64,000 nucleotides of DNA. Source: Chelativorans intermedius. Lineage in GTDB: Bacteria; Pseudomonadota; Alphaproteobacteria; Rhizobiales; Rhizobiaceae. How positions within the stretch are numbered: the first letter of the stretch is position 1; every line of letters starts with the position of its first letter. The notes under the pieces were generated by a model, which saw only the letters and a program-made list of their open reading frames with translations, made no database searches and was not told the DNA's origin. Shown here piece by piece: positions 1-64,000 of the stretch. The stretch is from positions 62,001 to 126,000 of the forward strand of contig NZ_JAODNW010000014.1 in assembly GCF_025398255.1 (NCBI RefSeq). The letters run 5' to 3'. The position numbers were made by a program, and so were the translations under genes.

Positions 1-1225
1 CCTCTCGCCGCTCGGCCTCGGCGCCGAGCATAGCTGGAAGAGCCTGCTTTCCGGCAGGAGTGCTGCACGGCGCATCGACCGTTTCGAGGTCGATGACCTG
101 CCGTGCAAGATCGCCAACATCATCCCCCGTGAGGGCGAGGGCGCGTTCGATCCCGATGCCTTCATGGAGCCGCGCGAGCAGCGCAAGGTGGGCGAGTTCA
201 TCGTCTACGGAATCGCCGCTGCCGACCAGGCGCTGGCCGATTCGGGATGGAAGCCGGCGACGGATGAGGAGCGCAACACCACCGGCGTTCTCATCGGCTC
301 CGGCATCGGCGGAATCGAGGGCATTGCCGAGAACGCCCTCATCCTGCATGAGCGGGGGCCGCGGCGCATAAGCCCGTTCTTCATTCCCGGCAACATCATC
401 AACCTGGTCTCCGGCCAGGTGTCGATCCGCCATGGGCTCAGAGGGCCGAATCACGCCGTCGTGACGGCCTGTTCCACCGGGGCCCATGCGATCGGCGATG
501 CCGCAAGGCTGATCGCGCTGGGCGATGCGGATGTCATGGTGGCCGGCGGTGCGGAAGCGCCGGTGACGCGCCTTTCCATCGCCGGTTTCTCCGCCTGCAA
601 GGCGCTGTCCACCAGCTTCAACGACACGCCGGAACGCGCCTCGCGCCCCTATGACCGGGACCGTGACGGCTTCGTCATGGGCGAGGGTGCGGGTGTCGTG
701 GTGCTCGAAGAACTCGAACACGCCAAGGCACGCGGCGCCAAGATCTATGCGGAGCTGGTGGGTTACGGGCTCTCGGGCGATGCCTATCACATCACCGCGC
801 CCGCCGAGGATGGCGACGGGGCGTATCGCTGCATGAAGGCGGCGCTCAAGAGGGCCGGCCTGGAGCCATCCGACGTCGACTATATCAACGCCCATGGCAC
901 CTCCACCATGGCTGATACCATCGAGTTGAAGGCGGTGGAGCGTCTGGTGGGCGAGGCGGCTGCCAAGGTGTCGATGTCGTCCACCAAGTCCTCCATTGGC
1001 CATCTTCTGGGGGCTGCGGGTGCGGCGGAGGCGATTTTCTCGATCCTCGCCATACGCGACAATGTGGCGCCTCCCACAATCAACCTCGACAACCCGGAAG
1101 TCGAAACGCCCATCGACCTCGTGCCGCACAAGCCGCGCCAACGCCGGATCGATGTTGCGCTGTCCAACTCCTTCGGTTTCGGCGGCACCAACGCATCGCT
1201 CGTCTTCCGGCGCTTCGAGGGCTGA
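1..1225 (+). CDS. fabF: 3-oxoacyl-[ACP] synthase II, 5' end cut by window
   Basis: Condensing enzyme that elongates acyl-ACP with malonyl-ACP in type II fatty acid synthesis, in the cytoplasm. The reading frame is open from position 2, so the start lies before the window. The thiolase-fold hallmarks are visible: the catalytic cysteine in TACSTGAHAIG near position 470, and the two histidine motifs NAHGTSTMADTIE and SIGHLLGAAGA. The C-terminus ends FGFGGTNASLVF, as is usual for FabF. It is followed on the same strand by mltG, yicC and gmk, an order common in Rhizobiales, where acpP normally precedes fabF. Only the first few dozen residues appear to be missing. Confidence 0.96.
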   Translation, partial: LSPLGLGAEHSWKSLLSGRSAARRIDRFEVDDLPCKIANIIPREGEGAFDPDAFMEPREQRKVGEFIVYGIAAADQALADSGWKPATDEERNTTGVLIGSGIGGIEGIAENALILHERGPRRISPFFIPGNIINLVSGQVSIRHGLRGPNHAVVTACSTGAHAIGDAARLIALGDADVMVAGGAEAPVTRLSIAGFSACKALSTSFNDTPERASRPYDRDRDGFVMGEGAGVVVLEELEHAKARGAKIYAELVGYGLSGDAYHITAPAEDGDGAYRCMKAALKRAGLEPSDVDYINAHGTSTMADTIELKAVERLVGEAAAKVSMSSTKSSIGHLLGAAGAAEAIFSILAIRDNVAPPTINLDNPEVETPIDLVPHKPRQRRIDVALSNSFGFGGTNASLVFRRFEG

Positions 1226-1323
1226 GCGGGCCGCGCCTTCCGCCTTCCACGCCGGAGATTTGTCGCTATTGTGCCGCACTTTCCGGCAATTATCCGCTGA
1301 TTCCCGGGCGGAGAGGAGACTGC

Positions 1324-2502
1324 TTGAACGCGATGACGGAAGAACCGGATCAACTCGACAGAAAGACCGAGCCGCGCACGCGGCCCATCGCCGCCAAGTC
1401 CCCGCGCGAGGCGCTGCGTCCCGAAGCCGGCACGCCGCCGCCGCCGCGCCGTTCGCGCCACTCGCGCAACCAGTTTGTCGTGTTCCTGAACTTCGTGCTC
1501 TCGTCCATCGTTTTTCTGGTGATTCTCGCCGGCGTGGCGTTCTATCTGGGCAAACACGAGTTCGACGGCCCCGGCCCCTCGCAGACGGCCGAAACCGTCC
1601 TCATTCGCCCCAATACCGGCGTGCGCGAGATTGCCGAGATGCTGGAACGCCGGGGCCTCATCAGCGATCAGCGGATCTTTCTTCTCGGCCTGCGCATGCA
1701 TGACGCCGATTCCAGGCTGAAGGCCGGCGAGTACGAGATCAAGGCCGGCGCTTCCATGTACGAGATCATGCGGCTTCTGGAGAGCGGCAAGTCTGTCCTC
1801 TATTCGCTCACCATCCCCGAGGGCTGGACGGTTGCGCGGGTTTTCGAGGAGATTGCGGCCACCGACGAGCTTTCCGGCGAGATGCCGGAGGAGCTGCCCC
1901 CCGAGGGAAGCCTCGCGGCAGACACGCTGCGCTTCACCCGCGGCACGCCGCGCAAGGAGATCATCGCCAAGCTCAGGGCCCAGCAGGAGGAGCTCGTGCA
2001 GAGCATCTGGGAACGGCGCGACGAAGATCTGCCCATCGACACCATCGAGGAGTTCGTCACGCTGGCTTCGATCGTGGAAAAGGAGACCGGCCGCGCGGAC
2101 GAGCGCTCGCGTGTGGCAGCCGTCTTTCTCAACCGGCTGGAGCGCGGCATGCGCCTGCAGTCCGATCCCACGGTCATCTATGGCCTGTTCGGCGGAGAGG
2201 GAAAGCCGGCGGACCGGCCCATCTATCGCTCGGATCTCGAGAAGCCGACGCCCTACAACACCTATCTGATAGACGGCCTGCCACCCACGCCGATTGCCAT
2301 TCCGGGCCGGGCCGCGCTGGAGGCCGTGGCCAACCCGTCCCGCACCGACGAGCTCTACTTTGTCGCCGACGGCACGGGCGGCCACGTCTTCGCGACCACG
2401 CTGAAGGAGCACAACGAGAATGTGGCCCGTTGGCGCCGGATCGAGCGGGAGCGTGCTGCCGGCGGCGACGCCGGAAACGGGGCCGAAGGCGGCAGCGAGT
2501 GA
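1324..2502 (+). CDS. mltG: Endolytic murein transglycosylase MltG
   Basis: Inner-membrane lytic transglycosylase that cuts nascent glycan strands and helps set their length. The 392-residue protein has a proline-rich cytoplasmic N-terminus, one membrane segment at about residues 51-75, and a YceG-type periplasmic domain from about 90 to 375. The catalytic glutamate is in SIVEKET (about residue 252), and the later motif QSDPTVIYG is typical. The start is probably the TTG at 1324, five bases after AGGAG; the ATG at 1333 is the alternative but sits too far from that site. It ends 31 bp before the chosen start of yicC. Confidence 0.94.
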   Translation: MNAMTEEPDQLDRKTEPRTRPIAAKSPREALRPEAGTPPPPRRSRHSRNQFVVFLNFVLSSIVFLVILAGVAFYLGKHEFDGPGPSQTAETVLIRPNTGVREIAEMLERRGLISDQRIFLLGLRMHDADSRLKAGEYEIKAGASMYEIMRLLESGKSVLYSLTIPEGWTVARVFEEIAATDELSGEMPEELPPEGSLAADTLRFTRGTPRKEIIAKLRAQQEELVQSIWERRDEDLPIDTIEEFVTLASIVEKETGRADERSRVAAVFLNRLERGMRLQSDPTVIYGLFGGEGKPADRPIYRSDLEKPTPYNTYLIDGLPPTPIAIPGRAALEAVANPSRTDELYFVADGTGGHVFATTLKEHNENVARWRRIERERAAGGDAGNGAEGGSE

Positions 2503-2533
2503 GGGGCCCTGGCTCCCGCTTCAGGGGGGAAGG

Positions 2534-3421
2534 ATGACGCTGCAAAGCATGACGGGCTTTGCCCGCGCTGCGCTGGACGACGAGGTGGCTTCCCTCGCCT
2601 GGGAGCTGCGCTCGGTCAACGGCCGCGGGTTGGAAGCGCGCCTGCGCCTGCCTCCCGGCTTCGAGCGGCTCGAGCAGCCGGCCAAGAACGCCATCACCCG
2701 GCGTTTCTCGCGCGGCAATATCCAGGCAAGCCTCTCGCTTGCCCGGGGGGAGGCGTTGAGCCGGCCCATGGTCGACGAGGCGCTGCTGGCCGAGCTGGCC
2801 GAGATTGCCCGCCGCCTGCACGAGCAGCATGGAGCCGCGCCGGCCACGGCCGACGGCCTTCTGGCGCTGCGCGGCGTCATGGAGACGCCGGATGTCGGTG
2901 CCGACGAGACGGCGCGCACGCGCATTGAAGCGCTTGCCCTGGAGGCGCTGGAGACTGCTCTCGACGAACTCGCCGCCGCCCGCAGCGCCGAAGGCGCTGC
3001 GCTCAGGGCAGTGCTGGAGAGGCATTTGGACGAGATCGAGGCGCTCACCCTGCGCGCCGAGACCGACCCTTCGCGCGAACCCGCCAGCATCCGCGCGCGG
3101 CTTGAAGAGCAGGTGCGCCTGCTTCTCGATGCCGCTCCCCAGCTCGATGAGAACCGGCTGCATCAGGAGGCAGCCTTCCTGGCGGCCAAGGCGGACATCC
3201 GGGAGGAGATCGACCGGCTGAAGACCCACGTTGCCGCCGCACGCGTGCTCTTGGCCGACGGGGGCGCGGTCGGCCGCAGGCTTGACTTTCTGGCGCAGGA
3301 ATTCAATCGCGAATCGAATACGTTGTGCTCCAAGTCCAACGCCGCCTCGGTGACGGCCATCGGCCTGGAGCTCAAGGCGGTTGTCGACCAGTTTCGCGAG
3401 CAGGTTCAAAATCTGGAATAA
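2534..3421 (+). CDS. YicC/YloC family endoribonuclease
   Basis: Member of the YicC/YloC family, which in characterised bacteria are RNA-cleaving proteins affecting stress survival and sRNA turnover. The signature N-terminus MTLQSMTGFAR and the C-terminal RESNTLCSKSN block, followed by a glutamate-rich helix ending FREQVQNLE, are both intact at 295 residues. An in-frame upstream extension to 2420 would overlap mltG and lacks the family start, so I take the ATG at 2534. The next gene, gmk, begins 6 bp downstream. The yicC-gmk pairing is widely conserved, which suggests co-transcription; the RNA target here is unknown. Confidence 0.93.
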   Translation: MTLQSMTGFARAALDDEVASLAWELRSVNGRGLEARLRLPPGFERLEQPAKNAITRRFSRGNIQASLSLARGEALSRPMVDEALLAELAEIARRLHEQHGAAPATADGLLALRGVMETPDVGADETARTRIEALALEALETALDELAAARSAEGAALRAVLERHLDEIEALTLRAETDPSREPASIRARLEEQVRLLLDAAPQLDENRLHQEAAFLAAKADIREEIDRLKTHVAAARVLLADGGAVGRRLDFLAQEFNRESNTLCSKSNAASVTAIGLELKAVVDQFREQVQNLE

Positions 3422-3427
3422 AGGCCC

Positions 3428-4084
<657 letters not shown>

Positions 4085-4939
4085 GCGCTTCCTTCGGCGG
4101 CTGGCCGCTCTCACCGGCATAGGCGTTTGCCAGCGCCACGAACTCCGCCACAGACAGGGTTTCCGCCCGCCGCGTGCCCTCGATGCCGGCCTTTTCCAGA
4201 AGCGCCTCGCCGCCCAGGGCCTTCAGGCTCTGGCGCAGCATCTTGCGCCGCTGGCCGAAGGCTGCCTCCGTGACGCGTGACAGCACCTCCACGGAGGCCG
4301 GAAAAGGCTGCCGGCGCGGCATGATGTTGACCACCGAGGAGGTCACCTTGGGCGGCGGCGTAAAGGCTTGCGGCGGTACGTCGAAGGCGATTCGCGCCTC
4401 GCAGCGCCAACCGGCCAGCACGCCCAGCCGCCCGTACTGGCTGCTGCCGGGTCGGGCGACGATTCGCTCGGCCACCTCGCGCTGGAACATCAGCGTCATC
4501 GATTCGTAGAAGGGCGGCCAGCTTTCCGGCGTCAGCCAGCGCACCAGAAGCTCCGTGCCGATATTGTAGGGCAGGTTGGCGACGATCTTCACCCGTTCCG
4601 CCCCGGTGGCGAGGGCCGCGAAATCCGTTTTCAGCGCATCGCCGGCCACGATTTCCAGCCGGCCGGGATAGTGCGTCGCAATTTCTTCAAGCGCGGCGAT
4701 GCAGCGTTCGTCGCGCTCGATCGCCACGACGTGCGCCGCGCCCTCGGCCAGCAGCGCCCGCGTCAGCCCGCCCGGCCCGGGGCCCACCTCGATCACGCGC
4801 ACGCCGTCCAGCCGTCCGGCCTGGCGTGCGATGCGTCCGGTGAGGTTGAGGTCAAGCAGGAAGTTCTGGCCGAGCGCCTTCTTTGCGAAGAGCCCGTGCC
4901 GCTCGATCACCGCCCGCAGCGGCGGCAACCCGTCCGCCG

Positions 4940-5968
4940 TCATGGCGTCTGCTTTCTCTCGTTGTCCGCCAGCAGCCGGGCCAGCCTGATCGCAGCGACC
5001 AGGCTGTCGGGACGGGCGATCCCCTTGCCCGCGATGTCGAAGGCCGTCCCATGGTCGGGCGAGGTGCGGATAAAGGGCAGGCCCAGCGTCACGTTCACAG
5101 TCTCGTCGAAGGCCAGCGTCTTGACCGGGATCAGCGCCTGGTCGTGATACATGCAAAGCGCGGCGTCGTAGTTCTTTCGCGCCGCGGCGTGGAACATCGT
5201 GTCGGCCGGCAGCGGCCCGAAGGCGTTGATGCCCGCCGCGCGCAGCGCCCTGACCGCCGGCGCGATGATCTCGATCTCCTGCCGCCCCATGGCGCCGCCT
5301 TCGCCCGCATGGGGGTTGAGACCGGCCACCGCCAGGCGCGGGGAGGGGATGGCAAAGCGCGTGGCAAGGTCGCGCGCCACGATTTCGCCCGTCCGTTCGA
5401 TCGTCTCCTGGTTCAGGCTTCCCGCAACGGTCTCCAGCGCCTGGTGCACCGTCACCGGCACGGTGCGCAGCTCCGGCCCTGCCAGCATCATCACCGCGTT
5501 GGCGGGCTGGCCCGTGGCCTGCTCTGCCAGATGGCCGAGATATTCGGTATGGCCGGGGTGCTCGAATCCCGCGTCATAGAGCGGCTTCTTGGCGATGGGA
5601 CAGGTGACGAGCCCGGCGGCCCGGCCGCACAGCACGTCCTGCACCCCGCGTCTGATGGCCTCGATCACCCCAGTAGCATTGGCGGGAGAGGGCGCACCCG
5701 GCACATCCGAAAGCCGGTTTTCGAGCGGCACCACCGGCAGGGCGGCGGAAAACGCCTCCGCAGCGCTCTCCGGCGTCGTCTCGCGAATCGGCACGTCAAG
5801 GCCCACCCGCCGCGCCCGCGCCGCAAGAAGCTCCGTATCGCCAAGCACGTAGAAGGCCGGCAGCGCCAGCGCCTTTCGCGCCGACCATGCCGTCAGAAGG
5901 ATCTCCGGCCCGATACCAGCCGGCTCGCCGATGCTCACCGCCAGGGGCGGAGAAGAATTGCCGCTCAC
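4940..5968 (-). CDS. pdxA: 4-hydroxythreonine-4-phosphate dehydrogenase
   Basis: NAD-dependent enzyme of the deoxyxylulose-5-phosphate-dependent route to pyridoxal phosphate. The 342-residue product starts at GTG and carries the family motifs GEPAGIGPE near the N-terminus, the metal-binding GLNPHAGE region, and the late [11 protein letters not shown] and [13 protein letters not shown] motifs. It lies between the SurA-like chaperone (21 bp upstream) and rsmA (4-bp overlap). The surA-pdxA-rsmA order is also classic in gammaproteobacteria, and lptD lies just upstream of surA here too. Confidence 0.97.
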
Positions 5969-5989
5969 GGTGCCCCGCCGCCGGTTTCG

Positions 5990-6943
5990 TCAGCGCCTGT
6001 CGATGCGCGCTCTTTCGCGCAGTTCCGCCATCATCTCCTCCGACAGCTTCTCGATGTTCTCGTCGCCACCTTCCTGGCTCTGGAACACCAGCCTTGCGGC
6101 ATAATCGTCGGAGACCTCGCGCGCGCTGCAGACGCCGATGAATTCCACGCCCCGCGCGGTCTCCCGCACCGGCGTGGCGCCGCCCGGGCGCGTGTTCTGC
6201 ACCGCCTCGCGCCATTCCGGCGGCAGTTCGGGGGCCAGAACGCGCCCCATGTCCTGCACGGTCACGTCGATCAGCCCCTTGGCAAACTCCACGGTCGTGT
6301 CGCAGCTTTCGAAGCGGTCGCGCATGGCCCGCGCCTCGCGCCGGCGCTTTTCGAGAAGCCGGGCGCGCTCGCCGGAGGGAATGACGAAGATCACGCGCTG
6401 CAGGATGTATTCGGTGGCCGACGGTTTCTGGCCGCCCTGCTGCAGCATGCGGCGCACCACGTCCTGCTCCGAAAGCGAGTCCGACGAGCGCTGGCGTGCC
6501 CGCACCAGCTGACCCCAGCCGATCTGTGTGCGGATGAAGTCCTTGAAGTGCTGCTTCGTCACCCCGGCCTGCGCCAGGATCTGGTCGAGCTGCGCGACCG
6601 AGAGATTGTTTGAGCTGGCGAAGTTGGCATAGGACTGATTGACCATCTCGTCGGTGATGGGCAAGCCCCGCCGCTCGATGGCCTGCAGGCGCAGGGTCTG
6701 GTCGATCATCTCCTGGGCGGCAATCTCGTTGAGATTGCCCTTCCGCTGCATCAGCCGCAGCAGCGCCACACGGCGCTGAATGTCGTAGCTCGTGACCGCG
6801 CGGTTGTTGACCACATAGCGGATCTCCGCCGCCCGGGCAGGGCCGGCCGGTGCCAGCACCGCGGCAGACAGGGCGGCCGCCAGCATCGCCGTCACCACGA
6901 GGCGTGCCTTGGCGGCGGGTGTGGCTGCTCTCGTTCTTCTCAT
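5990..6943 (-). CDS. SurA-like periplasmic chaperone / peptidyl-prolyl isomerase
   Basis: Predicted periplasmic chaperone for outer-membrane proteins. From the ATG at 6943 the 317-residue protein has a clear signal peptide ending around PARAAEI, then a SurA N-terminal helical domain (residues ~30-160, with EMIDQTLRLQAIERRG). A parvulin-like segment begins near ATEYILQRVIFVIP. That domain is degenerate and single, whereas E. coli SurA has two parvulin domains, so isomerase activity is uncertain. A longer start at 7009 would place 22 residues before the signal peptide and is unlikely. It lies 81 bp downstream of lptD, fitting a joint role in barrel assembly. Confidence 0.85.
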   Translation of the reverse strand: MRRTRAATPAAKARLVVTAMLAAALSAAVLAPAGPARAAEIRYVVNNRAVTSYDIQRRVALLRLMQRKGNLNEIAAQEMIDQTLRLQAIERRGLPITDEMVNQSYANFASSNNLSVAQLDQILAQAGVTKQHFKDFIRTQIGWGQLVRARQRSSDSLSEQDVVRRMLQQGGQKPSATEYILQRVIFVIPSGERARLLEKRRREARAMRDRFESCDTTVEFAKGLIDVTVQDMGRVLAPELPPEWREAVQNTRPGGATPVRETARGVEFIGVCSAREVSDDYAARLVFQSQEGGDENIEKLSEEMMAELRERARIDRR

Positions 6944-7024
6944 CTCACATCGACCATTCGCATGCGGTTTTCCCGTCTTTAACCGGTCCGAGCGGCAAAA
7001 CCGTGGCACCGCCTGCCAGCACTC

Positions 7025-9388
7025 CTATTGCGAGGAGAAGGCGCCCGAACTGCTGCCGAACTCGCCGAGCGTGCGCAATGCGATGTTGAAGCCGTATGTG
7101 GTTTCCCACTCTCCATCCTTGCGCTTGCGCGTAAAGGTCATTGTATAGATGAAACACTCGTCGTCATAGGCAAAGCCGAACGCGTTTTTCACCAGCGTGC
7201 TCTCCTCCAGATTGTAGGTGCCGGAGGCGAAGGCGCGCCAGTTCTCGTGGAAGCGCAGCGAAGCCTGGCCACTGATCTCGCGGCGGTCCTCATCGAAGCC
7301 ATAGAGCGGCTGGCTCGCGATGAAGGCATACTGCGCGTTGAGGTTCAGCGGGCCGATGGTCGCGCCCGCTCGCACATCGGCGCGCCGCAGGTCGAACGTT
7401 TCCTGGTCGAAACGACCGGCAAGCGAGGCGGAGAAACCGTTCGGCGCCGTCAAACCGACAAGCCCCACGAAATCGGACACATCCGACTCCAGCCCGGAAT
7501 AGGCGCCGGCGTTCACCAGATCGGGCGAGGCATAGGAGTTGACGCCGCCCAGATGATAGGACTGGCCGAAAAGGCCGTGCGCGGTCCAGCCATTGGCAAA
7601 GCTGCCGGAATAGCGGATGCCGAGATTGGCCCGCGTGCCGCCCTCCATGCGGTCGTAGCCGGAGAACTTGTCGCGCTCGAACAGGGTCGAGGCATCGAAG
7701 ACAAGCGATTGCGCGTCCTCGTTGGGAATGCCCAGCGTGTCGTGATAGGGCTCGTTGGGCCGCACGAAGATCTGCGCCATCGGCTCCAGCACATGCGAGG
7801 CGCTGCTGGTGGAAAAGAGGATCGGCCAGCGTGCCTCGAGCCCCGCCGTCACCATCGCCCGGTAATAGGAGGAGCGGATGTCGGCGTTGGTGGCCTGCCC
7901 GTCGATGGTGAAGTCCATGATCCTCTTCTGGGCATCGGCCGACAGGTCGCTATAGATGCCGTCGCCGCGGGCATGAAGGATGGGCGTCAGCACCAGGCCC
8001 GCGCTGGTGACGAAGGAGCGTTTCCACTCCGCCTCCGCCGTCAGCCGGGCCGAATCCCCTTCAAGCCCCTGCAGCTTGGTGGGGTTGTTGTTGGGGCTGT
8101 ACATCCCTTCATCGCGCCGCAACGCCTGGATGTTGACATCGATGCTCAGCTCGCCGCCGGCCACGGGGCGGTCGGGCGTGAAGGAATAGTCGAAGCTCGG
8201 CAGAACGTCGGGTTGCTTGTCGTTGCGGCCGTTCAACGAGCTCTCCTGGACCGTGAAGCGGTACGCCCGCAGGTCGAAGAAATTCCGGTCTTCGAGGCCC
8301 GTCAGATAGACCTGCGAACGGAACACCTGGTCGGAAAAGCCCTCGATGTCGTAGGTGCGCGAGAAATTCTTGTCCGACTGCACCAGCACGTCCCAGCCGA
8401 AGGCCCAGCGCGGGTTGATGTCGAAGCGTCCCGAGGAGCCGATCATGCCGCGGTCTGTCTGCTGGCTGTCGAGCTCGTTGGACTTCCACTCCTCGGGGCT
8501 TTGCTGGCGGATGCCCGCCACCTTCAGATTGTAGTAGCCATTGTTGAAACGTTGCCGCCACTCCGCCTCGCCGAGGAAGCCCTGCTTGGTGTAGCCGGTT
8601 ACCGAGACGGTGAGATCGTAGGTGGGGGAGAGCGCGAAGTAGTAGGGCACCTTCACCCCGTAGCCGAGCTCGCTGCTGCTCTTGAAACTGGGGATCAGGA
8701 AGCCGGACTTGCGCTTTACCGTCGGGTCGGCGATCTCGAAATAGGGCAGATAGGCGATCGGCAGGCCGAAGAACTCGAATCGCGAGCGCTCGAAGCGCAC
8801 CGTCTTGGCCTGTCCGTCCCAGATGATCTTCTGTGCCTTGATCTGCCAGAGGGGCGGCCTGTCGGGCTTCTCCTCGCATGGCGCACAGGCCGTGTAGGCC
8901 GCCTTGTTGAAGGTGGTCAGCCGGCCCGCCGCGCGCTCGGCGGTTTCGGCGGCAAAATAGGTCTTATCGACAGTCTCCACGCGCAGCGCCCGGGCAAACC
9001 CGTCGCTCAGCGTGTCGGTCACGTCGATCTGGTCGGCATAGATGCGGTTGCCGTCTTCCTCGACGATCTCCACCTTGCCGCTGGCGATCACGCGAGAGGT
9101 GCCGCGGTCATAGGTAACGCGCTGGGCAACCAGCCGGTAGCCGGCATATTCGATCTGTACGCCGCCCACCGCGCTGATGGTGTTGCGGTCGTTGTCGTAG
9201 ACGAGCGTGTCGGCGCTGAGCAGCATCTGCGCATCCTGCGGCAGGTCGCGCCCGACAAGCGGATCCACCTGCGCAAGCGCCACGGATGTCGCCGCGATGA
9301 GGGCGACGAGCGCAGCACCGGTCCTTGCGCGCAGCCTGCGCCTCGAGCAGACGCCTTTGCGCTTGCCCTTCGCCGCATCCCCCACCAC
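7025..9388 (-). CDS. lptD: LPS-assembly protein LptD
   Basis: Outer-membrane translocon that inserts lipopolysaccharide into the outer leaflet together with LptE. The 787-residue protein has a signal peptide (ending near TSVALAQ), an OstA/LptA-like jellyroll (ADTLVYDNDRNTISAVGG onward), and a long beta-barrel domain. Conserved features include the CAPCEEKPDRPPLW segment and PYFEIADPTVKRKSGFLIP. The start is taken as the GTG at 9388 rather than an upstream ATG inside lptG: GGAGG lies seven bases before it, and the lptG stop TAG shares one base with it (TAGTG). This is a clear coupling arrangement. LptE is not visible in the window. Confidence 0.95.
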   Translation of the reverse strand: MVGDAAKGKRKGVCSRRRLRARTGAALVALIAATSVALAQVDPLVGRDLPQDAQMLLSADTLVYDNDRNTISAVGGVQIEYAGYRLVAQRVTYDRGTSRVIASGKVEIVEEDGNRIYADQIDVTDTLSDGFARALRVETVDKTYFAAETAERAAGRLTTFNKAAYTACAPCEEKPDRPPLWQIKAQKIIWDGQAKTVRFERSRFEFFGLPIAYLPYFEIADPTVKRKSGFLIPSFKSSSELGYGVKVPYYFALSPTYDLTVSVTGYTKQGFLGEAEWRQRFNNGYYNLKVAGIRQQSPEEWKSNELDSQQTDRGMIGSSGRFDINPRWAFGWDVLVQSDKNFSRTYDIEGFSDQVFRSQVYLTGLEDRNFFDLRAYRFTVQESSLNGRNDKQPDVLPSFDYSFTPDRPVAGGELSIDVNIQALRRDEGMYSPNNNPTKLQGLEGDSARLTAEAEWKRSFVTSAGLVLTPILHARGDGIYSDLSADAQKRIMDFTIDGQATNADIRSSYYRAMVTAGLEARWPILFSTSSASHVLEPMAQIFVRPNEPYHDTLGIPNEDAQSLVFDASTLFERDKFSGYDRMEGGTRANLGIRYSGSFANGWTAHGLFGQSYHLGGVNSYASPDLVNAGAYSGLESDVSDFVGLVGLTAPNGFSASLAGRFDQETFDLRRADVRAGATIGPLNLNAQYAFIASQPLYGFDEDRREISGQASLRFHENWRAFASGTYNLEESTLVKNAFGFAYDDECFIYTMTFTRKRKDGEWETTYGFNIALRTLGEFGSSSGAFSSQ

Positions 9389-10473
9389 TACCCGTCCTCC
9401 TTGAACAACAGGAACGTTATCCCATAGAACAATGCCACCATCACCGGCATCCACGCCGCCACGAAGGGCGGCACGAGACCGGCGCTGCCGAACGCCTTTA
9501 CCAGGACCGAGACGACATAAAGCAGAAAGCCGGCGACGATGCCACCCAGAATCACTGTGACGGGCAGTCCCATGCGTGCAAATCGCATGGAGACCGTGGC
9601 CGCAATCAGCGTCATGGCCACCAGCAGCGGCGGCAGCGTTATCAAAGAGTGAAAATGCATGGCGAAGTCATTGGCGCGAAAGCCGAAAGAGCGCGCCACC
9701 TCGATCTTCGAGGGGAGGTCGAAGATCGACACGGCCTCGGGCTGGGTAAGCTGCTGGCTGACGAATTCGGGCTCCAGATTCGTCTCCACGCTCGCGCTCT
9801 CCAGGCGCTCCGGTGCATTGTTGCCGCGCCGCCGCGTGACCTGCCTCAGCTCCCAATAGCCCTCGCGCAGCCAGGCGCGCGCGGCGTCGAGCCGCTCCAC
9901 GATGTTTCCCGAATCGTCGATGACGATGAAGACCGGGCGCACCAGTTCCGTGCCGCCGTCGAGCGTCGCCGCGGCGCCGATCACCGTCTCGCCCGCATCG
10001 GTGCGCTGCTTGATCCAGCGCTCCTTGTTCTCGCCGGCGCGGCTCTTCGCACCGCGCACCTGCGCCTCCACGGCTTGCGCCTTGGCGAAGGCCGTGGCGG
10101 CCACGGGGTTGAGCACCAGAACGGCAAAAAGGCCGAAGACGAAGGCGCCGAGCGCAATCGGCGTGAGGAACTGCCAGGCCGAGATGCCGGCGGCGCGCGC
10201 CACCACCAGTTCGTACTTACGGTTGAGGCTGATGAGGGTGGCCATGGCGGCAATGAGGCCGATGAAGGGCACCACCTGCTGCATGATGAAGGGCATCTGC
10301 AGCGCCGCAAGTCCGAGCGCCCACTGCGCCGAATAGCCGGGCAGATCGCCGAAGCGCCCGGCGATTTCGGTAAAGGTGACGACGAAGACCAGCGCCGCGA
10401 TGCCGACGAAGTTCCACGCGGTGATGACCGCGTAGCGGCGGAAGAAATAACCGCCCAGCGTGCGGCCGATCAT
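9388..10473 (-). CDS. lptG: LPS export ABC transporter permease LptG
   Basis: Inner-membrane permease that pairs with LptF, and with the LptB ATPase encoded elsewhere, to extract LPS and pass it to the Lpt bridge. It has the YjgP/YjgQ layout: three membrane segments, a periplasmic beta-jellyroll (residues ~130-260), then three more. The start is taken at 10473, where GGAGG precedes the ATG by five bases and the ATG overlaps the lptF stop (ATGA); an upstream ATG at 10485 is also in frame. The final FLLFKEDG is followed by TAG, overlapping the lptD start. Confidence 0.95.
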   Translation of the reverse strand: MIGRTLGGYFFRRYAVITAWNFVGIAALVFVVTFTEIAGRFGDLPGYSAQWALGLAALQMPFIMQQVVPFIGLIAAMATLISLNRKYELVVARAAGISAWQFLTPIALGAFVFGLFAVLVLNPVAATAFAKAQAVEAQVRGAKSRAGENKERWIKQRTDAGETVIGAAATLDGGTELVRPVFIVIDDSGNIVERLDAARAWLREGYWELRQVTRRRGNNAPERLESASVETNLEPEFVSQQLTQPEAVSIFDLPSKIEVARSFGFRANDFAMHFHSLITLPPLLVAMTLIAATVSMRFARMGLPVTVILGGIVAGFLLYVVSVLVKAFGSAGLVPPFVAAWMPVMVALFYGITFLLFKEDG

Positions 10474-11651
10474 ACGCGCCTCCATGCCCGGCCGAAGCGG
10501 CGCGAGGAGTTGTCGCGAAGGCGCTGGACATGTTCATTGAGCTTTTCCACCCAGTGGGTGGGCAGCTCCATCATGCGGTTGGTGGCGATGAAGACGCAGC
10601 AGATGCCCATCATGGCCACCGGCACGGCATAGAGCACGAAGGAGAAGAAGGGCTGGGTCTCCGCCTCGTTTTCGGCATAGAGACCCGCCCAGCGCACCAG
10701 CAGGCCGATGGTCAGCGTCGTGACCATGGGGTGCATGCGCGCCTCGCGGAAGGAGCGCGCATCGCCCGCCACCGCGATGCCGATGAGCGCGAAGACGATC
10801 GGATAGAGCCACTCCGTCAGCCGCTTGTGCACCTCGGCGTGATATTGCTGCGGCTTGGTCGCATAGTATTTGTCGTTGGGATCCGGGTTGAGCAGATAGG
10901 TCAGGTAGCGGTCCTTGGGAAACAGGGTCGGCTCCCCGCCACCGCGCGTGAACTGCGACAGGTCGAAGGCATAGGTCTGGAAGCGGATCACCGAGACATC
11001 GCCATCCGCCGATTGCCGCTGCACCTGCCCGTCCTGCATGACGAGAATGCTGCCGTTGTCCTGCTCGACGGTTACGCCGCGGCGGGCGTGATAGATAAGC
11101 TTGGTGTCCTTCTCGCGCGTGTCGGCCACGATGATGCCGCCCAGTTGCCCGTCCGGCAGGCGCTGCGAAATCTGCACGAAGACCCCGTCGTCCACCTCCT
11201 CGAAGGTGCCTTCCTGCAGCAGGCTGGAGATCAGGTCGGCATTCGCATTGGCCAGGATCTGGCGCAGCTTCTGCCGCGAGAAGGGCTCCAGCGTGTTGTT
11301 GATGGCAAAGGCGGCGATGCTCGCAACGATGGCGATGAGCAGGATCGGCCGGATGATGGTGATCCGCGGGCTGCCGGCAGCGCTGATCACCACCAGCTCC
11401 GAGTCGGTGTTCATGGTCGCCAGCGTGTGGGCCACGGCGATGCCGATGGCGAACGGCATGATGATCGGGATCACCGACGGCAGTGTCAGCATTCCCGCCA
11501 AGAAGAAAGTGGCCACGGACTGCCCGCTGTTGGTCACCAGGTCGATGCGATTCAACACCTGCGTGGTCCACACGATGACGAGGACCCAGGCAAGGGCGGC
11601 CGCGAAGATCGACAGGGTGCGCCGCAGGATATAGCGTTCCAAAACCTTCAT
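10470..11651 (-). CDS. lptF: LPS export ABC transporter permease LptF
   Basis: Partner of LptG in the LptB2FG complex. The start MKVLERYILRRTLSIF (ATG at 11651) is typical, with the first membrane helix directly after it. The periplasmic jellyroll lies between about residues 130 and 270, followed by three C-terminal helices. The protein is 393 residues, a normal length. First gene of the minus-strand lptF-lptG-lptD-surA-pdxA-rsmA run, transcribed divergently from pepA across a 269-bp intergenic region that should hold both promoters. I see no unambiguous -35/-10 pair there. Confidence 0.95.
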   Translation of the reverse strand: MKVLERYILRRTLSIFAAALAWVLVIVWTTQVLNRIDLVTNSGQSVATFFLAGMLTLPSVIPIIMPFAIGIAVAHTLATMNTDSELVVISAAGSPRITIIRPILLIAIVASIAAFAINNTLEPFSRQKLRQILANANADLISSLLQEGTFEEVDDGVFVQISQRLPDGQLGGIIVADTREKDTKLIYHARRGVTVEQDNGSILVMQDGQVQRQSADGDVSVIRFQTYAFDLSQFTRGGGEPTLFPKDRYLTYLLNPDPNDKYYATKPQQYHAEVHKRLTEWLYPIVFALIGIAVAGDARSFREARMHPMVTTLTIGLLVRWAGLYAENEAETQPFFSFVLYAVPVAMMGICCVFIATNRMMELPTHWVEKLNEHVQRLRDNSSRRFGRAWRRV

Positions 11652-11920
11652 CGGCCGATGTGTCACCCGTTTTGAAGGCCACCGTGTGGCAGGGAGTCCC
11701 AACGCCGGACAAGCCATGGCGCAACCCCGCGCTTGCGCGCGGGCAGAGATCGTCCCCGCGTCGAGCCTGTCGCAGGCAGCCCTAAGGAAGCGGAAAGAAA
11801 CGCGGTTAACGAATTGCTTCCCGCGGCTCAAGTGTCATAGCCCTTGCCACCCCCTTGTCAATTCGTTCAAAACCGCCAAGATCGCGCCACCTGCGAAAAC
11901 CTTACCGCACAGGAAGTTCC

Positions 11921-13414
11921 ATGACAGAGAAACCGACCGTCGCCTTCGCCAAATTCGCCGTGCCTGCCAAGGGCACTGTCATCGTCCTGGCGTCCGATGG
12001 GGGCAAGCTCGGGGAGGCTGCAAGAGCCTGCGACCCGGAGGATGTCCTGCCGAAGGTCTTTGCCGCAGCGGACTTTTCCGGCAAGCTCGCCGCGACGGTG
12101 GAGGCATTGGCGCCGCGCGGTACGGACTATGATCGCCTTGCGGTGGTTGGTGCCGGAAAGACGGAGGAACTCGACGAGCAGGCATGGCTCAGGATCGGCG
12201 GCGCCGCCTTTGCCGCTGCCGGCAAGGCCAAGGAGGCGACCCTGGTCGCCGAGGTTGCCGATGGCGGACCCTCGCCGCGCGAGGCCGCGTTGCTCGCCCT
12301 GGGCATCGTCCTGCGCTCCTACACCTTCGACAAGTACAAGACCCGCAAGAACGACGGCGAATCCAAGGAAGCGGCAAAGCCATCGAAGTTCACCATCCAG
12401 TGCGCCGATCCCGCCTCTGCCAGGAAGGCGTTCGCCGAGATGGCTGCGGTGGGGGATGGCGTGCTTCTGGCGCGCGATCTCGTCAACGAGCCGGCCAATG
12501 TTCTGGGGCCGGTGGAGTTTGCCGAGCGCACGAAGAAGCTGGAGGATCTCGGCGTCAAGGTCGACATCCTCACGGAGAAGGAGCTGAAGAAGCTTGGCAT
12601 GCGTGCGCTTCTTGGCGTCGCCCAGGGCTCGGCCCGCCCGCCGCGCGTGGCGGTGATGCGCTGGAACGGTGGCAAGGCAAAGCAGAAGCCCGTGGCCTTC
12701 GTCGGCAAGGGCGTCGTCTTCGATACCGGAGGCATTTCCATCAAGCCCGCCGCCAGCATGGAGGACATGAAGGGTGACATGGCCGGCGCAGCCGCTGTCG
12801 TCGGCGTCATGCATGCGCTGGCGGCCCGCAAGGCGAAGGTCAATGCGGTGGGCATCATCGGCCTGGTGGAAAACATGCCCGACGGCAATGCCCAGCGGCC
12901 GGGCGACATCGTCACATCCATGTCCGGGCAGACGATCGAGATCATCAACACCGATGCCGAGGGGCGCCTCGTGCTTGCCGACCTGCTTTGGCATTGCAAG
13001 GAGGAATACAAGCCGCAATTCATGGTCAACCTGGCCACGCTCACCGGCGCCATTCTCATCGCGCTGGGCAATGCCCATGCCGGCCTCTTCTCCAACGACG
13101 ACGCGCTGGCCGAGCGCCTGAGCGTGGCGGGCAGCGCCACTGGCGAGAAGGTGTGGCGCATGCCGCTGGGTGCTGAGTACGACAAGCTGATCGACACCAA
13201 GAACGCCGACATGAAGAACACGGGCGGCCGCTATGCCGGCGCGATCACCGCCGCCCAGTTCCTGAAGCGTTTTGTCGGCGAGACGCCCTGGGCGCATCTG
13301 GATGTGGCCGGCACCGCCATGGCCTCACCGTCTTCCGAGATCAACCAGTCCTGGGCATCCGGCTATGGCGTGCGCCTGCTCGACAGGCTGGTGGCCGATC
13401 ACTACGAGGGGTAG
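11921..13414 (+). CDS. pepA: Leucyl aminopeptidase (M17)
   Basis: Cytosolic two-metal aminopeptidase. The M17 signature NTDAEGRL is present, as are the metal/active-site region [15 protein letters not shown] and the [11 protein letters not shown] helix. The 497-residue product starts at the ATG at 11921, nine bases after AGGA. The upstream in-frame extension to 11855 lacks a ribosome site. It is followed after one base by holC; pepA-holC adjacency is a widespread bacterial arrangement. In E. coli, PepA also binds DNA as a Xer/carAB accessory factor, but nothing in this sequence addresses that. Confidence 0.97.
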
Positions 13415-13415
13415 G

Positions 13416-13862
13416 GTGGAGGCTCTCTTCTACCACCTCACCGAATCGACGCTTGAAGAAGCGTTGCCCCCGCTCGTGGAGAAGAGCCTCGAGCGGGGGT
13501 GGAGGGTTGCGGTCCAGACCGCCGGCGAGGAGCGCCGGGACGCCCTCGACGCCCATTTGTGGACCTTCCGCGACGACAGCTTCCTGCCCCATGGCACCGA
13601 CCGGGAGCCGAATGCCGGGGCCCAGCCCATCCTCATCACCACCGGCAGGGAAAACATCAACGGCGCCACCATCCGTTTTCTGGTGGACGGCGCCGAGCCC
13701 GGCCCGCTCGACGGCTACGAGCGCGCGGTCTTCCTCTTCGACGGCCACGACACTGCCCAGCTCGAGGCTGCCCGCGCCCAGTGGAAGGCGATGAAGGCCG
13801 CCGGCCACACCGTTACCTATTGGCAACAGGGGCCGGATCGACGGTGGCAGAAGAAGGGCTAG
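13416..13862 (+). CDS. holC: DNA polymerase III chi subunit
   Basis: Chi subunit of the replicase clamp loader, linking polymerase III to SSB. The 148-residue protein begins at a GTG one base after the pepA stop (VEALFYHLTESTLEEALPPL) and shows the family's ERGWRVAVQT, LWTFRDDSFLPHG and PILITTGRENINGA blocks. The pepA context supports the call. Its TAG stop coincides with the first bases of a RIME-like repeat, so the terminal residues may have been reshaped when the repeat arrived. Confidence 0.94.
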   Translation: MEALFYHLTESTLEEALPPLVEKSLERGWRVAVQTAGEERRDALDAHLWTFRDDSFLPHGTDREPNAGAQPILITTGRENINGATIRFLVDGAEPGPLDGYERAVFLFDGHDTAQLEAARAQWKAMKAAGHTVTYWQQGPDRRWQKKG

Positions 13863-13960
13863 ACCGGTTCATTGTTTCATTGAAACGCTGATCCGGTCCA
13901 TCTCTTTGTTTTTGCGGCATTTGTGCGACTCCAGATGATTCCATCTGGCTGCAAAATGCC
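13861..13960 (+). repeat. RIME-like two-hairpin intergenic repeat, copy 1
   Basis: About 100 bp nearly identical to 51303-51403 and to the reverse complement of 56074-56173. It holds two adjacent inverted repeats. The first is an ACCGG...CCGGT stem around TTTCAtTGAAA. The second is a CCAGATG/CATCTGG stem nested in GGCATTT...AAATGCC. The left edge overlaps the holC stop codon and the right edge lies 26 bp from the end of the opposing HAD gene. Size, two palindromes and intergenic position match the RIME elements described in rhizobia; the family assignment is inference. Confidence 0.85.
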
Positions 13961-13986
13961 CTAGGCGGGGCGTTGCGGCGTGCCGC

Positions 13987-14688
13987 TCAACCGCCTGCGA
14001 TTTCCTCGATCAGAGGCTCCAGCTCGCCCAGATGCCCGATCCGGCGGAAGCGCTCCGCAGCCTCCGGCGCTTCGGCATGTTCGTGCGCCCAGGTCAGCTC
14101 ATGAGGGACGAACACGCCCCAGCCGCCCGCCTCGATCACCGGCAGAATATCCGATTTCATCGAATTTCCCACCATCAGCGCCCTCTCGGGGCCCTCGCCA
14201 TGACGGGCGAAGATGCGCTCGTAGACGGCGCGGTTCTTGTCGCTGACGATCTCCACCGCGTCGAAGAAATCTCCGAGCCCGGACGCCGCCAGCTTGCGCT
14301 CCTGGTCGAAGAGGTCGCCCTTGGTGATGAGCACGATGCGAAAGCGCCCGCAAAGCCGCTCCAGCGTCTCGCGGGCATGCGGCAGCGTTTCCACCGGGTG
14401 GTCCAGCATCTCGCGCCCGGCGTCCAGAATGGCCTGGATTGTCGGCGCCGGAACCCGGCCCCCGGTGACCTCGATGGCGGTTTCGATCATCGACAGGGTG
14501 AAGCCCTTGATGCCGAAGCCATATCTGCCGAGATTGCGCCTTTCTGCCTCCAGAAGCCGGGCGGAAAGGTCCTGCGGCTCGGCGAAGTCGCCCAAAAGCT
14601 CGGCAAAGCGCGCTTCCGTCAGCCGATAGAAGCGTTCATTGTGCCACAGCGTGTCGTCGGCATCGAAGCCGATCAGGCGCAGGCTCAC
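13987..14688 (-). CDS. HAD-family hydrolase
   Basis: Haloacid dehalogenase-superfamily phosphatase. Motif I is GFDADDTLW (nucleophile D with acid/base D two residues on), motif II is LITKGD, and the motif IV region is MVGNSMKSDI. A four-helix-type cap lies between motifs I and II. It is 233 residues long. The GTG start at 14688 overlaps the stop of the ABC-F gene (GTGA), so the two are translationally coupled. The substrate cannot be deduced; relatives act on small phosphorylated metabolites. Confidence 0.88.
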   Translation of the reverse strand: MSLRLIGFDADDTLWHNERFYRLTEARFAELLGDFAEPQDLSARLLEAERRNLGRYGFGIKGFTLSMIETAIEVTGGRVPAPTIQAILDAGREMLDHPVETLPHARETLERLCGRFRIVLITKGDLFDQERKLAASGLGDFFDAVEIVSDKNRAVYERIFARHGEGPERALMVGNSMKSDILPVIEAGGWGVFVPHELTWAHEHAEAPEAAERFRRIGHLGELEPLIEEIAGG

Positions 14689-16571
14689 TCCGCCATTTCC
14701 TCCTCATATTCCGTCGAAAGCTCCAGCCATTTCTCCTCCTGCCGCTCCACCAGGCGTTGCAGTTCCGCGCGCTCCTTGGCAAGCCTGGAGGCGCGCGCCG
14801 GGTCGCGTTCATAGAGGCCGGCATCCGCCATCTCCGCCTCGATGGCGGCGATGCGTTTCCGCGTCCGCTCGATCAGGCCCTCGGTCGCCTTGATCTCCTT
14901 GGCGAGGGGCTCCAGCGCAGCGCGCTTCCTTGCCGCTTCGCGCCGGCGTTCCACCTTGGAGGTCTTCTCGGCCCGTTCCGCCTCGCGTCTCTGCCTGGCG
15001 CGCCCCGCTCCGCCGGTCGTCAGCGCCCTGTAGTCTTCGATGTCGCCGTCATACGGGCGCACCGTGCCGTCGCTGACGAGCCACAGCCGGTCAGCGCAGG
15101 CTTCGATCAGGTGCCGGTCGTGGCTGATGAGGATCACCGCGCCCTCATAGGCGTTGAGTGCTTCCACCAGCGCCTCGCGGCTGTCGATGTCGAGGTGATT
15201 GGTCGGCTCGTCGAGGATGAAGAGGTGGGGGCCGGCAAAGGCGGCGAGCCCCATCAGGAGCCGCGCCTTCTCGCCGCCCGAAAGGTCCCTGGCCGGCGTG
15301 TCCATCTTTTCCGTGGCGAGGCCGAACTGCGCCACGCGGGCGCGCACTTTCGCCTCCGGCGCCTCAGGCATCAGCCGCCGCGCGTGCTGGAAGGCGCTCT
15401 CCTCGGGGCGCAGCTCCTCGAGCTGATGCTGGGCGAAGATCGAAACCTTCAGTCCCGGCGCCAGCGTCATGCTGCCCTTTTCCAGGGCAAGTCGCCCCGC
15501 CACCAGCTTGGCGAAGGTGGACTTGCCGTTTCCGTTGGCGCCCAGAAGTGCGATACGGTCGTCATTGTCTATGCGCAGGTTGAGGCCCTTCAGCACCGGT
15601 TTGCCCGGTTCATAGCCCACGGCCCCTCCTTCGATGGCGACGATGGGCGAGGCCACTTCCTTTGCCGGACCCGGAAAGCGGAAGGGCGCGACATGCTCGT
15701 TCACCGCCGCGGCGATGGGCTGCATGCGTGCCAGCGCCTTCAGGCGCGACTGCGCCTGCCTGGCCTTGGACGCCTTGTAGCGGAAGCGCTCGACAAAGGC
15801 TTCCATGTGCTTGCGCTGCGCCTCCTGCCTGGCGCGCATCTTCTCCTGAAGCTGCGCCTTCTCGGCATATTGCCGGGCGAACTGGTCGTAGCCGCCGCGC
15901 CAGAGGGTCAGCTTTCTGCGCTCCAGATGCACGATGGAGGAGACGGCATTGTTCAACAGGTCGCGATCGTGGCTGATGAGCAGCACGGTGTGCGGATAGC
16001 GCGCCAGATAGCTTTCCAGCCACATCGTGCCTTCGAGATCGAGATAGTTGGTCGGCTCGTCGAGCAGCAGAAGGTCGGGCTCGGCAAACAGCACCGCCGC
16101 CAGCGCCACCCGCATCCGCCATCCCCCGGAGAAGGAGGAAGCCGGGCGCTTCTGGGCCTGCGCGTCGAAGCCCAGGCCGGAGAGGATCGCCGCCGCTCGC
16201 GCCTCTGCCGAATGCGCGTCGATGTCGGCCAGCCGTACCTGGATCTCGGCGATGCGGTGGGGGTCCTGCGCTTCCTGCGCTTCCCGCAGCAGCCGCTCGC
16301 GCTCGGCATCCGCCTTCAGAACGATGTCGATCAACGGCTCTTCGGTGCCCGGCGCCTCCTGCGCCACCTGGCCGATGCGCGTTCCCTTCGGCAGGCTGAT
16401 GGAACCCGTCTCCGGCGCAAGCTCGCCGGTGATGGCGCGAAAAAGCGTCGTCTTGCCGGTGCCGTTGCGGCCCACCAGCCCCGCCTTGGTGCCGGCGGGC
16501 AGGGAGAGCGAAGCCCCCTCGATGAGCAGCCGCCCGGCGACGCGCAGTGAAAGGTCGTTGATCGAAAGCAT
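14685..16571 (-). CDS. ABC-F family ATPase
   Basis: Soluble protein with two ABC ATPase domains and no membrane segments, as in ABC-F translation factors (Uup/YheS/EttA type) that act at the ribosomal E site. Walker A motifs are GRNGTGKTT and GANGNGKST. Signature motifs are SFSGGWRMR and DLSGGEKAR, each followed by LLDEPTNYLDL or ILDEPTNHLDI. A linker (residues ~240-300) and a C-terminal charged coiled coil (~530-620) are present. It is 628 residues long and the first gene of a coupled pair with the HAD hydrolase. Assignment to a specific ABC-F subfamily would need a phylogeny. Confidence 0.93.
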   Translation of the reverse strand: MLSINDLSLRVAGRLLIEGASLSLPAGTKAGLVGRNGTGKTTLFRAITGELAPETGSISLPKGTRIGQVAQEAPGTEEPLIDIVLKADAERERLLREAQEAQDPHRIAEIQVRLADIDAHSAEARAAAILSGLGFDAQAQKRPASSFSGGWRMRVALAAVLFAEPDLLLLDEPTNYLDLEGTMWLESYLARYPHTVLLISHDRDLLNNAVSSIVHLERRKLTLWRGGYDQFARQYAEKAQLQEKMRARQEAQRKHMEAFVERFRYKASKARQAQSRLKALARMQPIAAAVNEHVAPFRFPGPAKEVASPIVAIEGGAVGYEPGKPVLKGLNLRIDNDDRIALLGANGNGKSTFAKLVAGRLALEKGSMTLAPGLKVSIFAQHQLEELRPEESAFQHARRLMPEAPEAKVRARVAQFGLATEKMDTPARDLSGGEKARLLMGLAAFAGPHLFILDEPTNHLDIDSREALVEALNAYEGAVILISHDRHLIEACADRLWLVSDGTVRPYDGDIEDYRALTTGGAGRARQRREAERAEKTSKVERRREAARKRAALEPLAKEIKATEGLIERTRKRIAAIEAEMADAGLYERDPARASRLAKERAELQRLVERQEEKWLELSTEYEEEMAE

Positions 16572-16639
16572 GACCGGCGCGGTTTAGGCCGAGGCGCTCG
16601 ATGCTGGCAAGCCCCTTCGTGGGAGAAGGCGGGCTCGCC

Positions 16640-17152
16640 TCATGAATATGCCTGCCCCTCCGGCGTTCTGTGAAAATAGATGATATCGAGGGATGGCGGC
16701 TCCTTTCCCAGCACCGACAGGATCATGTGCGCCTGGCCGCGGTGGTGGGTCTGGTGGTTGAAGAAGTGGGTAAGCGCCGGCGCCAGCCGTTGCGAGACCA
16801 TGCGCGGGTTAACCACGGTCATATAGGTGAAACGGCCCTCCAGCGTGGTCCGGTCGAGGCTGGCCACCCATTCGATGATGCGCTGATCCTCTGCCTCCCG
16901 TGCCTGCCTGAGCGCGGGAAACGCCTCGTAGAGGACGGCGTCGAGCCTGGCCGGCGCGTTTCCCTTGCCGGTAAAGCGCTTCATCCAGATGCGATCGGCC
17001 ACCAGAATATGGTTCAGCGTGCCTTTCATGGACTTGAAGAAGGCGCCCACGTCGCGTCCGTATTCCTCTTCGCTCAGCTCGGCCGCCGCCGCGTACAGCA
17101 GGCTGTTTGCCCAATGGTTGTAGGCTGCCATCATCTCGAAATGTTTCTTCAT
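16640..17152 (-). CDS. DinB family protein
   Basis: Predicted four-helix-bundle DinB/YfiT-like metalloenzyme, a superfamily that includes bacillithiol and mycothiol S-transferases and damage-inducible proteins. The 170 residues contain the expected metal-binding histidines: HI in GTLNHILVADRIW and the pair in FFNHQTHHRGQ. The start is the ATG at 17152. It is transcribed divergently from the GST gene across about 125 bp. The pairing of two thiol-transferase-type genes suggests detoxification, but the substrate is unknown. Confidence 0.88.
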   Translation of the reverse strand: MKKHFEMMAAYNHWANSLLYAAAAELSEEEYGRDVGAFFKSMKGTLNHILVADRIWMKRFTGKGNAPARLDAVLYEAFPALRQAREAEDQRIIEWVASLDRTTLEGRFTYMTVVNPRMVSQRLAPALTHFFNHQTHHRGQAHMILSVLGKEPPSLDIIYFHRTPEGQAYS

Positions 17153-17276
17153 GCCGTCTCCCGCTCTTGCAATGTAACGCGGCTAGCGCATCCTCCTTGC
17201 CGGCGCCTGTCAACGCCGGAGGCTTGGTCCAGCAGGGTCAATGCTTGGGGCAGCGCAGGCCGAGAGGGAGAGACCG

Positions 17277-17969
17277 ATGACGATTCTGCTCTATGAACTG
17301 GTGGGGGCCGACGAGCGCCGTCCCTTCAGCCCGCACTGCTGGAAGGCGGCACTCGCCCTTGCCCACAAGGGCCTGGCCTTTCGGACAGTTCCTGTCCGTT
17401 TTACCGAGATTGCCGGCATCGAGAACGGGGCCACCGCCAAGCTGCCGCTCATCCGCGACGGCGATCGCCTGATAAGCGATTCCTTTGCCATTGCGCTCTA
17501 TCTTGAGGAGACCTATCCCGACCGGCCGACGCTTTTCGCCGGGGAGGGCGGCAAGGCGATGGCGCGCTTTGTCGAGCGCTGGTCGCAGCTTACGCTGCAC
17601 ACCTTCATCGGCGAGGCTGCGCTGATGGACATCCACGACATGCTGGGACCTGCCGACCGCGCCTATTTCCGCGAAAGCCGCGAGGCACGTTTCGGAAGGC
17701 GGCTGGAGGAGGTGCCGGCGGATCGGGAAGCAAGGCTGCCAGCCTTTCGGGAAAGCCTGGCGCCGCTGCGCACGCTCTTCCGGCAGCAGCCCTTTATGGG
17801 CGGCGAGCGCCCGCTGTTTGCCGATCACATCGTTGCCGGCGCCCTCCAGTGGGCGCGCGTCACCTCGCCCTTTTCTTTCCTGGCGGCGGACGATCCGGTG
17901 GCCGAATGGTTCGCGCGCTGCCTCGATCTCTATGACGGGCTGTGCCGTCGTGTGCCGGCGGCAGCCTGA
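17277..17969 (+). CDS. Glutathione S-transferase family protein
   Basis: Cytosolic GST-like protein of 230 residues with an N-terminal thioredoxin-fold domain (residues 1-78, beginning [23 protein letters not shown]) and an all-helical C-terminal domain. The glutathione-binding region [17 protein letters not shown] includes the conserved cis-proline. The start chosen is the ATG at 17277, preceded by GAGAGGGAG; an upstream in-frame ATG at 17241 lacks such a site. It ends 77 bp before ndk. The substrate cannot be read from sequence. Confidence 0.88.
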
Positions 17970-18046
17970 ACACTCTTCACACGGGCCGCGCGCGCCGCTA
18001 TAGACCCGCCATCTCACTTCTTTCCCGTCAAACGCAAGGATCACAC

Positions 18047-18469
18047 ATGGCGATCGAACGCACCTTTTCCATGATCAAGCCGGACGCGACGGCCCGCAAC
18101 CTCACGGGCGCCATCACCAAGATGCTGGAGGATGCGGGCCTCAGGGTCATCGCTTCCAAGCGCGTCTGGATGAGCCGCCGCCAGGCCGAGGGCTTCTACG
18201 CCGTCCACAAGGATCGTCCTTTCTTCGACGAGCTGTGCGAGTTCATGTCCTCCGGCCCCACCGTGGTGCAGGTGCTGGAAGGCGAGAACGCCATTGCGAA
18301 GAACCGCGAGATCATGGGCGCCACCAACCCGGCCGATGCCGCGGAGGGCACCATCCGCAAGCTCTATGCCAAGTCCATCGGCGAGAACTCCGTTCATGGC
18401 TCCGATGCGCCCGAGACGGCCGAGCAGGAGATCCGCTACTGGTTTTCCGAGGTCGAGCTCGTCGGTTGA
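18047..18469 (+). CDS. ndk: Nucleoside diphosphate kinase
   Basis: Transfers the gamma phosphate between nucleoside tri- and diphosphates through a phosphohistidine. At 140 residues it is the standard length. The catalytic histidine is in the [10 protein letters not shown] motif, and the N-terminus [14 protein letters not shown] is canonical. The preceding AAGGA at 18037-18041 lies five bases before the ATG. A strong intrinsic terminator follows 47 bp after the stop, so it is probably transcribed alone or with a short upstream region. Confidence 0.98.
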
Positions 18470-18516
18470 ATCGGGCTTGCAGCTTTCTGCCGCAACCGCT
18501 TGGGAAGACTCCAAGA

Positions 18517-18540
18517 AAGCCGGGCCCAGCCCGGCTTTTT
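18517..18540 (+). terminator. Intrinsic terminator after ndk
   Basis: A perfect 9-bp stem AAGCCGGGC/GCCCGGCTT with a 3-base loop runs directly into a T tract. It is placed just past ndk and before the convergent moaE gene, and may serve both strands since the A-rich left arm gives T residues on the other strand. Confidence 0.9.
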
Positions 18541-18561
18541 GCTGGCGGAAGGGCAAGGGGG

Positions 18562-19032
18562 CTATTTGCGCCAGCGTTCGAGTGCTGCCTCGTCCTCTGC
18601 CTTTGCCGCCACCCAGTCGCCTTCCCCGCCGCCGGCCAGATGCTCCTTCTTCCAGAAGGGCGCGCAGGACTTCAGATAGTCCATCAGAAAATCCGCCGCT
18701 TCGAGCGCGGCCCTGCGGTGCGCCGAGGCGGCGACCACCAACACGATGTTCTCTCCCGGTGCCAGCCTGCCGAAGCGGTGGATGACGCTCAGGCCCGAAA
18801 GCGCCCAGCGTCGCGCCGCCTCCTCGGCAATGCGGCGGATCTGCGCCTCCGCCATGCCGGGATAGTGTTCCAGTTCCAGCGCCGCCAGCCTTCCGCCCTC
18901 GTCGCGGCAGCGGCCGGTAAACGTCACCACCGCACCGATGTCGCGGCGTCCGGCCGTCAGCCGCTCGATTTCGAGGGCGGCGTCGAAGTCCTCGGCCTGC
19001 ACGCGCACCCGGGGCTGGCAGGGTTCTGCCAC
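18562..19032 (-). CDS. moaE: Molybdopterin synthase catalytic subunit MoaE
   Basis: Large subunit of molybdopterin synthase, which together with thiocarboxylated MoaD converts precursor Z to molybdopterin. The 156 residues show the conserved GAVVTFTGRCRDEG, LELEHYPGMAE, HRFGRLAPGE and AHRRAALEA blocks and the FWKKE motif with the catalytic lysine. The start is GTG at 19032, two bases after the moaD stop. It supplies the cofactor needed by the molybdoenzyme at 25124-27226. Confidence 0.96.
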   Translation of the reverse strand: MAEPCQPRVRVQAEDFDAALEIERLTAGRRDIGAVVTFTGRCRDEGGRLAALELEHYPGMAEAQIRRIAEEAARRWALSGLSVIHRFGRLAPGENIVLVVAASAHRRAALEAADFLMDYLKSCAPFWKKEHLAGGGEGDWVAAKAEDEAALERWRK

Positions 19033-19034
19033 GG

Positions 19035-19286
19035 TCAGCCTCCCGTCATGGGCGGAAACAGCGCCACCTCGCCGTCCGCCGGCAGCCGCGTCTCGTGCGT
19101 GACGTGTTCATGGTCTATGGCGACGCGGATGACCTGCGGCTGTTCGAGGGCTGCCGCATAGCCTTCGCCGCGTTGCCTGAGCCAGGAAAGCAGCTCGGCC
19201 ACGGTGCCCACCTCCGGCGGCAGCGCCACGGTCTCGCTCTCCTTTCCGATGCGCTCGCGCACCCAGGCGAAGTAGACGAGTTTCAT
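19035..19286 (-). CDS. moaD: Molybdopterin synthase sulfur carrier subunit MoaD
   Basis: Small ubiquitin-fold sulfur carrier of 83 residues ending FPPMTGG; the terminal Gly-Gly is the site of thiocarboxylate formation. The start is taken at the ATG at 19286, nine bases after GAGGA. An in-frame ATG at 19295 overlaps the pgsA stop (ATGA) and would add three residues. It sits in a minus-strand series uvrC, pgsA, moaD, moaE with very short gaps, so all are probably one transcript. Confidence 0.94.
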   Translation of the reverse strand: MKLVYFAWVRERIGKESETVALPPEVGTVAELLSWLRQRGEGYAAALEQPQVIRVAIDHEHVTHETRLPADGEVALFPPMTGG

Positions 19287-19291
19287 GGCGC

Positions 19292-19900
19292 TCATTCCTC
19301 GATGATGTGCTTGAGCCCGGCGCGGAAGTAGTCGTAGCCGGTGTAAAGCGTCACCAGCGCCGAGAACCACAACAGCGCGATGCCCGCCTCTGTAATGTAG
19401 GGCACCACCTTGTCGCCGGCGGGCCCGGCGAGCAGAAAGCCGATCGCCACCATCTGGATGGTCGTCTTCCACTTGGCGAGCTGGGTGACCGGCACGCTCA
19501 CCTTCAGTTCCGCCAGATACTCGCGCAGGCCCGAGACCAGGATTTCCCGGCACAGGATGATGATCGCCGCCCACAGCGTCCATCCGGCGATGGTATGGTC
19601 CGTGTCGGCCGCCAGCAGAAGCAGGCAGGTGGCCACGAGAAGCTTGTCTGCAATGGGATCCAGCATCCGGCCGATGTTCGAGGTCTGCTTCCAGGTGCGC
19701 GCCAGATAGCCGTCGAGATAGTCGGTCACACTCGCCGCCAGGAAGATGGCGAGGGCCGACCAGCGCGCGAAGTCGCTCGATTGCAGCCGCCCTTCCAGGA
19801 AGAAGCACAGCACGATGAGCGGCACGGCCATGATCCGCGCATAGGTCAGCAGGTTGGGCAGGTTGAAGGTGTGTTGATGTTGCATGGATTGCTGGCTCAT
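19292..19900 (-). CDS. pgsA: CDP-diacylglycerol--glycerol-3-phosphate 3-phosphatidyltransferase
   Basis: Integral membrane enzyme making phosphatidylglycerophosphate, the first committed step to phosphatidylglycerol and cardiolipin. The CDP-alcohol phosphotransferase motif is intact (DYLDGYLAR, then GRMLDPIADK). There are about five membrane segments and NLPNLLTYARI at the N-terminus, as in PgsA. The start is taken at the ATG at 19900 (202 residues); an upstream in-frame ATG at 19948 would add a non-conserved leader. It follows uvrC, and uvrC-pgsA adjacency is widespread in Proteobacteria. Confidence 0.95.
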   Translation of the reverse strand: MSQQSMQHQHTFNLPNLLTYARIMAVPLIVLCFFLEGRLQSSDFARWSALAIFLAASVTDYLDGYLARTWKQTSNIGRMLDPIADKLLVATCLLLLAADTDHTIAGWTLWAAIIILCREILVSGLREYLAELKVSVPVTQLAKWKTTIQMVAIGFLLAGPAGDKVVPYITEAGIALLWFSALVTLYTGYDYFRAGLKHIIEE

Positions 19901-19975
19901 GGGGGGTCTTTCAAATCGGAAGCCTCGGACACCGCTCCACCATGACATATGGGGCCCTGCCGGAGCCGTAAAGCC

Positions 19976-21946
19976 TCATCCGCCCTCGTGAAAGTGGTTG
20001 TAGATCTGCCGCGCGATGGATTCGGAGATGCCGTCCACCGCCATCAGGTCCTCGATGCCGGCCCGGCTCACCGCTTTGGCGGTGCCGAAGTGGTGGAGCA
20101 GCGCCCTTTTACGGCCCGGCCCGATGCCGGCGATCTCGTCGAGCGGGTTCTTCACCATCTCCTTCTTCCGCCGTGCCCGGTGCGAGCCGATGGCAAAGCG
20201 ATGCGCCTCGTCGCGCAGGCGCTGCACGAAGTAGAGAACGGGATCGCGCACCGGAAGAGAGAAGGGCTGCCGCCCTTCCATGAAGAAGCGCTCGCGCCCG
20301 GCGTCGCGGTCCGGCCCCTTGGCGATGCCGATGGCCGTCACCGCCTCGGCGATGCCGAGATCGCAAAGGATCTGGCGCACGGCGCTCATCTGTCCCTGCC
20401 CCCCGTCGATCAGGATGACGTCCGGCCATGCGGGCAGGGTGTCCTTCTCCTCCCCGTCGCGGCCGTTCTCCGGCAGCCCTTCCTCCTTCAAAAGGCGGGA
20501 GAAGCGCCGCTGCATCACCTCCCGCATCATGCCGAAATCGTCGCCCGGCGCAATGTCGGTGGAGCGGATGTTGAACTTGCGATACTGGTTCTTCGCAAAG
20601 CCTTCCGGCCCCGCGACGATCATGGCGCCCACCGCGTTGGTGCCCATAATGTGCGAGTTGTCGTAGACCTCGATGCGCCGTGGCACGCTCTCCAGGCCGA
20701 AGGTCTGCGCAAAGCCTTCGAGCAGCCGCGCCTGCGACGAGGTCTCGGCCAGCCTGCGCGCCAGCGCCTCCCGGGCGTTCTGCAGGGCATGGCCTGCAAG
20801 ATCCTTCTTCTCGCCGCGCTGCGGCACCTGCACCTGCACCTTGTGCCCGGCGCGTGTCGACAGGGCCTCTGCCAGCAGGGCCTGTTCCTCCACGGGATGC
20901 GACAGAAGGATGGTGCGCGGGCAGGGCTTGTCGTCATAGAACTGGGCGAGAAAGGCGCCGAGCACCTCCGCCGGCCCCAGTGCCGGGTCCGCCTTGGGGA
21001 AATAGGCCCGGTTGCCCCAGTTCTGTCCGGTGCGGAAGAAGAACACCTGGATGCAGCTCTGCCCGCCCTCCTGATGGATGGCGAAGACATCCGCCTCTTC
21101 GATGCTTTGCGGATTGATGCCCTGATGCGCCTGGACGTGGGAAAGGGCCGCCAGGCGGTCGCGATAGACCGCCGCGCGCTCGAAATCGAGCGCCTCCGCA
21201 GCCTCCTGCATGGCTGCGGCAATGTCCGCCTTCACCTTGCTGGAGCGCCCCGAAAGGAAGGCTTTCGCTTCCGCCACCAGCCGCGCATAGTCCTGCGTGC
21301 CGATCTCACCCGTGCACGGACCCGAGCAGCGCTTGATCTGGTAGAGCAGGCAGGGGCGCGTTCGGCTCTCGTAGACCGAATCGGTGCAGGTGCGCAGCAG
21401 GAATGCCCGCTGCAGCGCATTGATCGTGCGTCCCACGGCGCCGGCAGAGGCGAACGGGCCGAAATAGTCGCCCTTCCTGGTGCGAGCCCCGCGATGCTTG
21501 AAGATGCCGGGGGCCGGGTGGTCCCCGGTCAGAAGGATATAGGGAAAGGACTTGTCGTCCCGCAAAAGCACGTTGAAGCGCGGCCTCAGGCGCTTGATGA
21601 GGTTGGCCTCCAGAAGCAGCGCCTCGGTCTCCGTGCGCGTGACGACGAACTCCATGGATGCCGTCTCGCGGATCATCCGCGCAATGCGGTTGGAATGGCC
21701 GCGCCCCTGGGCGTAATTGGCCACACGCTTCTTCAGGCTGCGCGCCTTGCCGACATAGAGCACATCGCCCTGCCTGTTCATCATGCGGTAGACGCCGGGC
21801 GCGTTGGGCAGGCGCCCGACCATCGTCTGGATCACCTCCACGCCGATGGTCCCGCTCTCGCTCGGCGCGCTGTCCCATTCGATCGCCCCGCCGCCAAGGG
21901 TGTCGATCTCGCGGCTTGCGTTTTCCTGGCTCTGGGGCTGGGTCAT
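19976..21946 (-). CDS. uvrC: Excinuclease ABC subunit C
   Basis: Nucleotide-excision-repair nuclease making both incisions around UvrB-bound lesions. The protein is 656 residues. It has an N-terminal GIY-YIG domain (NAPGVYRM...VLYVGKA), a UVR motif near [23 protein letters not shown], and an RNase H-like domain with [12 protein letters not shown] and DGGQGQM. Two helix-hairpin-helix motifs close the C-terminus ([23 protein letters not shown]). The ATG at 21946 overlaps the stop of the upstream SDR gene (ATGA). Confidence 0.98.
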
Positions 21947-22707
21947 TCGGCCACCCCGGTGGTGTCCGGCGTCTGCCAGGCGAGGTGCTGCCCGCCGTCG
22001 AGGGCGATCATCTGCCCGGTCACGGAGGGCGTCTCCCACAGATAGCGGATCGTAGCGCCGAACTCCGGCAGCTCCGGCCCGCGCCCGAGCGGCAGCGCGT
22101 TCGTCTGGCGGCGGAAGTTGGCTTCGTTCTGGCGGGCGTTGGGCAGGGAAGGGCCGGGCCCGATCGCATTGACCCGGATGCGCGGCGCCAGCGCCTGCGC
22201 CATGGTGCGTGTTGCCATCCACAACGCCGATTTCGACAGCGTGTAGCTGAAGAATCGCGGCGTCGGCTTCCAGACGCGCTGGTCGATCATGTTGACGATC
22301 AGCCCCTGTTCTTCCTTGGGCAGCAGCCGGGCGAAGCCGCGCGCGATGACGGCCGGTGCCTTCACATGCAGGGCGAAGTGCCGCTCCCAGATGTCATCGT
22401 CGAAATCCGTGACCCGGTCCTCCTCGAAGACGGAGGCGTTGTTGACCACGAGGCGCAGGGAGCCGAGGACCTCGGCCGCCGTCTCCACGAGCTGCGCGGC
22501 CTGCCGTGCATCGGTGAGGTCGGCCGGCAGCACGCAGACGTCGCCTCCCTCGGCGCGAATCGCCGCCGCCAGGCGCTCGGCCTCCTCGCGCGCGCTGTTG
22601 CAGTGGATCGCCACGCGAAAGCCGTGTGCCGCCAGATCGAGCACGATCGCCCTGCCGATTCGTCTCGCGCCGCCCGTCACCAGCGCACCGTCGCCTGTCT
22701 GCCGCAT
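21943..22707 (-). CDS. SDR family oxidoreductase, pteridine-reductase-like
   Basis: Short-chain dehydrogenase of 254 residues. The cofactor motif is [11 protein letters not shown], not the usual TGxxxGxG. An arginine at the third glycine position is characteristic of the pteridine reductase/FolM branch, which prefers NADPH and reduces dihydro-pterins. NNASVFEED and the catalytic SYTLSKSAL (Tyr and Lys) are present. It is translationally coupled to uvrC by a 4-bp overlap. Assignment as a dihydromonapterin or dihydrofolate reductase is inference from the motif. Confidence 0.82.
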
Positions 22708-23046
22708 GTCTCACCCGTTGCTTGGCAAGCTCCTTATATAAGGTCTGATACGGCCATTCATAGCGCCCTGCGGCGCGCTGCTGACGCGTCGTGCCCGTAA
22801 TGGCCGCCGGCAGACTGTGTCCTGGCAGCCACAGCGCGCAGTCGTTGCAGGCCGGCGGCGGCGTTTTATACCGTTGGCCATTATCCGGCCATTTTTGAAC
22901 TGTTTTTCACTCGCGTTGGCGGAAGCCGTCGGATGCCTCGAAGAGATGCGCAGACCCGGCGGTTTTGGGGGCACATCGGGGTGCTTTCTGCTACCTCCCG
23001 GCAGGAGCGCCTCCCCAGTTATGCAGATGTGGCAAGGAGTTGACAC
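22708..23046. other. Intergenic region with divergent promoters (no gene seen)
   Basis: 339 bp between the SDR gene and the outer-membrane protein gene. The 3' end holds a good ribosome site for the barrel gene (AAGGAG at 23034-23039, seven bases before the ATG). An A/T-rich block around 22863-22915 (TTTTATACC, then TTTTTGAACTG) is the likely promoter area for it. A TTATATAA stretch at 22733-22740 is a candidate -10 for the SDR-uvrC transcript. No convincing ORF, tRNA or repeat is seen. Confidence 0.5.
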
Positions 23047-23721
23047 ATGAAAGTCAGGAATTTGATGATGGGCGCGGCGGCAGCCGGCCTTTTTGCCGCC
23101 GCGGCCATCCCCGCACAGGCTGCCGATATGATCGCCGAGCCGCCTCCGGCGCCGCCTGTCGCGGCTCCCATGCCGCAGGCTCCCGTGGCCTCTTGGGAAG
23201 GTGGCTATGCCGGTGTTGCGGCGGGTTACGGCTTCTCCAGCCGCACCAACGCCGACCAGGCCGGTGGCCCGAACACCAAGATCAACACCGATGGCTTCGT
23301 CGGTAACGGCTTCGCCGGTTGGAACTGGCAGTCCGGCAGCTTCGTCTATGGTGTGGAAGGCGATGTCGGCTACAACGGCATCGAGGGCCGCAACGCCGGT
23401 CTGAGCTCCAAGGGTGGCGTCGATGGCACGCTGCGTGCCCGTGTCGGCGTCGCGGCGACCGACAACGTGCTGCTCTACGCCACCGCCGGTGGTGCAGGCG
23501 GCCGCCATAAGCTGTCGGCTGGCTCCTCCTCCGATTCCCACTCGATGTGGGGTTGGACGGCCGGTGTCGGCGCCGACATGAAAGTTACCGAGAAGGCTTT
23601 CGCGCGCGTCGAGTACCGCTATACGGATCTCGGCAGCAGGACCTTCTCCGTGGGCGGCTCGGACTACGACGTCAAAACCCGCAGCAACAAGGTTCTGGTC
23701 GGCATCGGCATGCAGTTCTAG
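23047..23721 (+). CDS. Outer-membrane beta-barrel protein, Omp25/RopB-like
   Basis: Predicted small eight-strand porin-like barrel of the Omp25/Omp31/RopB family, common in Rhizobiales. The 224 residues start with a signal peptide cleaved after AIPAQA. A short proline/alanine-rich segment follows, then a barrel with alternating aromatic strands (GGYAGVAAGYGF, FVYGVEGDVGYN, ARVEYRYTDLG), ending in a terminal aromatic (GIGMQF) that BamA recognises. A strong ribosome site and a downstream terminator suggest a well-expressed single-gene transcript. The exact role (structural, or a phage/host interaction surface) cannot be inferred. Confidence 0.9.
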   Translation: MKVRNLMMGAAAAGLFAAAAIPAQAADMIAEPPPAPPVAAPMPQAPVASWEGGYAGVAAGYGFSSRTNADQAGGPNTKINTDGFVGNGFAGWNWQSGSFVYGVEGDVGYNGIEGRNAGLSSKGGVDGTLRARVGVAATDNVLLYATAGGAGGRHKLSAGSSSDSHSMWGWTAGVGADMKVTEKAFARVEYRYTDLGSRTFSVGGSDYDVKTRSNKVLVGIGMQF

Positions 23722-23748
23722 GACGACGCGCAAGCGAATGTGCGCAAC

Positions 23749-23778
23749 GGCGTGCGCGGGAAACCGCGCGCGCCTTTT
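23749..23778 (+). terminator. Intrinsic terminator after the outer-membrane protein gene
   Basis: An 11-bp GC-rich stem (GGCGTGCGCGG/CCGCGCGCGCC, one T-G wobble) with a GAAA tetraloop, followed directly by TTTT. It begins 28 bp after the stop codon. Confidence 0.88.
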
Positions 23779-23811
23779 CTTTGCCGCCCTCCCGGAAAGG
23801 AGGGAGAGATG

Positions 23812-24483
23812 TCAGCCGCCGCGCGCCGGCGGCATGAGCACTTTCTTTCGGCTGCAGGCACGGCGGTCGACCTGCGGACAGGACCGGAACTCAAGATCCT
23901 GGGTCATGCAGATGCGCACCTCGCGCAGGTAGCGCCGGTCGCAGGTCACGGCGATGCCATCGCCGGCAAGACCCGGATTGGCGGCAAGAAAGCTTGCCTC
24001 CACCGCCTCGGGCGCCACCATGCGCGGCTCTTCCAGCCGCGTGACCTCCGCGGGGATGTTTATCCGTTCGCGTGCCCTGCGCGTCAGCGCCAGATAGTCC
24101 GCTTGCGCGAGGCCGGAGCAGGAGCCGTGTTTGCGCCATTGGTGGCCGATAAGACCCGCCGAGGGCATGATGTCGAGATATTGCCGCACCAGAAGCTCCG
24201 GCACGCGATCAGGCTGGTCGCTGCGGCAGAACTCCGGGTAGCCGTCCTCATGCTGCGGCCACAACCCGTGCACGATGAAGGCATAGGGCCGTTCCCGCCC
24301 GCACTGACGGGGATTGGCATCTGCCCCCTCGGCCGCGCAATAGCTGGGCGACCAGGAGAGCGACAGGACGTAGAAATCGAAACTGCCGGATGTCGCGCCC
24401 GGTTCCTCGGCGAAGGCAGTCCCTGCCGCCGCCAGAAGCGCCGCAGCGGCGAGGAGCCGCCTGCCTAGCGCAGCACGTGGCAT
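23812..24483 (-). CDS. Periplasmic/secreted ribonuclease T2
   Basis: RNase T2-family endonuclease, cleaving single-stranded RNA through a 2',3'-cyclic intermediate. Both catalytic conserved segments are intact: CAS1 in FIVHGLWPQHE and CAS2 in GHQWRKHGSC. A signal peptide (ending around GTAFAEE) sends it to the periplasm. The 223-residue protein has paired cysteines consistent with the disulfides of the family. Its start overlaps the end of the upstream exported protein by 19 bp, so the two are probably co-expressed. Confidence 0.92.
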   Translation of the reverse strand: MPRAALGRRLLAAAALLAAAGTAFAEEPGATSGSFDFYVLSLSWSPSYCAAEGADANPRQCGRERPYAFIVHGLWPQHEDGYPEFCRSDQPDRVPELLVRQYLDIMPSAGLIGHQWRKHGSCSGLAQADYLALTRRARERINIPAEVTRLEEPRMVAPEAVEASFLAANPGLAGDGIAVTCDRRYLREVRICMTQDLEFRSCPQVDRRACSRKKVLMPPARGG

Positions 24484-24902
24484 GCGCTGTTGTAGACGTT
24501 CCAGCGGTCGAAGCCGGAGACGCAGAATTCCACGTTGTCGCCCAGCCCGGCGAAACCCTGTCCATATTCAATCAGATACCAGATCTGCCGGTCCTGCCCG
24601 TCGCTCAGTCGCACCGTTGCCGCGCAATAGCGCCGCTCGATGGGGCTTCTGGGCCCCGCCGGCTCGTAGCGCGTCTGGCGCACGCCCTGGAAATCGGCAA
24701 TGGCGACGTCCGGCAGGTGTGGCACATGGGCCACTTGGTGGCGGAAACGGTGCGCAATGGCGCCCCTCACATTGGGGTGCCCGCAGATGGCATCGTCCAT
24801 GCCGTAGGTGCCGGGCATGTCCGCCGCACCGGCAGGAGAAAGCGGCGCCATCGCCGCGATGGAAACCGCAAGACCTGCAAGAAAGGCGGATGGGCGTGCC
24901 AT
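24465..24902 (-). CDS. Small exported protein of unknown function, upstream of RNase T2
   Basis: 145 residues from the ATG at 24902, with a signal peptide ending around SPAGAAD. The mature part has four cysteines (DDAICGHPNV, ERRYCAATV, VEFCVSG, NSACHVLR) that could form two disulfides. No family is recognised. It overlaps the RNase T2 gene by 19 bp in a different frame. Since secreted nucleases can have exported helpers or inhibitors, a partner role is possible, but that is only inferred from coupling. Confidence 0.75.
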   Translation of the reverse strand: MARPSAFLAGLAVSIAAMAPLSPAGAADMPGTYGMDDAICGHPNVRGAIAHRFRHQVAHVPHLPDVAIADFQGVRQTRYEPAGPRSPIERRYCAATVRLSDGQDRQIWYLIEYGQGFAGLGDNVEFCVSGFDRWNVYNSACHVLR

Positions 24903-25123
24903 GAGCGAATCTCTCCCGTCTGAGCGTGAAGCGCCGCGGCGAGTTTCGACCAGCCGCCCGCCGCGGTCAAGATGCCGCATCCGTGCTTGTGTCACGGGCG
25001 CCGGCTGCGCGTGCCCGAAGGGGGCGCATCTGCCGAGACATCAATCCCATGCATGGATGGCCCAAGCATTTTTGACCGATCTGGGTCTACGCGCCGGTGT
25101 GCAAAACCGCTAACGTGCGGCCC

Positions 25124-27226
25124 ATGAACACGCATGCCAACATCAGCATCGGCCATTCGGCCTGCCCGCACGACTGTCCTTCCACCTGCGCGCTCGACAT
25201 CGAGATCGAGAACGGCCGCATCCGCCGCCTGCACGGTGCCAGGGACAACAGCTATACGGCCGGCGTCATCTGCGCCAAGGTGGCGCGTTATGCCGAGCGC
25301 GTGCACCATCCCGAGCGCCTGCTCAAGCCGCTGGTGCGCGCCGGTGCCAAGGGGGAGGGCGCCTGGAAGGAGGCGAGTTGGGAGGCAGCGCTCGACCGCG
25401 TGGCCGAAGCCTTTGTGAAGGCCGAGGAGAAGCACGGCAGCGAGACCGTCTGGCCCTATCAGTATGCCGGCACGATGGGCCTCGTGCAGCGCGATTCGAT
25501 TCATCGTCTGCGCCACGCCAAACGCTATTCCCAGCAGTTCGACAGCATCTGCACCAACCCCGCCTGGACCGGCTTCGTCATGGGGGCCGGAGCGTTGCGC
25601 GGGCCGGATCCCCGCGAGATGGCAAGGGCCGATTGCGTGGTCATCTGGGGCACCAACGCGGTGACCACCCAGGTGAACGTGATGACCCACGCCGTGCGCG
25701 CGCGCAAGGAGCGCGGGGCGAAGATCGTCGTCATCGACGTTTATGAGAACGCCACCATGAAGCAGGCCGACATGGCGCTCATGGTGCGGCCGGGCACGGA
25801 CGGAGCGCTTGCCTGCGCGGTGATGCATGTGCTGTTTCGCGACGGTCTTGCCGACTGGGACTATCTGGAGCGGTATACAGACGATCCACGCGGGCTCGAA
25901 CGGCATCTCGCCACCCGCACGCCGGCATGGGCCGAGGCCATCACCGGGGTGCCGGCAGCCGCGATCGACGCGTTCGCGCGGCTGGTAGGCGAGACGAAAC
26001 GCACCTATTTCCGCCTCGGCTACGGCTTCACGCGCAACCGCAATGGCGCAGTCAACATGCACGCCGCCCTGTCCATTGCCGCCGTGACCGGCGCCTGGAA
26101 GCACGAAGGCGGCGGCGCCTTTCATTCCAATTCCGCGATCTTCGGCCTCGACAAGTCGCTGATCGAGGGGCACGCCCTGCGCGACCCCGCCGTGCGTGCG
26201 CTGGACCAGTCGCAGATCGGCCGTGTGTTGACGGGCGATCAGGCAGCGCTTCACGGCGGCCCGCCGGTCACCGCGATGCTGATCCAGAACACCAATCCGG
26301 CCAATGTTGCGCCGGAGCAGCGGCTGGTGAAGCAGGGGTTCTTGCGCGACGACCTGTTCGTCTGCGTGCATGAGCAGTTCATGACCGACACGGCGCGCCT
26401 GGCCGATGTTGTGCTGCCGGCCACAATGTTCCTGGAGCATGACGACATCTATCGTGGCGGCGGCCACCAGCACATCCTGCTTGGGCCGAAGCTCATCGAG
26501 GCGCCGGGCGAGGCGCGGGAAAACCTCTTCGTCATCGAAGAGCTGGCGCGCCGTCTCGGCGTCGCCCATCTGCCGGGCTTCGGCCTTTCGGCGCGCGAGC
26601 ATCTCGACTGGATGCTGGGCCGGCGTGGCCTCGGCACCTTCGACAGCTTCCGTCACGAGCGCTGGGCCGATGTGCAGCCGGATTTCGAGACGGCGCACTT
26701 CCTGAACGGGTTTGCCCATCCCGATGGCAGGTTCCGTTTCCGGCCGGACTGGACGGGAACTCCGGCCCCGAACCGGCCGCCGGAGTCGATCGGCCTTCAG
26801 GGCCCGCACGCGCATCTGCCGGAATTTCCCGACCATGTGGATTTCATCGAGACGGTGGACATGGAACACCCCTTCCGCCTTGTCACCGCACCGGCGCGCA
26901 CCTTTCTCAATTCGAGCTTCACCGAAACGCCCGGTTCGCGAAAGCGCGAGGGCCGGCCCGAGGTAATGCTGCATCCCGAGGATGCCGCCGAGCTCGGCAT
27001 TGCAGACGGCGCCCGGGTGGAGATTGGCAACAGGCGCGGCGAGGTGGTCCTGCACGCGAAGGTGTTTGAAGGCGTGCGCCGCGGCGTCGTGGTCGCCGAG
27101 GGCATCTGGCCCAACAGCGCGCATGAGCGCGGCGAGGGCATCAACGTGCTCGTCGGCGCCGACGCCATCGCCCCCTATGGCGGCGCCGCCTTTCACGACA
27201 CGAAGGTTTGGGTGAGAGCGGCCTAA
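25124..27226 (+). CDS. Molybdopterin-dependent oxidoreductase, Fe-S type
   Basis: DMSO-reductase-superfamily catalytic subunit of 700 residues. An N-terminal [4Fe-4S] motif is present (CPHDCPSTC plus a fourth Cys in VICAK), followed by the Mo-bis-MGD domains and a C-terminal dinucleotide-binding barrel (HPEDAAELGIADGARVEI). There is no Tat signal, so it is probably cytoplasmic. It resembles the single-subunit oxidoreductases of uncertain substrate related to formate dehydrogenase or thiosulfate reductase. No electron-transfer subunit is adjacent. Its 3' end overlaps the convergent lacI-family gene by 4 bp. The start at 25124 is preferred over an upstream ATG at 25097. Confidence 0.9.
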   Translation: MNTHANISIGHSACPHDCPSTCALDIEIENGRIRRLHGARDNSYTAGVICAKVARYAERVHHPERLLKPLVRAGAKGEGAWKEASWEAALDRVAEAFVKAEEKHGSETVWPYQYAGTMGLVQRDSIHRLRHAKRYSQQFDSICTNPAWTGFVMGAGALRGPDPREMARADCVVIWGTNAVTTQVNVMTHAVRARKERGAKIVVIDVYENATMKQADMALMVRPGTDGALACAVMHVLFRDGLADWDYLERYTDDPRGLERHLATRTPAWAEAITGVPAAAIDAFARLVGETKRTYFRLGYGFTRNRNGAVNMHAALSIAAVTGAWKHEGGGAFHSNSAIFGLDKSLIEGHALRDPAVRALDQSQIGRVLTGDQAALHGGPPVTAMLIQNTNPANVAPEQRLVKQGFLRDDLFVCVHEQFMTDTARLADVVLPATMFLEHDDIYRGGGHQHILLGPKLIEAPGEARENLFVIEELARRLGVAHLPGFGLSAREHLDWMLGRRGLGTFDSFRHERWADVQPDFETAHFLNGFAHPDGRFRFRPDWTGTPAPNRPPESIGLQGPHAHLPEFPDHVDFIETVDMEHPFRLVTAPARTFLNSSFTETPGSRKREGRPEVMLHPEDAAELGIADGARVEIGNRRGEVVLHAKVFEGVRRGVVVAEGIWPNSAHERGEGINVLVGADAIAPYGGAAFHDTKVWVRAA

Positions 27227-28302
27227 TCCTCCCGATCTCGCGGCGGTGCTGTCGAACCGCGCACCACGAGTTCCGTGTCGATCCTCTCCCGCCGGGTCCC
27301 GCCGGAATGGTTCAGGATCGCCAGCACGGCCCGGCGGCCGATCTCGGCGATGGGCTGCCGGATCGTCGTAAGGGGAGGGGTGGAGGTGGCGCTCTCCGGC
27401 ACGCCGTCGAAACCGACGACGGAGACATCGGCAGGCACCGAAAGGCCCTTTTCCTTGAGCCAGTCGAGCGCGAGGAGTGCAATCCGGTCGGATTGAGCAA
27501 GGATTGCCGTCGGTGGAGAGGGCGAGGCAAACGCCTCCTCAAGCGCCGACTGGACTGTCTCCCTGTCGCTCAAGGTCTCGAAGATCGGCACGTTGTTCGT
27601 ATCGATGCCGAACGCCTCCAGCGCTTCGAAGTAGCCCTTCACGCGGTCGCGCGAGGCCGAATAGCTGGCGGCGTTCACCTGCTCCATGGTCGCCCGTCCA
27701 GACCGACCTTCGATGAACTCCATGGCGAGAACGGCGAAGCGGCGATGGCCGAGCTCGGCCAGATGGCGGGCGGCGCGGCTTGCGCCCTCGATATTGTCGA
27801 TGCCGACGACCGACATGCCTTCGTCCTCGGAGCCGAAATCCAACGCCACGAAAGGAAGTTGCCGCTCGCGCGACAGCGCGATCAGCCGCTCCGCGCCTTT
27901 GAGGCAGAAAAGGATGAAACCGTCGACCAGCGCATTGTGCACGTTCCAGGCGAGCTCTTCCTCGTTCGCGGCGGAGACCAGCGAAATGCCCGTGCCGTTG
28001 GCGTCGCAGGCTTCGGTAATGCCAGCCATCAGCACCCGCGCATACGGATCTTCGAAGAAATAGGACAGCGGTTCCACCGTCGCGACGCCGATGGCGTTGA
28101 CCTTGCCGGCGCTGAGCATTCGCCCCTTCGGATCCGGGCCGCGATAGCCGATGGATTTGGCCGCCTTCAGCACCCGCTCCCGAACTTCCTCCCTCACGAT
28201 GTCGGGCCGGTTGAAGACATTGGAGGCCGTACCTTTGGAAACGCCCGCTGCCTTGGCCACGTCGTGCAGGGTGGGCGCCTTTCCGAAATCGATCTTCGCC
28301 AT
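27223..28302 (-). CDS. LacI family transcriptional regulator
   Basis: DNA-binding repressor of 359 residues. The N-terminal LacI helix-turn-helix is PTLHDVAKAAGVSKGTASNVFN, with the hinge region (RVLKAAKSIGYR) following. A periplasmic-binding-protein-like effector domain runs from about residue 60 to 340. An upstream in-frame ATG at 28398 lies inside the operator region and is rejected. Directly upstream are three TTGAACCGGTTCAA-type palindromes with the central CG typical of LacI operators, so it very likely regulates itself and the divergent DUF1127 gene. The inducer is probably a sugar or nucleoside but cannot be named. Confidence 0.93.
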   Translation of the reverse strand: MAKIDFGKAPTLHDVAKAAGVSKGTASNVFNRPDIVREEVRERVLKAAKSIGYRGPDPKGRMLSAGKVNAIGVATVEPLSYFFEDPYARVLMAGITEACDANGTGISLVSAANEEELAWNVHNALVDGFILFCLKGAERLIALSRERQLPFVALDFGSEDEGMSVVGIDNIEGASRAARHLAELGHRRFAVLAMEFIEGRSGRATMEQVNAASYSASRDRVKGYFEALEAFGIDTNNVPIFETLSDRETVQSALEEAFASPSPPTAILAQSDRIALLALDWLKEKGLSVPADVSVVGFDGVPESATSTPPLTTIRQPIAEIGRRAVLAILNHSGGTRRERIDTELVVRGSTAPPRDRED

Positions 28303-28348
28303 GTTTCCTCTTTCGGACGACGTGCAGGGTTTCAAGCTAGCACAAAGA

Positions 28349-28362
28349 TTGAACCGGTTCAA
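28349..28362. promoter_or_regulatory. Predicted LacI-family operator O1
   Basis: A perfect 14-bp palindrome TTGAACCGGTTCAA with a central CG, 46 bp upstream of the lacI-family start and just upstream of a predicted rightward -35. It is identical to O3 and one base different from O2. Confidence 0.85.
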
Positions 28363-28369
28363 ATTTTGC

Positions 28370-28399
28370 TTGACGAGCGTTTCTGGAAGGATGTACATT
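28370..28399 (+). promoter_or_regulatory. Predicted sigma-70 promoter for the DUF1127 gene
   Basis: TTGACG (28370-28375), an 18-bp spacer and TACATT (28394-28399) form a reasonable -35/-10 pair pointing to the gene at 28499. Operators O1 and O2 bracket it, with O2 beginning one base after the -10, where a bound repressor would block transcription. Confidence 0.65.
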
Positions 28400-28400
28400 A

Positions 28401-28414
28401 TTGAACCGGTCCAA
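28401..28414. promoter_or_regulatory. Predicted LacI-family operator O2
   Basis: TTGAACCGGTCCAA, one mismatch from the O1/O3 palindrome, placed across the expected transcription start of the rightward promoter. Centre-to-centre distance to O1 is 52 bp. Confidence 0.82.
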
Positions 28415-28433
28415 GTTTTGGACTAAATGGATT

Positions 28434-28447
28434 TTGAACCGGTTCAA
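28434..28447. promoter_or_regulatory. Predicted LacI-family operator O3
   Basis: A perfect TTGAACCGGTTCAA palindrome, 33 bp centre to centre from O2 and 51 bp before the DUF1127 start codon. Three sites in under 100 bp suggest cooperative binding or looping. Confidence 0.83.
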
Positions 28448-28498
28448 TAAGCGAGTTTGCGCTGAACGGAGCGCGACCGCCAGGGAAGGAGCGGCAAG

Positions 28499-28762
28499 AT
28501 GCCCACGACAGCCATTTCCGCACGATTCCAACAGAAACGCGTCAGGTACGACGTTCTGGGCACGCTGATGGCGGGCTGGCGCGCCATGCGGCTCCATCGC
28601 CAGGAACGCCGGGCAATCGTCGAAATCTCTCGTCTGGACCCACGCCTCATCCGCGACATGGGTTTCGACCCGGAGCAGATTTACGAGGCGCTGGACGGCA
28701 GTTGGGACGAGGTTGATCCCACCGGATTGGGAAGGCTCCTGCCAGGCGGCGAGCGTATTTGA
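28499..28762 (+). CDS. DUF1127 domain protein
   Basis: 87 residues with the arginine-rich DUF1127 (YjiS-like) motif RLDPRLIRDMGFD in the C-terminal half. Small DUF1127 proteins in alphaproteobacteria are implicated in RNA turnover and phosphate or stress responses. AAGGAG lies eight bases before the ATG. Control by the adjacent LacI-type repressor is predicted from three operators. A DUF1127 gene as the apparent sole target of a LacI regulator is unusual, since such repressors normally control transport or catabolic genes. Confidence 0.85.
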   Translation: MPTTAISARFQQKRVRYDVLGTLMAGWRAMRLHRQERRAIVEISRLDPRLIRDMGFDPEQIYEALDGSWDEVDPTGLGRLLPGGERI

Positions 28763-28777
28763 AGGCGGGCGGGTGGC

Positions 28778-29488
28778 TCACGGCGTGCGTCGCGCCAGGT
28801 CCTCCAGGTTCGCCGCTCTTTCCACCGTGGACGGGACGAGCAGGCTCATGCGTTCGCCCCAGCCGATGTCGCCGGGGGTGGGAAACACCGTCTTGCCGTC
28901 CTCCATGCGGGCCGCGCCGGAGGCGACGAGGGCCAGGGCGAGGGGATAGAGCTTGTGCTCCGCCTTCAGCACCCTTTCGGCAAGCCTTTCTTCGGTATCG
29001 TCGGCAAGGACCGGCACCGCCGCCTGGGCGACGATCGGCCCGCCATCGGTCTCCTCGGTCACGAAATGCACCGTGCAGCCGTGCACGCGCACCCCGGCCT
29101 GCAGCGCCTGGGCGTGTGGGGAAAGGCCCTTGAAGAGCGGCAGAAGCGAGGGGTGGATGTTGATCATCCGCCCTCTCCAGCGGCTCACGAACCCGGCGCT
29201 GAGCAGGCGCATGAAGCCGGCAAGGCAGACGAGTTCGGCCCCAAGCTCCTGCAGGGCCGCCTCGATGGCGGCCTCGTGGGCGGCCTTGTCGGCGTGCTCG
29301 TCGCGCGCCACGGCGCGTGCGGGAATGCCGGCGGCCCCGGCGGCGGCCAGGCCCGGCGCGTCCGCCCGGTCGCTGATGACCCCGGCGATCTCGGCCGGAT
29401 AGTCGCCCTCCGCCGCCGCGCGGATGAGCGCGCCCATGTTGCTTCCGCGGCCGGAGATCAGGATCGCCACCTTCTTCCTTGCCGTCAT
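28778..29488 (-). CDS. purN: Phosphoribosylglycinamide formyltransferase
   Basis: Transfers a formyl group from 10-formyl-THF to GAR in purine synthesis. The 236 residues include [12 protein letters not shown], the catalytic region [10 protein letters not shown]...[13 protein letters not shown], and [12 protein letters not shown] with the conserved Asp. The ATG at 29488 overlaps the purM stop (ATGA), so purM-purN is translationally coupled. The C-terminal tail past KTVFPTPGD is about 25 residues longer than in E. coli PurN. Confidence 0.97.
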
Positions 29489-30549
29489 AGGTCGAGTGCT
29501 CCCCGATAGATCACGCCATGCTGGCGGCGCGCCACGATGCCGCCCAATGTTTCCACGTGCTCGCCCGCCTGCTGCAGCACCGCTGCCACCTGCGCCGCCT
29601 GGCCGGCCGCCACCACGGCCACCATGCCGATGCCGCAGTTGAAGGTGCGCAGCATCTCCTGCGCCTGCACGCCGCCTTGCGCGGCCAGCCAGGAGAAGAC
29701 CGGCGGCACCTCGATGGCCGACAGGTCGATCTCCGCCGCATAGGCCGGTGGCAGCACGCGCGGCAGGTTCTCGGGAAAGCCGCCGCCGGTGATGTGCGCC
29801 AGCGCCTTGATGCCATGCGTGTTCCTGATGGCCGAAAGCACCGGCTTCACATAAATGCGCGTGGGCTCCAGAAGAGCCTCGGCCAGCGTTCTGCCGCTGT
29901 CGAAGGGGGCGGGGTCGTCCCAGCCCAGTCCGCTTGCCGCGACGATCTTGCGCACCAGCGAGAAGCCGTTGGAATGCACGCCGGAGGAGGCGATGCCAAG
30001 GATAACGTCGCCCTCCACGATGTCGTCCGTGGGAAGCAGCCGGCCGCGTTCCGCCGCGCCCACGGCAAAGCCGGCCAGGTCGTAGTCGCCCTCGGCATAC
30101 ATGCCCGGCATCTCGGCCGTCTCGCCGCCGATGAGCGCGCAGCCGGCCTGCCGGCAGCCCTCGGCGATGCCGGCGATGACGGCCGCACCCTGCTCGGGAT
30201 CGAGCCTGCCGGTCGCGAAATAATCGAGGAAGAACAGCGGCTCCGCCCCCTGCACCACGAGGTCGTTCACGCACATGGCGACAAGGTCCACGCCCACCGT
30301 GCCATGCCGACCCGATTCGATGGCCACCTTCAGCTTGGTGCCCACCCCGTCATTGGCCGCCACCAGCACGGGATCGGCAAATCCTGCGGCCTTGAGGTCG
30401 AACAGGCCGCCGAAACCGCCGATCTCGCCGTCTGCGCCCGGCCGGCGCGTCGCGCGCACCAGCGGCTTGATCTTCTCCACCAGCGCATTGCCCGCGTCGA
30501 TGTCCACGCCGGCATCGGCATAGGAGAGCCCGTTCTTCTTCCCGCTCAT
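29485..30549 (-). CDS. purM: Phosphoribosylformylglycinamidine cyclo-ligase
   Basis: AIR synthetase of the purine pathway, 354 residues. The conserved N-terminal block ([20 protein letters not shown]), the ATP-binding signature [12 protein letters not shown] and the [18 protein letters not shown] segment are all present, along with [11 protein letters not shown]. It precedes purN with a 4-bp overlap and is divergent from the CDP-alcohol phosphatidyltransferase gene across 173 bp. Confidence 0.98.
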
Positions 30550-30722
30550 CCAGACTGTCCCTTCCTGGCAGGTTTCCCGGCTATTGGCACGAAGCAGGCC
30601 GTGATCGCAAGCGGCCCGCGCCGGCGGTGGACCAAATCTTTTCCCTTGAAGCGGAAAGGGCGACCCGCCATCTATCAGGCCTTTGAGGCAGGTTCCGCGC
30701 CGCAGGCAGGGAGACGAAAGGC

Positions 30723-31286
30723 GTGACCATCCCCAACATCATCACACTGTTCCGGTTTCTGCTCGTGCCGGCGGTGGTGTTCGCGCTCATCACGCAGGAG
30801 GTGGACTGGGCCTTCGCGGGCTTCCTGGCTGCCGGCGTGTCCGACGCCGTCGACGGTTTCATCGCCCGCCAGTTCGACCAGCGCAGCGAACTCGGCGCCT
30901 ATCTCGATCCCATCGCCGACAAGCTGCTTCTCGTCAGCGTCTTCGTGGTTCTGGGCTATATGGGGCATCTGCCGCTCTGGCTGGTGGTGGCCGCCGTCTC
31001 GCGCGATGCGCTGATCGTCGGCGGCGTGGTCCTGTCCACGGTCATGGGCAATCCCGTGCCCATGAAGCCGCTTCTCGTCTCCAAGGCCAACACGCTGGTG
31101 CAGATCCTGCTTGCCGCGCTCGTGCTGGCCAGCCTTGCCCTGTCCTTCACGCCTGGCATCGTTTATAGCGGCCTGGTGTATCTGTCGGGCCTCTTGACCG
31201 TGGCTTCCGGTGCGGCCTATCTCGTCTCCTGGATCAAGCACATGGGCGGCTATGTCGATACCGGCACCCCACAAGGACGCGACTGA
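30723..31286 (+). CDS. CDP-alcohol phosphatidyltransferase family protein
   Basis: Membrane enzyme of the same superfamily as PgsA, here 187 residues. The motif is [10 protein letters not shown] followed by [11 protein letters not shown], and there are about five hydrophobic helices. It starts at GTG 30723, nine bases after the final AGG of GGGAGACGAAAGG. Since a canonical pgsA is present at 19292-19900, this second copy may be a cardiolipin synthase (Cls-II type) or a paralogue. It overlaps the AI-2E-family permease gene by 35 bp and leads into hdaA, a conserved alphaproteobacterial order. Confidence 0.88.
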
Positions 31287-32394
31287 CCGGGCGCCGGCGC
31301 GCAACGGGCTGGCGCGTCAGATTGCCTTCTGGCTTGCCGCGGCGGGCGGCCTCGTCCTGTTTCTCTATGTGTTCAGCTCCATCCTGCTGCCCTTCCTGGC
31401 CGGCATGGTGCTCGCCTATTTCCTCGATCCGGTGGCCGACCGGCTGCAGCGGCTGGGTCTCGGCCGGCTGGCCGCCACCATCGTCATCCTGGTTGCCTTC
31501 GTGATCGCGCTCGTCCTGGCGCTCATGCTCGTCATCCCGGTGCTCAGCAACCAGCTTGTCGAGTTCGCAGCCCGCCTGCCGGACTATCTCTCCCGCCTGC
31601 AGGCGCTCATCTCCCGTCTCGATCCGGGCTGGTTCGAGGCGGCGGTGGGCGTCAACCAGCAGACCCTGCAGGAGGGGTTGAACTCTCTCCTTACCCAGGG
31701 CACCGGCTTCGTCGCCACCCTTTTCCGCTCGCTGTGGAGCTCCGGGCTGGCGCTGGTCAATCTCGTCAGCCTGTTCGTGGTCACCCCGGTCGTCGCCTTC
31801 TACATGCTGCTCGACTGGGACCGGATGATCGACAAGGTGGATGGATGGATCCCGCGCGACCATCTGGAAACGGTGCGCCAGATCGCCCGCGACATCGACA
31901 CGGCGGTGGCCGGCTTCGTGCGCGGGCAGGGCACGCTGTGCCTCATCCTCGGCATTTTCTACGCCGCGGGCCTGACGGCCGTGGGGCTCAATTTCGGCCT
32001 GCTCATCGGCCTGTTCGCCGGGCTCATCAGCTTCATCCCCTATGTCGGCTCGCTGCTGGGGCTCGCCCTTTCGGTGGGCGTTGCCGTGGTGCAGTTCTGG
32101 CCGGAGTGGTACTGGGTGGCCGCCGTGGCGGTGATCTTCTTCGTCGGACAGTTCATCGAGGGGAATATCCTCCATCCGCTTCTCATGGGCCGCAGCGTCG
32201 GCCTGCATCCGGTGTGGCTGATGTTCTCGCTTTTCGCCTTCAGCTATCTGTTCGGTTTCGTAGGGCTTCTGATTGCCGTGCCGGCGGCGGCGGCGATCGC
32301 CGTCCTGGTACGCTTCGCCCTGGCCCGCTACCTCGCCTCGCCCCTTTATGGCGCGCAGGAGAGAGACGGCAGCGACGCGGCAGGCCGGCGATGA
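31252..32394 (+). CDS. AI-2E family transporter (PerM/UPF0118)
   Basis: Polytopic membrane protein of 380 residues with about eight hydrophobic segments and the family hallmark FIPYVGSLLGLALSV toward the C-terminal half. Family members include the TqsA AI-2 exporter and Na+/H+ antiporter-like proteins, so the substrate here is open. The start chosen is the ATG at 31252, inside the upstream gene; an earlier in-frame ATG at 31210 is possible. Its stop overlaps the hdaA start (ATGA). Confidence 0.88.
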   Translation: MSIPAPHKDATDRAPARNGLARQIAFWLAAAGGLVLFLYVFSSILLPFLAGMVLAYFLDPVADRLQRLGLGRLAATIVILVAFVIALVLALMLVIPVLSNQLVEFAARLPDYLSRLQALISRLDPGWFEAAVGVNQQTLQEGLNSLLTQGTGFVATLFRSLWSSGLALVNLVSLFVVTPVVAFYMLLDWDRMIDKVDGWIPRDHLETVRQIARDIDTAVAGFVRGQGTLCLILGIFYAAGLTAVGLNFGLLIGLFAGLISFIPYVGSLLGLALSVGVAVVQFWPEWYWVAAVAVIFFVGQFIEGNILHPLLMGRSVGLHPVWLMFSLFAFSYLFGFVGLLIAVPAAAAIAVLVRFALARYLASPLYGAQERDGSDAAGRR

Positions 32395-33071
32395 CGAAGG
32401 GGCGTCCGCGGCAATTGCCGCTCGAGCTGGCGCATGAGGAAGCGCGCTCGCGCGACGATCTGGTGGTCACGCCGGCCAATGCGCGCGCTGTCGCATTGGT
32501 GGAGGGCTGGCCCGATTGGCCGTCGCCCGTTGTGGTGCTGGCAGGGCCGGCCGGCGCCGGCAAGTCGCATCTGGGCGCCATCTGGTGCGCGCGCGCCGAC
32601 GCGCTGGCGGTTCCCGCCGGCCATGTCGGTGCCGATGCGTTTGCCGCTGCCGAGCGTGGCCCGGTGCTGATCGACGACGCCGATGCGCCTGGGCGCGACG
32701 AGCGGGGGCTTTTCCACCTCATCAACACGGCAAGGAGTGCAGGCCATCACCTGCTTCTCACCGCCCGGCGCTTTCCCGCCGCCTGGGGCGTGGCGCTGCC
32801 CGATCTCCTGTCGCGGCTGAAGGCGGCCGCGCTGGTGGAGATCGGCGAGCCCGACGACATGCTGCTGTCGGGCGTCATCTTCAAGCTCTTTGCCGACCGC
32901 CAGGTGGCGGTGGAGCCGCATGTGGTGCAGTTCCTGGTGCGCCGGATCGAGCGCTCGCTTTCGGCGGCACAGCAGGTGGTGGAGCGTCTCGACCGCGCCG
33001 CGCTGGAGCGCAAGGCGCGCATCACGCGCGCCCTGGCGGCGGAGGTGATCGGCGCCATGGAGGCGGGCTGA
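32391..33071 (+). CDS. hdaA: DnaA-related regulator HdaA/Hda-like
   Basis: AAA+ protein of 226 residues homologous to the ATPase core of DnaA but lacking the DNA-binding domain IV. In Caulobacter, HdaA acts with the sliding clamp to inactivate DnaA-ATP. Visible features are an N-terminal QLPLELAH that fits a beta-clamp-binding motif (consensus QL.LxL), a Walker A GPAGAGKSHL, and a Walker B VLIDDADAPG. The C-terminal lid has the SLSAAQQVVERLD helix. The coupled position downstream of the AI-2E-type permease is typical in alphaproteobacteria. Confidence 0.92.
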   Translation: MTKGRPRQLPLELAHEEARSRDDLVVTPANARAVALVEGWPDWPSPVVVLAGPAGAGKSHLGAIWCARADALAVPAGHVGADAFAAAERGPVLIDDADAPGRDERGLFHLINTARSAGHHLLLTARRFPAAWGVALPDLLSRLKAAALVEIGEPDDMLLSGVIFKLFADRQVAVEPHVVQFLVRRIERSLSAAQQVVERLDRAALERKARITRALAAEVIGAMEAG

Positions 33072-33161
33072 GCTCCTTTGGGGGCAGGGCGCCCGTGCGG
33101 CAAGAAAGCCGCAGCCGGGGCTTGCCCCGCCGATCGGGACGCTATAGGGAATTTTGCGCCG

Positions 33162-33238
33162 CGGAGCGTAGCGCAGCCTGGTAGCGCATCTGCTTTGGGA
33201 GCAGAGGGTCGCAGGTTCGAATCCTGCCGCTCCGACCA
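33162..33238 (+). tRNA. tRNA-Pro(TGG)
   Basis: 77-nt cloverleaf with acceptor stem CGGAGCG/CGCTCCG, anticodon stem TCTGC/GCAGA around loop TTTGGGA (anticodon TGG), T-arm GCAGGTTCGAATCCTGC, and an encoded CCA end. It is intact. Confidence 0.97.
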
Positions 33239-33298
33239 GCGCCTCCCGGGCCGGAAGGGCCGGGATGGGAAGACGTCAACAGTGTGAGGGTGGCCCAA

Positions 33299-33604
33299 GT
33301 GTCCGCGCGCATCTACAGCCCGTCCAGAACAGCCATGCAGTCCGGCACCGCCAAGACCGGCAAGTGGGTGCTGGAGTTCGAGCCCGAATCGCCGCGCCGC
33401 ATCGACCCGCTGATGGGCTACACCAGCACCACCGATGCCAGAAGCCAGATCCGCCTGACCTTTCCCACCAAGGAGGAGGCGGTGGCCTATGCCCGGCGGC
33501 ACGGCATCCCCTATCAGGTCGAGGAAGCCAAGCGGGCAAAGCGGCGCCAGGTTTCCTATGCGGACAATTTCCGCTATGACCGCAAAATTCCGTGGACGCA
33601 CTGA
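33299..33604 (+). CDS. NDUFS4-like ETC complex I accessory subunit
   Basis: 101-residue protein of the ETC complex I subunit conserved-region family, the bacterial counterpart of mitochondrial NDUFS4 (18 kDa/AQDQ subunit). Features are RIYSPSRTAMQSG, the tryptophan-containing KTGKWVLEFEP, and GYTSTTDARSQIRLTFPTKEEAVAYA, ending in NFRYDRKIPWTH. Alphaproteobacterial complex I (shown in Paracoccus) contains this subunit although the gene lies outside the nuo operon. I take the GTG at 33299, five bases after GAGGGTGG; GTG codons at 33284 and 33290 are alternatives. Confidence 0.92.
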   Translation: MSARIYSPSRTAMQSGTAKTGKWVLEFEPESPRRIDPLMGYTSTTDARSQIRLTFPTKEEAVAYARRHGIPYQVEEAKRAKRRQVSYADNFRYDRKIPWTH

Positions 33605-33621
33605 AGCCCGCCACCCGCACC

Positions 33622-33660
33622 GGCCCCGTAGCTCAGCTGGATAGAGCACCGGCCTTCTAA
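33622..33660 (+). pseudogene. 5' half of a tRNA-Arg gene broken at the anticodon loop
   Basis: 39 nt reading as a tRNA acceptor 5' strand, D-arm and anticodon 5' stem, then loop CTTCTAA. It matches the intact tRNA-Arg at 33749 in all but 4 positions. After the loop the expected stem complement (GCCGG) and the T-arm are missing; GTGGCGG and unrelated DNA follow. A break exactly in the anticodon loop is the signature of tyrosine-integrase insertion or its later decay. Confidence 0.85.
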
Positions 33661-33748
33661 GTGGCGGCTTTCGATGGGAAAAGCGGTGGAGGATTAGTAA
33701 CTTAGGTCTTGCTGCAATGCGGTAGAACCGTGTAGCGAACCGTGTTGA

Positions 33749-33825
33749 GGCCCCGTAGCTCAACTGGATAGAGCAGTGGACTTCTAATCCACAGGTTGCG
33801 TGTTCGAGTCACGCCGGGGTCGCCA
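33749..33825 (+). tRNA. tRNA-Arg(TCT)
   Basis: 77-nt complete cloverleaf: acceptor GGCCCCG/CGGGGTC (one G-T pair), anticodon stem GTGGA/TCCAC around CTTCTAA (anticodon TCT), T-arm GCGTGTTCGAGTCACGC and encoded CCA. The last base of CCA is immediately followed by the stop codon of the convergent PLD-like gene, with no spacer. It probably supplies the arginine AGA-reading function lost in the broken copy 89 bp upstream. Confidence 0.95.
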
Positions 33826-34575
33826 TCAAAACTTCGTAGCTGAGGCCCAAGTTTTATTGAATGCAGTTTCAGTAGCAGCCTTTATATCAGGACCGAGCGT
33901 CACCAGGAACGATTGCTTTTTTGCAAAGCCGTTTAGGCTAGTACCCATAAGCAGCATTCCATCTTCATGAAGAATATATCGATCGTGGAGCCCGCCGTTG
34001 GGCGCCACCCTTACCTCAAGCGGTTTTGTGTGCTCCTTTTGATAAGCTGCTAAGTCGCGCCGGAATTTTGTCTCCTTTAGGACATTGACCGTAAGCAGCT
34101 TTATCGATGAAGACGCAGTGCACTCTGCGATGAAGTCAAGCGTCTTGTTCTCAATGTACGGATCACAAATTTTCAAATCACCCTTCAGCGAAGCTAAAAC
34201 CTCCTCCATTCGCCGAATCTGAGACAGCGCTTGTTCAGGATCGACATAGACGGAGGACAAAGAAGCAGGTGCAACTTCTTCAAGTCCTTGCTTCATAATT
34301 CTGTAGTGGATACGGCCTTGGTAACGCTTCTTGGCAACTGTGCCTCGTTCCTTTTGTAAGATACCTGCGGCTCGCTGACGGGGAACGTGAATAGCTTCTC
34401 CGTCGCAGAGAACGTCCGCTACCTGGGATGGAGTCATATAAGCGAGTTCAGGGTCTTCGCGAACAGCTGCTAAGACCCACAATACGCGCAATCGATCATC
34501 AGCAAGACCATGGGGATCACCCAGAGCTGGGTCGCGAGCAGTAAGAAACCGAGCGACATGTGCTTTCGGAGTCAT
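33826..34575 (-). CDS. PLD-like (single HKD-type motif) protein with N-terminal helical domain
   Basis: 249 residues, not recognised as a named protein. Residues ~1-100 look like a helical DNA-binding region (YMTPSQVADVLCDGEAIHVP). The C-terminal domain resembles the phospholipase D superfamily: ICDPYIENKTLDFI at 136-149 and a single degenerate HKD-type motif, HDRYILHED at 197-205 then GTSLN at 211-215 (His-x-Arg instead of His-x-Lys). Single-motif PLD nucleases such as BfiI or Nuc form their active site as dimers. It overlaps the upstream winged-helix gene by 4 bp (ATGA). Base composition is less GC-rich than flanking core genes. A role in nucleic-acid targeting is inference. Confidence 0.7.
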   Translation of the reverse strand: MTPKAHVARFLTARDPALGDPHGLADDRLRVLWVLAAVREDPELAYMTPSQVADVLCDGEAIHVPRQRAAGILQKERGTVAKKRYQGRIHYRIMKQGLEEVAPASLSSVYVDPEQALSQIRRMEEVLASLKGDLKICDPYIENKTLDFIAECTASSSIKLLTVNVLKETKFRRDLAAYQKEHTKPLEVRVAPNGGLHDRYILHEDGMLLMGTSLNGFAKKQSFLVTLGPDIKAATETAFNKTWASATKF

Positions 34576-35189
34576 TCAGCAGCCTCTCCGACTGCTGGTG
34601 CGCTATTTGTCTTGCGGGACCTTTTTCGGGGAGTTGGCTGGGAAGTGGCTTTCTTAATCTCGCCTGAGAACTTATTCTCAATAGCGGTTCGCCCTTTCTG
34701 CGTGACATAAAACGATCCCGCAGACTTGAGATCCTCTGCGATCCATCCGTTCCTTACTGCCCAACTGAAGTCCCTCGGGAAATTGGCTGGCGCTGCCTCA
34801 CCCGCCACGCGAAACCGTCCCTTAATGTCATCTCGCGTGAACAGGTCAATGCTGTCGTGGACGTAAAGGTATTCGGCTATGGCTACGATCTTGTCCGGAT
34901 TGCGTTGGGCCTGCGCGTCATCAAGAAACTCACGCAACGATACACGGCGACCAGGGGAGACAGAGGGGCCAGGAGAGCCTAATGGGCCGGATGAGCGTTC
35001 TTCAGCAGAAACGCGGTTACTGGATACCGGGTGCTCTTGGCGCGGTACATTCTCATACGTACTCCCACCACCACCCAATATGATGTTGATGAGTTGCCGC
35101 GCAGTTTGACTGGAAACGCTCTTCTCAATCGAAATGCCATCACCCTTTATTGTGATGGCAAAAGTTTCTTTGGGTTCGCTTTCTTCCAC
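34572..35189 (-). CDS. Winged-helix-like protein, operon partner of the PLD-like protein
   Basis: 205 residues from a GTG at 35189, with AAGGAG seven bases upstream. Three parts are visible. Residues 9-40 form a strand-strand-helix unit (FAITIKGDGISIEKSVS). Residues 41-82 are a Ser/Pro/Gly-rich linker. Residues 83-170 form a winged-helix-like domain (IVAIAEYLYVHDSIDLFTRD, then NFPRDFSWAVRNGWI and GSFYVTQKG). The tail is basic (PRKRSRKT). The last domain resembles C-terminal modules found in mobile-element and defence-associated proteins, but I cannot name a family. Coupled to the PLD-like gene, it may be its regulatory or target-sensing partner. Confidence 0.65.
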   Translation of the reverse strand: MEESEPKETFAITIKGDGISIEKSVSSQTARQLINIILGGGGSTYENVPRQEHPVSSNRVSAEERSSGPLGSPGPSVSPGRRVSLREFLDDAQAQRNPDKIVAIAEYLYVHDSIDLFTRDDIKGRFRVAGEAAPANFPRDFSWAVRNGWIAEDLKSAGSFYVTQKGRTAIENKFSGEIKKATSQPTPRKRSRKTNSAPAVGEAAE

Positions 35190-35698
35190 AGCATCGCTCC
35201 TTCAACTGCAAGTTCATCTATGTAACTTGAAAAAGCTCCCTGTGCAAGAATTATGTATTGGTGTGTATGGACAGGTCTCAATGTCGGTTTCTTATGTATT
35301 TCGTCCGTCATGTAAGGCATTGAAAAGCAAAGCAATTATCGCATCGAAACAGAATTCTACTGGTATTGGACTAGGATGATACATATGGAATGAAGTGAAG
35401 CGCATTGCTCGTGCCGTGTGTGCGTAAGGGCGAATCAGAAAACTGTAGACGAGCGCCGGGAATACGGCTTAGTGTCAATCTGCTCGGGACAGCATGACCA
35501 ACGACGGTGCAGTCCGGGACCGAGCCGGCGGGCGACACGCCAAGCCCCTTAAATCGCTTTTCAGGCCGCTTGGTCGGCCGCGTGGACCCAGCGAGCCGAC
35601 GGAATAAGCCACAGAAAATCCACACTGTGCGCTGGCCGTCGGCATTTACTATGGACATTGCCATCCGGTCAGCGCCTTCCGCGAAAGGAGGCGCAGAC
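35190..35698. other. Intergenic region of the accessory segment (no supported gene)
   Basis: 509 bp. The left part (to about 35400) is A/T-rich and should hold the promoter of the leftward two-gene operon; on the minus strand TTGAGA followed by TACATAAT near 35235-35265 is a possible but weak -35/-10. The right part is GC-rich again and ends with AAAGGAGG serving the gene at 35699. Short ORFs across it have no ribosome site or recognisable features. Confidence 0.45.
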
Positions 35699-35980
35699 AT
35701 GCGCATTTGCTATTCTACCGATGAAGACCCCGAACTGTTCGAGCCCGATTGGGATGTCATCGCGAATGATCTTCGGAATGCGGCGGAGTACCTCTCTGAT
35801 TGCGATGACGAGCATGGGATGCTGGGACTCTTCGCAATCGATTTGCTACAGGCAGCCTACTTTACGCCCGCCCTTTCTACCGAGGAACGAGCCAGGCGAA
35901 TGCTCTGCCACATTCGGTGGATCACGAGCTATCTCTCAGGCTCTTCACTTCCAAAGGCAATCATGAGTCACGTGGCCTGA
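35699..35980 (+). CDS. Small acidic protein of unknown function
   Basis: 93 residues from the ATG at 35699, preceded at eight bases by a textbook AAAGGAGG, which decides the start over an upstream ATG at 35651. The N-terminal half is acidic (CYSTDEDPELFEPDWDVI) and the rest is predicted helical. No family is recognised. It lies in the accessory segment between the PLD-like operon and two small genes on the opposite strand. Confidence 0.6.
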   Translation: MRICYSTDEDPELFEPDWDVIANDLRNAAEYLSDCDDEHGMLGLFAIDLLQAAYFTPALSTEERARRMLCHIRWITSYLSGSSLPKAIMSHVA

Positions 35981-36034
35981 AGCAGCACCTGCTGCTGGTC
36001 AATGCGGCGCTGCTCTGACAGCTTTAGCTCCCGC

Positions 36035-36349
36035 TCAGTCATCGCCCTCGTCCAATTCCTGGAGCCGGGCCCGCAACGCCGCACGCTCCTGGTACCGATC
36101 AAGGAACCGCTCGGCGTAGGCGGCGGGGTTTACGCCCTCTGGCCACTCGTCGGGGAAGATCACCGACTGGCCGTCTTCGCCTAAGCGGACCCGGCTCCGG
36201 TCCCGCACGAGCCATGCCTGGGCCCGGAGGGCGTCCAGAAATTCGGGGTCACGAAGAAGCAACTGACGATGGGCCGCAAGCTGGCCTTCCATCCGGGCCC
36301 TCTCCTCGCGAAGCCGCTGCATTTCGCGCGTGTCGTGGTCGTACGTCAT
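36035..36349 (-). CDS. Small charged protein of unknown function, second of a coupled pair
   Basis: 104 residues, rich in Arg/Glu/Leu at both ends (MQRLREERARMEGQLAAH; RYQERAALRARLQELDE), suggesting two coiled-coil helices around a central segment with FPDEWPEGVNPAAY. The start codon shares a base with the stop of the upstream gene (TGATG), so the pair is translationally coupled. I recognise no family; the size and coupling would fit a prophage remnant or a small regulatory module. Confidence 0.6.
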   Translation of the reverse strand: MTYDHDTREMQRLREERARMEGQLAAHRQLLLRDPEFLDALRAQAWLVRDRSRVRLGEDGQSVIFPDEWPEGVNPAAYAERFLDRYQERAALRARLQELDEGDD

Positions 36350-36603
36350 CACCGGATCTCCTTCAGCCCCTTCACGGCCCGGCCGACGTGGGCTCCCGTG
36401 CCATTGCGGTAGCGGGCTAATTCGCCCGTGCGCAGGACGATCTTTCCCCCGGCCTGCTCCACAGCCGCAATCACGTTCTGCAGCGCCTGCAACTGCTCGA
36501 AATCCTGCGCCGCGACGACCCTGGCCGCCTCGTTGCGGGCAAGCGCCACCTGCTCCTCCGTAAGCCCGGAAAGGAAGGCGGGAGCAGACAGGATCGCGTG
36601 CAT
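36349..36603 (-). CDS. Small helical protein of unknown function, first of a coupled pair
   Basis: 84 residues from the ATG at 36603, with GGAAGG six bases upstream; a longer frame to 36735 runs into the metC-like gene and is not used. Sequence is helical and Ala/Gln/Glu-rich (FLSGLTEEQVALARNEAAR...QDFEQLQALQNVI) with a basic C-terminus (HVGRAVKGLKEIR). It reminds me of small structural proteins in phage clusters, but this is weak. Direct repeats CCGGAGA(C/G)AT at 36613 and 36638 lie just upstream. Confidence 0.6.
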   Translation of the reverse strand: MHAILSAPAFLSGLTEEQVALARNEAARVVAAQDFEQLQALQNVIAAVEQAGGKIVLRTGELARYRNGTGAHVGRAVKGLKEIR

Positions 36604-36728
36604 GGTCGCCTTCCGGAGACATAGGTTACGGTTTATACCGGAGAGATGGTTGACACATTCTCCGGCGCGAATGGGCTTGCGCGTGGTTCGGGCCCTTGCC
36701 TTTTTCTCGGCAAGACCTGCCGCGCCAT

Positions 36729-37898
36729 TCAGCAAGTGCGGGCGGCGTTCAGACCCTTCTCGATGTCCGCCTTCAGGTCGTCCACGTCTTCAAGACCGAT
36801 TTGCAGCCGGATGACCGGCCCGGCATAGGGGCCCGTGGCGATCGTCCGGTCGCCGAGGAAGACATGGACGGCGAGGCTTTCATAGCCGCCCCAGGAATAG
36901 CCGAGGCCGAAGATTTCCAGCGCGTCGAGGAAGGCGTGAGCCGCCGGCTCGCCCCCGCCGTCGAGCACGATGGAGAAAATGCCGCTGGCGCCGGAGAAAT
37001 CGCGCTTCCAGATGGCATGGCCGGGGTGCGATTCGAGCGCCGGGTGGAGAACCTGCGCCACGCCGGGTTGTCCTTCCAGCCAGCGGGCGATCTCAAGCGC
37101 ACTTTCCTGGTGGCGTGCCAGCCGCACGCCCATGGTGCGCAGCCCCCTGAGCACCTGGTAGACATCGTCCGGCCCCGCGCACGCGCCAAGCGTGAGAAAG
37201 GTGTCGTAGAGCCGCTCGAAGCAGGCATCGTTGGCCGAGACCGTTCCCAGCAGCAGGTCGGAATGGCCGGCCGGATATTTCGTCGCCGCGTGGATGGAAA
37301 TGTCGACCCCGTGGTCGAGCGGGCGGAAGTACAGCGGCGTCGCCCAGGTGTTGTCCATCATCACCACCGCGCCGCCCTCGTGGGCGGCGGCGGCAATGGC
37401 CGGAATGTCCTGCATCTCGAAAGTGTTGGAGCCGGGCGATTCGGTGAACACCACCTTCGTGTTGGGCTTCATCAGCCCGGTGATCTGCGCCCCGGCCAGC
37501 GGGTCGTAATATTGGACGTCCACCCCCAGCCGCTTCAGCATGGTGTCGGCAAAGCGGCGCGTCGGATGGTAGACCGAATCGACGATCAGCACATGATCGC
37601 CGGCCGACAGGAAGGCCAGAAGCGGCACGCACACGGCGGCAAGCCCGGAAGGCACGATGATCGTGCCGGCCGCCCCCTCCAGTTCGTTCATCGCCGCAGC
37701 CAGCGCATCCGTGGTCGGCGTGCCGCGCGTGCCATAGGTGTATTTCTGGTTGCGCGCGGCCATGGTGGCGGCATCGGGAAACAGCACCGTGGAGGCATGC
37801 ACGACCGGCGGATTGACGAAGCCGAAGAAGTCGCGCGGGTCGTTTCCCATATGGGCAAGCCTGGTGTTGACGCCCGCTTTCTGCCGTTTCTGTCCCAT
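36729..37898 (-). CDS. metC: Cystathionine beta-lyase (PLP-dependent)
   Basis: Cys/Met-metabolism PLP enzyme of 389 residues, predicted to convert cystathionine to homocysteine, ammonia and pyruvate. The PLP lysine is in ATKYPAGHSDLLLG. The N-terminal NTRLAHMGNDP and YTYGTRGTPTTDALAAA blocks, and the later SWGGYESL, match the MetC/PatB-like branch. The start is the ATG at 37898. It is divergent from aapJ across 262 bp. Distinguishing it from a cystathionine gamma-lyase/synthase relies on these motifs and is likely but not certain. Confidence 0.88.
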   Translation of the reverse strand: MGQKRQKAGVNTRLAHMGNDPRDFFGFVNPPVVHASTVLFPDAATMAARNQKYTYGTRGTPTTDALAAAMNELEGAAGTIIVPSGLAAVCVPLLAFLSAGDHVLIVDSVYHPTRRFADTMLKRLGVDVQYYDPLAGAQITGLMKPNTKVVFTESPGSNTFEMQDIPAIAAAAHEGGAVVMMDNTWATPLYFRPLDHGVDISIHAATKYPAGHSDLLLGTVSANDACFERLYDTFLTLGACAGPDDVYQVLRGLRTMGVRLARHQESALEIARWLEGQPGVAQVLHPALESHPGHAIWKRDFSGASGIFSIVLDGGGEPAAHAFLDALEIFGLGYSWGGYESLAVHVFLGDRTIATGPYAGPVIRLQIGLEDVDDLKADIEKGLNAARTC

Positions 37899-38160
37899 CG
37901 CGTCATCCTCTTGCTTTGCCGTCCCGTGCCGGCGGGCACCCGCTCCCGCATAGAAGCTTCGCGTCGCATTCTCAACCCTGCCGGAGGGTGTGAACGGGGG
38001 CCATTCGCTCTTGACCAGCGCGGATTTATGGCATTCGATGGCGGCGTGCTTGGGAGAGGAAGCGTGCGCCCGAAGTCGTCCAGGCTGGCCGGCCAGCGTC
38101 TGCTTCCGCACAGAACCATTAGGGGATGAACCCTCAACGACAGAAAAAGGGTCAACAATC

Positions 38161-39180
38161 ATGAACAATCTCGTCAAGGCACTGCTCGGCTCGGTCGCGA
38201 TGGCCTTCGCTGCCGTTCCGGCCTCCGCAGCCACGCTCGATGATGTGAAGAGCGCGGGCCAGTTGCGCTGCGGTGTCAACACAGGCCTTCCCGGCTTCGC
38301 ATCGCAGAACGACCAGGGCGAATGGCAGGGCCTGGATGTCGACTACTGCAAGGCCGTGGCCGCGGCCGTCTTCGAGGGCGACGCCAGCAAGGTGCAGTAC
38401 GTGCCGCTCTCGGCGGTGCAGCGCTTCCCGGCCCTGCAGAACAACGAAGTCGACATGCTGGCGCGCAACACCACCTGGACGATGAACCGCGACACCGCGC
38501 TCGGCCTCAACTTCGTGGGTGTCAACTTCTATGACGGCCAGGGCTTCATGGTCCGCGAGGATCTGAACGTCACCTCCGCCCTGCAGCTTTCCGGCGCCAC
38601 CGTGTGCGTGCAGAGCGGCACGACGACCGAGCTCAACCTGACGGACTACTTCCGCGCCAACAACATGGAGTTCAACCCGGTCGTCATCGAGTCCCAGTCG
38701 GATGTCAACGCCGCCTACGAGCAGGGCCGTTGTGACGTGCTGACGACGGATTCCTCCGGCCTTTACGCCACGCGCCTGGAGCTTGCCAACCCGGAGGAGC
38801 ATGTGGTGCTCCCCGAGATCATCTCCAAGGAGCCGCTGGGTCCGGTGGTCCGCCAGGGTGACGAACAGTGGTTCGACATCGTCAAGTGGGTGCATTTCGG
38901 CCTGCTCAACGCCGAGGAGCTGGGCATTACCCAGGACAATGTCGACGAGATGTTGAACTCCGACAATCCGAACATCCGCCGGCTCTTGGGCGTCGACGGT
39001 TCGTTCGGACAGGATATCGGCCTGACCAACGACTGGATGGTCCATGTCATCAAGGCGGTCGGCAACTATGGCGAGATCTTCGATCGCAATGTCGGCCCCG
39101 ATACGCCGCTTCGCATCCAGCGCGGCATGAACGAATTGTGGACCAAGGGCGGTCTGCAATACGCTCCGCCGATCCGCTGA
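38161..39180 (+). CDS. aapJ: General L-amino acid ABC transporter, periplasmic binding protein AapJ
   Basis: Solute-binding component of the broad-range Aap amino acid importer, well studied in rhizobia. The 339-residue protein has a signal peptide (ending AVPASA), then a type-3 solute-binding fold with QLRCGVNTGLPGFA and the DMLARNTTWTMNRDT block typical of AapJ. It heads aapJQMP. A strong stem-loop follows the stop, probably protecting the aapJ message so that the binding protein is made in excess over the permeases. Confidence 0.96.
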   Translation: MNNLVKALLGSVAMAFAAVPASAATLDDVKSAGQLRCGVNTGLPGFASQNDQGEWQGLDVDYCKAVAAAVFEGDASKVQYVPLSAVQRFPALQNNEVDMLARNTTWTMNRDTALGLNFVGVNFYDGQGFMVREDLNVTSALQLSGATVCVQSGTTTELNLTDYFRANNMEFNPVVIESQSDVNAAYEQGRCDVLTTDSSGLYATRLELANPEEHVVLPEIISKEPLGPVVRQGDEQWFDIVKWVHFGLLNAEELGITQDNVDEMLNSDNPNIRRLLGVDGSFGQDIGLTNDWMVHVIKAVGNYGEIFDRNVGPDTPLRIQRGMNELWTKGGLQYAPPIR

Positions 39181-39191
39181 TCGCTTGAGCC

Positions 39192-39217
39192 GGCGCCGCG
39201 CGCGCAGACGCGGCGCC
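39192..39217 (+). promoter_or_regulatory. Intercistronic stem-loop between aapJ and aapQ
   Basis: A perfect 9-bp GC-only stem (GGCGCCGCG/CGCGGCGCC) with an 8-base loop, 11 bp after the aapJ stop and without a T tract. It is best read as an mRNA-stabilising or attenuating hairpin, not a full terminator. Confidence 0.7.
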
Positions 39218-39278
39218 GCCCGCTTGGACCCGGGCGAGCGCGAGGGCCACACCGGCTGCCGTGCGTTCGCCGCTGCGC

Positions 39279-40475
39279 ATGGCGGATCAAATGACGGCTG
39301 ACATTCAAAGCGTTTCCGAGCCGCGCGTGTCGCTCATGCGCGACCCGCGCACGCGCGGTCTGATCATTCAGATCGTGATGATCATTGCCATCCTGGCCTT
39401 CGCCGCATGGCTGGTCAACAACACGGTGCGCAACCTGGCCCAGGCCAACATCGCCTCCGGCTTCGGCTTCCTGTCGACGCGCGCCGGCTTCGACATTGGC
39501 CAGGTGCCGATCGACTACACGGCGAACTCGAGCTATGGCCGGGCGCTGCTGGTTGGCATCACCAACACGATCATCGTGGCGGGTGCCGGCATCACGCTCG
39601 CCACCATCGTGGGCTTCATCATCGGCATCGGGCGGCTGTCGCGCAACTATCTGGTGCGCGGACTCAGCACCATCTATGTCGAGGTCTTCCGCAACATCCC
39701 GCCGCTGCTCGTGATCCTGTTCTGGTATTTCGGCGTGCTGGCGGTGCTGCCTCTGCCGCGCCAGGCCATCGAGCTGCCGTTCGGTTCCTATCTGTCGAAT
39801 CGCGGGCTGCAGACGCCGGCTGCCCTGTTCGAGCCATCGGCCCTCTTCACTTTCCTGGCCATTGTGGCCGGCATTGCCGGAACGCTCGTGCTTGCGCGGG
39901 TCAACAGGCGGCACCAGATGCGCACCGGCGAGCAGCGCTCCACCCTCTGGCCTGGGCTCGGGCTGATCGTCGGGCTGCCGCTCGTCATTTTCGCGCTGTC
40001 GGGCTTTCCCGTCTCTTTCGAGTATCCCGAGGCCACGCGCTTCAACCTTGTCGGCGGCTGGAACGTGCAGCCGGAGTTTCTGGCGCTGTTTCTGGCGCTT
40101 TCCTTCTACACCGCATCCTTCATTGCCGAGATCGTGCGCGCCGGCATTCTCGCCGTCTCTTGGGGGCAGACGGAGGCGGCTTCCGCACTCGGGCTGACGC
40201 GCAGTCAGGCGCTGCGGCTGGTCATCGTGCCGCAAGCCTTTCGCGTCATCATCCCGCCGCTCACAAGCCAGTATCTCAACCTGACGAAGAACACCTCGCT
40301 GGGGCTGGCCGTGGGCTACCCGGAGCTTGTCGCCGTGGGGTCCACGGTGCTCAACCAGACCGGCCAGTCGGTGGAGGTCGTGGCGGTCTGGATGGTCGTC
40401 TATCTGGGCCTCAGCCTGGCCACCTCGGCCTTCATGAATTGGTTCAACGCGCGCATGGCGCTGGTGGAGCGATAG
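39279..40475 (+). CDS. aapQ: General L-amino acid ABC transporter permease AapQ
   Basis: First membrane permease of the Aap system, 398 residues from the ATG at 39279 (a GTG at 39261 and an ATG at 39291 are alternatives). It has about eight membrane segments. The cytoplasmic EAA loop contacting AapP is in TEAASALGLTRSQALRLVIVPQAFR. YVEVFRNIPPLLVILFWY is characteristic of the HisM/GlnP class. It is followed by aapM after a 9-bp gap containing GGAGG. Confidence 0.95.
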   Translation: MADQMTADIQSVSEPRVSLMRDPRTRGLIIQIVMIIAILAFAAWLVNNTVRNLAQANIASGFGFLSTRAGFDIGQVPIDYTANSSYGRALLVGITNTIIVAGAGITLATIVGFIIGIGRLSRNYLVRGLSTIYVEVFRNIPPLLVILFWYFGVLAVLPLPRQAIELPFGSYLSNRGLQTPAALFEPSALFTFLAIVAGIAGTLVLARVNRRHQMRTGEQRSTLWPGLGLIVGLPLVIFALSGFPVSFEYPEATRFNLVGGWNVQPEFLALFLALSFYTASFIAEIVRAGILAVSWGQTEAASALGLTRSQALRLVIVPQAFRVIIPPLTSQYLNLTKNTSLGLAVGYPELVAVGSTVLNQTGQSVEVVAVWMVVYLGLSLATSAFMNWFNARMALVER

Positions 40476-40484
40476 GAGGCGGCG

Positions 40485-41975
40485 ATGAAGGAGCATATGA
40501 CTGCCTATGTCGCCAGCGAGCAGAAGCCGGCCCTGCCGCCGCCGCCCAGCGAGGTCGGCCTTTGGGGCATCCTGCGCAGGAACCTGTTCGCCACCCCGTT
40601 CGATTCCATGTTGACGGTGGTGCTGGGCCTGTTTTCCCTCTGGGCAGCCTGGAACATCTTCCAGTGGGCCTTCCTCTCGGCGGTCTTTTCCGGCGAGAAC
40701 CGCGAGGCGTGCCTGGCGCAGGAAGGGCAGGCGGTGGGTGCCTGCTGGGCGTTCGTGCACGCCAAGTTCGGCCAGTTCGTCTACGGGCTCTACCCGGTGG
40801 CCGAGCGCTGGCGCGTGGATGTGGTGATCGCGCTTCTGGTGGCGCTCGCGCTGCCGCTGGCGATTCCCGCAGCCCCCTTCAAGCGGCTCAATGCCCTGGC
40901 GCTTCTGGGCGCCTTTCCCTTCGTGGCGCTCGTGCTTCTGACGGGCGGGCATTTCACGGTCAGCGGCGGCTGGGTGGCCTTCCTGTTCGCCTCGGCGAGC
41001 CTCGTGGCCGCCGCCCTTGCAGCCGGTCAGGTCGCCGTGTCGCAGCGGCTGGTGCGCTGGGCAACGTGGCTCGCCTTGGCGGCGTTTGCCGTTCTCGTCC
41101 TCTCCAACCTCGTCTCCAGCGGGCAGGTGAGGATCATGGTCTTCCGCTTCTCCGGCCTGTCCCTTGTCGCGCTTCTGGTCGCACTCGCCTCGGTGGCGGC
41201 AAGCGCGCTGTCCACGCGCGCCGGCGGGGGGCGGGGAAACCTGATGGCCGTGCTTGCCGCGCCGCTGGCTGTTCTGGCCCTCATCGTCCTGCTTGCCGGC
41301 GATTTCGGCCTCCAGCCGGTGCCCACCAATCTTTGGGGCGGTCTTCTGGTCACGCTGGTCGTCGCCCTCATCGGCATTGCCGCCTCGCTGCCGCTCGGCA
41401 TCCTGCTTGCGCTGGGGCGGCGTTCGCACCTGCCGGCGGTGAGGCTGTTCTCCATCATCTTCATCGAGTTCTGGCGCGGCGTGCCGCTGATCACCGTCCT
41501 GTTCATGTCGGCTTTCATGATTCCGCTGTTTCTGCCCGACGGTGTCACCTTCAATCAGCTCCTGCGGGCGCTCATCGGCGTCGCGCTGTTCTCCGCCGCC
41601 TACATGGCGGAGGTGGTGCGCGGCGGCCTGCAGGCGATCCCCAAGGGGCAGTATGAAGGCGCGATGGCGCTGGGCCTCGGCTATTGGCAGATGATGCGGC
41701 TCGTCATCATGCCGCAGGCGCTCAAGCTGGTGATTCCGGGCATCGTCAACACCTTCATCGGCCTGTTCAAGGACACGAGCCTGGTCTACATCATCGGCCT
41801 TGCCGATCTTTTGGGCACGGTGCGGCGCGGCTTTTCCGATCCCAACTGGATCACGCCGACCACGGCGGCCACGGGGCTTGTCTTTGCCGCCTTCGTCTAC
41901 TGGCTCTTCTGCTTCGGCATGTCGCGCTATTCCATCTATACCGAACGCCGGCTTCACACCGGTCACGAACGATAA
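40485..41975 (+). CDS. aapM: General L-amino acid ABC transporter permease AapM, with membrane insertion
   Basis: Second permease of the Aap system. The C-terminal half is standard (GGLLVTLVVALIGIAASLPLGI..., IEFWRGVPLITVLFM, and the EAA loop around YEGAMALGLGYWQMMRLVIMP). At 496 residues it is much longer than the ~385 usual for AapM. Extra sequence of roughly 115 residues with three or four hydrophobic segments lies between LLTGGHF (about residue 157) and the DFGLQPV...WGGLLVTL region (about 273), where normal AapM has only a short link. The reading frame and base composition show no break, so the insertion looks genuine. Confidence 0.94.
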   Translation: MKEHMTAYVASEQKPALPPPPSEVGLWGILRRNLFATPFDSMLTVVLGLFSLWAAWNIFQWAFLSAVFSGENREACLAQEGQAVGACWAFVHAKFGQFVYGLYPVAERWRVDVVIALLVALALPLAIPAAPFKRLNALALLGAFPFVALVLLTGGHFTVSGGWVAFLFASASLVAAALAAGQVAVSQRLVRWATWLALAAFAVLVLSNLVSSGQVRIMVFRFSGLSLVALLVALASVAASALSTRAGGGRGNLMAVLAAPLAVLALIVLLAGDFGLQPVPTNLWGGLLVTLVVALIGIAASLPLGILLALGRRSHLPAVRLFSIIFIEFWRGVPLITVLFMSAFMIPLFLPDGVTFNQLLRALIGVALFSAAYMAEVVRGGLQAIPKGQYEGAMALGLGYWQMMRLVIMPQALKLVIPGIVNTFIGLFKDTSLVYIIGLADLLGTVRRGFSDPNWITPTTAATGLVFAAFVYWLFCFGMSRYSIYTERRLHTGHER

Positions 41976-42005
41976 CCGGCCAACGGCCGCTCAAGGGGAA
42001 AGAAG

Positions 42006-42815
42006 ATGGCAGCCCAGAACGCGAGCGCAGTCGACCCGCAGGAAAGGAAGGTCGATCCCTCCAGGATGCAGATCTCGGAGACCGATGTGGCGATCGAGAT
42101 CATCGGCATGCACAAGTGGTATGGCGAGTTTCACGTGCTGCGCGACATCAATCTCAAGGTCATGCGCGGCGAGCGGATCGTCGTTTGCGGCCCTTCCGGC
42201 TCGGGCAAATCCACCATGATCCGCTGCATCAACCGGCTGGAGGAACACCAGAAGGGCAAGATCATCGTCGATGGCATCGAGCTTACCAATGATCTTAAGA
42301 AGATCGACGAGGTGCGCCGCGAGGTCGGCATGGTCTTCCAGCATTTCAACCTGTTCCCGCATCTCACCATTCTCGAAAACTGCACGCTGGCTCCCATCTG
42401 GGTGCGCAAGATGCCGAGGCGCGAGGCCGAGGAGATCGCCATGCACTATCTGGAGCGCGTGAAGATCCCCGAGCAGGCCAGCAAGTATCCGGGCCAGCTT
42501 TCCGGCGGCCAGCAGCAGCGCGTAGCGATTGCCCGCGCCCTGTGCATGAACCCGCGCATCATGCTGTTCGACGAGCCGACCTCCGCGCTCGATCCCGAGA
42601 TGATCAAGGAGGTGCTCGACACCATGGTGGATCTGGCGCAGGAAGGCATGACCATGATCTGCGTCACCCACGAGATGGGCTTTGCCCGGCAGGTCGCAAA
42701 TCGGGTGATCTTCATGGATCAGGGGCAGATCGTGGAGCAGAACACGCCCGCCGAGTTCTTCGACAACCCGCAGCACGAGCGAACCAAGCTGTTCCTGTCG
42801 CAGATCCTGCACTGA
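42006..42815 (+). CDS. aapP: General L-amino acid ABC transporter ATP-binding protein AapP
   Basis: ATPase of the Aap importer, 269 residues. Walker A is [10 protein letters not shown], the Q-loop is VFQHFNLFP, the signature is LSGGQQQR, Walker B is [14 protein letters not shown], and the switch histidine is in VTHEM. A ~30-residue N-terminal extension precedes the usual start of the domain. It is the last gene of aapJQMP. The convergent flavoprotein gene ends only 8 bp away. Confidence 0.97.
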
Positions 42816-42823
42816 CGGCGGAG

Positions 42824-44017
42824 CTATCGCCTGCCGGCGGCGTCGTGGCCATAGAGCCAGTCGAGGTCGGCGGCAAGGCTTTCTCCGCTGCGCAGCCGAA
42901 AGAGCAGGTTGCGGGCAAGCGCGGTCACGCCGCCTGCGTGCCAGGCCAGGCGGTTGAGATCGCCGCGCCGGGCAACCCGGGCAAGTCGCGGCTTGCGCAG
43001 GCGCTCGAAGGTCGCAAGCGCCGTTGCCTGTTCCTCTGCCGCCAGGCAGTGCGCAAGAGCCGCCGCATCCTCGATCGCCATGGCGGCGCCCTGGGCGGCA
43101 TGGGGGGTGAGCGCGTGGGCCGCGTCGCCGATCAGCACCAGCCGTCCATTCATGGTCCAGCGTCCGCCTTGCGGGACTTCGTTGAGCGGCCAGGCCGTCC
43201 AGTCTCCGGCCATCCCGACGAGGCGCGACAGGGCGGGGGCTGCGCCGCGCACCGCCTGCGCCGGATGGGACGCATCGGCCGGTGTCGCCCAGCCGCGCGG
43301 GGTCTGCGCGCCGCGCGTCACCAGCACCAGATTGAACGCCGCCCCGCCGCGCAAGGGATAGGCGATCAGGTGAAATCGCGGGGAAAGAAAGGCGGTGACG
43401 GCATCGCCGGCCAGCGTGCGCGCCGCCGCTTCGCCCGCTTCCACGACCGTGCGGAAGGCGACATAGCCGGTAAAGCGGCTCGCCGGACCGCCGGCGAGGG
43501 CGCGCAGGCGCGACCACACGCCATCCGCGCCGATCAGCAGGTCGCAGGCCGTCTCGCGGCGCCGCCCGCCGGCATCCTCCAGCACAAGCATGGCCCCCTC
43601 CGGTGTGAGCTCCGCATTGGCCACCTCCGTGCCGAGTTCCAGCCGGATGGCCGCCGTCGTGCGCACCTGTGCGATGAGGGCGGCCTGCAGGTCCGCCCGG
43701 TGAACCACCAGATAGGGCGCGCCCCAGCGTCGTTCCGCGGCCGCACCCAAGGGCATCCGCGCAAGCTGCCTCAGGCTTGCCGCATCCGTGAGGACCACGC
43801 CCGAGGGCCGCACCGCCGCCGCGTTCAGCCGTTCAACCACGCCGAGGCGGGCAAGGATGCGCGTCGCATTGGGCGAAAGCTGCAGGCCGGCGCCCACCTC
43901 TTCCAGCCGCTCGGCGCGCTCATGGATGGTGACCGTGAAGCCCCCTGCCGCCAGGCACAGCCCGGCCGCAAGTCCGGCGATCCCGCCGCCGGCAATCGCG
44001 ATGCTGCGGCTGTCCAC
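42824..44017 (-). CDS. FAD-dependent monooxygenase
   Basis: Class A flavoprotein hydroxylase-like protein, 397 residues. The Rossmann motif is AGGGIAGLAAGL at the N-terminus, the DG motif is IGADGVWSRLR, and the GD motif with ribityl contact is LIGDAAHALTPHAAQGA. It has no transmembrane segment. It resembles salicylate / 3-hydroxybenzoate hydroxylases; the substrate is not determinable, and a quinone-biosynthetic role is less likely. It starts with GTG at 44017 and follows the zinc-finger gene by 15 bp, probably in one transcript. Confidence 0.88.
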   Translation of the reverse strand: MDSRSIAIAGGGIAGLAAGLCLAAGGFTVTIHERAERLEEVGAGLQLSPNATRILARLGVVERLNAAAVRPSGVVLTDAASLRQLARMPLGAAAERRWGAPYLVVHRADLQAALIAQVRTTAAIRLELGTEVANAELTPEGAMLVLEDAGGRRRETACDLLIGADGVWSRLRALAGGPASRFTGYVAFRTVVEAGEAAARTLAGDAVTAFLSPRFHLIAYPLRGGAAFNLVLVTRGAQTPRGWATPADASHPAQAVRGAAPALSRLVGMAGDWTAWPLNEVPQGGRWTMNGRLVLIGDAAHALTPHAAQGAAMAIEDAAALAHCLAAEEQATALATFERLRKPRLARVARRGDLNRLAWHAGGVTALARNLLFRLRSGESLAADLDWLYGHDAAGRR

Positions 44018-44032
44018 GGGCTTCGCAGCGCT

Positions 44033-44278
44033 TCAGACGGTTTCCCCGTGGTAGCGGCAGCCCACCGGCACCGTCTCGTCCGCCTTCAGCGCCGCATTGT
44101 AGCGATAGAGCGTTGAGCAATAGGGGCAGACGCGCTCCTCGTCATCGCCCATGTCGAGAAAGACATGCGGGTGGTCGTTCGGCGGAACGGCGCCCATGCA
44201 CATGAATTCCTTGACGCCGATCTCGATGGTGCGATGGCCGTCGGTGTTGTGGAAATGCGGCGTTTCCTGGCCCGCCAT
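44033..44278 (-). CDS. Zinc-finger domain protein, NDUFS6-like complex I accessory subunit
   Basis: 81 residues of the zf-CHCC family, counterpart of the mitochondrial 13-kDa subunit NDUFS6. Predicted zinc ligands are the Cys in FMCMGAVPPN, the His pair in DHPH, and the CPYC pair. In Paracoccus complex I this protein is a bona fide subunit. With the NDUFS4-like gene at 33299 it is the second nuclear-type accessory subunit in this window, both far from any nuo operon. Confidence 0.9.
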   Translation of the reverse strand: MAGQETPHFHNTDGHRTIEIGVKEFMCMGAVPPNDHPHVFLDMGDDEERVCPYCSTLYRYNAALKADETVPVGCRYHGETV

Positions 44279-44435
44279 TTCATCTCTCCCGCAGTGACCC
44301 TACATTGTGGCTGCGTTTGGAGCATAAATCCTTTCTTGGCAACCCCGTGATATGAAACTGTCGCAAAACCCTGTCAGGACATAATATCGTGGGGGCGAAC
44401 GGTCGCCGGAGGAAAACGAGTCGAGAAAGCGGACG

Positions 44436-46637
44436 ATGAACGAGCTGAAGCCGGTCAAGAGCGAGTTTCCGACCCAGCAGGGGACGACGGGCGAGATCAA
44501 GCGTTTCGGGCCCGACCGCTTCGTCAATCGCGAATTTTCCTGGCTTCAGTTCAACAGGCGGGTGCTCGAAGAGTCGCAGAACACCAGCCACCCGCTTCTG
44601 GAGCGCCTGCGCTTCCTGTCCATTTCGGCGGACAATCTGGACGAGTTCTTCATGGTGCGTGTGGCCGGTCTTGCAGGCCAGGTGCGGGAGGGCATCGTCA
44701 CCCGCAGCGCCGATGGCCGCACGCCGGAGGAGCAGCTCGTGCATGTGCTGCGCGAGGTCAGCCGCCTGCAGGTGGAGCAGCACGCCAGTCTCACCCGTCT
44801 GCTTGAGCTTCTCAAGAAGGAAGGCATCGAGATCGTGCGCCCGGAGGCCCTGAACCGGGATGACAGGAAATGGGTGGAGGAGCAGTTTCTGGAATCCATC
44901 TATCCCGTGCTCACGCCCCTTTCCATCGACCCCGCTCACCCCTTCCCCTTCATTCCCAATCTGGGCTTCTCCATCGCGCTCGACCTGCAGCACCTGGGCA
45001 ACAAGGAGAGCATGACGGCGCTTCTGCGCCTGCCGGTGGCCCTGCAGCGCTTCATCGCCCTGCCTACGCGGGGCAAGAGCGCCCGCTTCATCGCGCTTGA
45101 GGATGTGGTGGAGATGTTCATCGCCAAGCTGTTCCCCGGCTACAAGGTGAATGGCTCGGGCACCTTCCGCATCATCCGCGACAGCGACATCGAGGTGGAG
45201 GAGGAGGCCGAAGACCTCGTGCGCCTGTTCGAGACGGCGCTGAAGCGCCGGCGTCGCGGCTCTGTGATCCGCATCGAGTTTGAAAGCTCCATGCCGGAGG
45301 GCCTGCGCGATTTCGTGGCCACGGAGCTCGGCGTGCCATCCTCGCGGATCAGCGTGCTCGACGGGCCGCTGGCCATCAGCCAGATTTCCGAGATCGTCAA
45401 GCTGCCGCGCGACGATCTCAAGTTCCGGCCCTACAATCCGCGCTTTCCCGAGCGCATCCGCGACCATGGCGGCGACTGCTTCGCCGCCATCCGCGAGAAG
45501 GACATCGTCATCCACCACCCCTATGAGAGCTTCGATGTGGTGGTGCAGTTCCTGCGTCAGGCCGCCGCCGACCCGGATGTGCTGGCCATCAAGCAGACGC
45601 TCTACCGCACCTCGAACGACAGTCCCATCGTGCGCGCTCTGATCGACGCCTCCGAGGCCGGCAAATCGGTGACGGCGCTGGTGGAGCTGAAGGCGCGCTT
45701 CGACGAGGAGGCCAACATCCGCTGGGCGCGCGATCTGGAGCGCGCCGGCGTGCAGGTGGTCTTCGGCTTCATCGAGCTGAAGACGCATGCCAAGATGTCG
45801 CTTGTGGTGCGGCGCGAGGGCAGGGGCCTGCGCAACTATGTGCATCTGGGCACCGGCAACTATCACCCGATCACGGCCCGCATCTACACCGACCTTTCCT
45901 ACTTCACGGTCGATCCGGTCATCGCCTACGACGTGGCCAAGGTCTTCAACTTCATCACCGGCTATGCCGAGCCGGACGTGAACATGCGGCTTGCCGTCTC
46001 GCCCTTCACCCTGAGAAACCGCATTCTGGAGCACATCCAGGCAGAGATGGAACATGCCAAGGCCGGCCGGCCGGCGCAGATCTGGATGAAGATGAACGCG
46101 CTTGTCGATCCCGCGATCATCGACGCGCTCTACGAGGCGGGTCGCGCCGGCGTCGAGATTGACCTCGTGGTGCGTGGCATCTGCTGCCTGCGCCCACAGG
46201 TGCCGGGCCTTTCGGAAAACATCCGCGTGAAGTCCATCGTCGGCCGCTTCCTGGAGCACAGCCGCATCTATTGCTTCGGCAATGGCCACGGCCTGCCCTC
46301 CGACGAGGCCATCGTCTATATCTCCTCGGCCGATCTGATGCCGCGCAATCTCGACCGCCGGGTGGAGACGATGGTGCCCATCACCAATCCCACCGTGCAT
46401 GAGCAGGTTCTGGGTCAGATCATGCTGGGAAACATCATGGACAACCAGCAGAGTTTCGAAGTATTGCCTGACGGGACTTCCAGGCGCCTGGCGCCGGAGG
46501 AAGGAGAGGAAGCCTTCAACGCTCAGGAATATTTCATGACCAATCCCAGCCTGTCCGGCCGTGGCGTGGCGCTGAAGTCCCATGCGCCCAAGCGGATAGC
46601 CGCCTTCAAGCGGCGCAAGAAGGCCATCGCCGGCTGA
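44436..46637 (+). CDS. ppk: Polyphosphate kinase 1
   Basis: Reversibly polymerises the ATP gamma-phosphate into polyphosphate. The 733 residues cover the four PPK1 domains. The N-terminal [15 protein letters not shown] is conserved. The phosphorylated histidine region is [12 protein letters not shown] with [16 protein letters not shown], and the second histidine motif is [11 protein letters not shown]. The C-terminus is a short basic tail. It is followed after 3 bp by ppx, giving a polyphosphate synthesis/degradation pair. Confidence 0.98.
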
Positions 46638-46640
46638 ACC

Positions 46641-48161
46641 GTGGCTCCAGCCGTCTCTCAGGGCCGGTTGCCGGACCGGCGCCCCCTTTCGGTCATCGAC
46701 ATCGGTTCGAACTCGATCCGCCTGGTGATCTATGAAGGGGTGGCCCGTTCGCCCACCGTGCTGTTCAACGAGAAGATGCTCGCCGGCCTCGGCCGCAGCA
46801 TCGTGACGACAGGCGAGCTCGACCCCGACGGCGTCACGCGCGCCGTCGAGGAATTTCGCCGTTTCCGCGCCCTTTCCGAGCAGGCAGGCGCGCAGTCGCT
46901 GCATGTGCTGGCCACCGCCGCAGCGCGCGAGGCCAGGAACGGGCCGGACTTCATCCATCGCGCCGAGGATATCCTGGGCACCCAGATCCGCGTGCTTTCG
47001 GGGCGCGAGGAGGCCCGCTATGCGGCCCTCGGCGTCATCTCGGCCTTTCATCGCGCCGACGGCATCATGGGCGATCTCGGCGGCGGCAGCCTTGAGCTCG
47101 TCGATGTCCGGGGCGAGACGATGGGCGAGGGCATCACCACCCCGCTCGGCGGGCTGAAGCTGAAGGAGATGTCCGGCGCCTCGACCGCTGAGGCCCAGCG
47201 CATCGCCCGGCAGGAGCTTTCCCGCGCCGCCTGGCTGGTCCAGGGGGAGGGGCGCAACTTCTACTGTGTCGGCGGCACGTGGCGAAACCTCGCCCGCCTT
47301 CACATGAGCGTTACGAAATACCCGCTGCCTGTGATGCACCACTACGAGCTCGACCCCGTGCGCGACGCTGCCTTCCTGAAGCGCGTCGCCAAGGGCGACA
47401 TCGGCAAGATGAAGGGCATCGAGCGGGTGTCCAAGAACCGTCGCGCGCTGCTGCCCTATGGCGCGGCCGTCCTTCTGGAGGTGATTCGTGCCGCCCGTCC
47501 GGCGCGAATCGTCATTTCCGCAAATGGCGTGCGCGAGGGCTTCGTCTATTCGCTGCTCGGCGAGGAGGAACGCCAGGCCGATCCGCTCCTCTCGGCGGCC
47601 GAGGAGCTGGCGCTGCTGCGCGCCCGCTCCGTCACCCATGCCCGCGAGCTTGCGGAGTGGTCGGGCGCGGCCTTTGCCGCCCTCGGCATCGAGGAGACGG
47701 ACGAGGAGGCGCGCTACCGCCGTGCCGCCTGCCTGCTGGCCGACATCGGCTGGCGTGCCCACCCGGAATATCGCGGCACCCAGTCGCTGAACATCATCTC
47801 GCACGGCTCCTTCATCGGCATAGATCACCCCGGCCGCGCCTTCATCGCGCTGGCCAATCTGTTCCGCCACGAGGGCCTGTTCGACGATGCGCTGTCCCCG
47901 GAGATGCGCAAGCTGGCCACCCCGCGCTATGTGGAGCGGGCCCGGCTTCTGGGCGGGCTCCTGCGCGTGGTCTATCTGCTGAGCGCTTCCATGCCTGGCG
48001 TCATCCCGCAACTGCGGTGGGAGCGGCGCGGCGACGGCTCCGTCGCCCTGCTGGTGCCGCGCGCCCGCGCCGCGCTGATGGGTGAGCGCCCGCACGGCCG
48101 CATGGCGCAGCTTGCGAAGGTGGCGGGGCTCGATCTGGTGCTGGACGTGGCGGCGGACTGA
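46641..48161 (+). CDS. ppx: Exopolyphosphatase, Ppx/GppA family
   Basis: Actin-fold phosphohydrolase removing terminal phosphates from polyphosphate and possibly pppGpp. The 506-residue protein starts at GTG three bases after the ppk stop. The phosphate-1 motif is IDIGSNSIRLVIYE and the phosphate-2 motif is DLGGGSLELVD; a C-terminal helical domain of about 190 residues follows. Its stop TGA abuts the stop of the convergent rnd gene with no bases between. Whether pppGpp is a substrate cannot be told from sequence. Confidence 0.95.
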   Translation: MAPAVSQGRLPDRRPLSVIDIGSNSIRLVIYEGVARSPTVLFNEKMLAGLGRSIVTTGELDPDGVTRAVEEFRRFRALSEQAGAQSLHVLATAAAREARNGPDFIHRAEDILGTQIRVLSGREEARYAALGVISAFHRADGIMGDLGGGSLELVDVRGETMGEGITTPLGGLKLKEMSGASTAEAQRIARQELSRAAWLVQGEGRNFYCVGGTWRNLARLHMSVTKYPLPVMHHYELDPVRDAAFLKRVAKGDIGKMKGIERVSKNRRALLPYGAAVLLEVIRAARPARIVISANGVREGFVYSLLGEEERQADPLLSAAEELALLRARSVTHARELAEWSGAAFAALGIEETDEEARYRRAACLLADIGWRAHPEYRGTQSLNIISHGSFIGIDHPGRAFIALANLFRHEGLFDDALSPEMRKLATPRYVERARLLGGLLRVVYLLSASMPGVIPQLRWERRGDGSVALLVPRARAALMGERPHGRMAQLAKVAGLDLVLDVAAD

Positions 48162-49340
48162 CTATTCCGCCGCCCGCGCCATGGCCGTCGGGGGCGAAAA
48201 GGTCTCGATCCGCTTGCCCGCAAAGCGCAGGGCGATCTCGCCGCGCAGCAGCTTCAGCGCCTCCTCGCCGAACACCTCGCGCCGCCAGCCGGAAAGCGCG
48301 GGCACCTTTGCCTCCTCGCCCTCGGCGGCCAGGCGCTCGATGTCGTCGCTCGATGCCAGCATCTTGGCCGCCACGCCCTCTCTCTCCGCCACCAGCTTGA
48401 GCAGCACCTTGATGAGCTCGGCCGCGGCCGCGGCCCCTTCCGGTGCGTGCTGCGGCTTGGGCAGCCTGGGAAGTGCTTCCTTGGGCAGGGCAAGCGCCGT
48501 GTTGACGGCGTTGAGAAGCCCGGCCGCCGCGGCAGAGCGTTCCCAGCCCTTCGGCGTGCTCCTCAGCCGGGCCAGCGCCTCGGCATCGCGCGGCTGCTGC
48601 TGGGCGATTTCGTAGATGGCATCGTCCTTCAGCACCCGACCGCGCGGCACGTTGCGCTCCCGCGCCTCACGCTCGCGCCAGGCGGCCACATGCTGCAGCA
48701 CGGCAAGCTCGATCGGCTTGCGTACCCTGAGCTTCAGCCGCTTCCAGGCATCGTCGGGATGCAGGTCGTAGGTCTCCCGCGCCGTCAGCACGTCCATCTC
48801 TTCCTTCAGCCAGTGGGCGCGGCCTTCGCGTTCCAGCATGGCCTTCAGGTGCTCGTAGACGGGAATGAGATGGGTCACATCGGCCAGCGCGTAGTCGAGC
48901 TGCTTCTGCGACAGGGGCCGGCGGCGCCAGTCCGTAAAGCGCGAAGCCTTGTCCAGCCGTTCGCCGGTGATGCGATAGACGAGCTGATCGTAGGAGATGC
49001 TGTCGCCGAAACCGCACACCATCGCCGCCACCTGCGTGTCGAAGATCGGATGCGGAATGAGACCGCCCATATTGTAGACGATCTCGATATCCTGGCGCGC
49101 GGCGTGGAAAACCTTCACCACCTTCTCGTTGGCCATCAGCCGGAAGAAGGGGGAAAGATCCATATCCGGGGCCAGCGGATCGACCATCGCGGTGATGCCG
49201 GGCGCAGCCATCTGGATCAGGCAAAGCTCCGGCCAGAAGGTGGTCTCGCGGATGAATTCCGTGTCGATGGTGATGAAATCGGAGGTTTCGAGCGCGCCGA
49301 CAGCCTTTTCCAGCGCTTTGCGGGTCGTGATGAGTTCCAT
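48162..49340 (-). CDS. rnd: Ribonuclease D
   Basis: 3'-5' exoribonuclease involved in tRNA 3' maturation, 392 residues. The DEDD catalytic residues lie in IDTEFIRETTFWP (Exo I), VFHAARQDIE (Exo II) and the YALADVTHL block (Exo III), followed by an HRDC domain around residues 205-290. It is convergent with ppx, the two stop codons being immediately adjacent, and divergent from aspS across 167 bp. Confidence 0.96.
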   Translation of the reverse strand: MELITTRKALEKAVGALETSDFITIDTEFIRETTFWPELCLIQMAAPGITAMVDPLAPDMDLSPFFRLMANEKVVKVFHAARQDIEIVYNMGGLIPHPIFDTQVAAMVCGFGDSISYDQLVYRITGERLDKASRFTDWRRRPLSQKQLDYALADVTHLIPVYEHLKAMLEREGRAHWLKEEMDVLTARETYDLHPDDAWKRLKLRVRKPIELAVLQHVAAWREREARERNVPRGRVLKDDAIYEIAQQQPRDAEALARLRSTPKGWERSAAAAGLLNAVNTALALPKEALPRLPKPQHAPEGAAAAAELIKVLLKLVAEREGVAAKMLASSDDIERLAAEGEEAKVPALSGWRREVFGEEALKLLRGEIALRFAGKRIETFSPPTAMARAAE

Positions 49341-49507
49341 GTCTCCTCTTTAGGCGTTGAAGCGCCAAATGTGAAGAAATTGTATCGCCGGCCGGCTGCT
49401 GCCCGGCCTTCGCCTTGACAAAACCGGGCGCGCATGCGCTTTTCCCGGCGATTTGACGAGGGCCGTCGGCGCCCCTCCCGTGACCTTTCACATATGGACC
49501 GAAGATA

Positions 49508-51295
49508 ATGCATCGCTACCGCAGCCATACTTGCGCAGAATTGAGGACATCGCATGTGGGCCAGACCGTCCGCCTTTCCGGCTGGGTGCATCGCGTGCGC
49601 GACCATGGCGGCCTGCTCTTCATCGACCTGCGCGACCATTACGGCATCACGCAGATCGTCGCCGACCCGGATTCGCCGGCCTTCTCGGAGGCGGAGCGCG
49701 TGCGCAGCGAGTGGGTGATCCGCGTCGACGGCCAGGTGAAGGCGCGCACGGCGGAGACGGTGAACCCCAACCTGCCGACCGGCGAGGTGGAGGTGTTTGC
49801 CGGCGAGATCGAAGTCCTCTCGCCGGCCAGGGAGCTGCCGTTGCCGGTCTTCGGAGAGCCGGACTATCCCGAGGATATCCGCCTGAAGTACCGCTTTCTC
49901 GATCTGCGCCGCGAGACGCTGCACAGAAACATCGTGGCGCGCACGAAGATCGTCGCAGAGATGCGCCGGCGCATGGGCGAGGCGGGTTTCACGGAGTTTT
50001 CGACGCCGATCCTCACCGCCTCCTCGCCCGAGGGCGCGCGGGACTTCCTCGTGCCCTCGCGCCTTCATGCCGGCAAGTTCTACGCGCTGCCGCAGGCCCC
50101 GCAGGTCTACAAGCAGCTCATCATGGTCTCCGGCTTCGACCGCTATTTCCAGATCGCGCCGTGCTTTCGCGACGAGGACCCGCGCGCCGACCGCCTGCCC
50201 GGCGAGTTCTACCAGCTCGACCTGGAGATGAGCTTCGTCGAACAGGAGGATGTCTTCTCCACCATGGAGCCGATCATGCGCGGCATCTTCGAGGCTTTTG
50301 CGGACGGCAAGCCGGTGACGCAGACGTTCCCGCGCATTCCCTATGACGAGGCGATTCGCAAATACGGCTCGGACAAGCCGGATCTCAGGAATCCCATCGA
50401 GATGCAGGACGTCTCCGAGCATTTCCGTGGCTCCGGTTTCAAGGTCTTTGCCAACATCCTGGCAAGCGATCCGAAGGCCGAGGTTTGGGCGATTCCCGCC
50501 AGGACCGGCGGCAGCCGCGCCTTCTGCGACCGCATGAATTCCTGGGCGCAGGGCGAAGGCCAGCCGGGGCTCGGCTACATCTTCTGGCGCCGGGAAGGCG
50601 AGGCGCTGGAGGGCGCCGGCCCCATCGCCAAGAACATCGGCCCTGAGCGCACCGAGGCGATCCGCACCCAGCTCGGCCTCGGAGACGGTGACGCCTGTTT
50701 CTTCGTGGCGGGCGATCCGAGGAAGTTCGCCGCCTTCGCAGGCGCCGCGCGCACGCGCGCCGGCGAGGAGCTGAACCTCGTCGACCGCGAGCGCTTCGCG
50801 CTTGCCTGGGTGGTCGACTTCCCCTTCTACGAGTGGAACGACGAGGAAAACCGCATCGAGTTCGGCCACAACCCGTTCTCCATGCCGCAGGGCGGAATGG
50901 CCGCGCTCGAAAGCCAGGACCCGCTGTCCATCAAGGCATTCCAGTACGATCTCGTCTGCAACGGCTACGAGATCGCTTCGGGCGGTATCCGCAACCACCT
51001 GCCGGAGGTGATGGTCAAGGCCTTCGAGATCGCCGGCTTCGACCGCGCGACCGTGGAGGAGCGCTTCGGCGGCCTCTATCGCGCTTTCCAGTATGGCGCT
51101 CCGCCGCATGGCGGCATGGCCGCCGGCATCGACCGCATCGTCATGCTTCTGGTGGGCGCGAAGAACCTGCGCGAGGTGTCGATGTTCCCCATGAACCAGC
51201 AGGCGCAGGATCTGCTGATGGGCGCGCCGTCGGAAGCCACGCCGCAGCAGCTTCGCGAGCTGCATCTGCGGCTCGCCCCGGTGAAGGACTCCTGA
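49508..51295 (+). CDS. aspS: Aspartyl-tRNA synthetase (bacterial type)
   Basis: Class II synthetase of 595 residues. It has an OB-fold anticodon domain (residues ~1-110, [23 protein letters not shown]). The catalytic core has motif 2 [15 protein letters not shown] and motif 3 [11 protein letters not shown], and a bacterial GAD insertion domain lies at about 290-420. The N-terminus [18 protein letters not shown] is canonical for alphaproteobacteria. Many alphaproteobacterial AspRS are non-discriminating (AspRS/AsnRS); I cannot decide this here. A RIME-like repeat starts 7 bp after the stop. Confidence 0.98.
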
Positions 51296-51302
51296 TGCCT
51301 CC

Positions 51303-51403
51303 AGACCGGGTCACCGTTTCATTGAAACGCTGATCCGGTCCATCTATTTGTTCTTGCCGCATTTGTGCGACGCCAGATGATTCCATCTGGCTGCAAAAAT
51401 GCC
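51303..51403 (+). repeat. RIME-like two-hairpin intergenic repeat, copy 2
   Basis: Same orientation as copy 1 and nearly identical over ~100 bp, with one extra A in the final GCAAAAATGCC. It fills almost the whole gap between aspS and the convergent exported-protein gene (7 bp on one side, 5 bp on the other). Confidence 0.85.
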
Positions 51404-51408
51404 TGTCT

Positions 51409-52602
51409 CTAGCGGTTTGCGGTGACGGCCAGGCCAATCTGCTTGATGAGGAGATCCGGGGAGCCCATCGCCGCGCCCATCAGCATGGCGAAGGGCACCG
51501 GGGTTTCCGGCCGGGCGCTGATTTCCAGCGTCTCCGGGTTCTCCAGAAAGTCGCCCACGGCTTCGGTCAGCGCGCCGGTCAGCTCCTCCCCGAGATAGGG
51601 CTTGAGCTGCATGGGGATGACCGCCTTGGCCTGGGCAATGACGTCGGCCGGGCGGCTGCCCTGCTTGCGCGCCGTGTAGTCGAGCAGCCTGCCGGTCAGC
51701 GAATCGTCGGTAAAGCGCAGCGTCATGCCGTGGAATGTGAGCTGCTGCATCATGCCCAGCATGGCCATGCCCTGGGCGGAGTTGTTCTGGCCGCCGCTTT
51801 CCTCCATGCTGTCCGACAGCTCTTCCATTGTCGCGATGAAGGCCGGCGTGTAGCCGGCGAAATCGACCATGATGTTGAGCGTGCCGGCATTCTCGATGGT
51901 CGCCTCGTAATTCGCGAGCGTCACGCGCCCGTCCGAGGGGCGCCAGCTTCCCTCCATCCGCGCATGGCCGCGCAGCTGCTCGTAGCCGAGCTCGGCGAGC
52001 GCTGCGGCGGCGTTGGCCGAATCGGCCATCATGGCCCGCAGGTTCAGCGAGAAGGAATCGGCCACGCCCGCCACCGTCATCGTGTCGTCCTCGGCTATGG
52101 CGACGTCGGCATGGGCGTTTTCCAGCGTGGCGATCGGCCCGTCGCGGCCTTCCACGTCGAGGCGCGCGACCTCCATGCGCTCGTAGCGCATGGCGCCGCC
52201 GAAGGGATCGCTGGCCAGATCCGCCGGCAATACCAGGCCCTCGATCCTCAGATCCGTGAGCGAGACGGTCACGTCGTCCGCCTGGTGGCGGAAGTCTTCC
52301 ATGGCCACCGTGCCCACAACGAGGCTGCCGTCCCCCTCCTCGCGCACATCCTCCAGCACGAGTTCGCCGAGGGGCAGGGCGCCGCCGCCGGCCTCGCTGC
52401 GCACCGTGACATCTTCGAGGACGACGTCATCGCCGCTCAGCCGCGCCGCGCCGTAGGCGATGTCGATCTGCTGTCGGTCGAGCAGCGCCTTGAGGCGCTC
52501 GCCCACCGCATCCGCCTCCAATGCGAGCGCGGCGGGCGCGCCTGTCGCCACGAGGAGGCCGGCAAGAAGGAAGGATTTCAGGCGGAGGCTGTGGCGTTCC
52601 AT
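51409..52602 (-). CDS. Exported protein of unknown function
   Basis: 397 residues with an N-terminal signal peptide (ending APAALALEA). The mature protein is acidic and appears rich in short beta strands with repeated 'LEDV/VAMEDF/TLENA' units, suggesting a beta-helical or DUF945-like periplasmic fold. I do not recognise a specific family. No neighbour in the same orientation suggests a role; it is divergent from an alpha/beta hydrolase gene across 135 bp. The C-terminus overlaps nothing and stops just after a RIME-like repeat. Confidence 0.75.
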   Translation of the reverse strand: MERHSLRLKSFLLAGLLVATGAPAALALEADAVGERLKALLDRQQIDIAYGAARLSGDDVVLEDVTVRSEAGGGALPLGELVLEDVREEGDGSLVVGTVAMEDFRHQADDVTVSLTDLRIEGLVLPADLASDPFGGAMRYERMEVARLDVEGRDGPIATLENAHADVAIAEDDTMTVAGVADSFSLNLRAMMADSANAAAALAELGYEQLRGHARMEGSWRPSDGRVTLANYEATIENAGTLNIMVDFAGYTPAFIATMEELSDSMEESGGQNNSAQGMAMLGMMQQLTFHGMTLRFTDDSLTGRLLDYTARKQGSRPADVIAQAKAVIPMQLKPYLGEELTGALTEAVGDFLENPETLEISARPETPVPFAMLMGAAMGSPDLLIKQIGLAVTANR

Positions 52603-52737
52603 GCGGCGTTCCCCGATTGTGGCTGGATGATTTTCGTTTCCGTGGCGGAAATTTCCGCCGGAAAGATGACGGGAGGCGCCGGCTGTGTCAATTTACGGCG
52701 CGTTTCGTGATGAACGCCGACAGGGTGAAGGGGGACA

Positions 52738-53622
52738 ATGCCTTACGCGACGCTTGGACGAACGGCCGCGCTTCTGTCGATGCTGGCGGCGCTTCTGGCG
52801 CTCCTCACCGTCGCACCGGCGGCCGGCGGCAGCTTGCACGATGGCCTCGTCTATGCGCGCGGCCTGCAGCTCGACATCCACACCCCCGAGGAGGAGCCCG
52901 CCCGCGCCAGCGTCTTTCAGCTCAATCTTTTCAGCCTTGCGGGCGGCAGGCGCAAGCCGGTGGTCATCTACGCCCATGGCGGCGGCTGGGTGAGGGGCAG
53001 CCGCAAGAAGGTCTATTCCCTGCCCGAATGGCTGAACCAAAAGGGCTATCTCTTCGTCGCCATCGACTACCGCAAGGTGCCGTCCACCACCATTGACGGC
53101 CAGGTGCGCGACCTCGCGCAGGCGGTGGCCTGGGTGCGCGCCAACATCCACCGCTATGGCGGCGACCCGGACCGCATTGTGCTCATGGGCCATTCCGCCG
53201 GCGCGCATCTGGTGGCATTGGCGGCAGCCCGCGGCATGGTGGGCAATGTGCGTGGCGTCATCCCCAACGATGTGCAAGCCTATGACATGGTCGCCTATGC
53301 CGGCCTGCGCGGCTCGCTCGGCTATCCCTATCTCGATGCCTTCGGCTCCGACCCGCAGGACTGGGTGCGCTGGTCCCCGGCCACCTACGCCAGGCACGGC
53401 GCGGGCTATCCGCCGCATCTCTTCCTGCATTCGGGCTCCAATGGCGAGCGCCGGCGCGCGCTCACCAACGGCTATGCCAACCTTCTGAGAAGCCGCGGCG
53501 CCCGTGTCGAGGTCTTCGATGGCCGCCGTTATACGCATGGCTCCATTGCCCGCCGCCTCGGCCAGCCGGGCGACGCCGCCACCGCCGCGATCGAGCGCTT
53601 TCTGGAACGGGTCACGCGCTGA
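52738..53622 (+). CDS. Exported alpha/beta hydrolase (esterase-like)
   Basis: 294 residues with an N-terminal hydrophobic signal/anchor (ending VAPAAG). Hormone-sensitive-lipase-type features are present: the oxyanion motif HGGGW and the nucleophile elbow GHSAGAH. A conserved Asp and His (YTHGS) near the C-terminus complete the triad. It is predicted to be periplasmic or membrane-anchored. The substrate is unknown; BD-FAE-like carboxylesterases are the nearest pattern. AAGGGGG lies just upstream of the ATG. Confidence 0.88.
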   Translation: MPYATLGRTAALLSMLAALLALLTVAPAAGGSLHDGLVYARGLQLDIHTPEEEPARASVFQLNLFSLAGGRRKPVVIYAHGGGWVRGSRKKVYSLPEWLNQKGYLFVAIDYRKVPSTTIDGQVRDLAQAVAWVRANIHRYGGDPDRIVLMGHSAGAHLVALAAARGMVGNVRGVIPNDVQAYDMVAYAGLRGSLGYPYLDAFGSDPQDWVRWSPATYARHGAGYPPHLFLHSGSNGERRRALTNGYANLLRSRGARVEVFDGRRYTHGSIARRLGQPGDAATAAIERFLERVTR

Positions 53623-53800
53623 GCCGTCGCCGGAAGATCCGCGCCCGCGCGGCCACCATTGCCACACCTGGCTTTGCCGTCTGGCCTTTCGCTCTCCCGA
53701 ACACCCGGTGCGCATCCGGTTCCCGCACGGGCGATGGGCGCTTGCGCCTGCCGGGAAAGGCGCACTTGCCGCGAATCGCCTGCTGGTCTAACCGGAAGCC

Positions 53801-56056
53801 ATGGGAAAAGAGCTTCTTCCGCCCGCCGGCGGCGACGATCCGGCAACCGCCGTCGATCTGAAAAAGGCGCTCGAGGAGCGCTATCTGGCCTATGCGCTTT
53901 CGACCATCATGCACCGGGCGCTGCCCGATGTGCGCGATGGGCTGAAGCCCGTGCATCGGCGCATCGTGCACGCCATGCGGCTGCTGCGGCTGTCGCCCGA
54001 CCAGGGCTTTGCCAAGTGCGCCCGCATCGTCGGCGACGTGATGGGCAAGTTCCATCCACATGGCGACCAGTCGATCTACGACGCGCTGGTGCGCCTCGCC
54101 CAGCCCTTTGCCATGCGCTATCCGCTGGTCGACGGGCAGGGCAATTTCGGCAACATCGACGGCGACAATGCCGCTGCCATGCGCTACACCGAGGCACGCA
54201 TGACGGAGGTGGCGGCCGAGCTGCTCACCGGCATCACCGAAGATGCCGTCGATTTCCGCCCCACTTACAACGAGGAGGACGAGGAGCCGGTGGTGCTGCC
54301 CGGCGCCTTTCCGAACCTCCTGTGCAACGGTTCCTCCGGCATCGCCGTGGGCATGGCAACCTCCATCCCGCCGCACAATGCGGCGGAAGTGTGCGATGCC
54401 GCGCTCGCCCTGATTGACGATCCCGAGGTGCCGGTCTCCCGCCTGCTCGACTTCGTGAAGGGGCCGGACTTTCCGACCGGTGGCATCATCGTCGAGGACA
54501 AGGCGTCGATCCGCGAAGCCTACGAGACCGGGCGCGGCGGCTTCCGCGTGCGCGCCCGCTGGGTGAAGGAGGACCAGGGCCGAGGCACCTGGAACGCCGT
54601 GGTGACGGAAATTCCCTATGGCGTCCAGAAGTCGAGGCTGATCGAGAAGATCGCGGAGCTGATCCTTTCGCGCAAGCTGCCGCTTCTCGAAGACATTCGC
54701 GACGAGAGCGCGGAAGACATCCGCATCGTGCTGGTGCCCAAGAGCCGCACCGTCGAGCCGGAGCTTCTGATGGAATCGCTCTTCCGACTCACCGATCTCG
54801 AGGCGCGCTTCCCGCTCAACATGAACGTCCTGTCGCGGGGCAAGGTGCCGGGCGTCCTGTCCCTGAAGCAGGTCCTGCGCGAGTGGCTGGATCACCGCCG
54901 CGAGGTGCTGGTGCGTCGCTCCCGGCACAGGCTGGGCGAGATCGAGAAGCGGCTGGAGGTTCTGGCCGGCTATCTGATCGCCTATCTCAATATCGACGAG
55001 GTGATCCGCATCATCCGCGAGGAGGACGAGCCCAAGACCGTGCTCATGGCCCGCTTCGAGCTCACCGACACGCAGGCCGAGGCCATCCTCAACATGCGGT
55101 TGAGGGCGCTGCGCAAGCTGGAGGAGTTCGAGATCCGCAAGGAGTTCGACAGGCTGACCGAGGAGAAGGCGCAGATCGAGGCGCTGCTGGGTTCCACGGA
55201 CAAGCAGTGGAAGACCGTACGCTGGGAGGTGGCGAAGGTGCGCGAGACCTTCGACCCGGAGAAGAACCCGGCGCTGGGGCGGCGGCGCACCACCTTCGGC
55301 GATGCTCCGGTCCATGATCTCGAAGAGGTGCAGCAGGCGATGATCGAGCGCGAGCCGATCACCGTCGTTCTGTCCCAGAAGGGCTGGATCCGCGCCATGA
55401 AGGGGCACCTTTCAGACCTGGCTTCGCTCTCCTTCAAGGAAGGGGATGCGCTGAAGCTCGCCTTCCATGCCCAGACCACGGACAAGATCCTCATCTTCAC
55501 CACCGGCGGCAAGTTCCACACCTTGCCGGGCGACCGTCTGCCCGGCGGGCGCGGCCACGGCGAGCCCGTGCGCCTGATGGTCGATCTGGAGGCCGACCAG
55601 GCGATCGTCACCGCCTTTGCACACGATCCCGAGCGCCGCCTGCTTCTCGTCTCTCACGGCGGCAACGGCTTCATCGTGGCGGAGAAGGAAGTGGTGGCCA
55701 ACACCCGCAAGGGCAAGCAGGTGATGAACGTCAAGACGCCGGACGAGGCCAAGCTCTGCGTCGCGGTGACGGGCGACCACGCGGCCATCGTCGGCGAGAA
55801 CAGGAAGCTGCTCGTCTTCCCGCTCGCGGAGGTGCCGGAGATGGCGCGCGGCAAGGGCGTACGCCTGCAGCGCTACCGAGACGGCGGCGTGAGCGACCTG
55901 AAGACCTTCGCCATGGAGGAGGGGCTTTCCTGGCAGGATTCGGCCGGGCGGACCTTCACCCGTGCGCGCCAGGAGCTGACCGAGTGGCTGGGCAGCCGCG
56001 CCGCCGCCGGCCGCATGGCGCCGAAGGGCTTTCCGCGTACGGGAAAGTTCGCCTGA
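53801..56056 (+). CDS. parC: DNA topoisomerase IV subunit A
   Basis: Decatenating type IIA topoisomerase A subunit, 751 residues. The cleavage domain holds [16 protein letters not shown] and the catalytic tyrosine in [10 protein letters not shown] coiled-coil segment near 430-490 and a C-terminal pinwheel with degenerate blades follow. I see no GyrA-box (QRRGGKG), which supports ParC over GyrA. The S/E-type quinolone-determining residues lie in the [12 protein letters not shown] segment. A RIME-like repeat begins 17 bp downstream. Confidence 0.97.
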
Positions 56057-56073
56057 CGGGCCGGATGCGCTAC

Positions 56074-56173
56074 GGCATTTTGCAGCCAGATGGAATCATC
56101 TGGCGTCGCATAAATGCGGCAAAAACAGATGGATGGACCGGATCAGCGTTTCATTGAAACGATGAACCGGTCT
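56074..56173 (-). repeat. RIME-like two-hairpin intergenic repeat, copy 3 (inverted)
   Basis: Reverse complement of copies 1 and 2 with only scattered substitutions. It spans the gap between parC and the convergent EamA gene, and its outer TAG supplies the EamA stop codon, as copy 1 does for holC. Confidence 0.85.
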
Positions 56174-57074
56174 AGACCGGGTGCCGGATGGTGCCGGCGG
56201 CGCGGCGCCGCCGTCGTCCGGTGTGAAGCTGCCACAGGGAATGGGCGACGAGTGTTACGACGAGGATGCTGCCGCCCACCAGGCTTGCCGTGGTGGGAAC
56301 CTCCGAAAAGATGAGCCACACCCAGATGGGCGCCAGGACGGTCTCCAGGAGATAGAACATCGCGACCTCGGGGCCGGGAAGATATTTCGGCCCGTTGGCG
56401 AGGCAGAAGAAGGCCAGCGGGATGACGAGGCCGCCATTGAGCACGATCCACAGCGGCGCCTCGATGCGGTAGCCGGTGTGCGCCGTCATCACGGCGCCGA
56501 CCAGGAAGGGCAGGGCGACAGCCACCAGCGCGGCAAAGCCCATGTCGCGCCCGCTCGCCCGCGTGATGGTGATGGCAAGCGCGATGGAGAAGGCCGAGAC
56601 GAGCGCCATCATGTCGCCGAAGAAATGGCCGGTGCCGATGCCGTCGCCGACGATAACGAGAAGACCGGCGAACATCACCGCCATGGCGACAAGCGTTGCC
56701 CGGCGCGGCCGCTCGCGCAGAAACACCCAGGAAAGCAGCGCGGCGAACATGGAGTTGAAGGCCAGGATGAAGACCAGGTTGGCCGTTGCCGTGTTGTAGA
56801 CCGCGGCCAGGAAGGTGATGGCCGAAAGGCCGTAGAGACCGGCCACCGCAAGGCCGGGGCGGCCCGGCACCAGCGGCGGCGCCTTGGGCGAAAAAGCGCG
56901 CCAGACGGCCCACACCGCGAGACCCGCAAGAACGGTGAGCCCGCTGCGCACCATCAGCACCGGCCACGGGTCGCCCTCGGCCAGCCGGATGAGCGGGATG
57001 TCGAAGGTGAGTGCCAGCCCGCCCGTGGCGGTCAACAGCAGCCCCTTGCCGTGGTTGCGATTCTCGTCAGACAC
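56172..57074 (-). CDS. EamA/DMT-family transporter
   Basis: Drug/metabolite-transporter superfamily permease of 300 residues with about ten membrane helices in two EamA repeats (N-terminal FDIPLIRLAEGDPW; second repeat with IVLNGGLVIPLAFFCLANG). The start is GTG at 57074. The extreme C-terminus (after GRRRRRAAGT) abuts the RIME-like repeat that provides the stop. It is the end of a minus-strand series with bpt and the SLC13 permease. The exported or imported substrate is unknown. Confidence 0.88.
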   Translation of the reverse strand: MSDENRNHGKGLLLTATGGLALTFDIPLIRLAEGDPWPVLMVRSGLTVLAGLAVWAVWRAFSPKAPPLVPGRPGLAVAGLYGLSAITFLAAVYNTATANLVFILAFNSMFAALLSWVFLRERPRRATLVAMAVMFAGLLVIVGDGIGTGHFFGDMMALVSAFSIALAITITRASGRDMGFAALVAVALPFLVGAVMTAHTGYRIEAPLWIVLNGGLVIPLAFFCLANGPKYLPGPEVAMFYLLETVLAPIWVWLIFSEVPTTASLVGGSILVVTLVAHSLWQLHTGRRRRRAAGTIRHPV

Positions 57075-57110
57075 GACGGCGCGCTTTCCCTCGTGCGGAC
57101 AGCAGCCGCC

Positions 57111-57857
57111 TCAGCCGAACCGCTCCCAGCCGTTGGGCCCCAGATGTTCCTGCGGCCTGAAGCGCACCTTATAGGCCATCTTGCGTGCCCCATTGACCCA
57201 GTAGCCCAGATACACATGGGGCAGGCCGGCGGCGGCGGCGCGGCGGATATGATCAAGGATCATGAAGGTGCCGAGGGAACGTTCCTCGAGCGCCGGATCG
57301 TAGAAGGAATAGACCATGGACAGCCCGTCGGCCATCTCGTCCGTCAGCGCCACGGCGATGAGCGGCCCCTCGCCACGGCCGGTGACGAAGGAATCCGGCC
57401 CGCGGCGGCGATACTCGATCACCCGCGTGTCGACATGGGTGTCCTCCACCATCATGGCGTAGTCGAGCACCGTCATGTCCGACATTCCGCCGCGCCGGTG
57501 GCGGGCGTTGAGATAGGCGCGGAAGAGGGAATATTGCTCCGAGGAAGGCTGGGCGGCATGGGCGGTGCCGATGAGGTCGGCATTGCGCTTCATCACCCGC
57601 TTCATGTTGCGGGTGGGCGAGAATTCCTGCGCGAGGATCCGCACCGACACGCAGGCGCGGCACGTCTCGCAGGCCGGCCGGTAGGCGATGTTCTGCGAGC
57701 GGCGGAAGCCGCCCTGGGTGAGCAGGTCGTTGAGCTCCGACGCCTTGTCGCCCACCAGATGCGTGAAGACCTTGCGTTCGTACTGGCCCTCCAGATAGGG
57801 GCAAGGCGAAGGCGCGGTCAGGAAGAACTGCGGGGACTGGGTCGGCTGCTGCGTCAT
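57111..57857 (-). CDS. bpt: Aspartate/glutamate leucyltransferase (N-end rule)
   Basis: Bpt-type aminoacyl-tRNA-protein transferase, which adds leucine to N-terminal Asp/Glu so that the protein becomes a ClpAPS substrate. The 248 residues hold the ATE N-terminal signature [15 protein letters not shown], the cysteine cluster [11 protein letters not shown], and the C-terminal domain with [22 protein letters not shown]. Bacterial Bpt proteins are more like eukaryotic arginyltransferases than like Aat. It lies 24 bp after the SLC13 gene. Confidence 0.94.
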
Positions 57858-57881
57858 GGTCCGCGGGCGTCGCTCCCTTTC

Positions 57882-59711
57882 TCAAAGCCCATAATACCAT
57901 GGGCCGACGAGCGAAAACGTCAACCACATAATTGCCACCAGCGGCGCGCCGGCGCGGATGAAGTCGCGGAAGGAATAGTGGCCGGGCCCCATCACCAGAA
58001 GGTTGGTCTGGTAGCCGATGGGGGTGGCGAAGCAGGTGTTGGCGGCAAAGATGGTGGCGGCCACGAAGGCCATCGGCGGCGCGCCGATGGCATGGGCGAT
58101 GCCGAGCCCGATGGGCGTGAACAGCACGGCGGTGGCGTTGTTGGACAGGAAGTTGGTGAGCACCGCCACGGCGGCGAAGAAGCCAGACAGGATGATGGCC
58201 GGGCTCTGCCCGTCGAGCAGGGCGACGACACCGTCGGCGATGAGCTGCGCGCCGCCGGTGCGCTCCAGCGCGGTGGCGGCGGCGATGGAGGAGCCGACCA
58301 GCAGGAAGATCTGCCGGTCGAAGGCGCGGCTGAGCTGCGGCAGGGTCAGGCACCCCGTCGCCAGCATGGCGAAGGCACCGGCGATGGAGGTGGCAACGAT
58401 GGGCAGGAGGTCGAGCGCCGCGGTGGCGACGATGAAGGCGAAGATGGCCATGGCGATGCCCGCCTTGCGGCGCTGCGGCACGGGCTCGGCCGACCACTCC
58501 AGCACCAAGAGGTCGTGGCTCTGGCGCAGCTCTTCGAGCGCCCGGTCGGTGCCGCCGATGAGGATGGTGTCGCCGGGCTCCAGGCGGATCTCCGACATCG
58601 GCGTGCGTCCCATGCGGTGCTTGCGCTGCACCCCCAGCATGTGGATGCCGTGGGTGGTGTCGATGCCGGCGTTGCGGATGGTGCGCCCGGCATGGCGCGA
58701 GCCCGGCGCGATGACCGCCTCGGCCAGGTGATAGTCCGGCCCCAGCGGCTGCGAGGGGTCGCCCGTTCCGGCGAGCTGTTCCTGCCCGTTGGAGATGATG
58801 CTGGCGCCGCCGCGCGACAGGGCGTCCATGAAGGCGCGGCGCGTTGCCGTCACCACCAGCCGGTCTCCCTCCGACAGGGTGACGTTCTCGAAGGGTGGAT
58901 AGAAGATCATGCCGCGGCGCACGATGAGGCGCGGCGTCAGGTCGCGCAGGCCGGGAAACATGCCGGCCTTGGATTCCATGCCGATGAAGGGGTGGCCGGC
59001 CGTCAGCCGGATTTCGCCGATGAACTGCGTGCCGGAGACCGTCTTCTGGTGGCTGCTTTCGTTCTCCGCCGTCTGCAGGATGCGCGGCATGATGCCCAGC
59101 ACATAGACCGCGCCCGCCGTTGCCAGGATGATGCCCGGCACGGTGATGTCGAAGAACCCGATGCTCTCGCCCGCCCGTGCCGCGACACCGGCCACCAGCA
59201 GGTTGGTGGAGGAGCCGATGAGCGTCGTCATGCCGCCCAGTATGGTGAGGAAGGAAAGTGGCATCAGCACCTTGGAGGCGGCGAAACGGCGATGGGCGGC
59301 CATGACCGTGAGCACGGGGATGAAGATGACCACCACCGGGGTGTTGTTCAGCACCGCGCTGAGTGTTGCCGCGGACAGGAGGGTGATGACGATGGCCCTC
59401 GTGGCCGAGCGCCCCCCGGCGCGGGCGAGCATGCGCACCGGCCTGTCCATGGCATCGGTGGCGAACAGCCCCTGGCCAACGATCAGCAGCGCCAGCACGG
59501 TGGCCAGCGCCGGGTTGGCAAAGCCCGCCAGAAGCTCTTCCGGGTGCAGGCTGCCGAGCGCCTCGTTCTCATAGGGAAAGACGGCGAACAGCAGCAGGAA
59601 GGCCGCCAGGCTCGCCAGTGCCACCTGTTCGAGCGCAAAGCGCTCGCTGGTGTAGGCGAGCATGGTGAGGAGGATGATCGCATAGGTCATCCAGACGTGA
59701 AAGTCGGCCAT
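57882..59711 (-). CDS. SLC13/divalent anion-type permease with two TrkA-C domains
   Basis: Polytopic permease of 609 residues. An N-terminal half-transporter (residues ~1-190, with NNTPVVVIFIP and IGSSTNLLVAG, the SLC13 signatures) is followed by two cytosolic TrkA-C/RCK-C regulatory domains at about 200-390. A second membrane half has LSNNATAVLFTPIGLGIA and TPIGYQTNLLVMGPG. The inverted SNT motifs of the DASS family are visible in both halves. The likely substrate is sulfate or a dicarboxylate. I take the ATG at 59711; a GTG at 59723 is possible. Confidence 0.9.
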   Translation of the reverse strand: MADFHVWMTYAIILLTMLAYTSERFALEQVALASLAAFLLLFAVFPYENEALGSLHPEELLAGFANPALATVLALLIVGQGLFATDAMDRPVRMLARAGGRSATRAIVITLLSAATLSAVLNNTPVVVIFIPVLTVMAAHRRFAASKVLMPLSFLTILGGMTTLIGSSTNLLVAGVAARAGESIGFFDITVPGIILATAGAVYVLGIMPRILQTAENESSHQKTVSGTQFIGEIRLTAGHPFIGMESKAGMFPGLRDLTPRLIVRRGMIFYPPFENVTLSEGDRLVVTATRRAFMDALSRGGASIISNGQEQLAGTGDPSQPLGPDYHLAEAVIAPGSRHAGRTIRNAGIDTTHGIHMLGVQRKHRMGRTPMSEIRLEPGDTILIGGTDRALEELRQSHDLLVLEWSAEPVPQRRKAGIAMAIFAFIVATAALDLLPIVATSIAGAFAMLATGCLTLPQLSRAFDRQIFLLVGSSIAAATALERTGGAQLIADGVVALLDGQSPAIILSGFFAAVAVLTNFLSNNATAVLFTPIGLGIAHAIGAPPMAFVAATIFAANTCFATPIGYQTNLLVMGPGHYSFRDFIRAGAPLVAIMWLTFSLVGPWYYGL

Positions 59712-59870
59712 CGCGTCCCGCACTCAACTGCAATGCGGGCCGAAGCGCTGCCCGCTGGTGGCCAGAGCATAAGCACCGCGTCCCGCGCCGCAAGCATGGA
59801 TTTGCCCGCGCCGCGCCCTCATGCGCAACTTTGCCCCTTTGCCGGGCCTTGCCGTGGGATGGCGTTGCCC

Positions 59871-60353
59871 TCAGCCCACGCGCACAACGACGGTGCCGAG
59901 CAGCAGGTCGTGCAGCGTGCGCTTGTGGCGAAGGAAAAGCGCCACAAGCAGGATGAGCGGGGTCAGGATGGCGTTGGCCGCCCAGAACAGAACGGTATGC
60001 ACGATGGCAAGCAGGGGATCGACCCGCCGGCCGTCGAGCCTTTCCAGGCGAATGCCCATCAGCCGCATGCCCCAGGTCGACTGATGCCGCCCGCCGAGCG
60101 TGGCAGCCACATAGGTGAGGGCGGTCAGCGGCCCGATGATGCCGAAAAGCAGCCAGCCGAGGCCAACGGTGAGGATGCCCAGCAGGAAGATGAACAGTCC
60201 TATGGGAATGACCAGCAGGCCGATCAGCAGATAATCGATGATGAAGGCGAAGACGCGCCGCGTGCGCACGCCCTGCAGGGTGCGCCAGTCTTCGAGCCGC
60301 TGCGTGACGTTGCCGTCATCGAGCGCGGTCGAGTGCGATTGGGTGTAGGTCAT
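59871..60353 (-). CDS. RDD family membrane protein
   Basis: 160 residues with the RDD signature: the first Arg in RTRRVFAFIIDYLLIG, then the double aspartate region toward the end (RTLHDLLLGTVVV), and three to four membrane segments. The biochemical role of RDD proteins is largely unknown; some act in ion or osmotic adaptation. It lies between hemB and the SLC13 gene on the same strand with gaps over 100 bp, so it may have its own promoter. Confidence 0.85.
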   Translation of the reverse strand: MTYTQSHSTALDDGNVTQRLEDWRTLQGVRTRRVFAFIIDYLLIGLLVIPIGLFIFLLGILTVGLGWLLFGIIGPLTALTYVAATLGGRHQSTWGMRLMGIRLERLDGRRVDPLLAIVHTVLFWAANAILTPLILLVALFLRHKRTLHDLLLGTVVVRVG

Positions 60354-60454
60354 GGCGTTTGGCCCTCATCGGGAAAGACGTCTCTGCCAGATAGGGATGG
60401 CAGGCGGGGTTTCAAGCGCCAGACTCTTCGACGGCCCGGCCAACCTCTCCCACC

Positions 60455-61489
<1,035 letters not shown>

Positions 61490-61649
61490 AGGTTCTTCTC
61501 CATCTTGTGCAACCATTTATCACGCGCCGGCACGCCGGAACAACACGAAGTCCACCCGGCCAAGGGCGTGTGAGCGCCGCACAGCGGCATTGACGCGGCG
61601 CCATGCCGCACCTAAGCAGCGCTCGAACGTTTCTTCACGGGAGGAGCGG

Positions 61650-62702
61650 TTGCAGGTCGATTTCGGTGGCGGCGAGGAAGTTCTTTTCGAGCGGCGGGCA
61701 AGGGCGGGCGTCATCACGCTCAACCGGCCTGCCGCCCTCAACGCGCTGACCCATTCCATGGTCAAGGCGATGGGCCGCGCGCTTGCCGCATGGCAGGCCG
61801 AAGAGGAGGTGCGCGTCGTCCTTATCCGCGGCGAGGGGCGGGCATTTTGCGCCGGCGGCGACATTCTGGCCGTCTACGAGGCCGGCCGTGCCGGCCGGCC
61901 GCCGGTCGCCTTCTTCGCCGACGAATACCGGCTCAACGCGGCCATCGCGCGCTTTCCCAAACCCTATGTGTCGCTGATCGACGGCGTGGTCATGGGCGGC
62001 GGCGTCGGCGTGTCGGCGCATGGCTCGCACCGCGTGATGACAGGCAAGGCGCTCTTCGCCATGCCGGAGGTTGGCATCGGCTTCTTTCCCGATGTGGGGG
62101 CAAGCCATCTGCTGTCACGCCTTGCCGGCCACTATGGCATGTATCTGGCGCTGACGGGGGAGCGCATCGGGCAGGGGGAGGCCCTGGGCGCCGGCCTTGC
62201 AACCCATGCCGTCGATTCGCAGGATCTGGCCGATCTCACAGGCGAGATTGCCGAGAGCGGAGACCCCGATGCCGCGCTCAAGGCGCGCCATCGCCCCGTG
62301 CCGCGCGACAGGGACGCCGCCACGCTCGCCGCCATCGAGCGGCATTTCCGCCATCCCACGCTGGAGGCGTGCATCGACAGCCTCTCCCGCGCTGCCGCAA
62401 CGGGCGATGTATTCGCCGGCGAGACGCTCAGAACCATCGCCAGCCGCTCGCCCACCAGCCTTCACGTCGCATTCCGCGCGCTGCGTCAGGGGGCAGTGCT
62501 CTCCATGGAGGCGTGCATGCGCATGGAATACCGCATCGTCAATCGCATGCTTGCCAATCCCGATTTCTACGAAGGCATCCGCGCCGCCCTCATCGACAGG
62601 ACGAAGGCGCCAGCCTGGCAGCCCGCTTCCCTGGACGCCGTGCAGGCCGCGGCCATCGACGCCTATTTCGCGCCGCTGCCGGAAGGGGAGTTGGCGCTGT
62701 GA
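61650..62702 (+). CDS. 3-hydroxyisobutyryl-CoA hydrolase-like enoyl-CoA hydratase family protein
   Basis: Crotonase-superfamily protein of 350 residues. The oxyanion-hole motifs are GEGRAFCAGGDI and VMGGGVGVSAHG. The HIBYL-CoA hydrolase hallmark MPEVGIGFFPDVGASHLLS and a ~150-residue C-terminal extension set it apart from plain enoyl-CoA hydratases. It is therefore predicted to act in valine degradation. No ATG fits; the TTG at 61650, with GGGAGGAG just upstream, is the best start. Its stop overlaps the next gene's GTG (GTGA). Confidence 0.87.
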   Translation: MQVDFGGGEEVLFERRARAGVITLNRPAALNALTHSMVKAMGRALAAWQAEEEVRVVLIRGEGRAFCAGGDILAVYEAGRAGRPPVAFFADEYRLNAAIARFPKPYVSLIDGVVMGGGVGVSAHGSHRVMTGKALFAMPEVGIGFFPDVGASHLLSRLAGHYGMYLALTGERIGQGEALGAGLATHAVDSQDLADLTGEIAESGDPDAALKARHRPVPRDRDAATLAAIERHFRHPTLEACIDSLSRAAATGDVFAGETLRTIASRSPTSLHVAFRALRQGAVLSMEACMRMEYRIVNRMLANPDFYEGIRAALIDRTKAPAWQPASLDAVQAAAIDAYFAPLPEGELAL

Positions 62703-63121
62703 CGAACGATGCGGTCTCCCCCATCCCGGTGCGAAGGTCGCCGCTGGAGCAGTGGCTGGAGCTGTTTCAGCGCAGCGTGGCGCTGTTCTGCGTCGTCCAG
62801 GGCGTGGGTTACTGGGTACGGCTGATGGGCTTCTTCGAGGGGCCGGAGTGGCGTTTCGACCTGATGCCCTTCTACTGGCAGGCGACGGCTGCGCCGCTCG
62901 CCGTCCTCCTTCCCGTCGCCGCGGTTGGGCTGTGGCTGTTGGTCTCGTGGGGGCCGGTGGTCTGGTTCCTGTGCGCGGCCACGGAGACGATGATGTATGG
63001 CTTCCTGCCGCATCTGTTCGGCCCTTGGCCATGGCTGGTGGTGCTTTACGGCCTCATCGCCGCCGCCTTCGCCGCTCTGCGCACGCTGCTTTATCTCGAA
63101 CGGCGGCAGCAGGCGCATTAA
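62699..63121 (+). CDS. DUF6163-like membrane protein
   Basis: 140 residues with four predicted membrane segments (around 28-45, 65-85, 85-105 and 110-130) and a basic end (LERRQQAH). It begins at GTG inside the stop of the preceding hydrolase gene. I associate it with a small Rhizobiales membrane family usually found directly upstream of ldtR; function unknown. The ldtR gene follows after 153 bp. Confidence 0.7.
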   Translation: MTNDAVSPIPVRRSPLEQWLELFQRSVALFCVVQGVGYWVRLMGFFEGPEWRFDLMPFYWQATAAPLAVLLPVAAVGLWLLVSWGPVVWFLCAATETMMYGFLPHLFGPWPWLVVLYGLIAAAFAALRTLLYLERRQQAH

Positions 63122-63274
63122 CCGAGGTTAACGCCTTTTTAGCCCTAAATGCGGAGTTCTCTCTATAAGACGTTGTTAAGCTTGGCGTTTAAGTCGAATT
63201 TTAGATGCATTCGCTAGGGTCGCCCTCAAGGTGAAAACAAAAACACACCGGCGTCAAAACGAGAGGCTCCAGTC

Positions 63275-63790
63275 ATGATCAACACGCGTTCCGCGACCCA
63301 GAAGACATCCATCCACCAGGAAGAGGAGGCGCCGCTGCGCTCCCTCTATCTGGAGGCGCTGCAGCTGGTGGAGCGCCTGCACCGGCGCCTGCTTGACGTC
63401 ATCAAGGATGAGTTCGAGCGCCAGGGCCGCAGCGACATCAACGCCATCCAGGCGCTGCTGCTGTTCAACATCGGCGATGCCGAGCTGACGGCGGGCGAGC
63501 TGCGCACCCGCGGCTATTATCTGGGCTCCAACGTCTCCTACAATCTGAAGAAGCTGGTCGAGATGGGCTTTGTGCACCATCAGCGCTCGCGCGTTGACCG
63601 GCGCTCCGTGCGCATCAGCCTGACGCCGAAGGGGCGGGAGATCGCCAAGATCGTCTCCGGTCTCTACGACCGCCACATCGGCACCATCGAGCAGGTGGGC
63701 GGCCTGAAGGCCGACGAGTTCCGCCAGATGAACCGGGCGCTGCAGCGGCTCGACCGCTTCTGGAACGACACCATCGCCTACAGGATGTAG
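63275..63790 (+). CDS. ldtR: MarR-family regulator LdtR
   Basis: 171-residue winged-helix regulator. The N-terminal RSLYLEALQLVERLHRRLLDVIKDEFE helix and the recognition region YYLGSNVSYNLKKLVEMGFVHHQRSRVDRRSVRISLT match LdtR, studied in Liberibacter and Sinorhizobium, where it controls an L,D-transpeptidase (ldtP), osmotic tolerance and motility genes. The long untranslated leader upstream (63122-63274) has TTGTTAAGC and TTTAAGTCGAATTTTAGAT blocks consistent with a promoter. The expected ldtP is not inside the window; it would lie beyond position 64000. Confidence 0.9.
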   Translation: MINTRSATQKTSIHQEEEAPLRSLYLEALQLVERLHRRLLDVIKDEFERQGRSDINAIQALLLFNIGDAELTAGELRTRGYYLGSNVSYNLKKLVEMGFVHHQRSRVDRRSVRISLTPKGREIAKIVSGLYDRHIGTIEQVGGLKADEFRQMNRALQRLDRFWNDTIAYRM

Positions 63791-63818
63791 CGGCCGGCAA
63801 TCCTTGACGGCGGCTCAT

Positions 63819-63846
63819 GGCCGGCGCGCGGGGACGGGCGCCGGCC
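63819..63846 (+). terminator. Stem-loop after ldtR, possible terminator
   Basis: A perfect 9-bp GGCCGGCGC/GCGCCGGCC stem with a 10-base loop, 28 bp after the ldtR stop. The only T-rich stretch (CTGTTTTGATGG) comes eight bases later, so termination efficiency is uncertain. Confidence 0.55.
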
Positions 63847-64000
63847 ATCACGCTGTTTTGATGGTGCGTGGCTGGGCGCGGCGCCACGTTAATAACATAA
63901 TTGCAGACGATGGAGAGCGAGCGATCCCGCGGACCTCGTGCCCGCAGGGAGCGCTTGGCGAAAAATTAACGCTGTCGACTCCATGTTCGATCTTCGCCCC

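What the first reader, a model, noticed from the sequence alone, without database searches (positions are those of the whole stretch)
33826..35189. Two-gene winged-helix + PLD-like operon as a candidate undescribed system
Sequence shows a minus-strand pair with a 4-bp ATGA overlap and its own ribosome site, in visibly less GC-rich DNA, next to a disrupted tRNA gene. One protein has a strand-helix N-terminus, a Pro/Ser linker, a winged-helix-like domain and a basic tail. The other has an N-terminal helical region and a single HKD-like motif (His197-x-Arg199, Glu204/Asp205, then GTSLN). Established: single-HKD PLD nucleases work as dimers, and some defence nucleases use PLD domains (BfiI). Inference: a sensor/nuclease module in a small mobile segment, possibly anti-phage. 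Lys-to-Arg in the motif could mean altered chemistry or loss of catalysis.
Basis: partly seen in the sequence, partly recalled or inferred. Interest (0 to 1): 0.75.

Follow-up and report, generated by a model that had tools for sequence, protein, structure and literature searches.

The report
Two-gene PLD-effector pair on tRNA island
Two small overlapping bacterial genes, carried on foreign DNA lodged in a tRNA gene, look like a DNA-binding helper plus a nuclease-fold effector of the kind found in anti-virus defence, but their function has not been tested.

Summary
In detail: two overlapping minus-strand genes (ORF1 34572-35189, ORF2 33826-34575) lie in low-GC DNA of about 3.1 kb, inserted in the anticodon loop of tRNA-Arg. 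All 15 same-genus genomes compared keep that tRNA whole, and the spacing to the next conserved gene varies widely.

ORF2's C-terminal half is a PLD fold (AlphaFold/Foldseek). Its H-D-R motif is kept in 16 of 16 family sequences aligned, so the Lys-to-Arg change is a family trait, not decay. Relatives match PADLOC's candidate PDC-S05; one overlaps a PDC-S19 gene; four lie on viral contigs. ORF1 is a confident winged helix behind a small strand-strand-helix domain and a disordered linker.

I found the exact pair in no other genome. ORF1's winged helix is related, weakly but above shuffled controls, to proteins in operons of like plan whose effector is HEPN-like. I favour a compact adaptor-plus-effector conflict module with exchangeable effectors.

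Against it: ORF1's closest relatives are single genes beside eno; ORF2's winged helix is unproven; its top Foldseek hit is the archaeal DNA-binding protein TrmBL2; three other ORFs of the insert match nothing in PADLOC. Catalysis and anti-phage action are inference.

The parts
34572..35189 (-). ORF1, 205 aa: small strand-strand-helix N-terminal domain (aa 9-37), Pro/Ser-rich disordered linker (40-79), winged-helix domain (about 85-175), basic disordered tail; proposed DNA-binding adaptor/sensor
   Evidence: relatives
33826..34575 (-). ORF2, 249 aa: N-terminal half likely winged helix (by eye; low-confidence model), C-terminal PLD fold with H197-D-R199 motif; proposed effector
34572..34575 (-). 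4-bp ATGA overlap of the two genes (suggests translational coupling)
33622..33660 (+). 5' half of the native tRNA-Arg, cut at the anticodon loop (left junction of the insertion)
33749..33825 (+). intact tRNA-Arg (TCT); 33749-33826 is 100% identical to the tRNA at the same locus of same-genus genome G008; no second copy among the own-genome matches listed (E up to 0.001)
33661..36750 (.). variable insert (about 3.1 kb) between the tRNA-Arg 5' half and the point where homology to relatives resumes; right edge approximate (36611-36679 also matches G005 and G014 just after their tRNA)
35507..35980 (+). other ORF of the insert, 157 aa, no Pfam, PHROG or PADLOC match
36035..36352 (-). small ORF of the insert (105 aa), no PHROG or PADLOC match
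36349..36600 (-). small ORF of the insert (83 aa), only a marginal PHROG match (E 0.029) to a family of unknown function

Best explanation
A compact, horizontally moved adaptor-plus-effector conflict module. Shown: an overlapping gene pair in foreign DNA inserted in a tRNA gene; by prediction ORF1 carries a winged helix and ORF2 a PLD fold. Inferred: ORF1 senses or marks invading nucleic acid through its winged helix and its small N-terminal domain, and docks ORF2. ORF2 dimerises through its PLD fold, so that two H-D-R half-sites form one active site (as recalled for single-motif PLD nucleases such as Nuc and BfiI), and cuts nucleic acid once recruited. The effector half is exchangeable: operons of like plan carry a HEPN-like domain instead. 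The likeliest role is defence against phage or plasmids.
For: Overlap, ribosome sites and shared alien composition. Insertion in the tRNA-Arg anticodon loop at a variable site: 15 of 15 same-genus genomes keep the tRNA; homology to the right flank resumes 0.1-13.5 kb after it in 9 and was not within the fetched stretch in 6. PLD fold: Foldseek hits PLD3, Zucchini, Nuc and NucT with E below 1e-3, BfiI at 1.1e-3. H-D-R with D138 and Y140 in 16 of 16 sequences. Defence-candidate links of the PLD half: PDC-S05 E 7.5e-8, NsnC 1.7e-4, VPA1262_N 1.1e-9 but below its cut-off; relative L015 overlaps a gene matching PDC-S19 (E 5e-145), L017 is a full PDC-S05 (E 3e-116); L065-L068 lie on viral contigs. 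Like-plan operons: ORF1 profile against the first protein of three 3-gene arrays, hhalign E 1.8e-5, 0 of 100 column shuffles reach it; against P0001 of plasmid pLM19O1, E 0.0022, 0 of 100. That plasmid's pair (204 + 250 aa, 1-bp overlap) ends in a HEPN-like domain related to that of the arrays (E 1.1e-15). The domain weakly matches the N-terminus of PD-T7-3 in L062, L063 and P0002 but not in L064; PD-T7-3 is reported to protect against phage (PMC9519451, passages read).
Against: The exact pair was seen in this genome alone: ORF2 search 0 of 60 relatives and, for the PLD half only, 6 of 397 others of the phylum; ORF1 no convincing match in 396 others of the order. ORF1's closest relatives are single genes beside eno, with no effector gene recognised next to them. 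The pair in G305/G415 lacks the PLD half, and its second protein is not demonstrably related to ORF2 (42 of 100 shuffles reach the score). ORF2's N-terminal half against the HEPN protein's N-terminus is only borderline (E 0.027, 0 of 100; E 0.22), and ORF1's winged helix shows no relation to it (78 of 100). ORF1's N-terminal domain is not shown to match that of P0001 (36 of 100) and only weakly that of the arrays' second protein (E 0.023, 1 of 100). Best Foldseek hit of ORF2 is TrmBL2, an archaeal DNA-binding protein, though at TM 0.39. The catalytic Lys is Arg throughout the aligned family and position +7 is Glu here. No PADLOC match for three other ORFs of the insert.
Confidence: 0.42

Rival explanations
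1. A TrmB-like DNA-binding regulator: ORF2 joins a winged helix to a catalytically silent PLD-fold domain that binds a ligand or packs DNA, and ORF1 is a second DNA-binding protein. The pair regulates island or host genes and cuts nothing.
For: TrmBL2 chains take the first seven Foldseek ranks for ORF2, TrmB a weaker one, and the MITD1 and FAM83 DUF1669 PLD-like domains also rank high. The canonical Lys is Arg in 16 of 16 aligned sequences. ORF1 looks like MarR and archaeal-virus winged helices.
Against: No Pfam match to any family, TrmB included, at E up to 1. H, D, R, D138 and Y140 are invariant in 16 of 16, which speaks for a working site. The TrmBL2 alignments have TM 0.35-0.39 and the ORF2 N-terminal model is low confidence.
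Confidence: 0.25
2. A toxin-antitoxin-like or abortive-infection pair: ORF2 is a toxic effector held in check by ORF1, which also represses the operon; loss of ORF1 during infection frees ORF2.
For: Overlapping pair with the putative regulator first; the like-plan pair on plasmid pLM19O1 sits near toxin-antitoxin and integrase genes; HEPN domains are common in abortive-infection systems (PMC3710099, passages).
Against: ORF1 relatives occur alone, unlike a dedicated antitoxin; PLD relatives occur without an ORF1-like neighbour in the loci checked; no toxicity data.
Confidence: 0.17
3. A modification-dependent (type IV) restriction enzyme: the winged helix reads methylated DNA and the PLD domain cuts it, as proposed for PLD-wH fusions.
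For: A published screen lists PLD-wH fusion endonucleases with Dam-dependent toxicity (PMC11037411, passages).
Against: Those are written PLD-wH (nuclease first), here the PLD half is last; the motifs given in the passages hold a Lys, here Arg; ORF2's winged helix is unproven; a second winged-helix gene is not mentioned in the passages read.
Confidence: 0.1
4. Neutral remnant cargo of a decayed integrated element, kept by chance.
For: No integrase recognised in the 3.1 kb and no repeat of the tRNA 3' end found at the right edge; few relatives.
Against: Both genes are open, well formed and overlapping; the family's motif residues are kept.
Confidence: 0.06

Closest known systems
PADLOC PDC-S05 (putative single-gene defence candidate; PLD domain behind an ORF6N-like N-terminus by my reading of L017, recalled and not tested)
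   Same: PLD half homologous (E 7.5e-8; relative L017 3e-116)
   Different: window ORF2 matches only profile positions 186-284 of 306 (or 172-273 of 285); its N-terminal half differs and it has a partner gene
VPA1262 family N-terminal domain (NCBIfam NF040700)
   Same: PLD-like stretch similar, E 1.1e-9
   Different: 37.5 bits against a cut-off of 80; only positions 342-465 of 478 are matched; the whole-family model has 1,026 positions
CoCoNuT CnuE effectors (PMC11090510, passages read)
   Same: a winged helix with an interchangeable C-terminal effector, HEPN or PLD
   Different: CnuE is encoded with a CnuH helicase and McrBC-type genes and has two PLD domains in Type III-C; by eye no such gene lies near the pair, and no homology was tested
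PLD-wH type IV restriction endonucleases (PMC11037411, passages read)
   Same: winged helix plus PLD nuclease
   Different: domain order reversed and Lys present in the motifs given; no partner gene described in the passages
Single-motif PLD nucleases Nuc, NucT, BfiI
   Same: fold (Foldseek E 1.9e-4, 3.2e-4, 1.1e-3)
   Different: they have H-x-K (recalled), here H-D-R; no activity known here
TrmB/TrmBL2 archaeal DNA-binding proteins
   Same: top structural matches; winged helix plus PLD-like domain (architecture partly recalled)
   Different: no Pfam sequence match; different lineage; low TM-score
PD-T7-3 (PMC9519451, passages read)
   Same: weak similarity of its N-terminal region to the HEPN-like domain of like-plan operons (E 1.2e-5 L062, 8.9e-5 L063, 1.2e-3 P0002; none for L064)
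   Different: no match to the window proteins themselves; a single 432-position profile

Membership tests
PDC-S05 | full-length match to a PDC-S05 profile, including the N-terminal part | tested here: not met
   only ORF2 residues 121-227 match (profile 186-284 of 306, 172-273 of 285); L017 shows a full match (8-291, E 3e-116)
VPA1262_N (NCBIfam) | score above the curated cut-off | tested here: not met
   37.5 bits against 80
PLD superfamily | PLD fold | tested here: met
   AlphaFold model, block pLDDT 71-87 from 131 to 249 with a dip to 55-65 at 211-230; Foldseek E 3e-7 to 1e-3 against PLD-fold chains
HKD PLD nucleases | H-x-K-x4-D motif | tested here: not met
   H197-D-R199, Glu at +7; 16 of 16 aligned sequences have H-D-R
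HKD PLD nucleases | metal-independent nuclease activity as a dimer | not testable with these tools
   needs protein
TrmB family | match to the family's sequence models | tested here: not met
   no Pfam match at E up to 1 for ORF2
CoCoNuT | McrBC-type GTPase and CnuH helicase genes alongside | tested here: not met
   none recognised by eye among ORFs of at least 80 aa in 28000-42000; no profile search was made
PLD-wH type IV restriction | PLD domain followed by a methyl-sensing winged helix | tested here: not met
   PLD is C-terminal
winged helix (ORF1) | winged-helix fold | tested here: met
   block pLDDT 83-95 for residues 81-170; Foldseek matches MarR, F93 and a pNOB8 protein at prob 0.97-1.00, but E no better than 8.7e-3
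winged helix (ORF2 N-terminal half) | winged-helix fold | tested here: inconclusive
   model pLDDT below 50 over most of 21-119; no family match
two-gene adaptor/effector module with HEPN-like relatives | first genes homologous | tested here: inconclusive
   hhalign E 1.8e-5 and 0.0022, 0 of 100 shuffles each; shuffling does not control for shared fold; six other in-session profiles gave E 0.059-0.78
two-gene adaptor/effector module with HEPN-like relatives | N-terminal halves of second genes homologous | tested here: inconclusive
   E 0.22; E 0.027 when cut to the N-terminal part, 0 of 100 shuffles
anti-phage defence system | protection against phage | not testable with these tools
   needs plaque assays
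tRNA-integrated genomic island | insertion at a tRNA with an intact site in relatives | tested here: met
   15 of 15 same-genus genomes intact, junction at 33660/33661
tRNA-integrated genomic island | integrase gene and flanking direct repeats | tested here: not met
   no integrase recognised in 33661-36750; no second attachment repeat found at the right edge

The most novel reading that the evidence does not exclude
A previously unnamed class of minimal conflict modules: a linker-bearing winged-helix adaptor gene overlapping or adjoining a winged-helix effector gene, with the effector domain exchanged between an H-D-R PLD fold (window), a HEPN-like RNase domain (pLM19O1, L062-L064) and possibly none (G305/G415), found on islands and plasmids, and with the H-D-R PLD fold using arginine in place of the catalytic lysine.
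Probability: 0.33. Interest if true: 0.68.

Novelty: new variant of a known kind. Interest (0 to 1): 0.45.

Why it matters
If true, it adds a very small adaptor-plus-effector module and links two unplaced sets of proteins: the H-D-R PLD fold that recurs in defence-candidate families, and winged-helix/HEPN-like operons whose first two proteins have no convincing PADLOC model. It also poses a sharp chemical question: whether a PLD fold with Arg in place of the catalytic Lys still cuts nucleic acid, as its conservation suggests, or has become a binding domain as in MITD1 or TrmB.

Tried and rejected
Lys-to-Arg as decay of this gene: rejected, since it is invariant in the aligned family. The canonical HKD protein L024 was aligned there but left out of the 16. 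The match in G120 was not counted, because my ORF picking did not recover it. A seventh third-position GC value was out of frame and is dropped. ORF1 matches in G585 and G763 were rejected: a stop inside the first, and the second lies in a long frame running antisense to another ORF. Of the 27 other genomes (of 368) with ORF1 matches at E up to 0.1 I followed only G305 and G415 in full; the loci of the rest were only re-scored with the ORF1 profile, where three kept a marginal score (L032 E 0.001, L031 0.19, L047 0.31).

A single-sequence scan of genome contigs with ORF2 and of viral contigs with ORF2 and ORF1 found no relative. Phages gave none for either, plasmids none for ORF1 and two Streptomyces records for ORF2; ORF2's N-terminal half alone gave only chance-level plasmid hits (E 3-9). 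Alignment scans A3, A4, A6 and A14 of viral contigs found none, nor did one with L012's protein. Proteins like the first one of the three-gene arrays were found in 2 of 111 genomes of the order searched, both already known, and on no plasmid. Relation of ORF2 to the 170-aa protein of G305/G415: not supported. Plasmid searches with two HEPN-like proteins listed 23 records besides pLM19O1; in the 8 that I read, and in L101, the domain starts a single gene of about 430-470 aa, not a pair. PADLOC scan of three other ORFs of the insert found nothing. Paper searches for PDC-S05, VPA1262, PD-T7-3 and winged helix/HEPN/PLD combinations listed no paper whose title or shown abstract describes such a pair; of the papers opened I read passages only, and most subscription papers are not in the library. 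The NsnC search showed five papers, none holding that name.

Full report
What is there. The window holds two minus-strand genes, ORF1 (34572-35189, 205 aa) and ORF2 (33826-34575, 249 aa), overlapping by ATGA. Their GC (0.51-0.53) and third-position GC (0.53 and 0.46) are well below those of the flanks. The own genome has one match to ORF2, the gene itself.

Setting. A DNA search with 33150-33825 matched all 15 other genomes of the genus that were searched, and the main match ended at 33660 or 33661 in each. That point is the end of CTTCTAA, the anticodon loop of tRNA-Arg(TCT). In 15 of 15 the tRNA continues unbroken. Homology to the right flank resumes at window 36742-36771. In relatives it begins 105, 107, 418, 817, 1823, 2360, 7747, 11242 and 13518 bases after the tRNA 5' half in nine genomes, and was not within the stretch fetched in six. 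The window therefore carries about 3.1 kb at a site of very variable content. In G012 a 371-aa ORF about 2.4 kb after the tRNA looks like an integrase by eye; this was not tested. I recognised no integrase in the window insert. The native tRNA is cut, and an intact tRNA-Arg at 33749-33825 stands beside it. That copy is 100% identical to the tRNA at the same locus of G008.

ORF2. No Pfam family matched. PADLOC PDC-S05 (E 7.5e-8) and NsnC (1.7e-4) and NCBIfam VPA1262_N (1.1e-9, below its cut-off) match only the C-terminal half. AlphaFold, with five sequences in the alignment, gives that half at block pLDDT 71-87 with a dip to 55-65 at 211-230, and the N-terminal half mostly below 50. Foldseek returns TrmBL2, MITD1, FAM83, PLD3, vaccinia F13, Zucchini, Nuc, NucT and BfiI. 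In an alignment of 16 family sequences (the window's included; one canonical HKD protein left out of the counts), H197, D198, R199, D138 and Y140 are kept in 16 of 16, S213 in 15 of 16, and the +7 residue is Asp in 11 of 16 (Glu here). The Arg is thus a family trait. Relatives are sparse: 6 of 397 other genomes of the phylum, 5 of 384 of the class with a profile, one of them the canonical protein, two Streptomyces plasmids and four viral contigs. Their settings fit conflict: L015 overlaps a gene matching PDC-S19 (E 5e-145), L017 is a full PDC-S05, and L065-L068 lie on viral contigs, L065 beside what look by eye like head genes. PDCs are unvalidated candidates (PMC12988326, passages).

ORF1. 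The winged helix (about 85-175) is modelled at high confidence; an N-terminal strand-strand-helix at moderate confidence and a disordered linker precede it. Foldseek ranks MarR and archaeal-virus winged helices first, none below E 1e-3. No convincing relative was found in 396 other genomes of the order. A wider search led to G305 and G415, one genus, where an ORF1-like gene of 247 or 254 aa is followed by a 170-aa gene. In both, the gene stands beside eno with no effector gene recognised. So ORF1 belongs to a broader family, and its nearest members are single genes at a shared locus, probably inherited vertically.

Like-plan operons. With five ORF1 sequences as a profile, 3 of 198 other genomes of the order matched at E up to 0.01. 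All three matches lie in three-gene arrays: a helical plus winged-helix-like protein, a protein with a strand-like N-terminus and linker, and a protein with an RN-x3-HP motif that I read as HEPN-like. The ORF1 profile against the first of these proteins gives hhalign E 1.8e-5; 0 of 100 column shuffles reach its score. A plasmid search with the HEPN-like protein found pLM19O1, where two genes (204 and 250 aa) overlap by 1 bp and have the same plan. Its first gene aligns with the ORF1 profile over the winged helix (E 0.0022, 0 of 100 shuffles), although plain BLASTP finds no similarity to the window protein, and its effector is clearly related to those of the three-gene arrays (E 1.1e-15). That effector type weakly matches the N-terminus of PD-T7-3 in L062, L063 and P0002, not in L064. 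PD-T7-3 is reported to protect E. coli, best against T-even phages (PMC9519451, passages).

Limits. The link between ORF1 and these proteins is weak and may partly be what any two winged helices share; shuffles do not exclude that, although six other in-session profiles gave E 0.059-0.78. ORF2's N-terminal half is not shown to be a winged helix: no relation to the second genes of G305/G415 (42 of 100 shuffles), none to ORF1's own winged helix (78 of 100), borderline to the HEPN proteins' N-terminus (0 of 100, E 0.027). The N-terminal domain of ORF1 is not shown to match that of P0001 (36 of 100), and matches that of the arrays' second protein only weakly (1 of 100). No experiment bears on function.

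Verdict. The best reading is a mobile adaptor-plus-effector pair of defence type whose effector is an H-D-R PLD fold. A TrmB-like regulator is the main rival. Interchange of HEPN and PLD behind a winged helix is known from CoCoNuT CnuE proteins (PMC11090510, passages), and HEPN and PLD domains also alternate behind AbiJ N-terminal domains (PMC3710099, passages). The idea is therefore a variant of a known kind, not a new category.

Noticed in passing
window 33622-33825: The native tRNA-Arg is cut and an intact tRNA-Arg(TCT), identical to that at the same locus of another species of the genus, sits 88 bp further on; the own-genome matches listed showed no other copy, so the insert may carry the only working gene.
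   Followed up: partly
L054 7392-8733 and L055 7573-8939 (G305, G415): Two species of one genus keep an ORF1-like gene followed by a 170-aa gene of unknown function in the same gene setting.
   Followed up: partly
L062, L063, L064: Three-gene arrays of two linker/winged-helix-like proteins and a protein with a C-terminal RN-x3-HP motif; the first two proteins have no convincing PADLOC or Pfam match and the third resembles PD-T7-3 weakly (L062, L063) or not at all (L064).
   Followed up: partly
L057/L058 and L059: An ORF1-like gene stands beside eno in two Rhodospirillales with no effector gene recognised, which suggests a chromosomal role unrelated to defence for part of the family.
   Followed up: partly
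L065 3932-4738: A gene with the helical plus H-D-R PLD plan lies opposite in strand to what look by eye like head genes of a viral contig, beside an HNH gene with weak PtuB matches: a moron-like position.
   Followed up: no
L101-L109 (plasmids): Proteins of about 430-470 aa that begin with the HEPN-like domain occur as single genes on diverse plasmids, several beside toxin-antitoxin or recombinase genes; their length recalls PD-T7-3, which was not tested.
   Followed up: no
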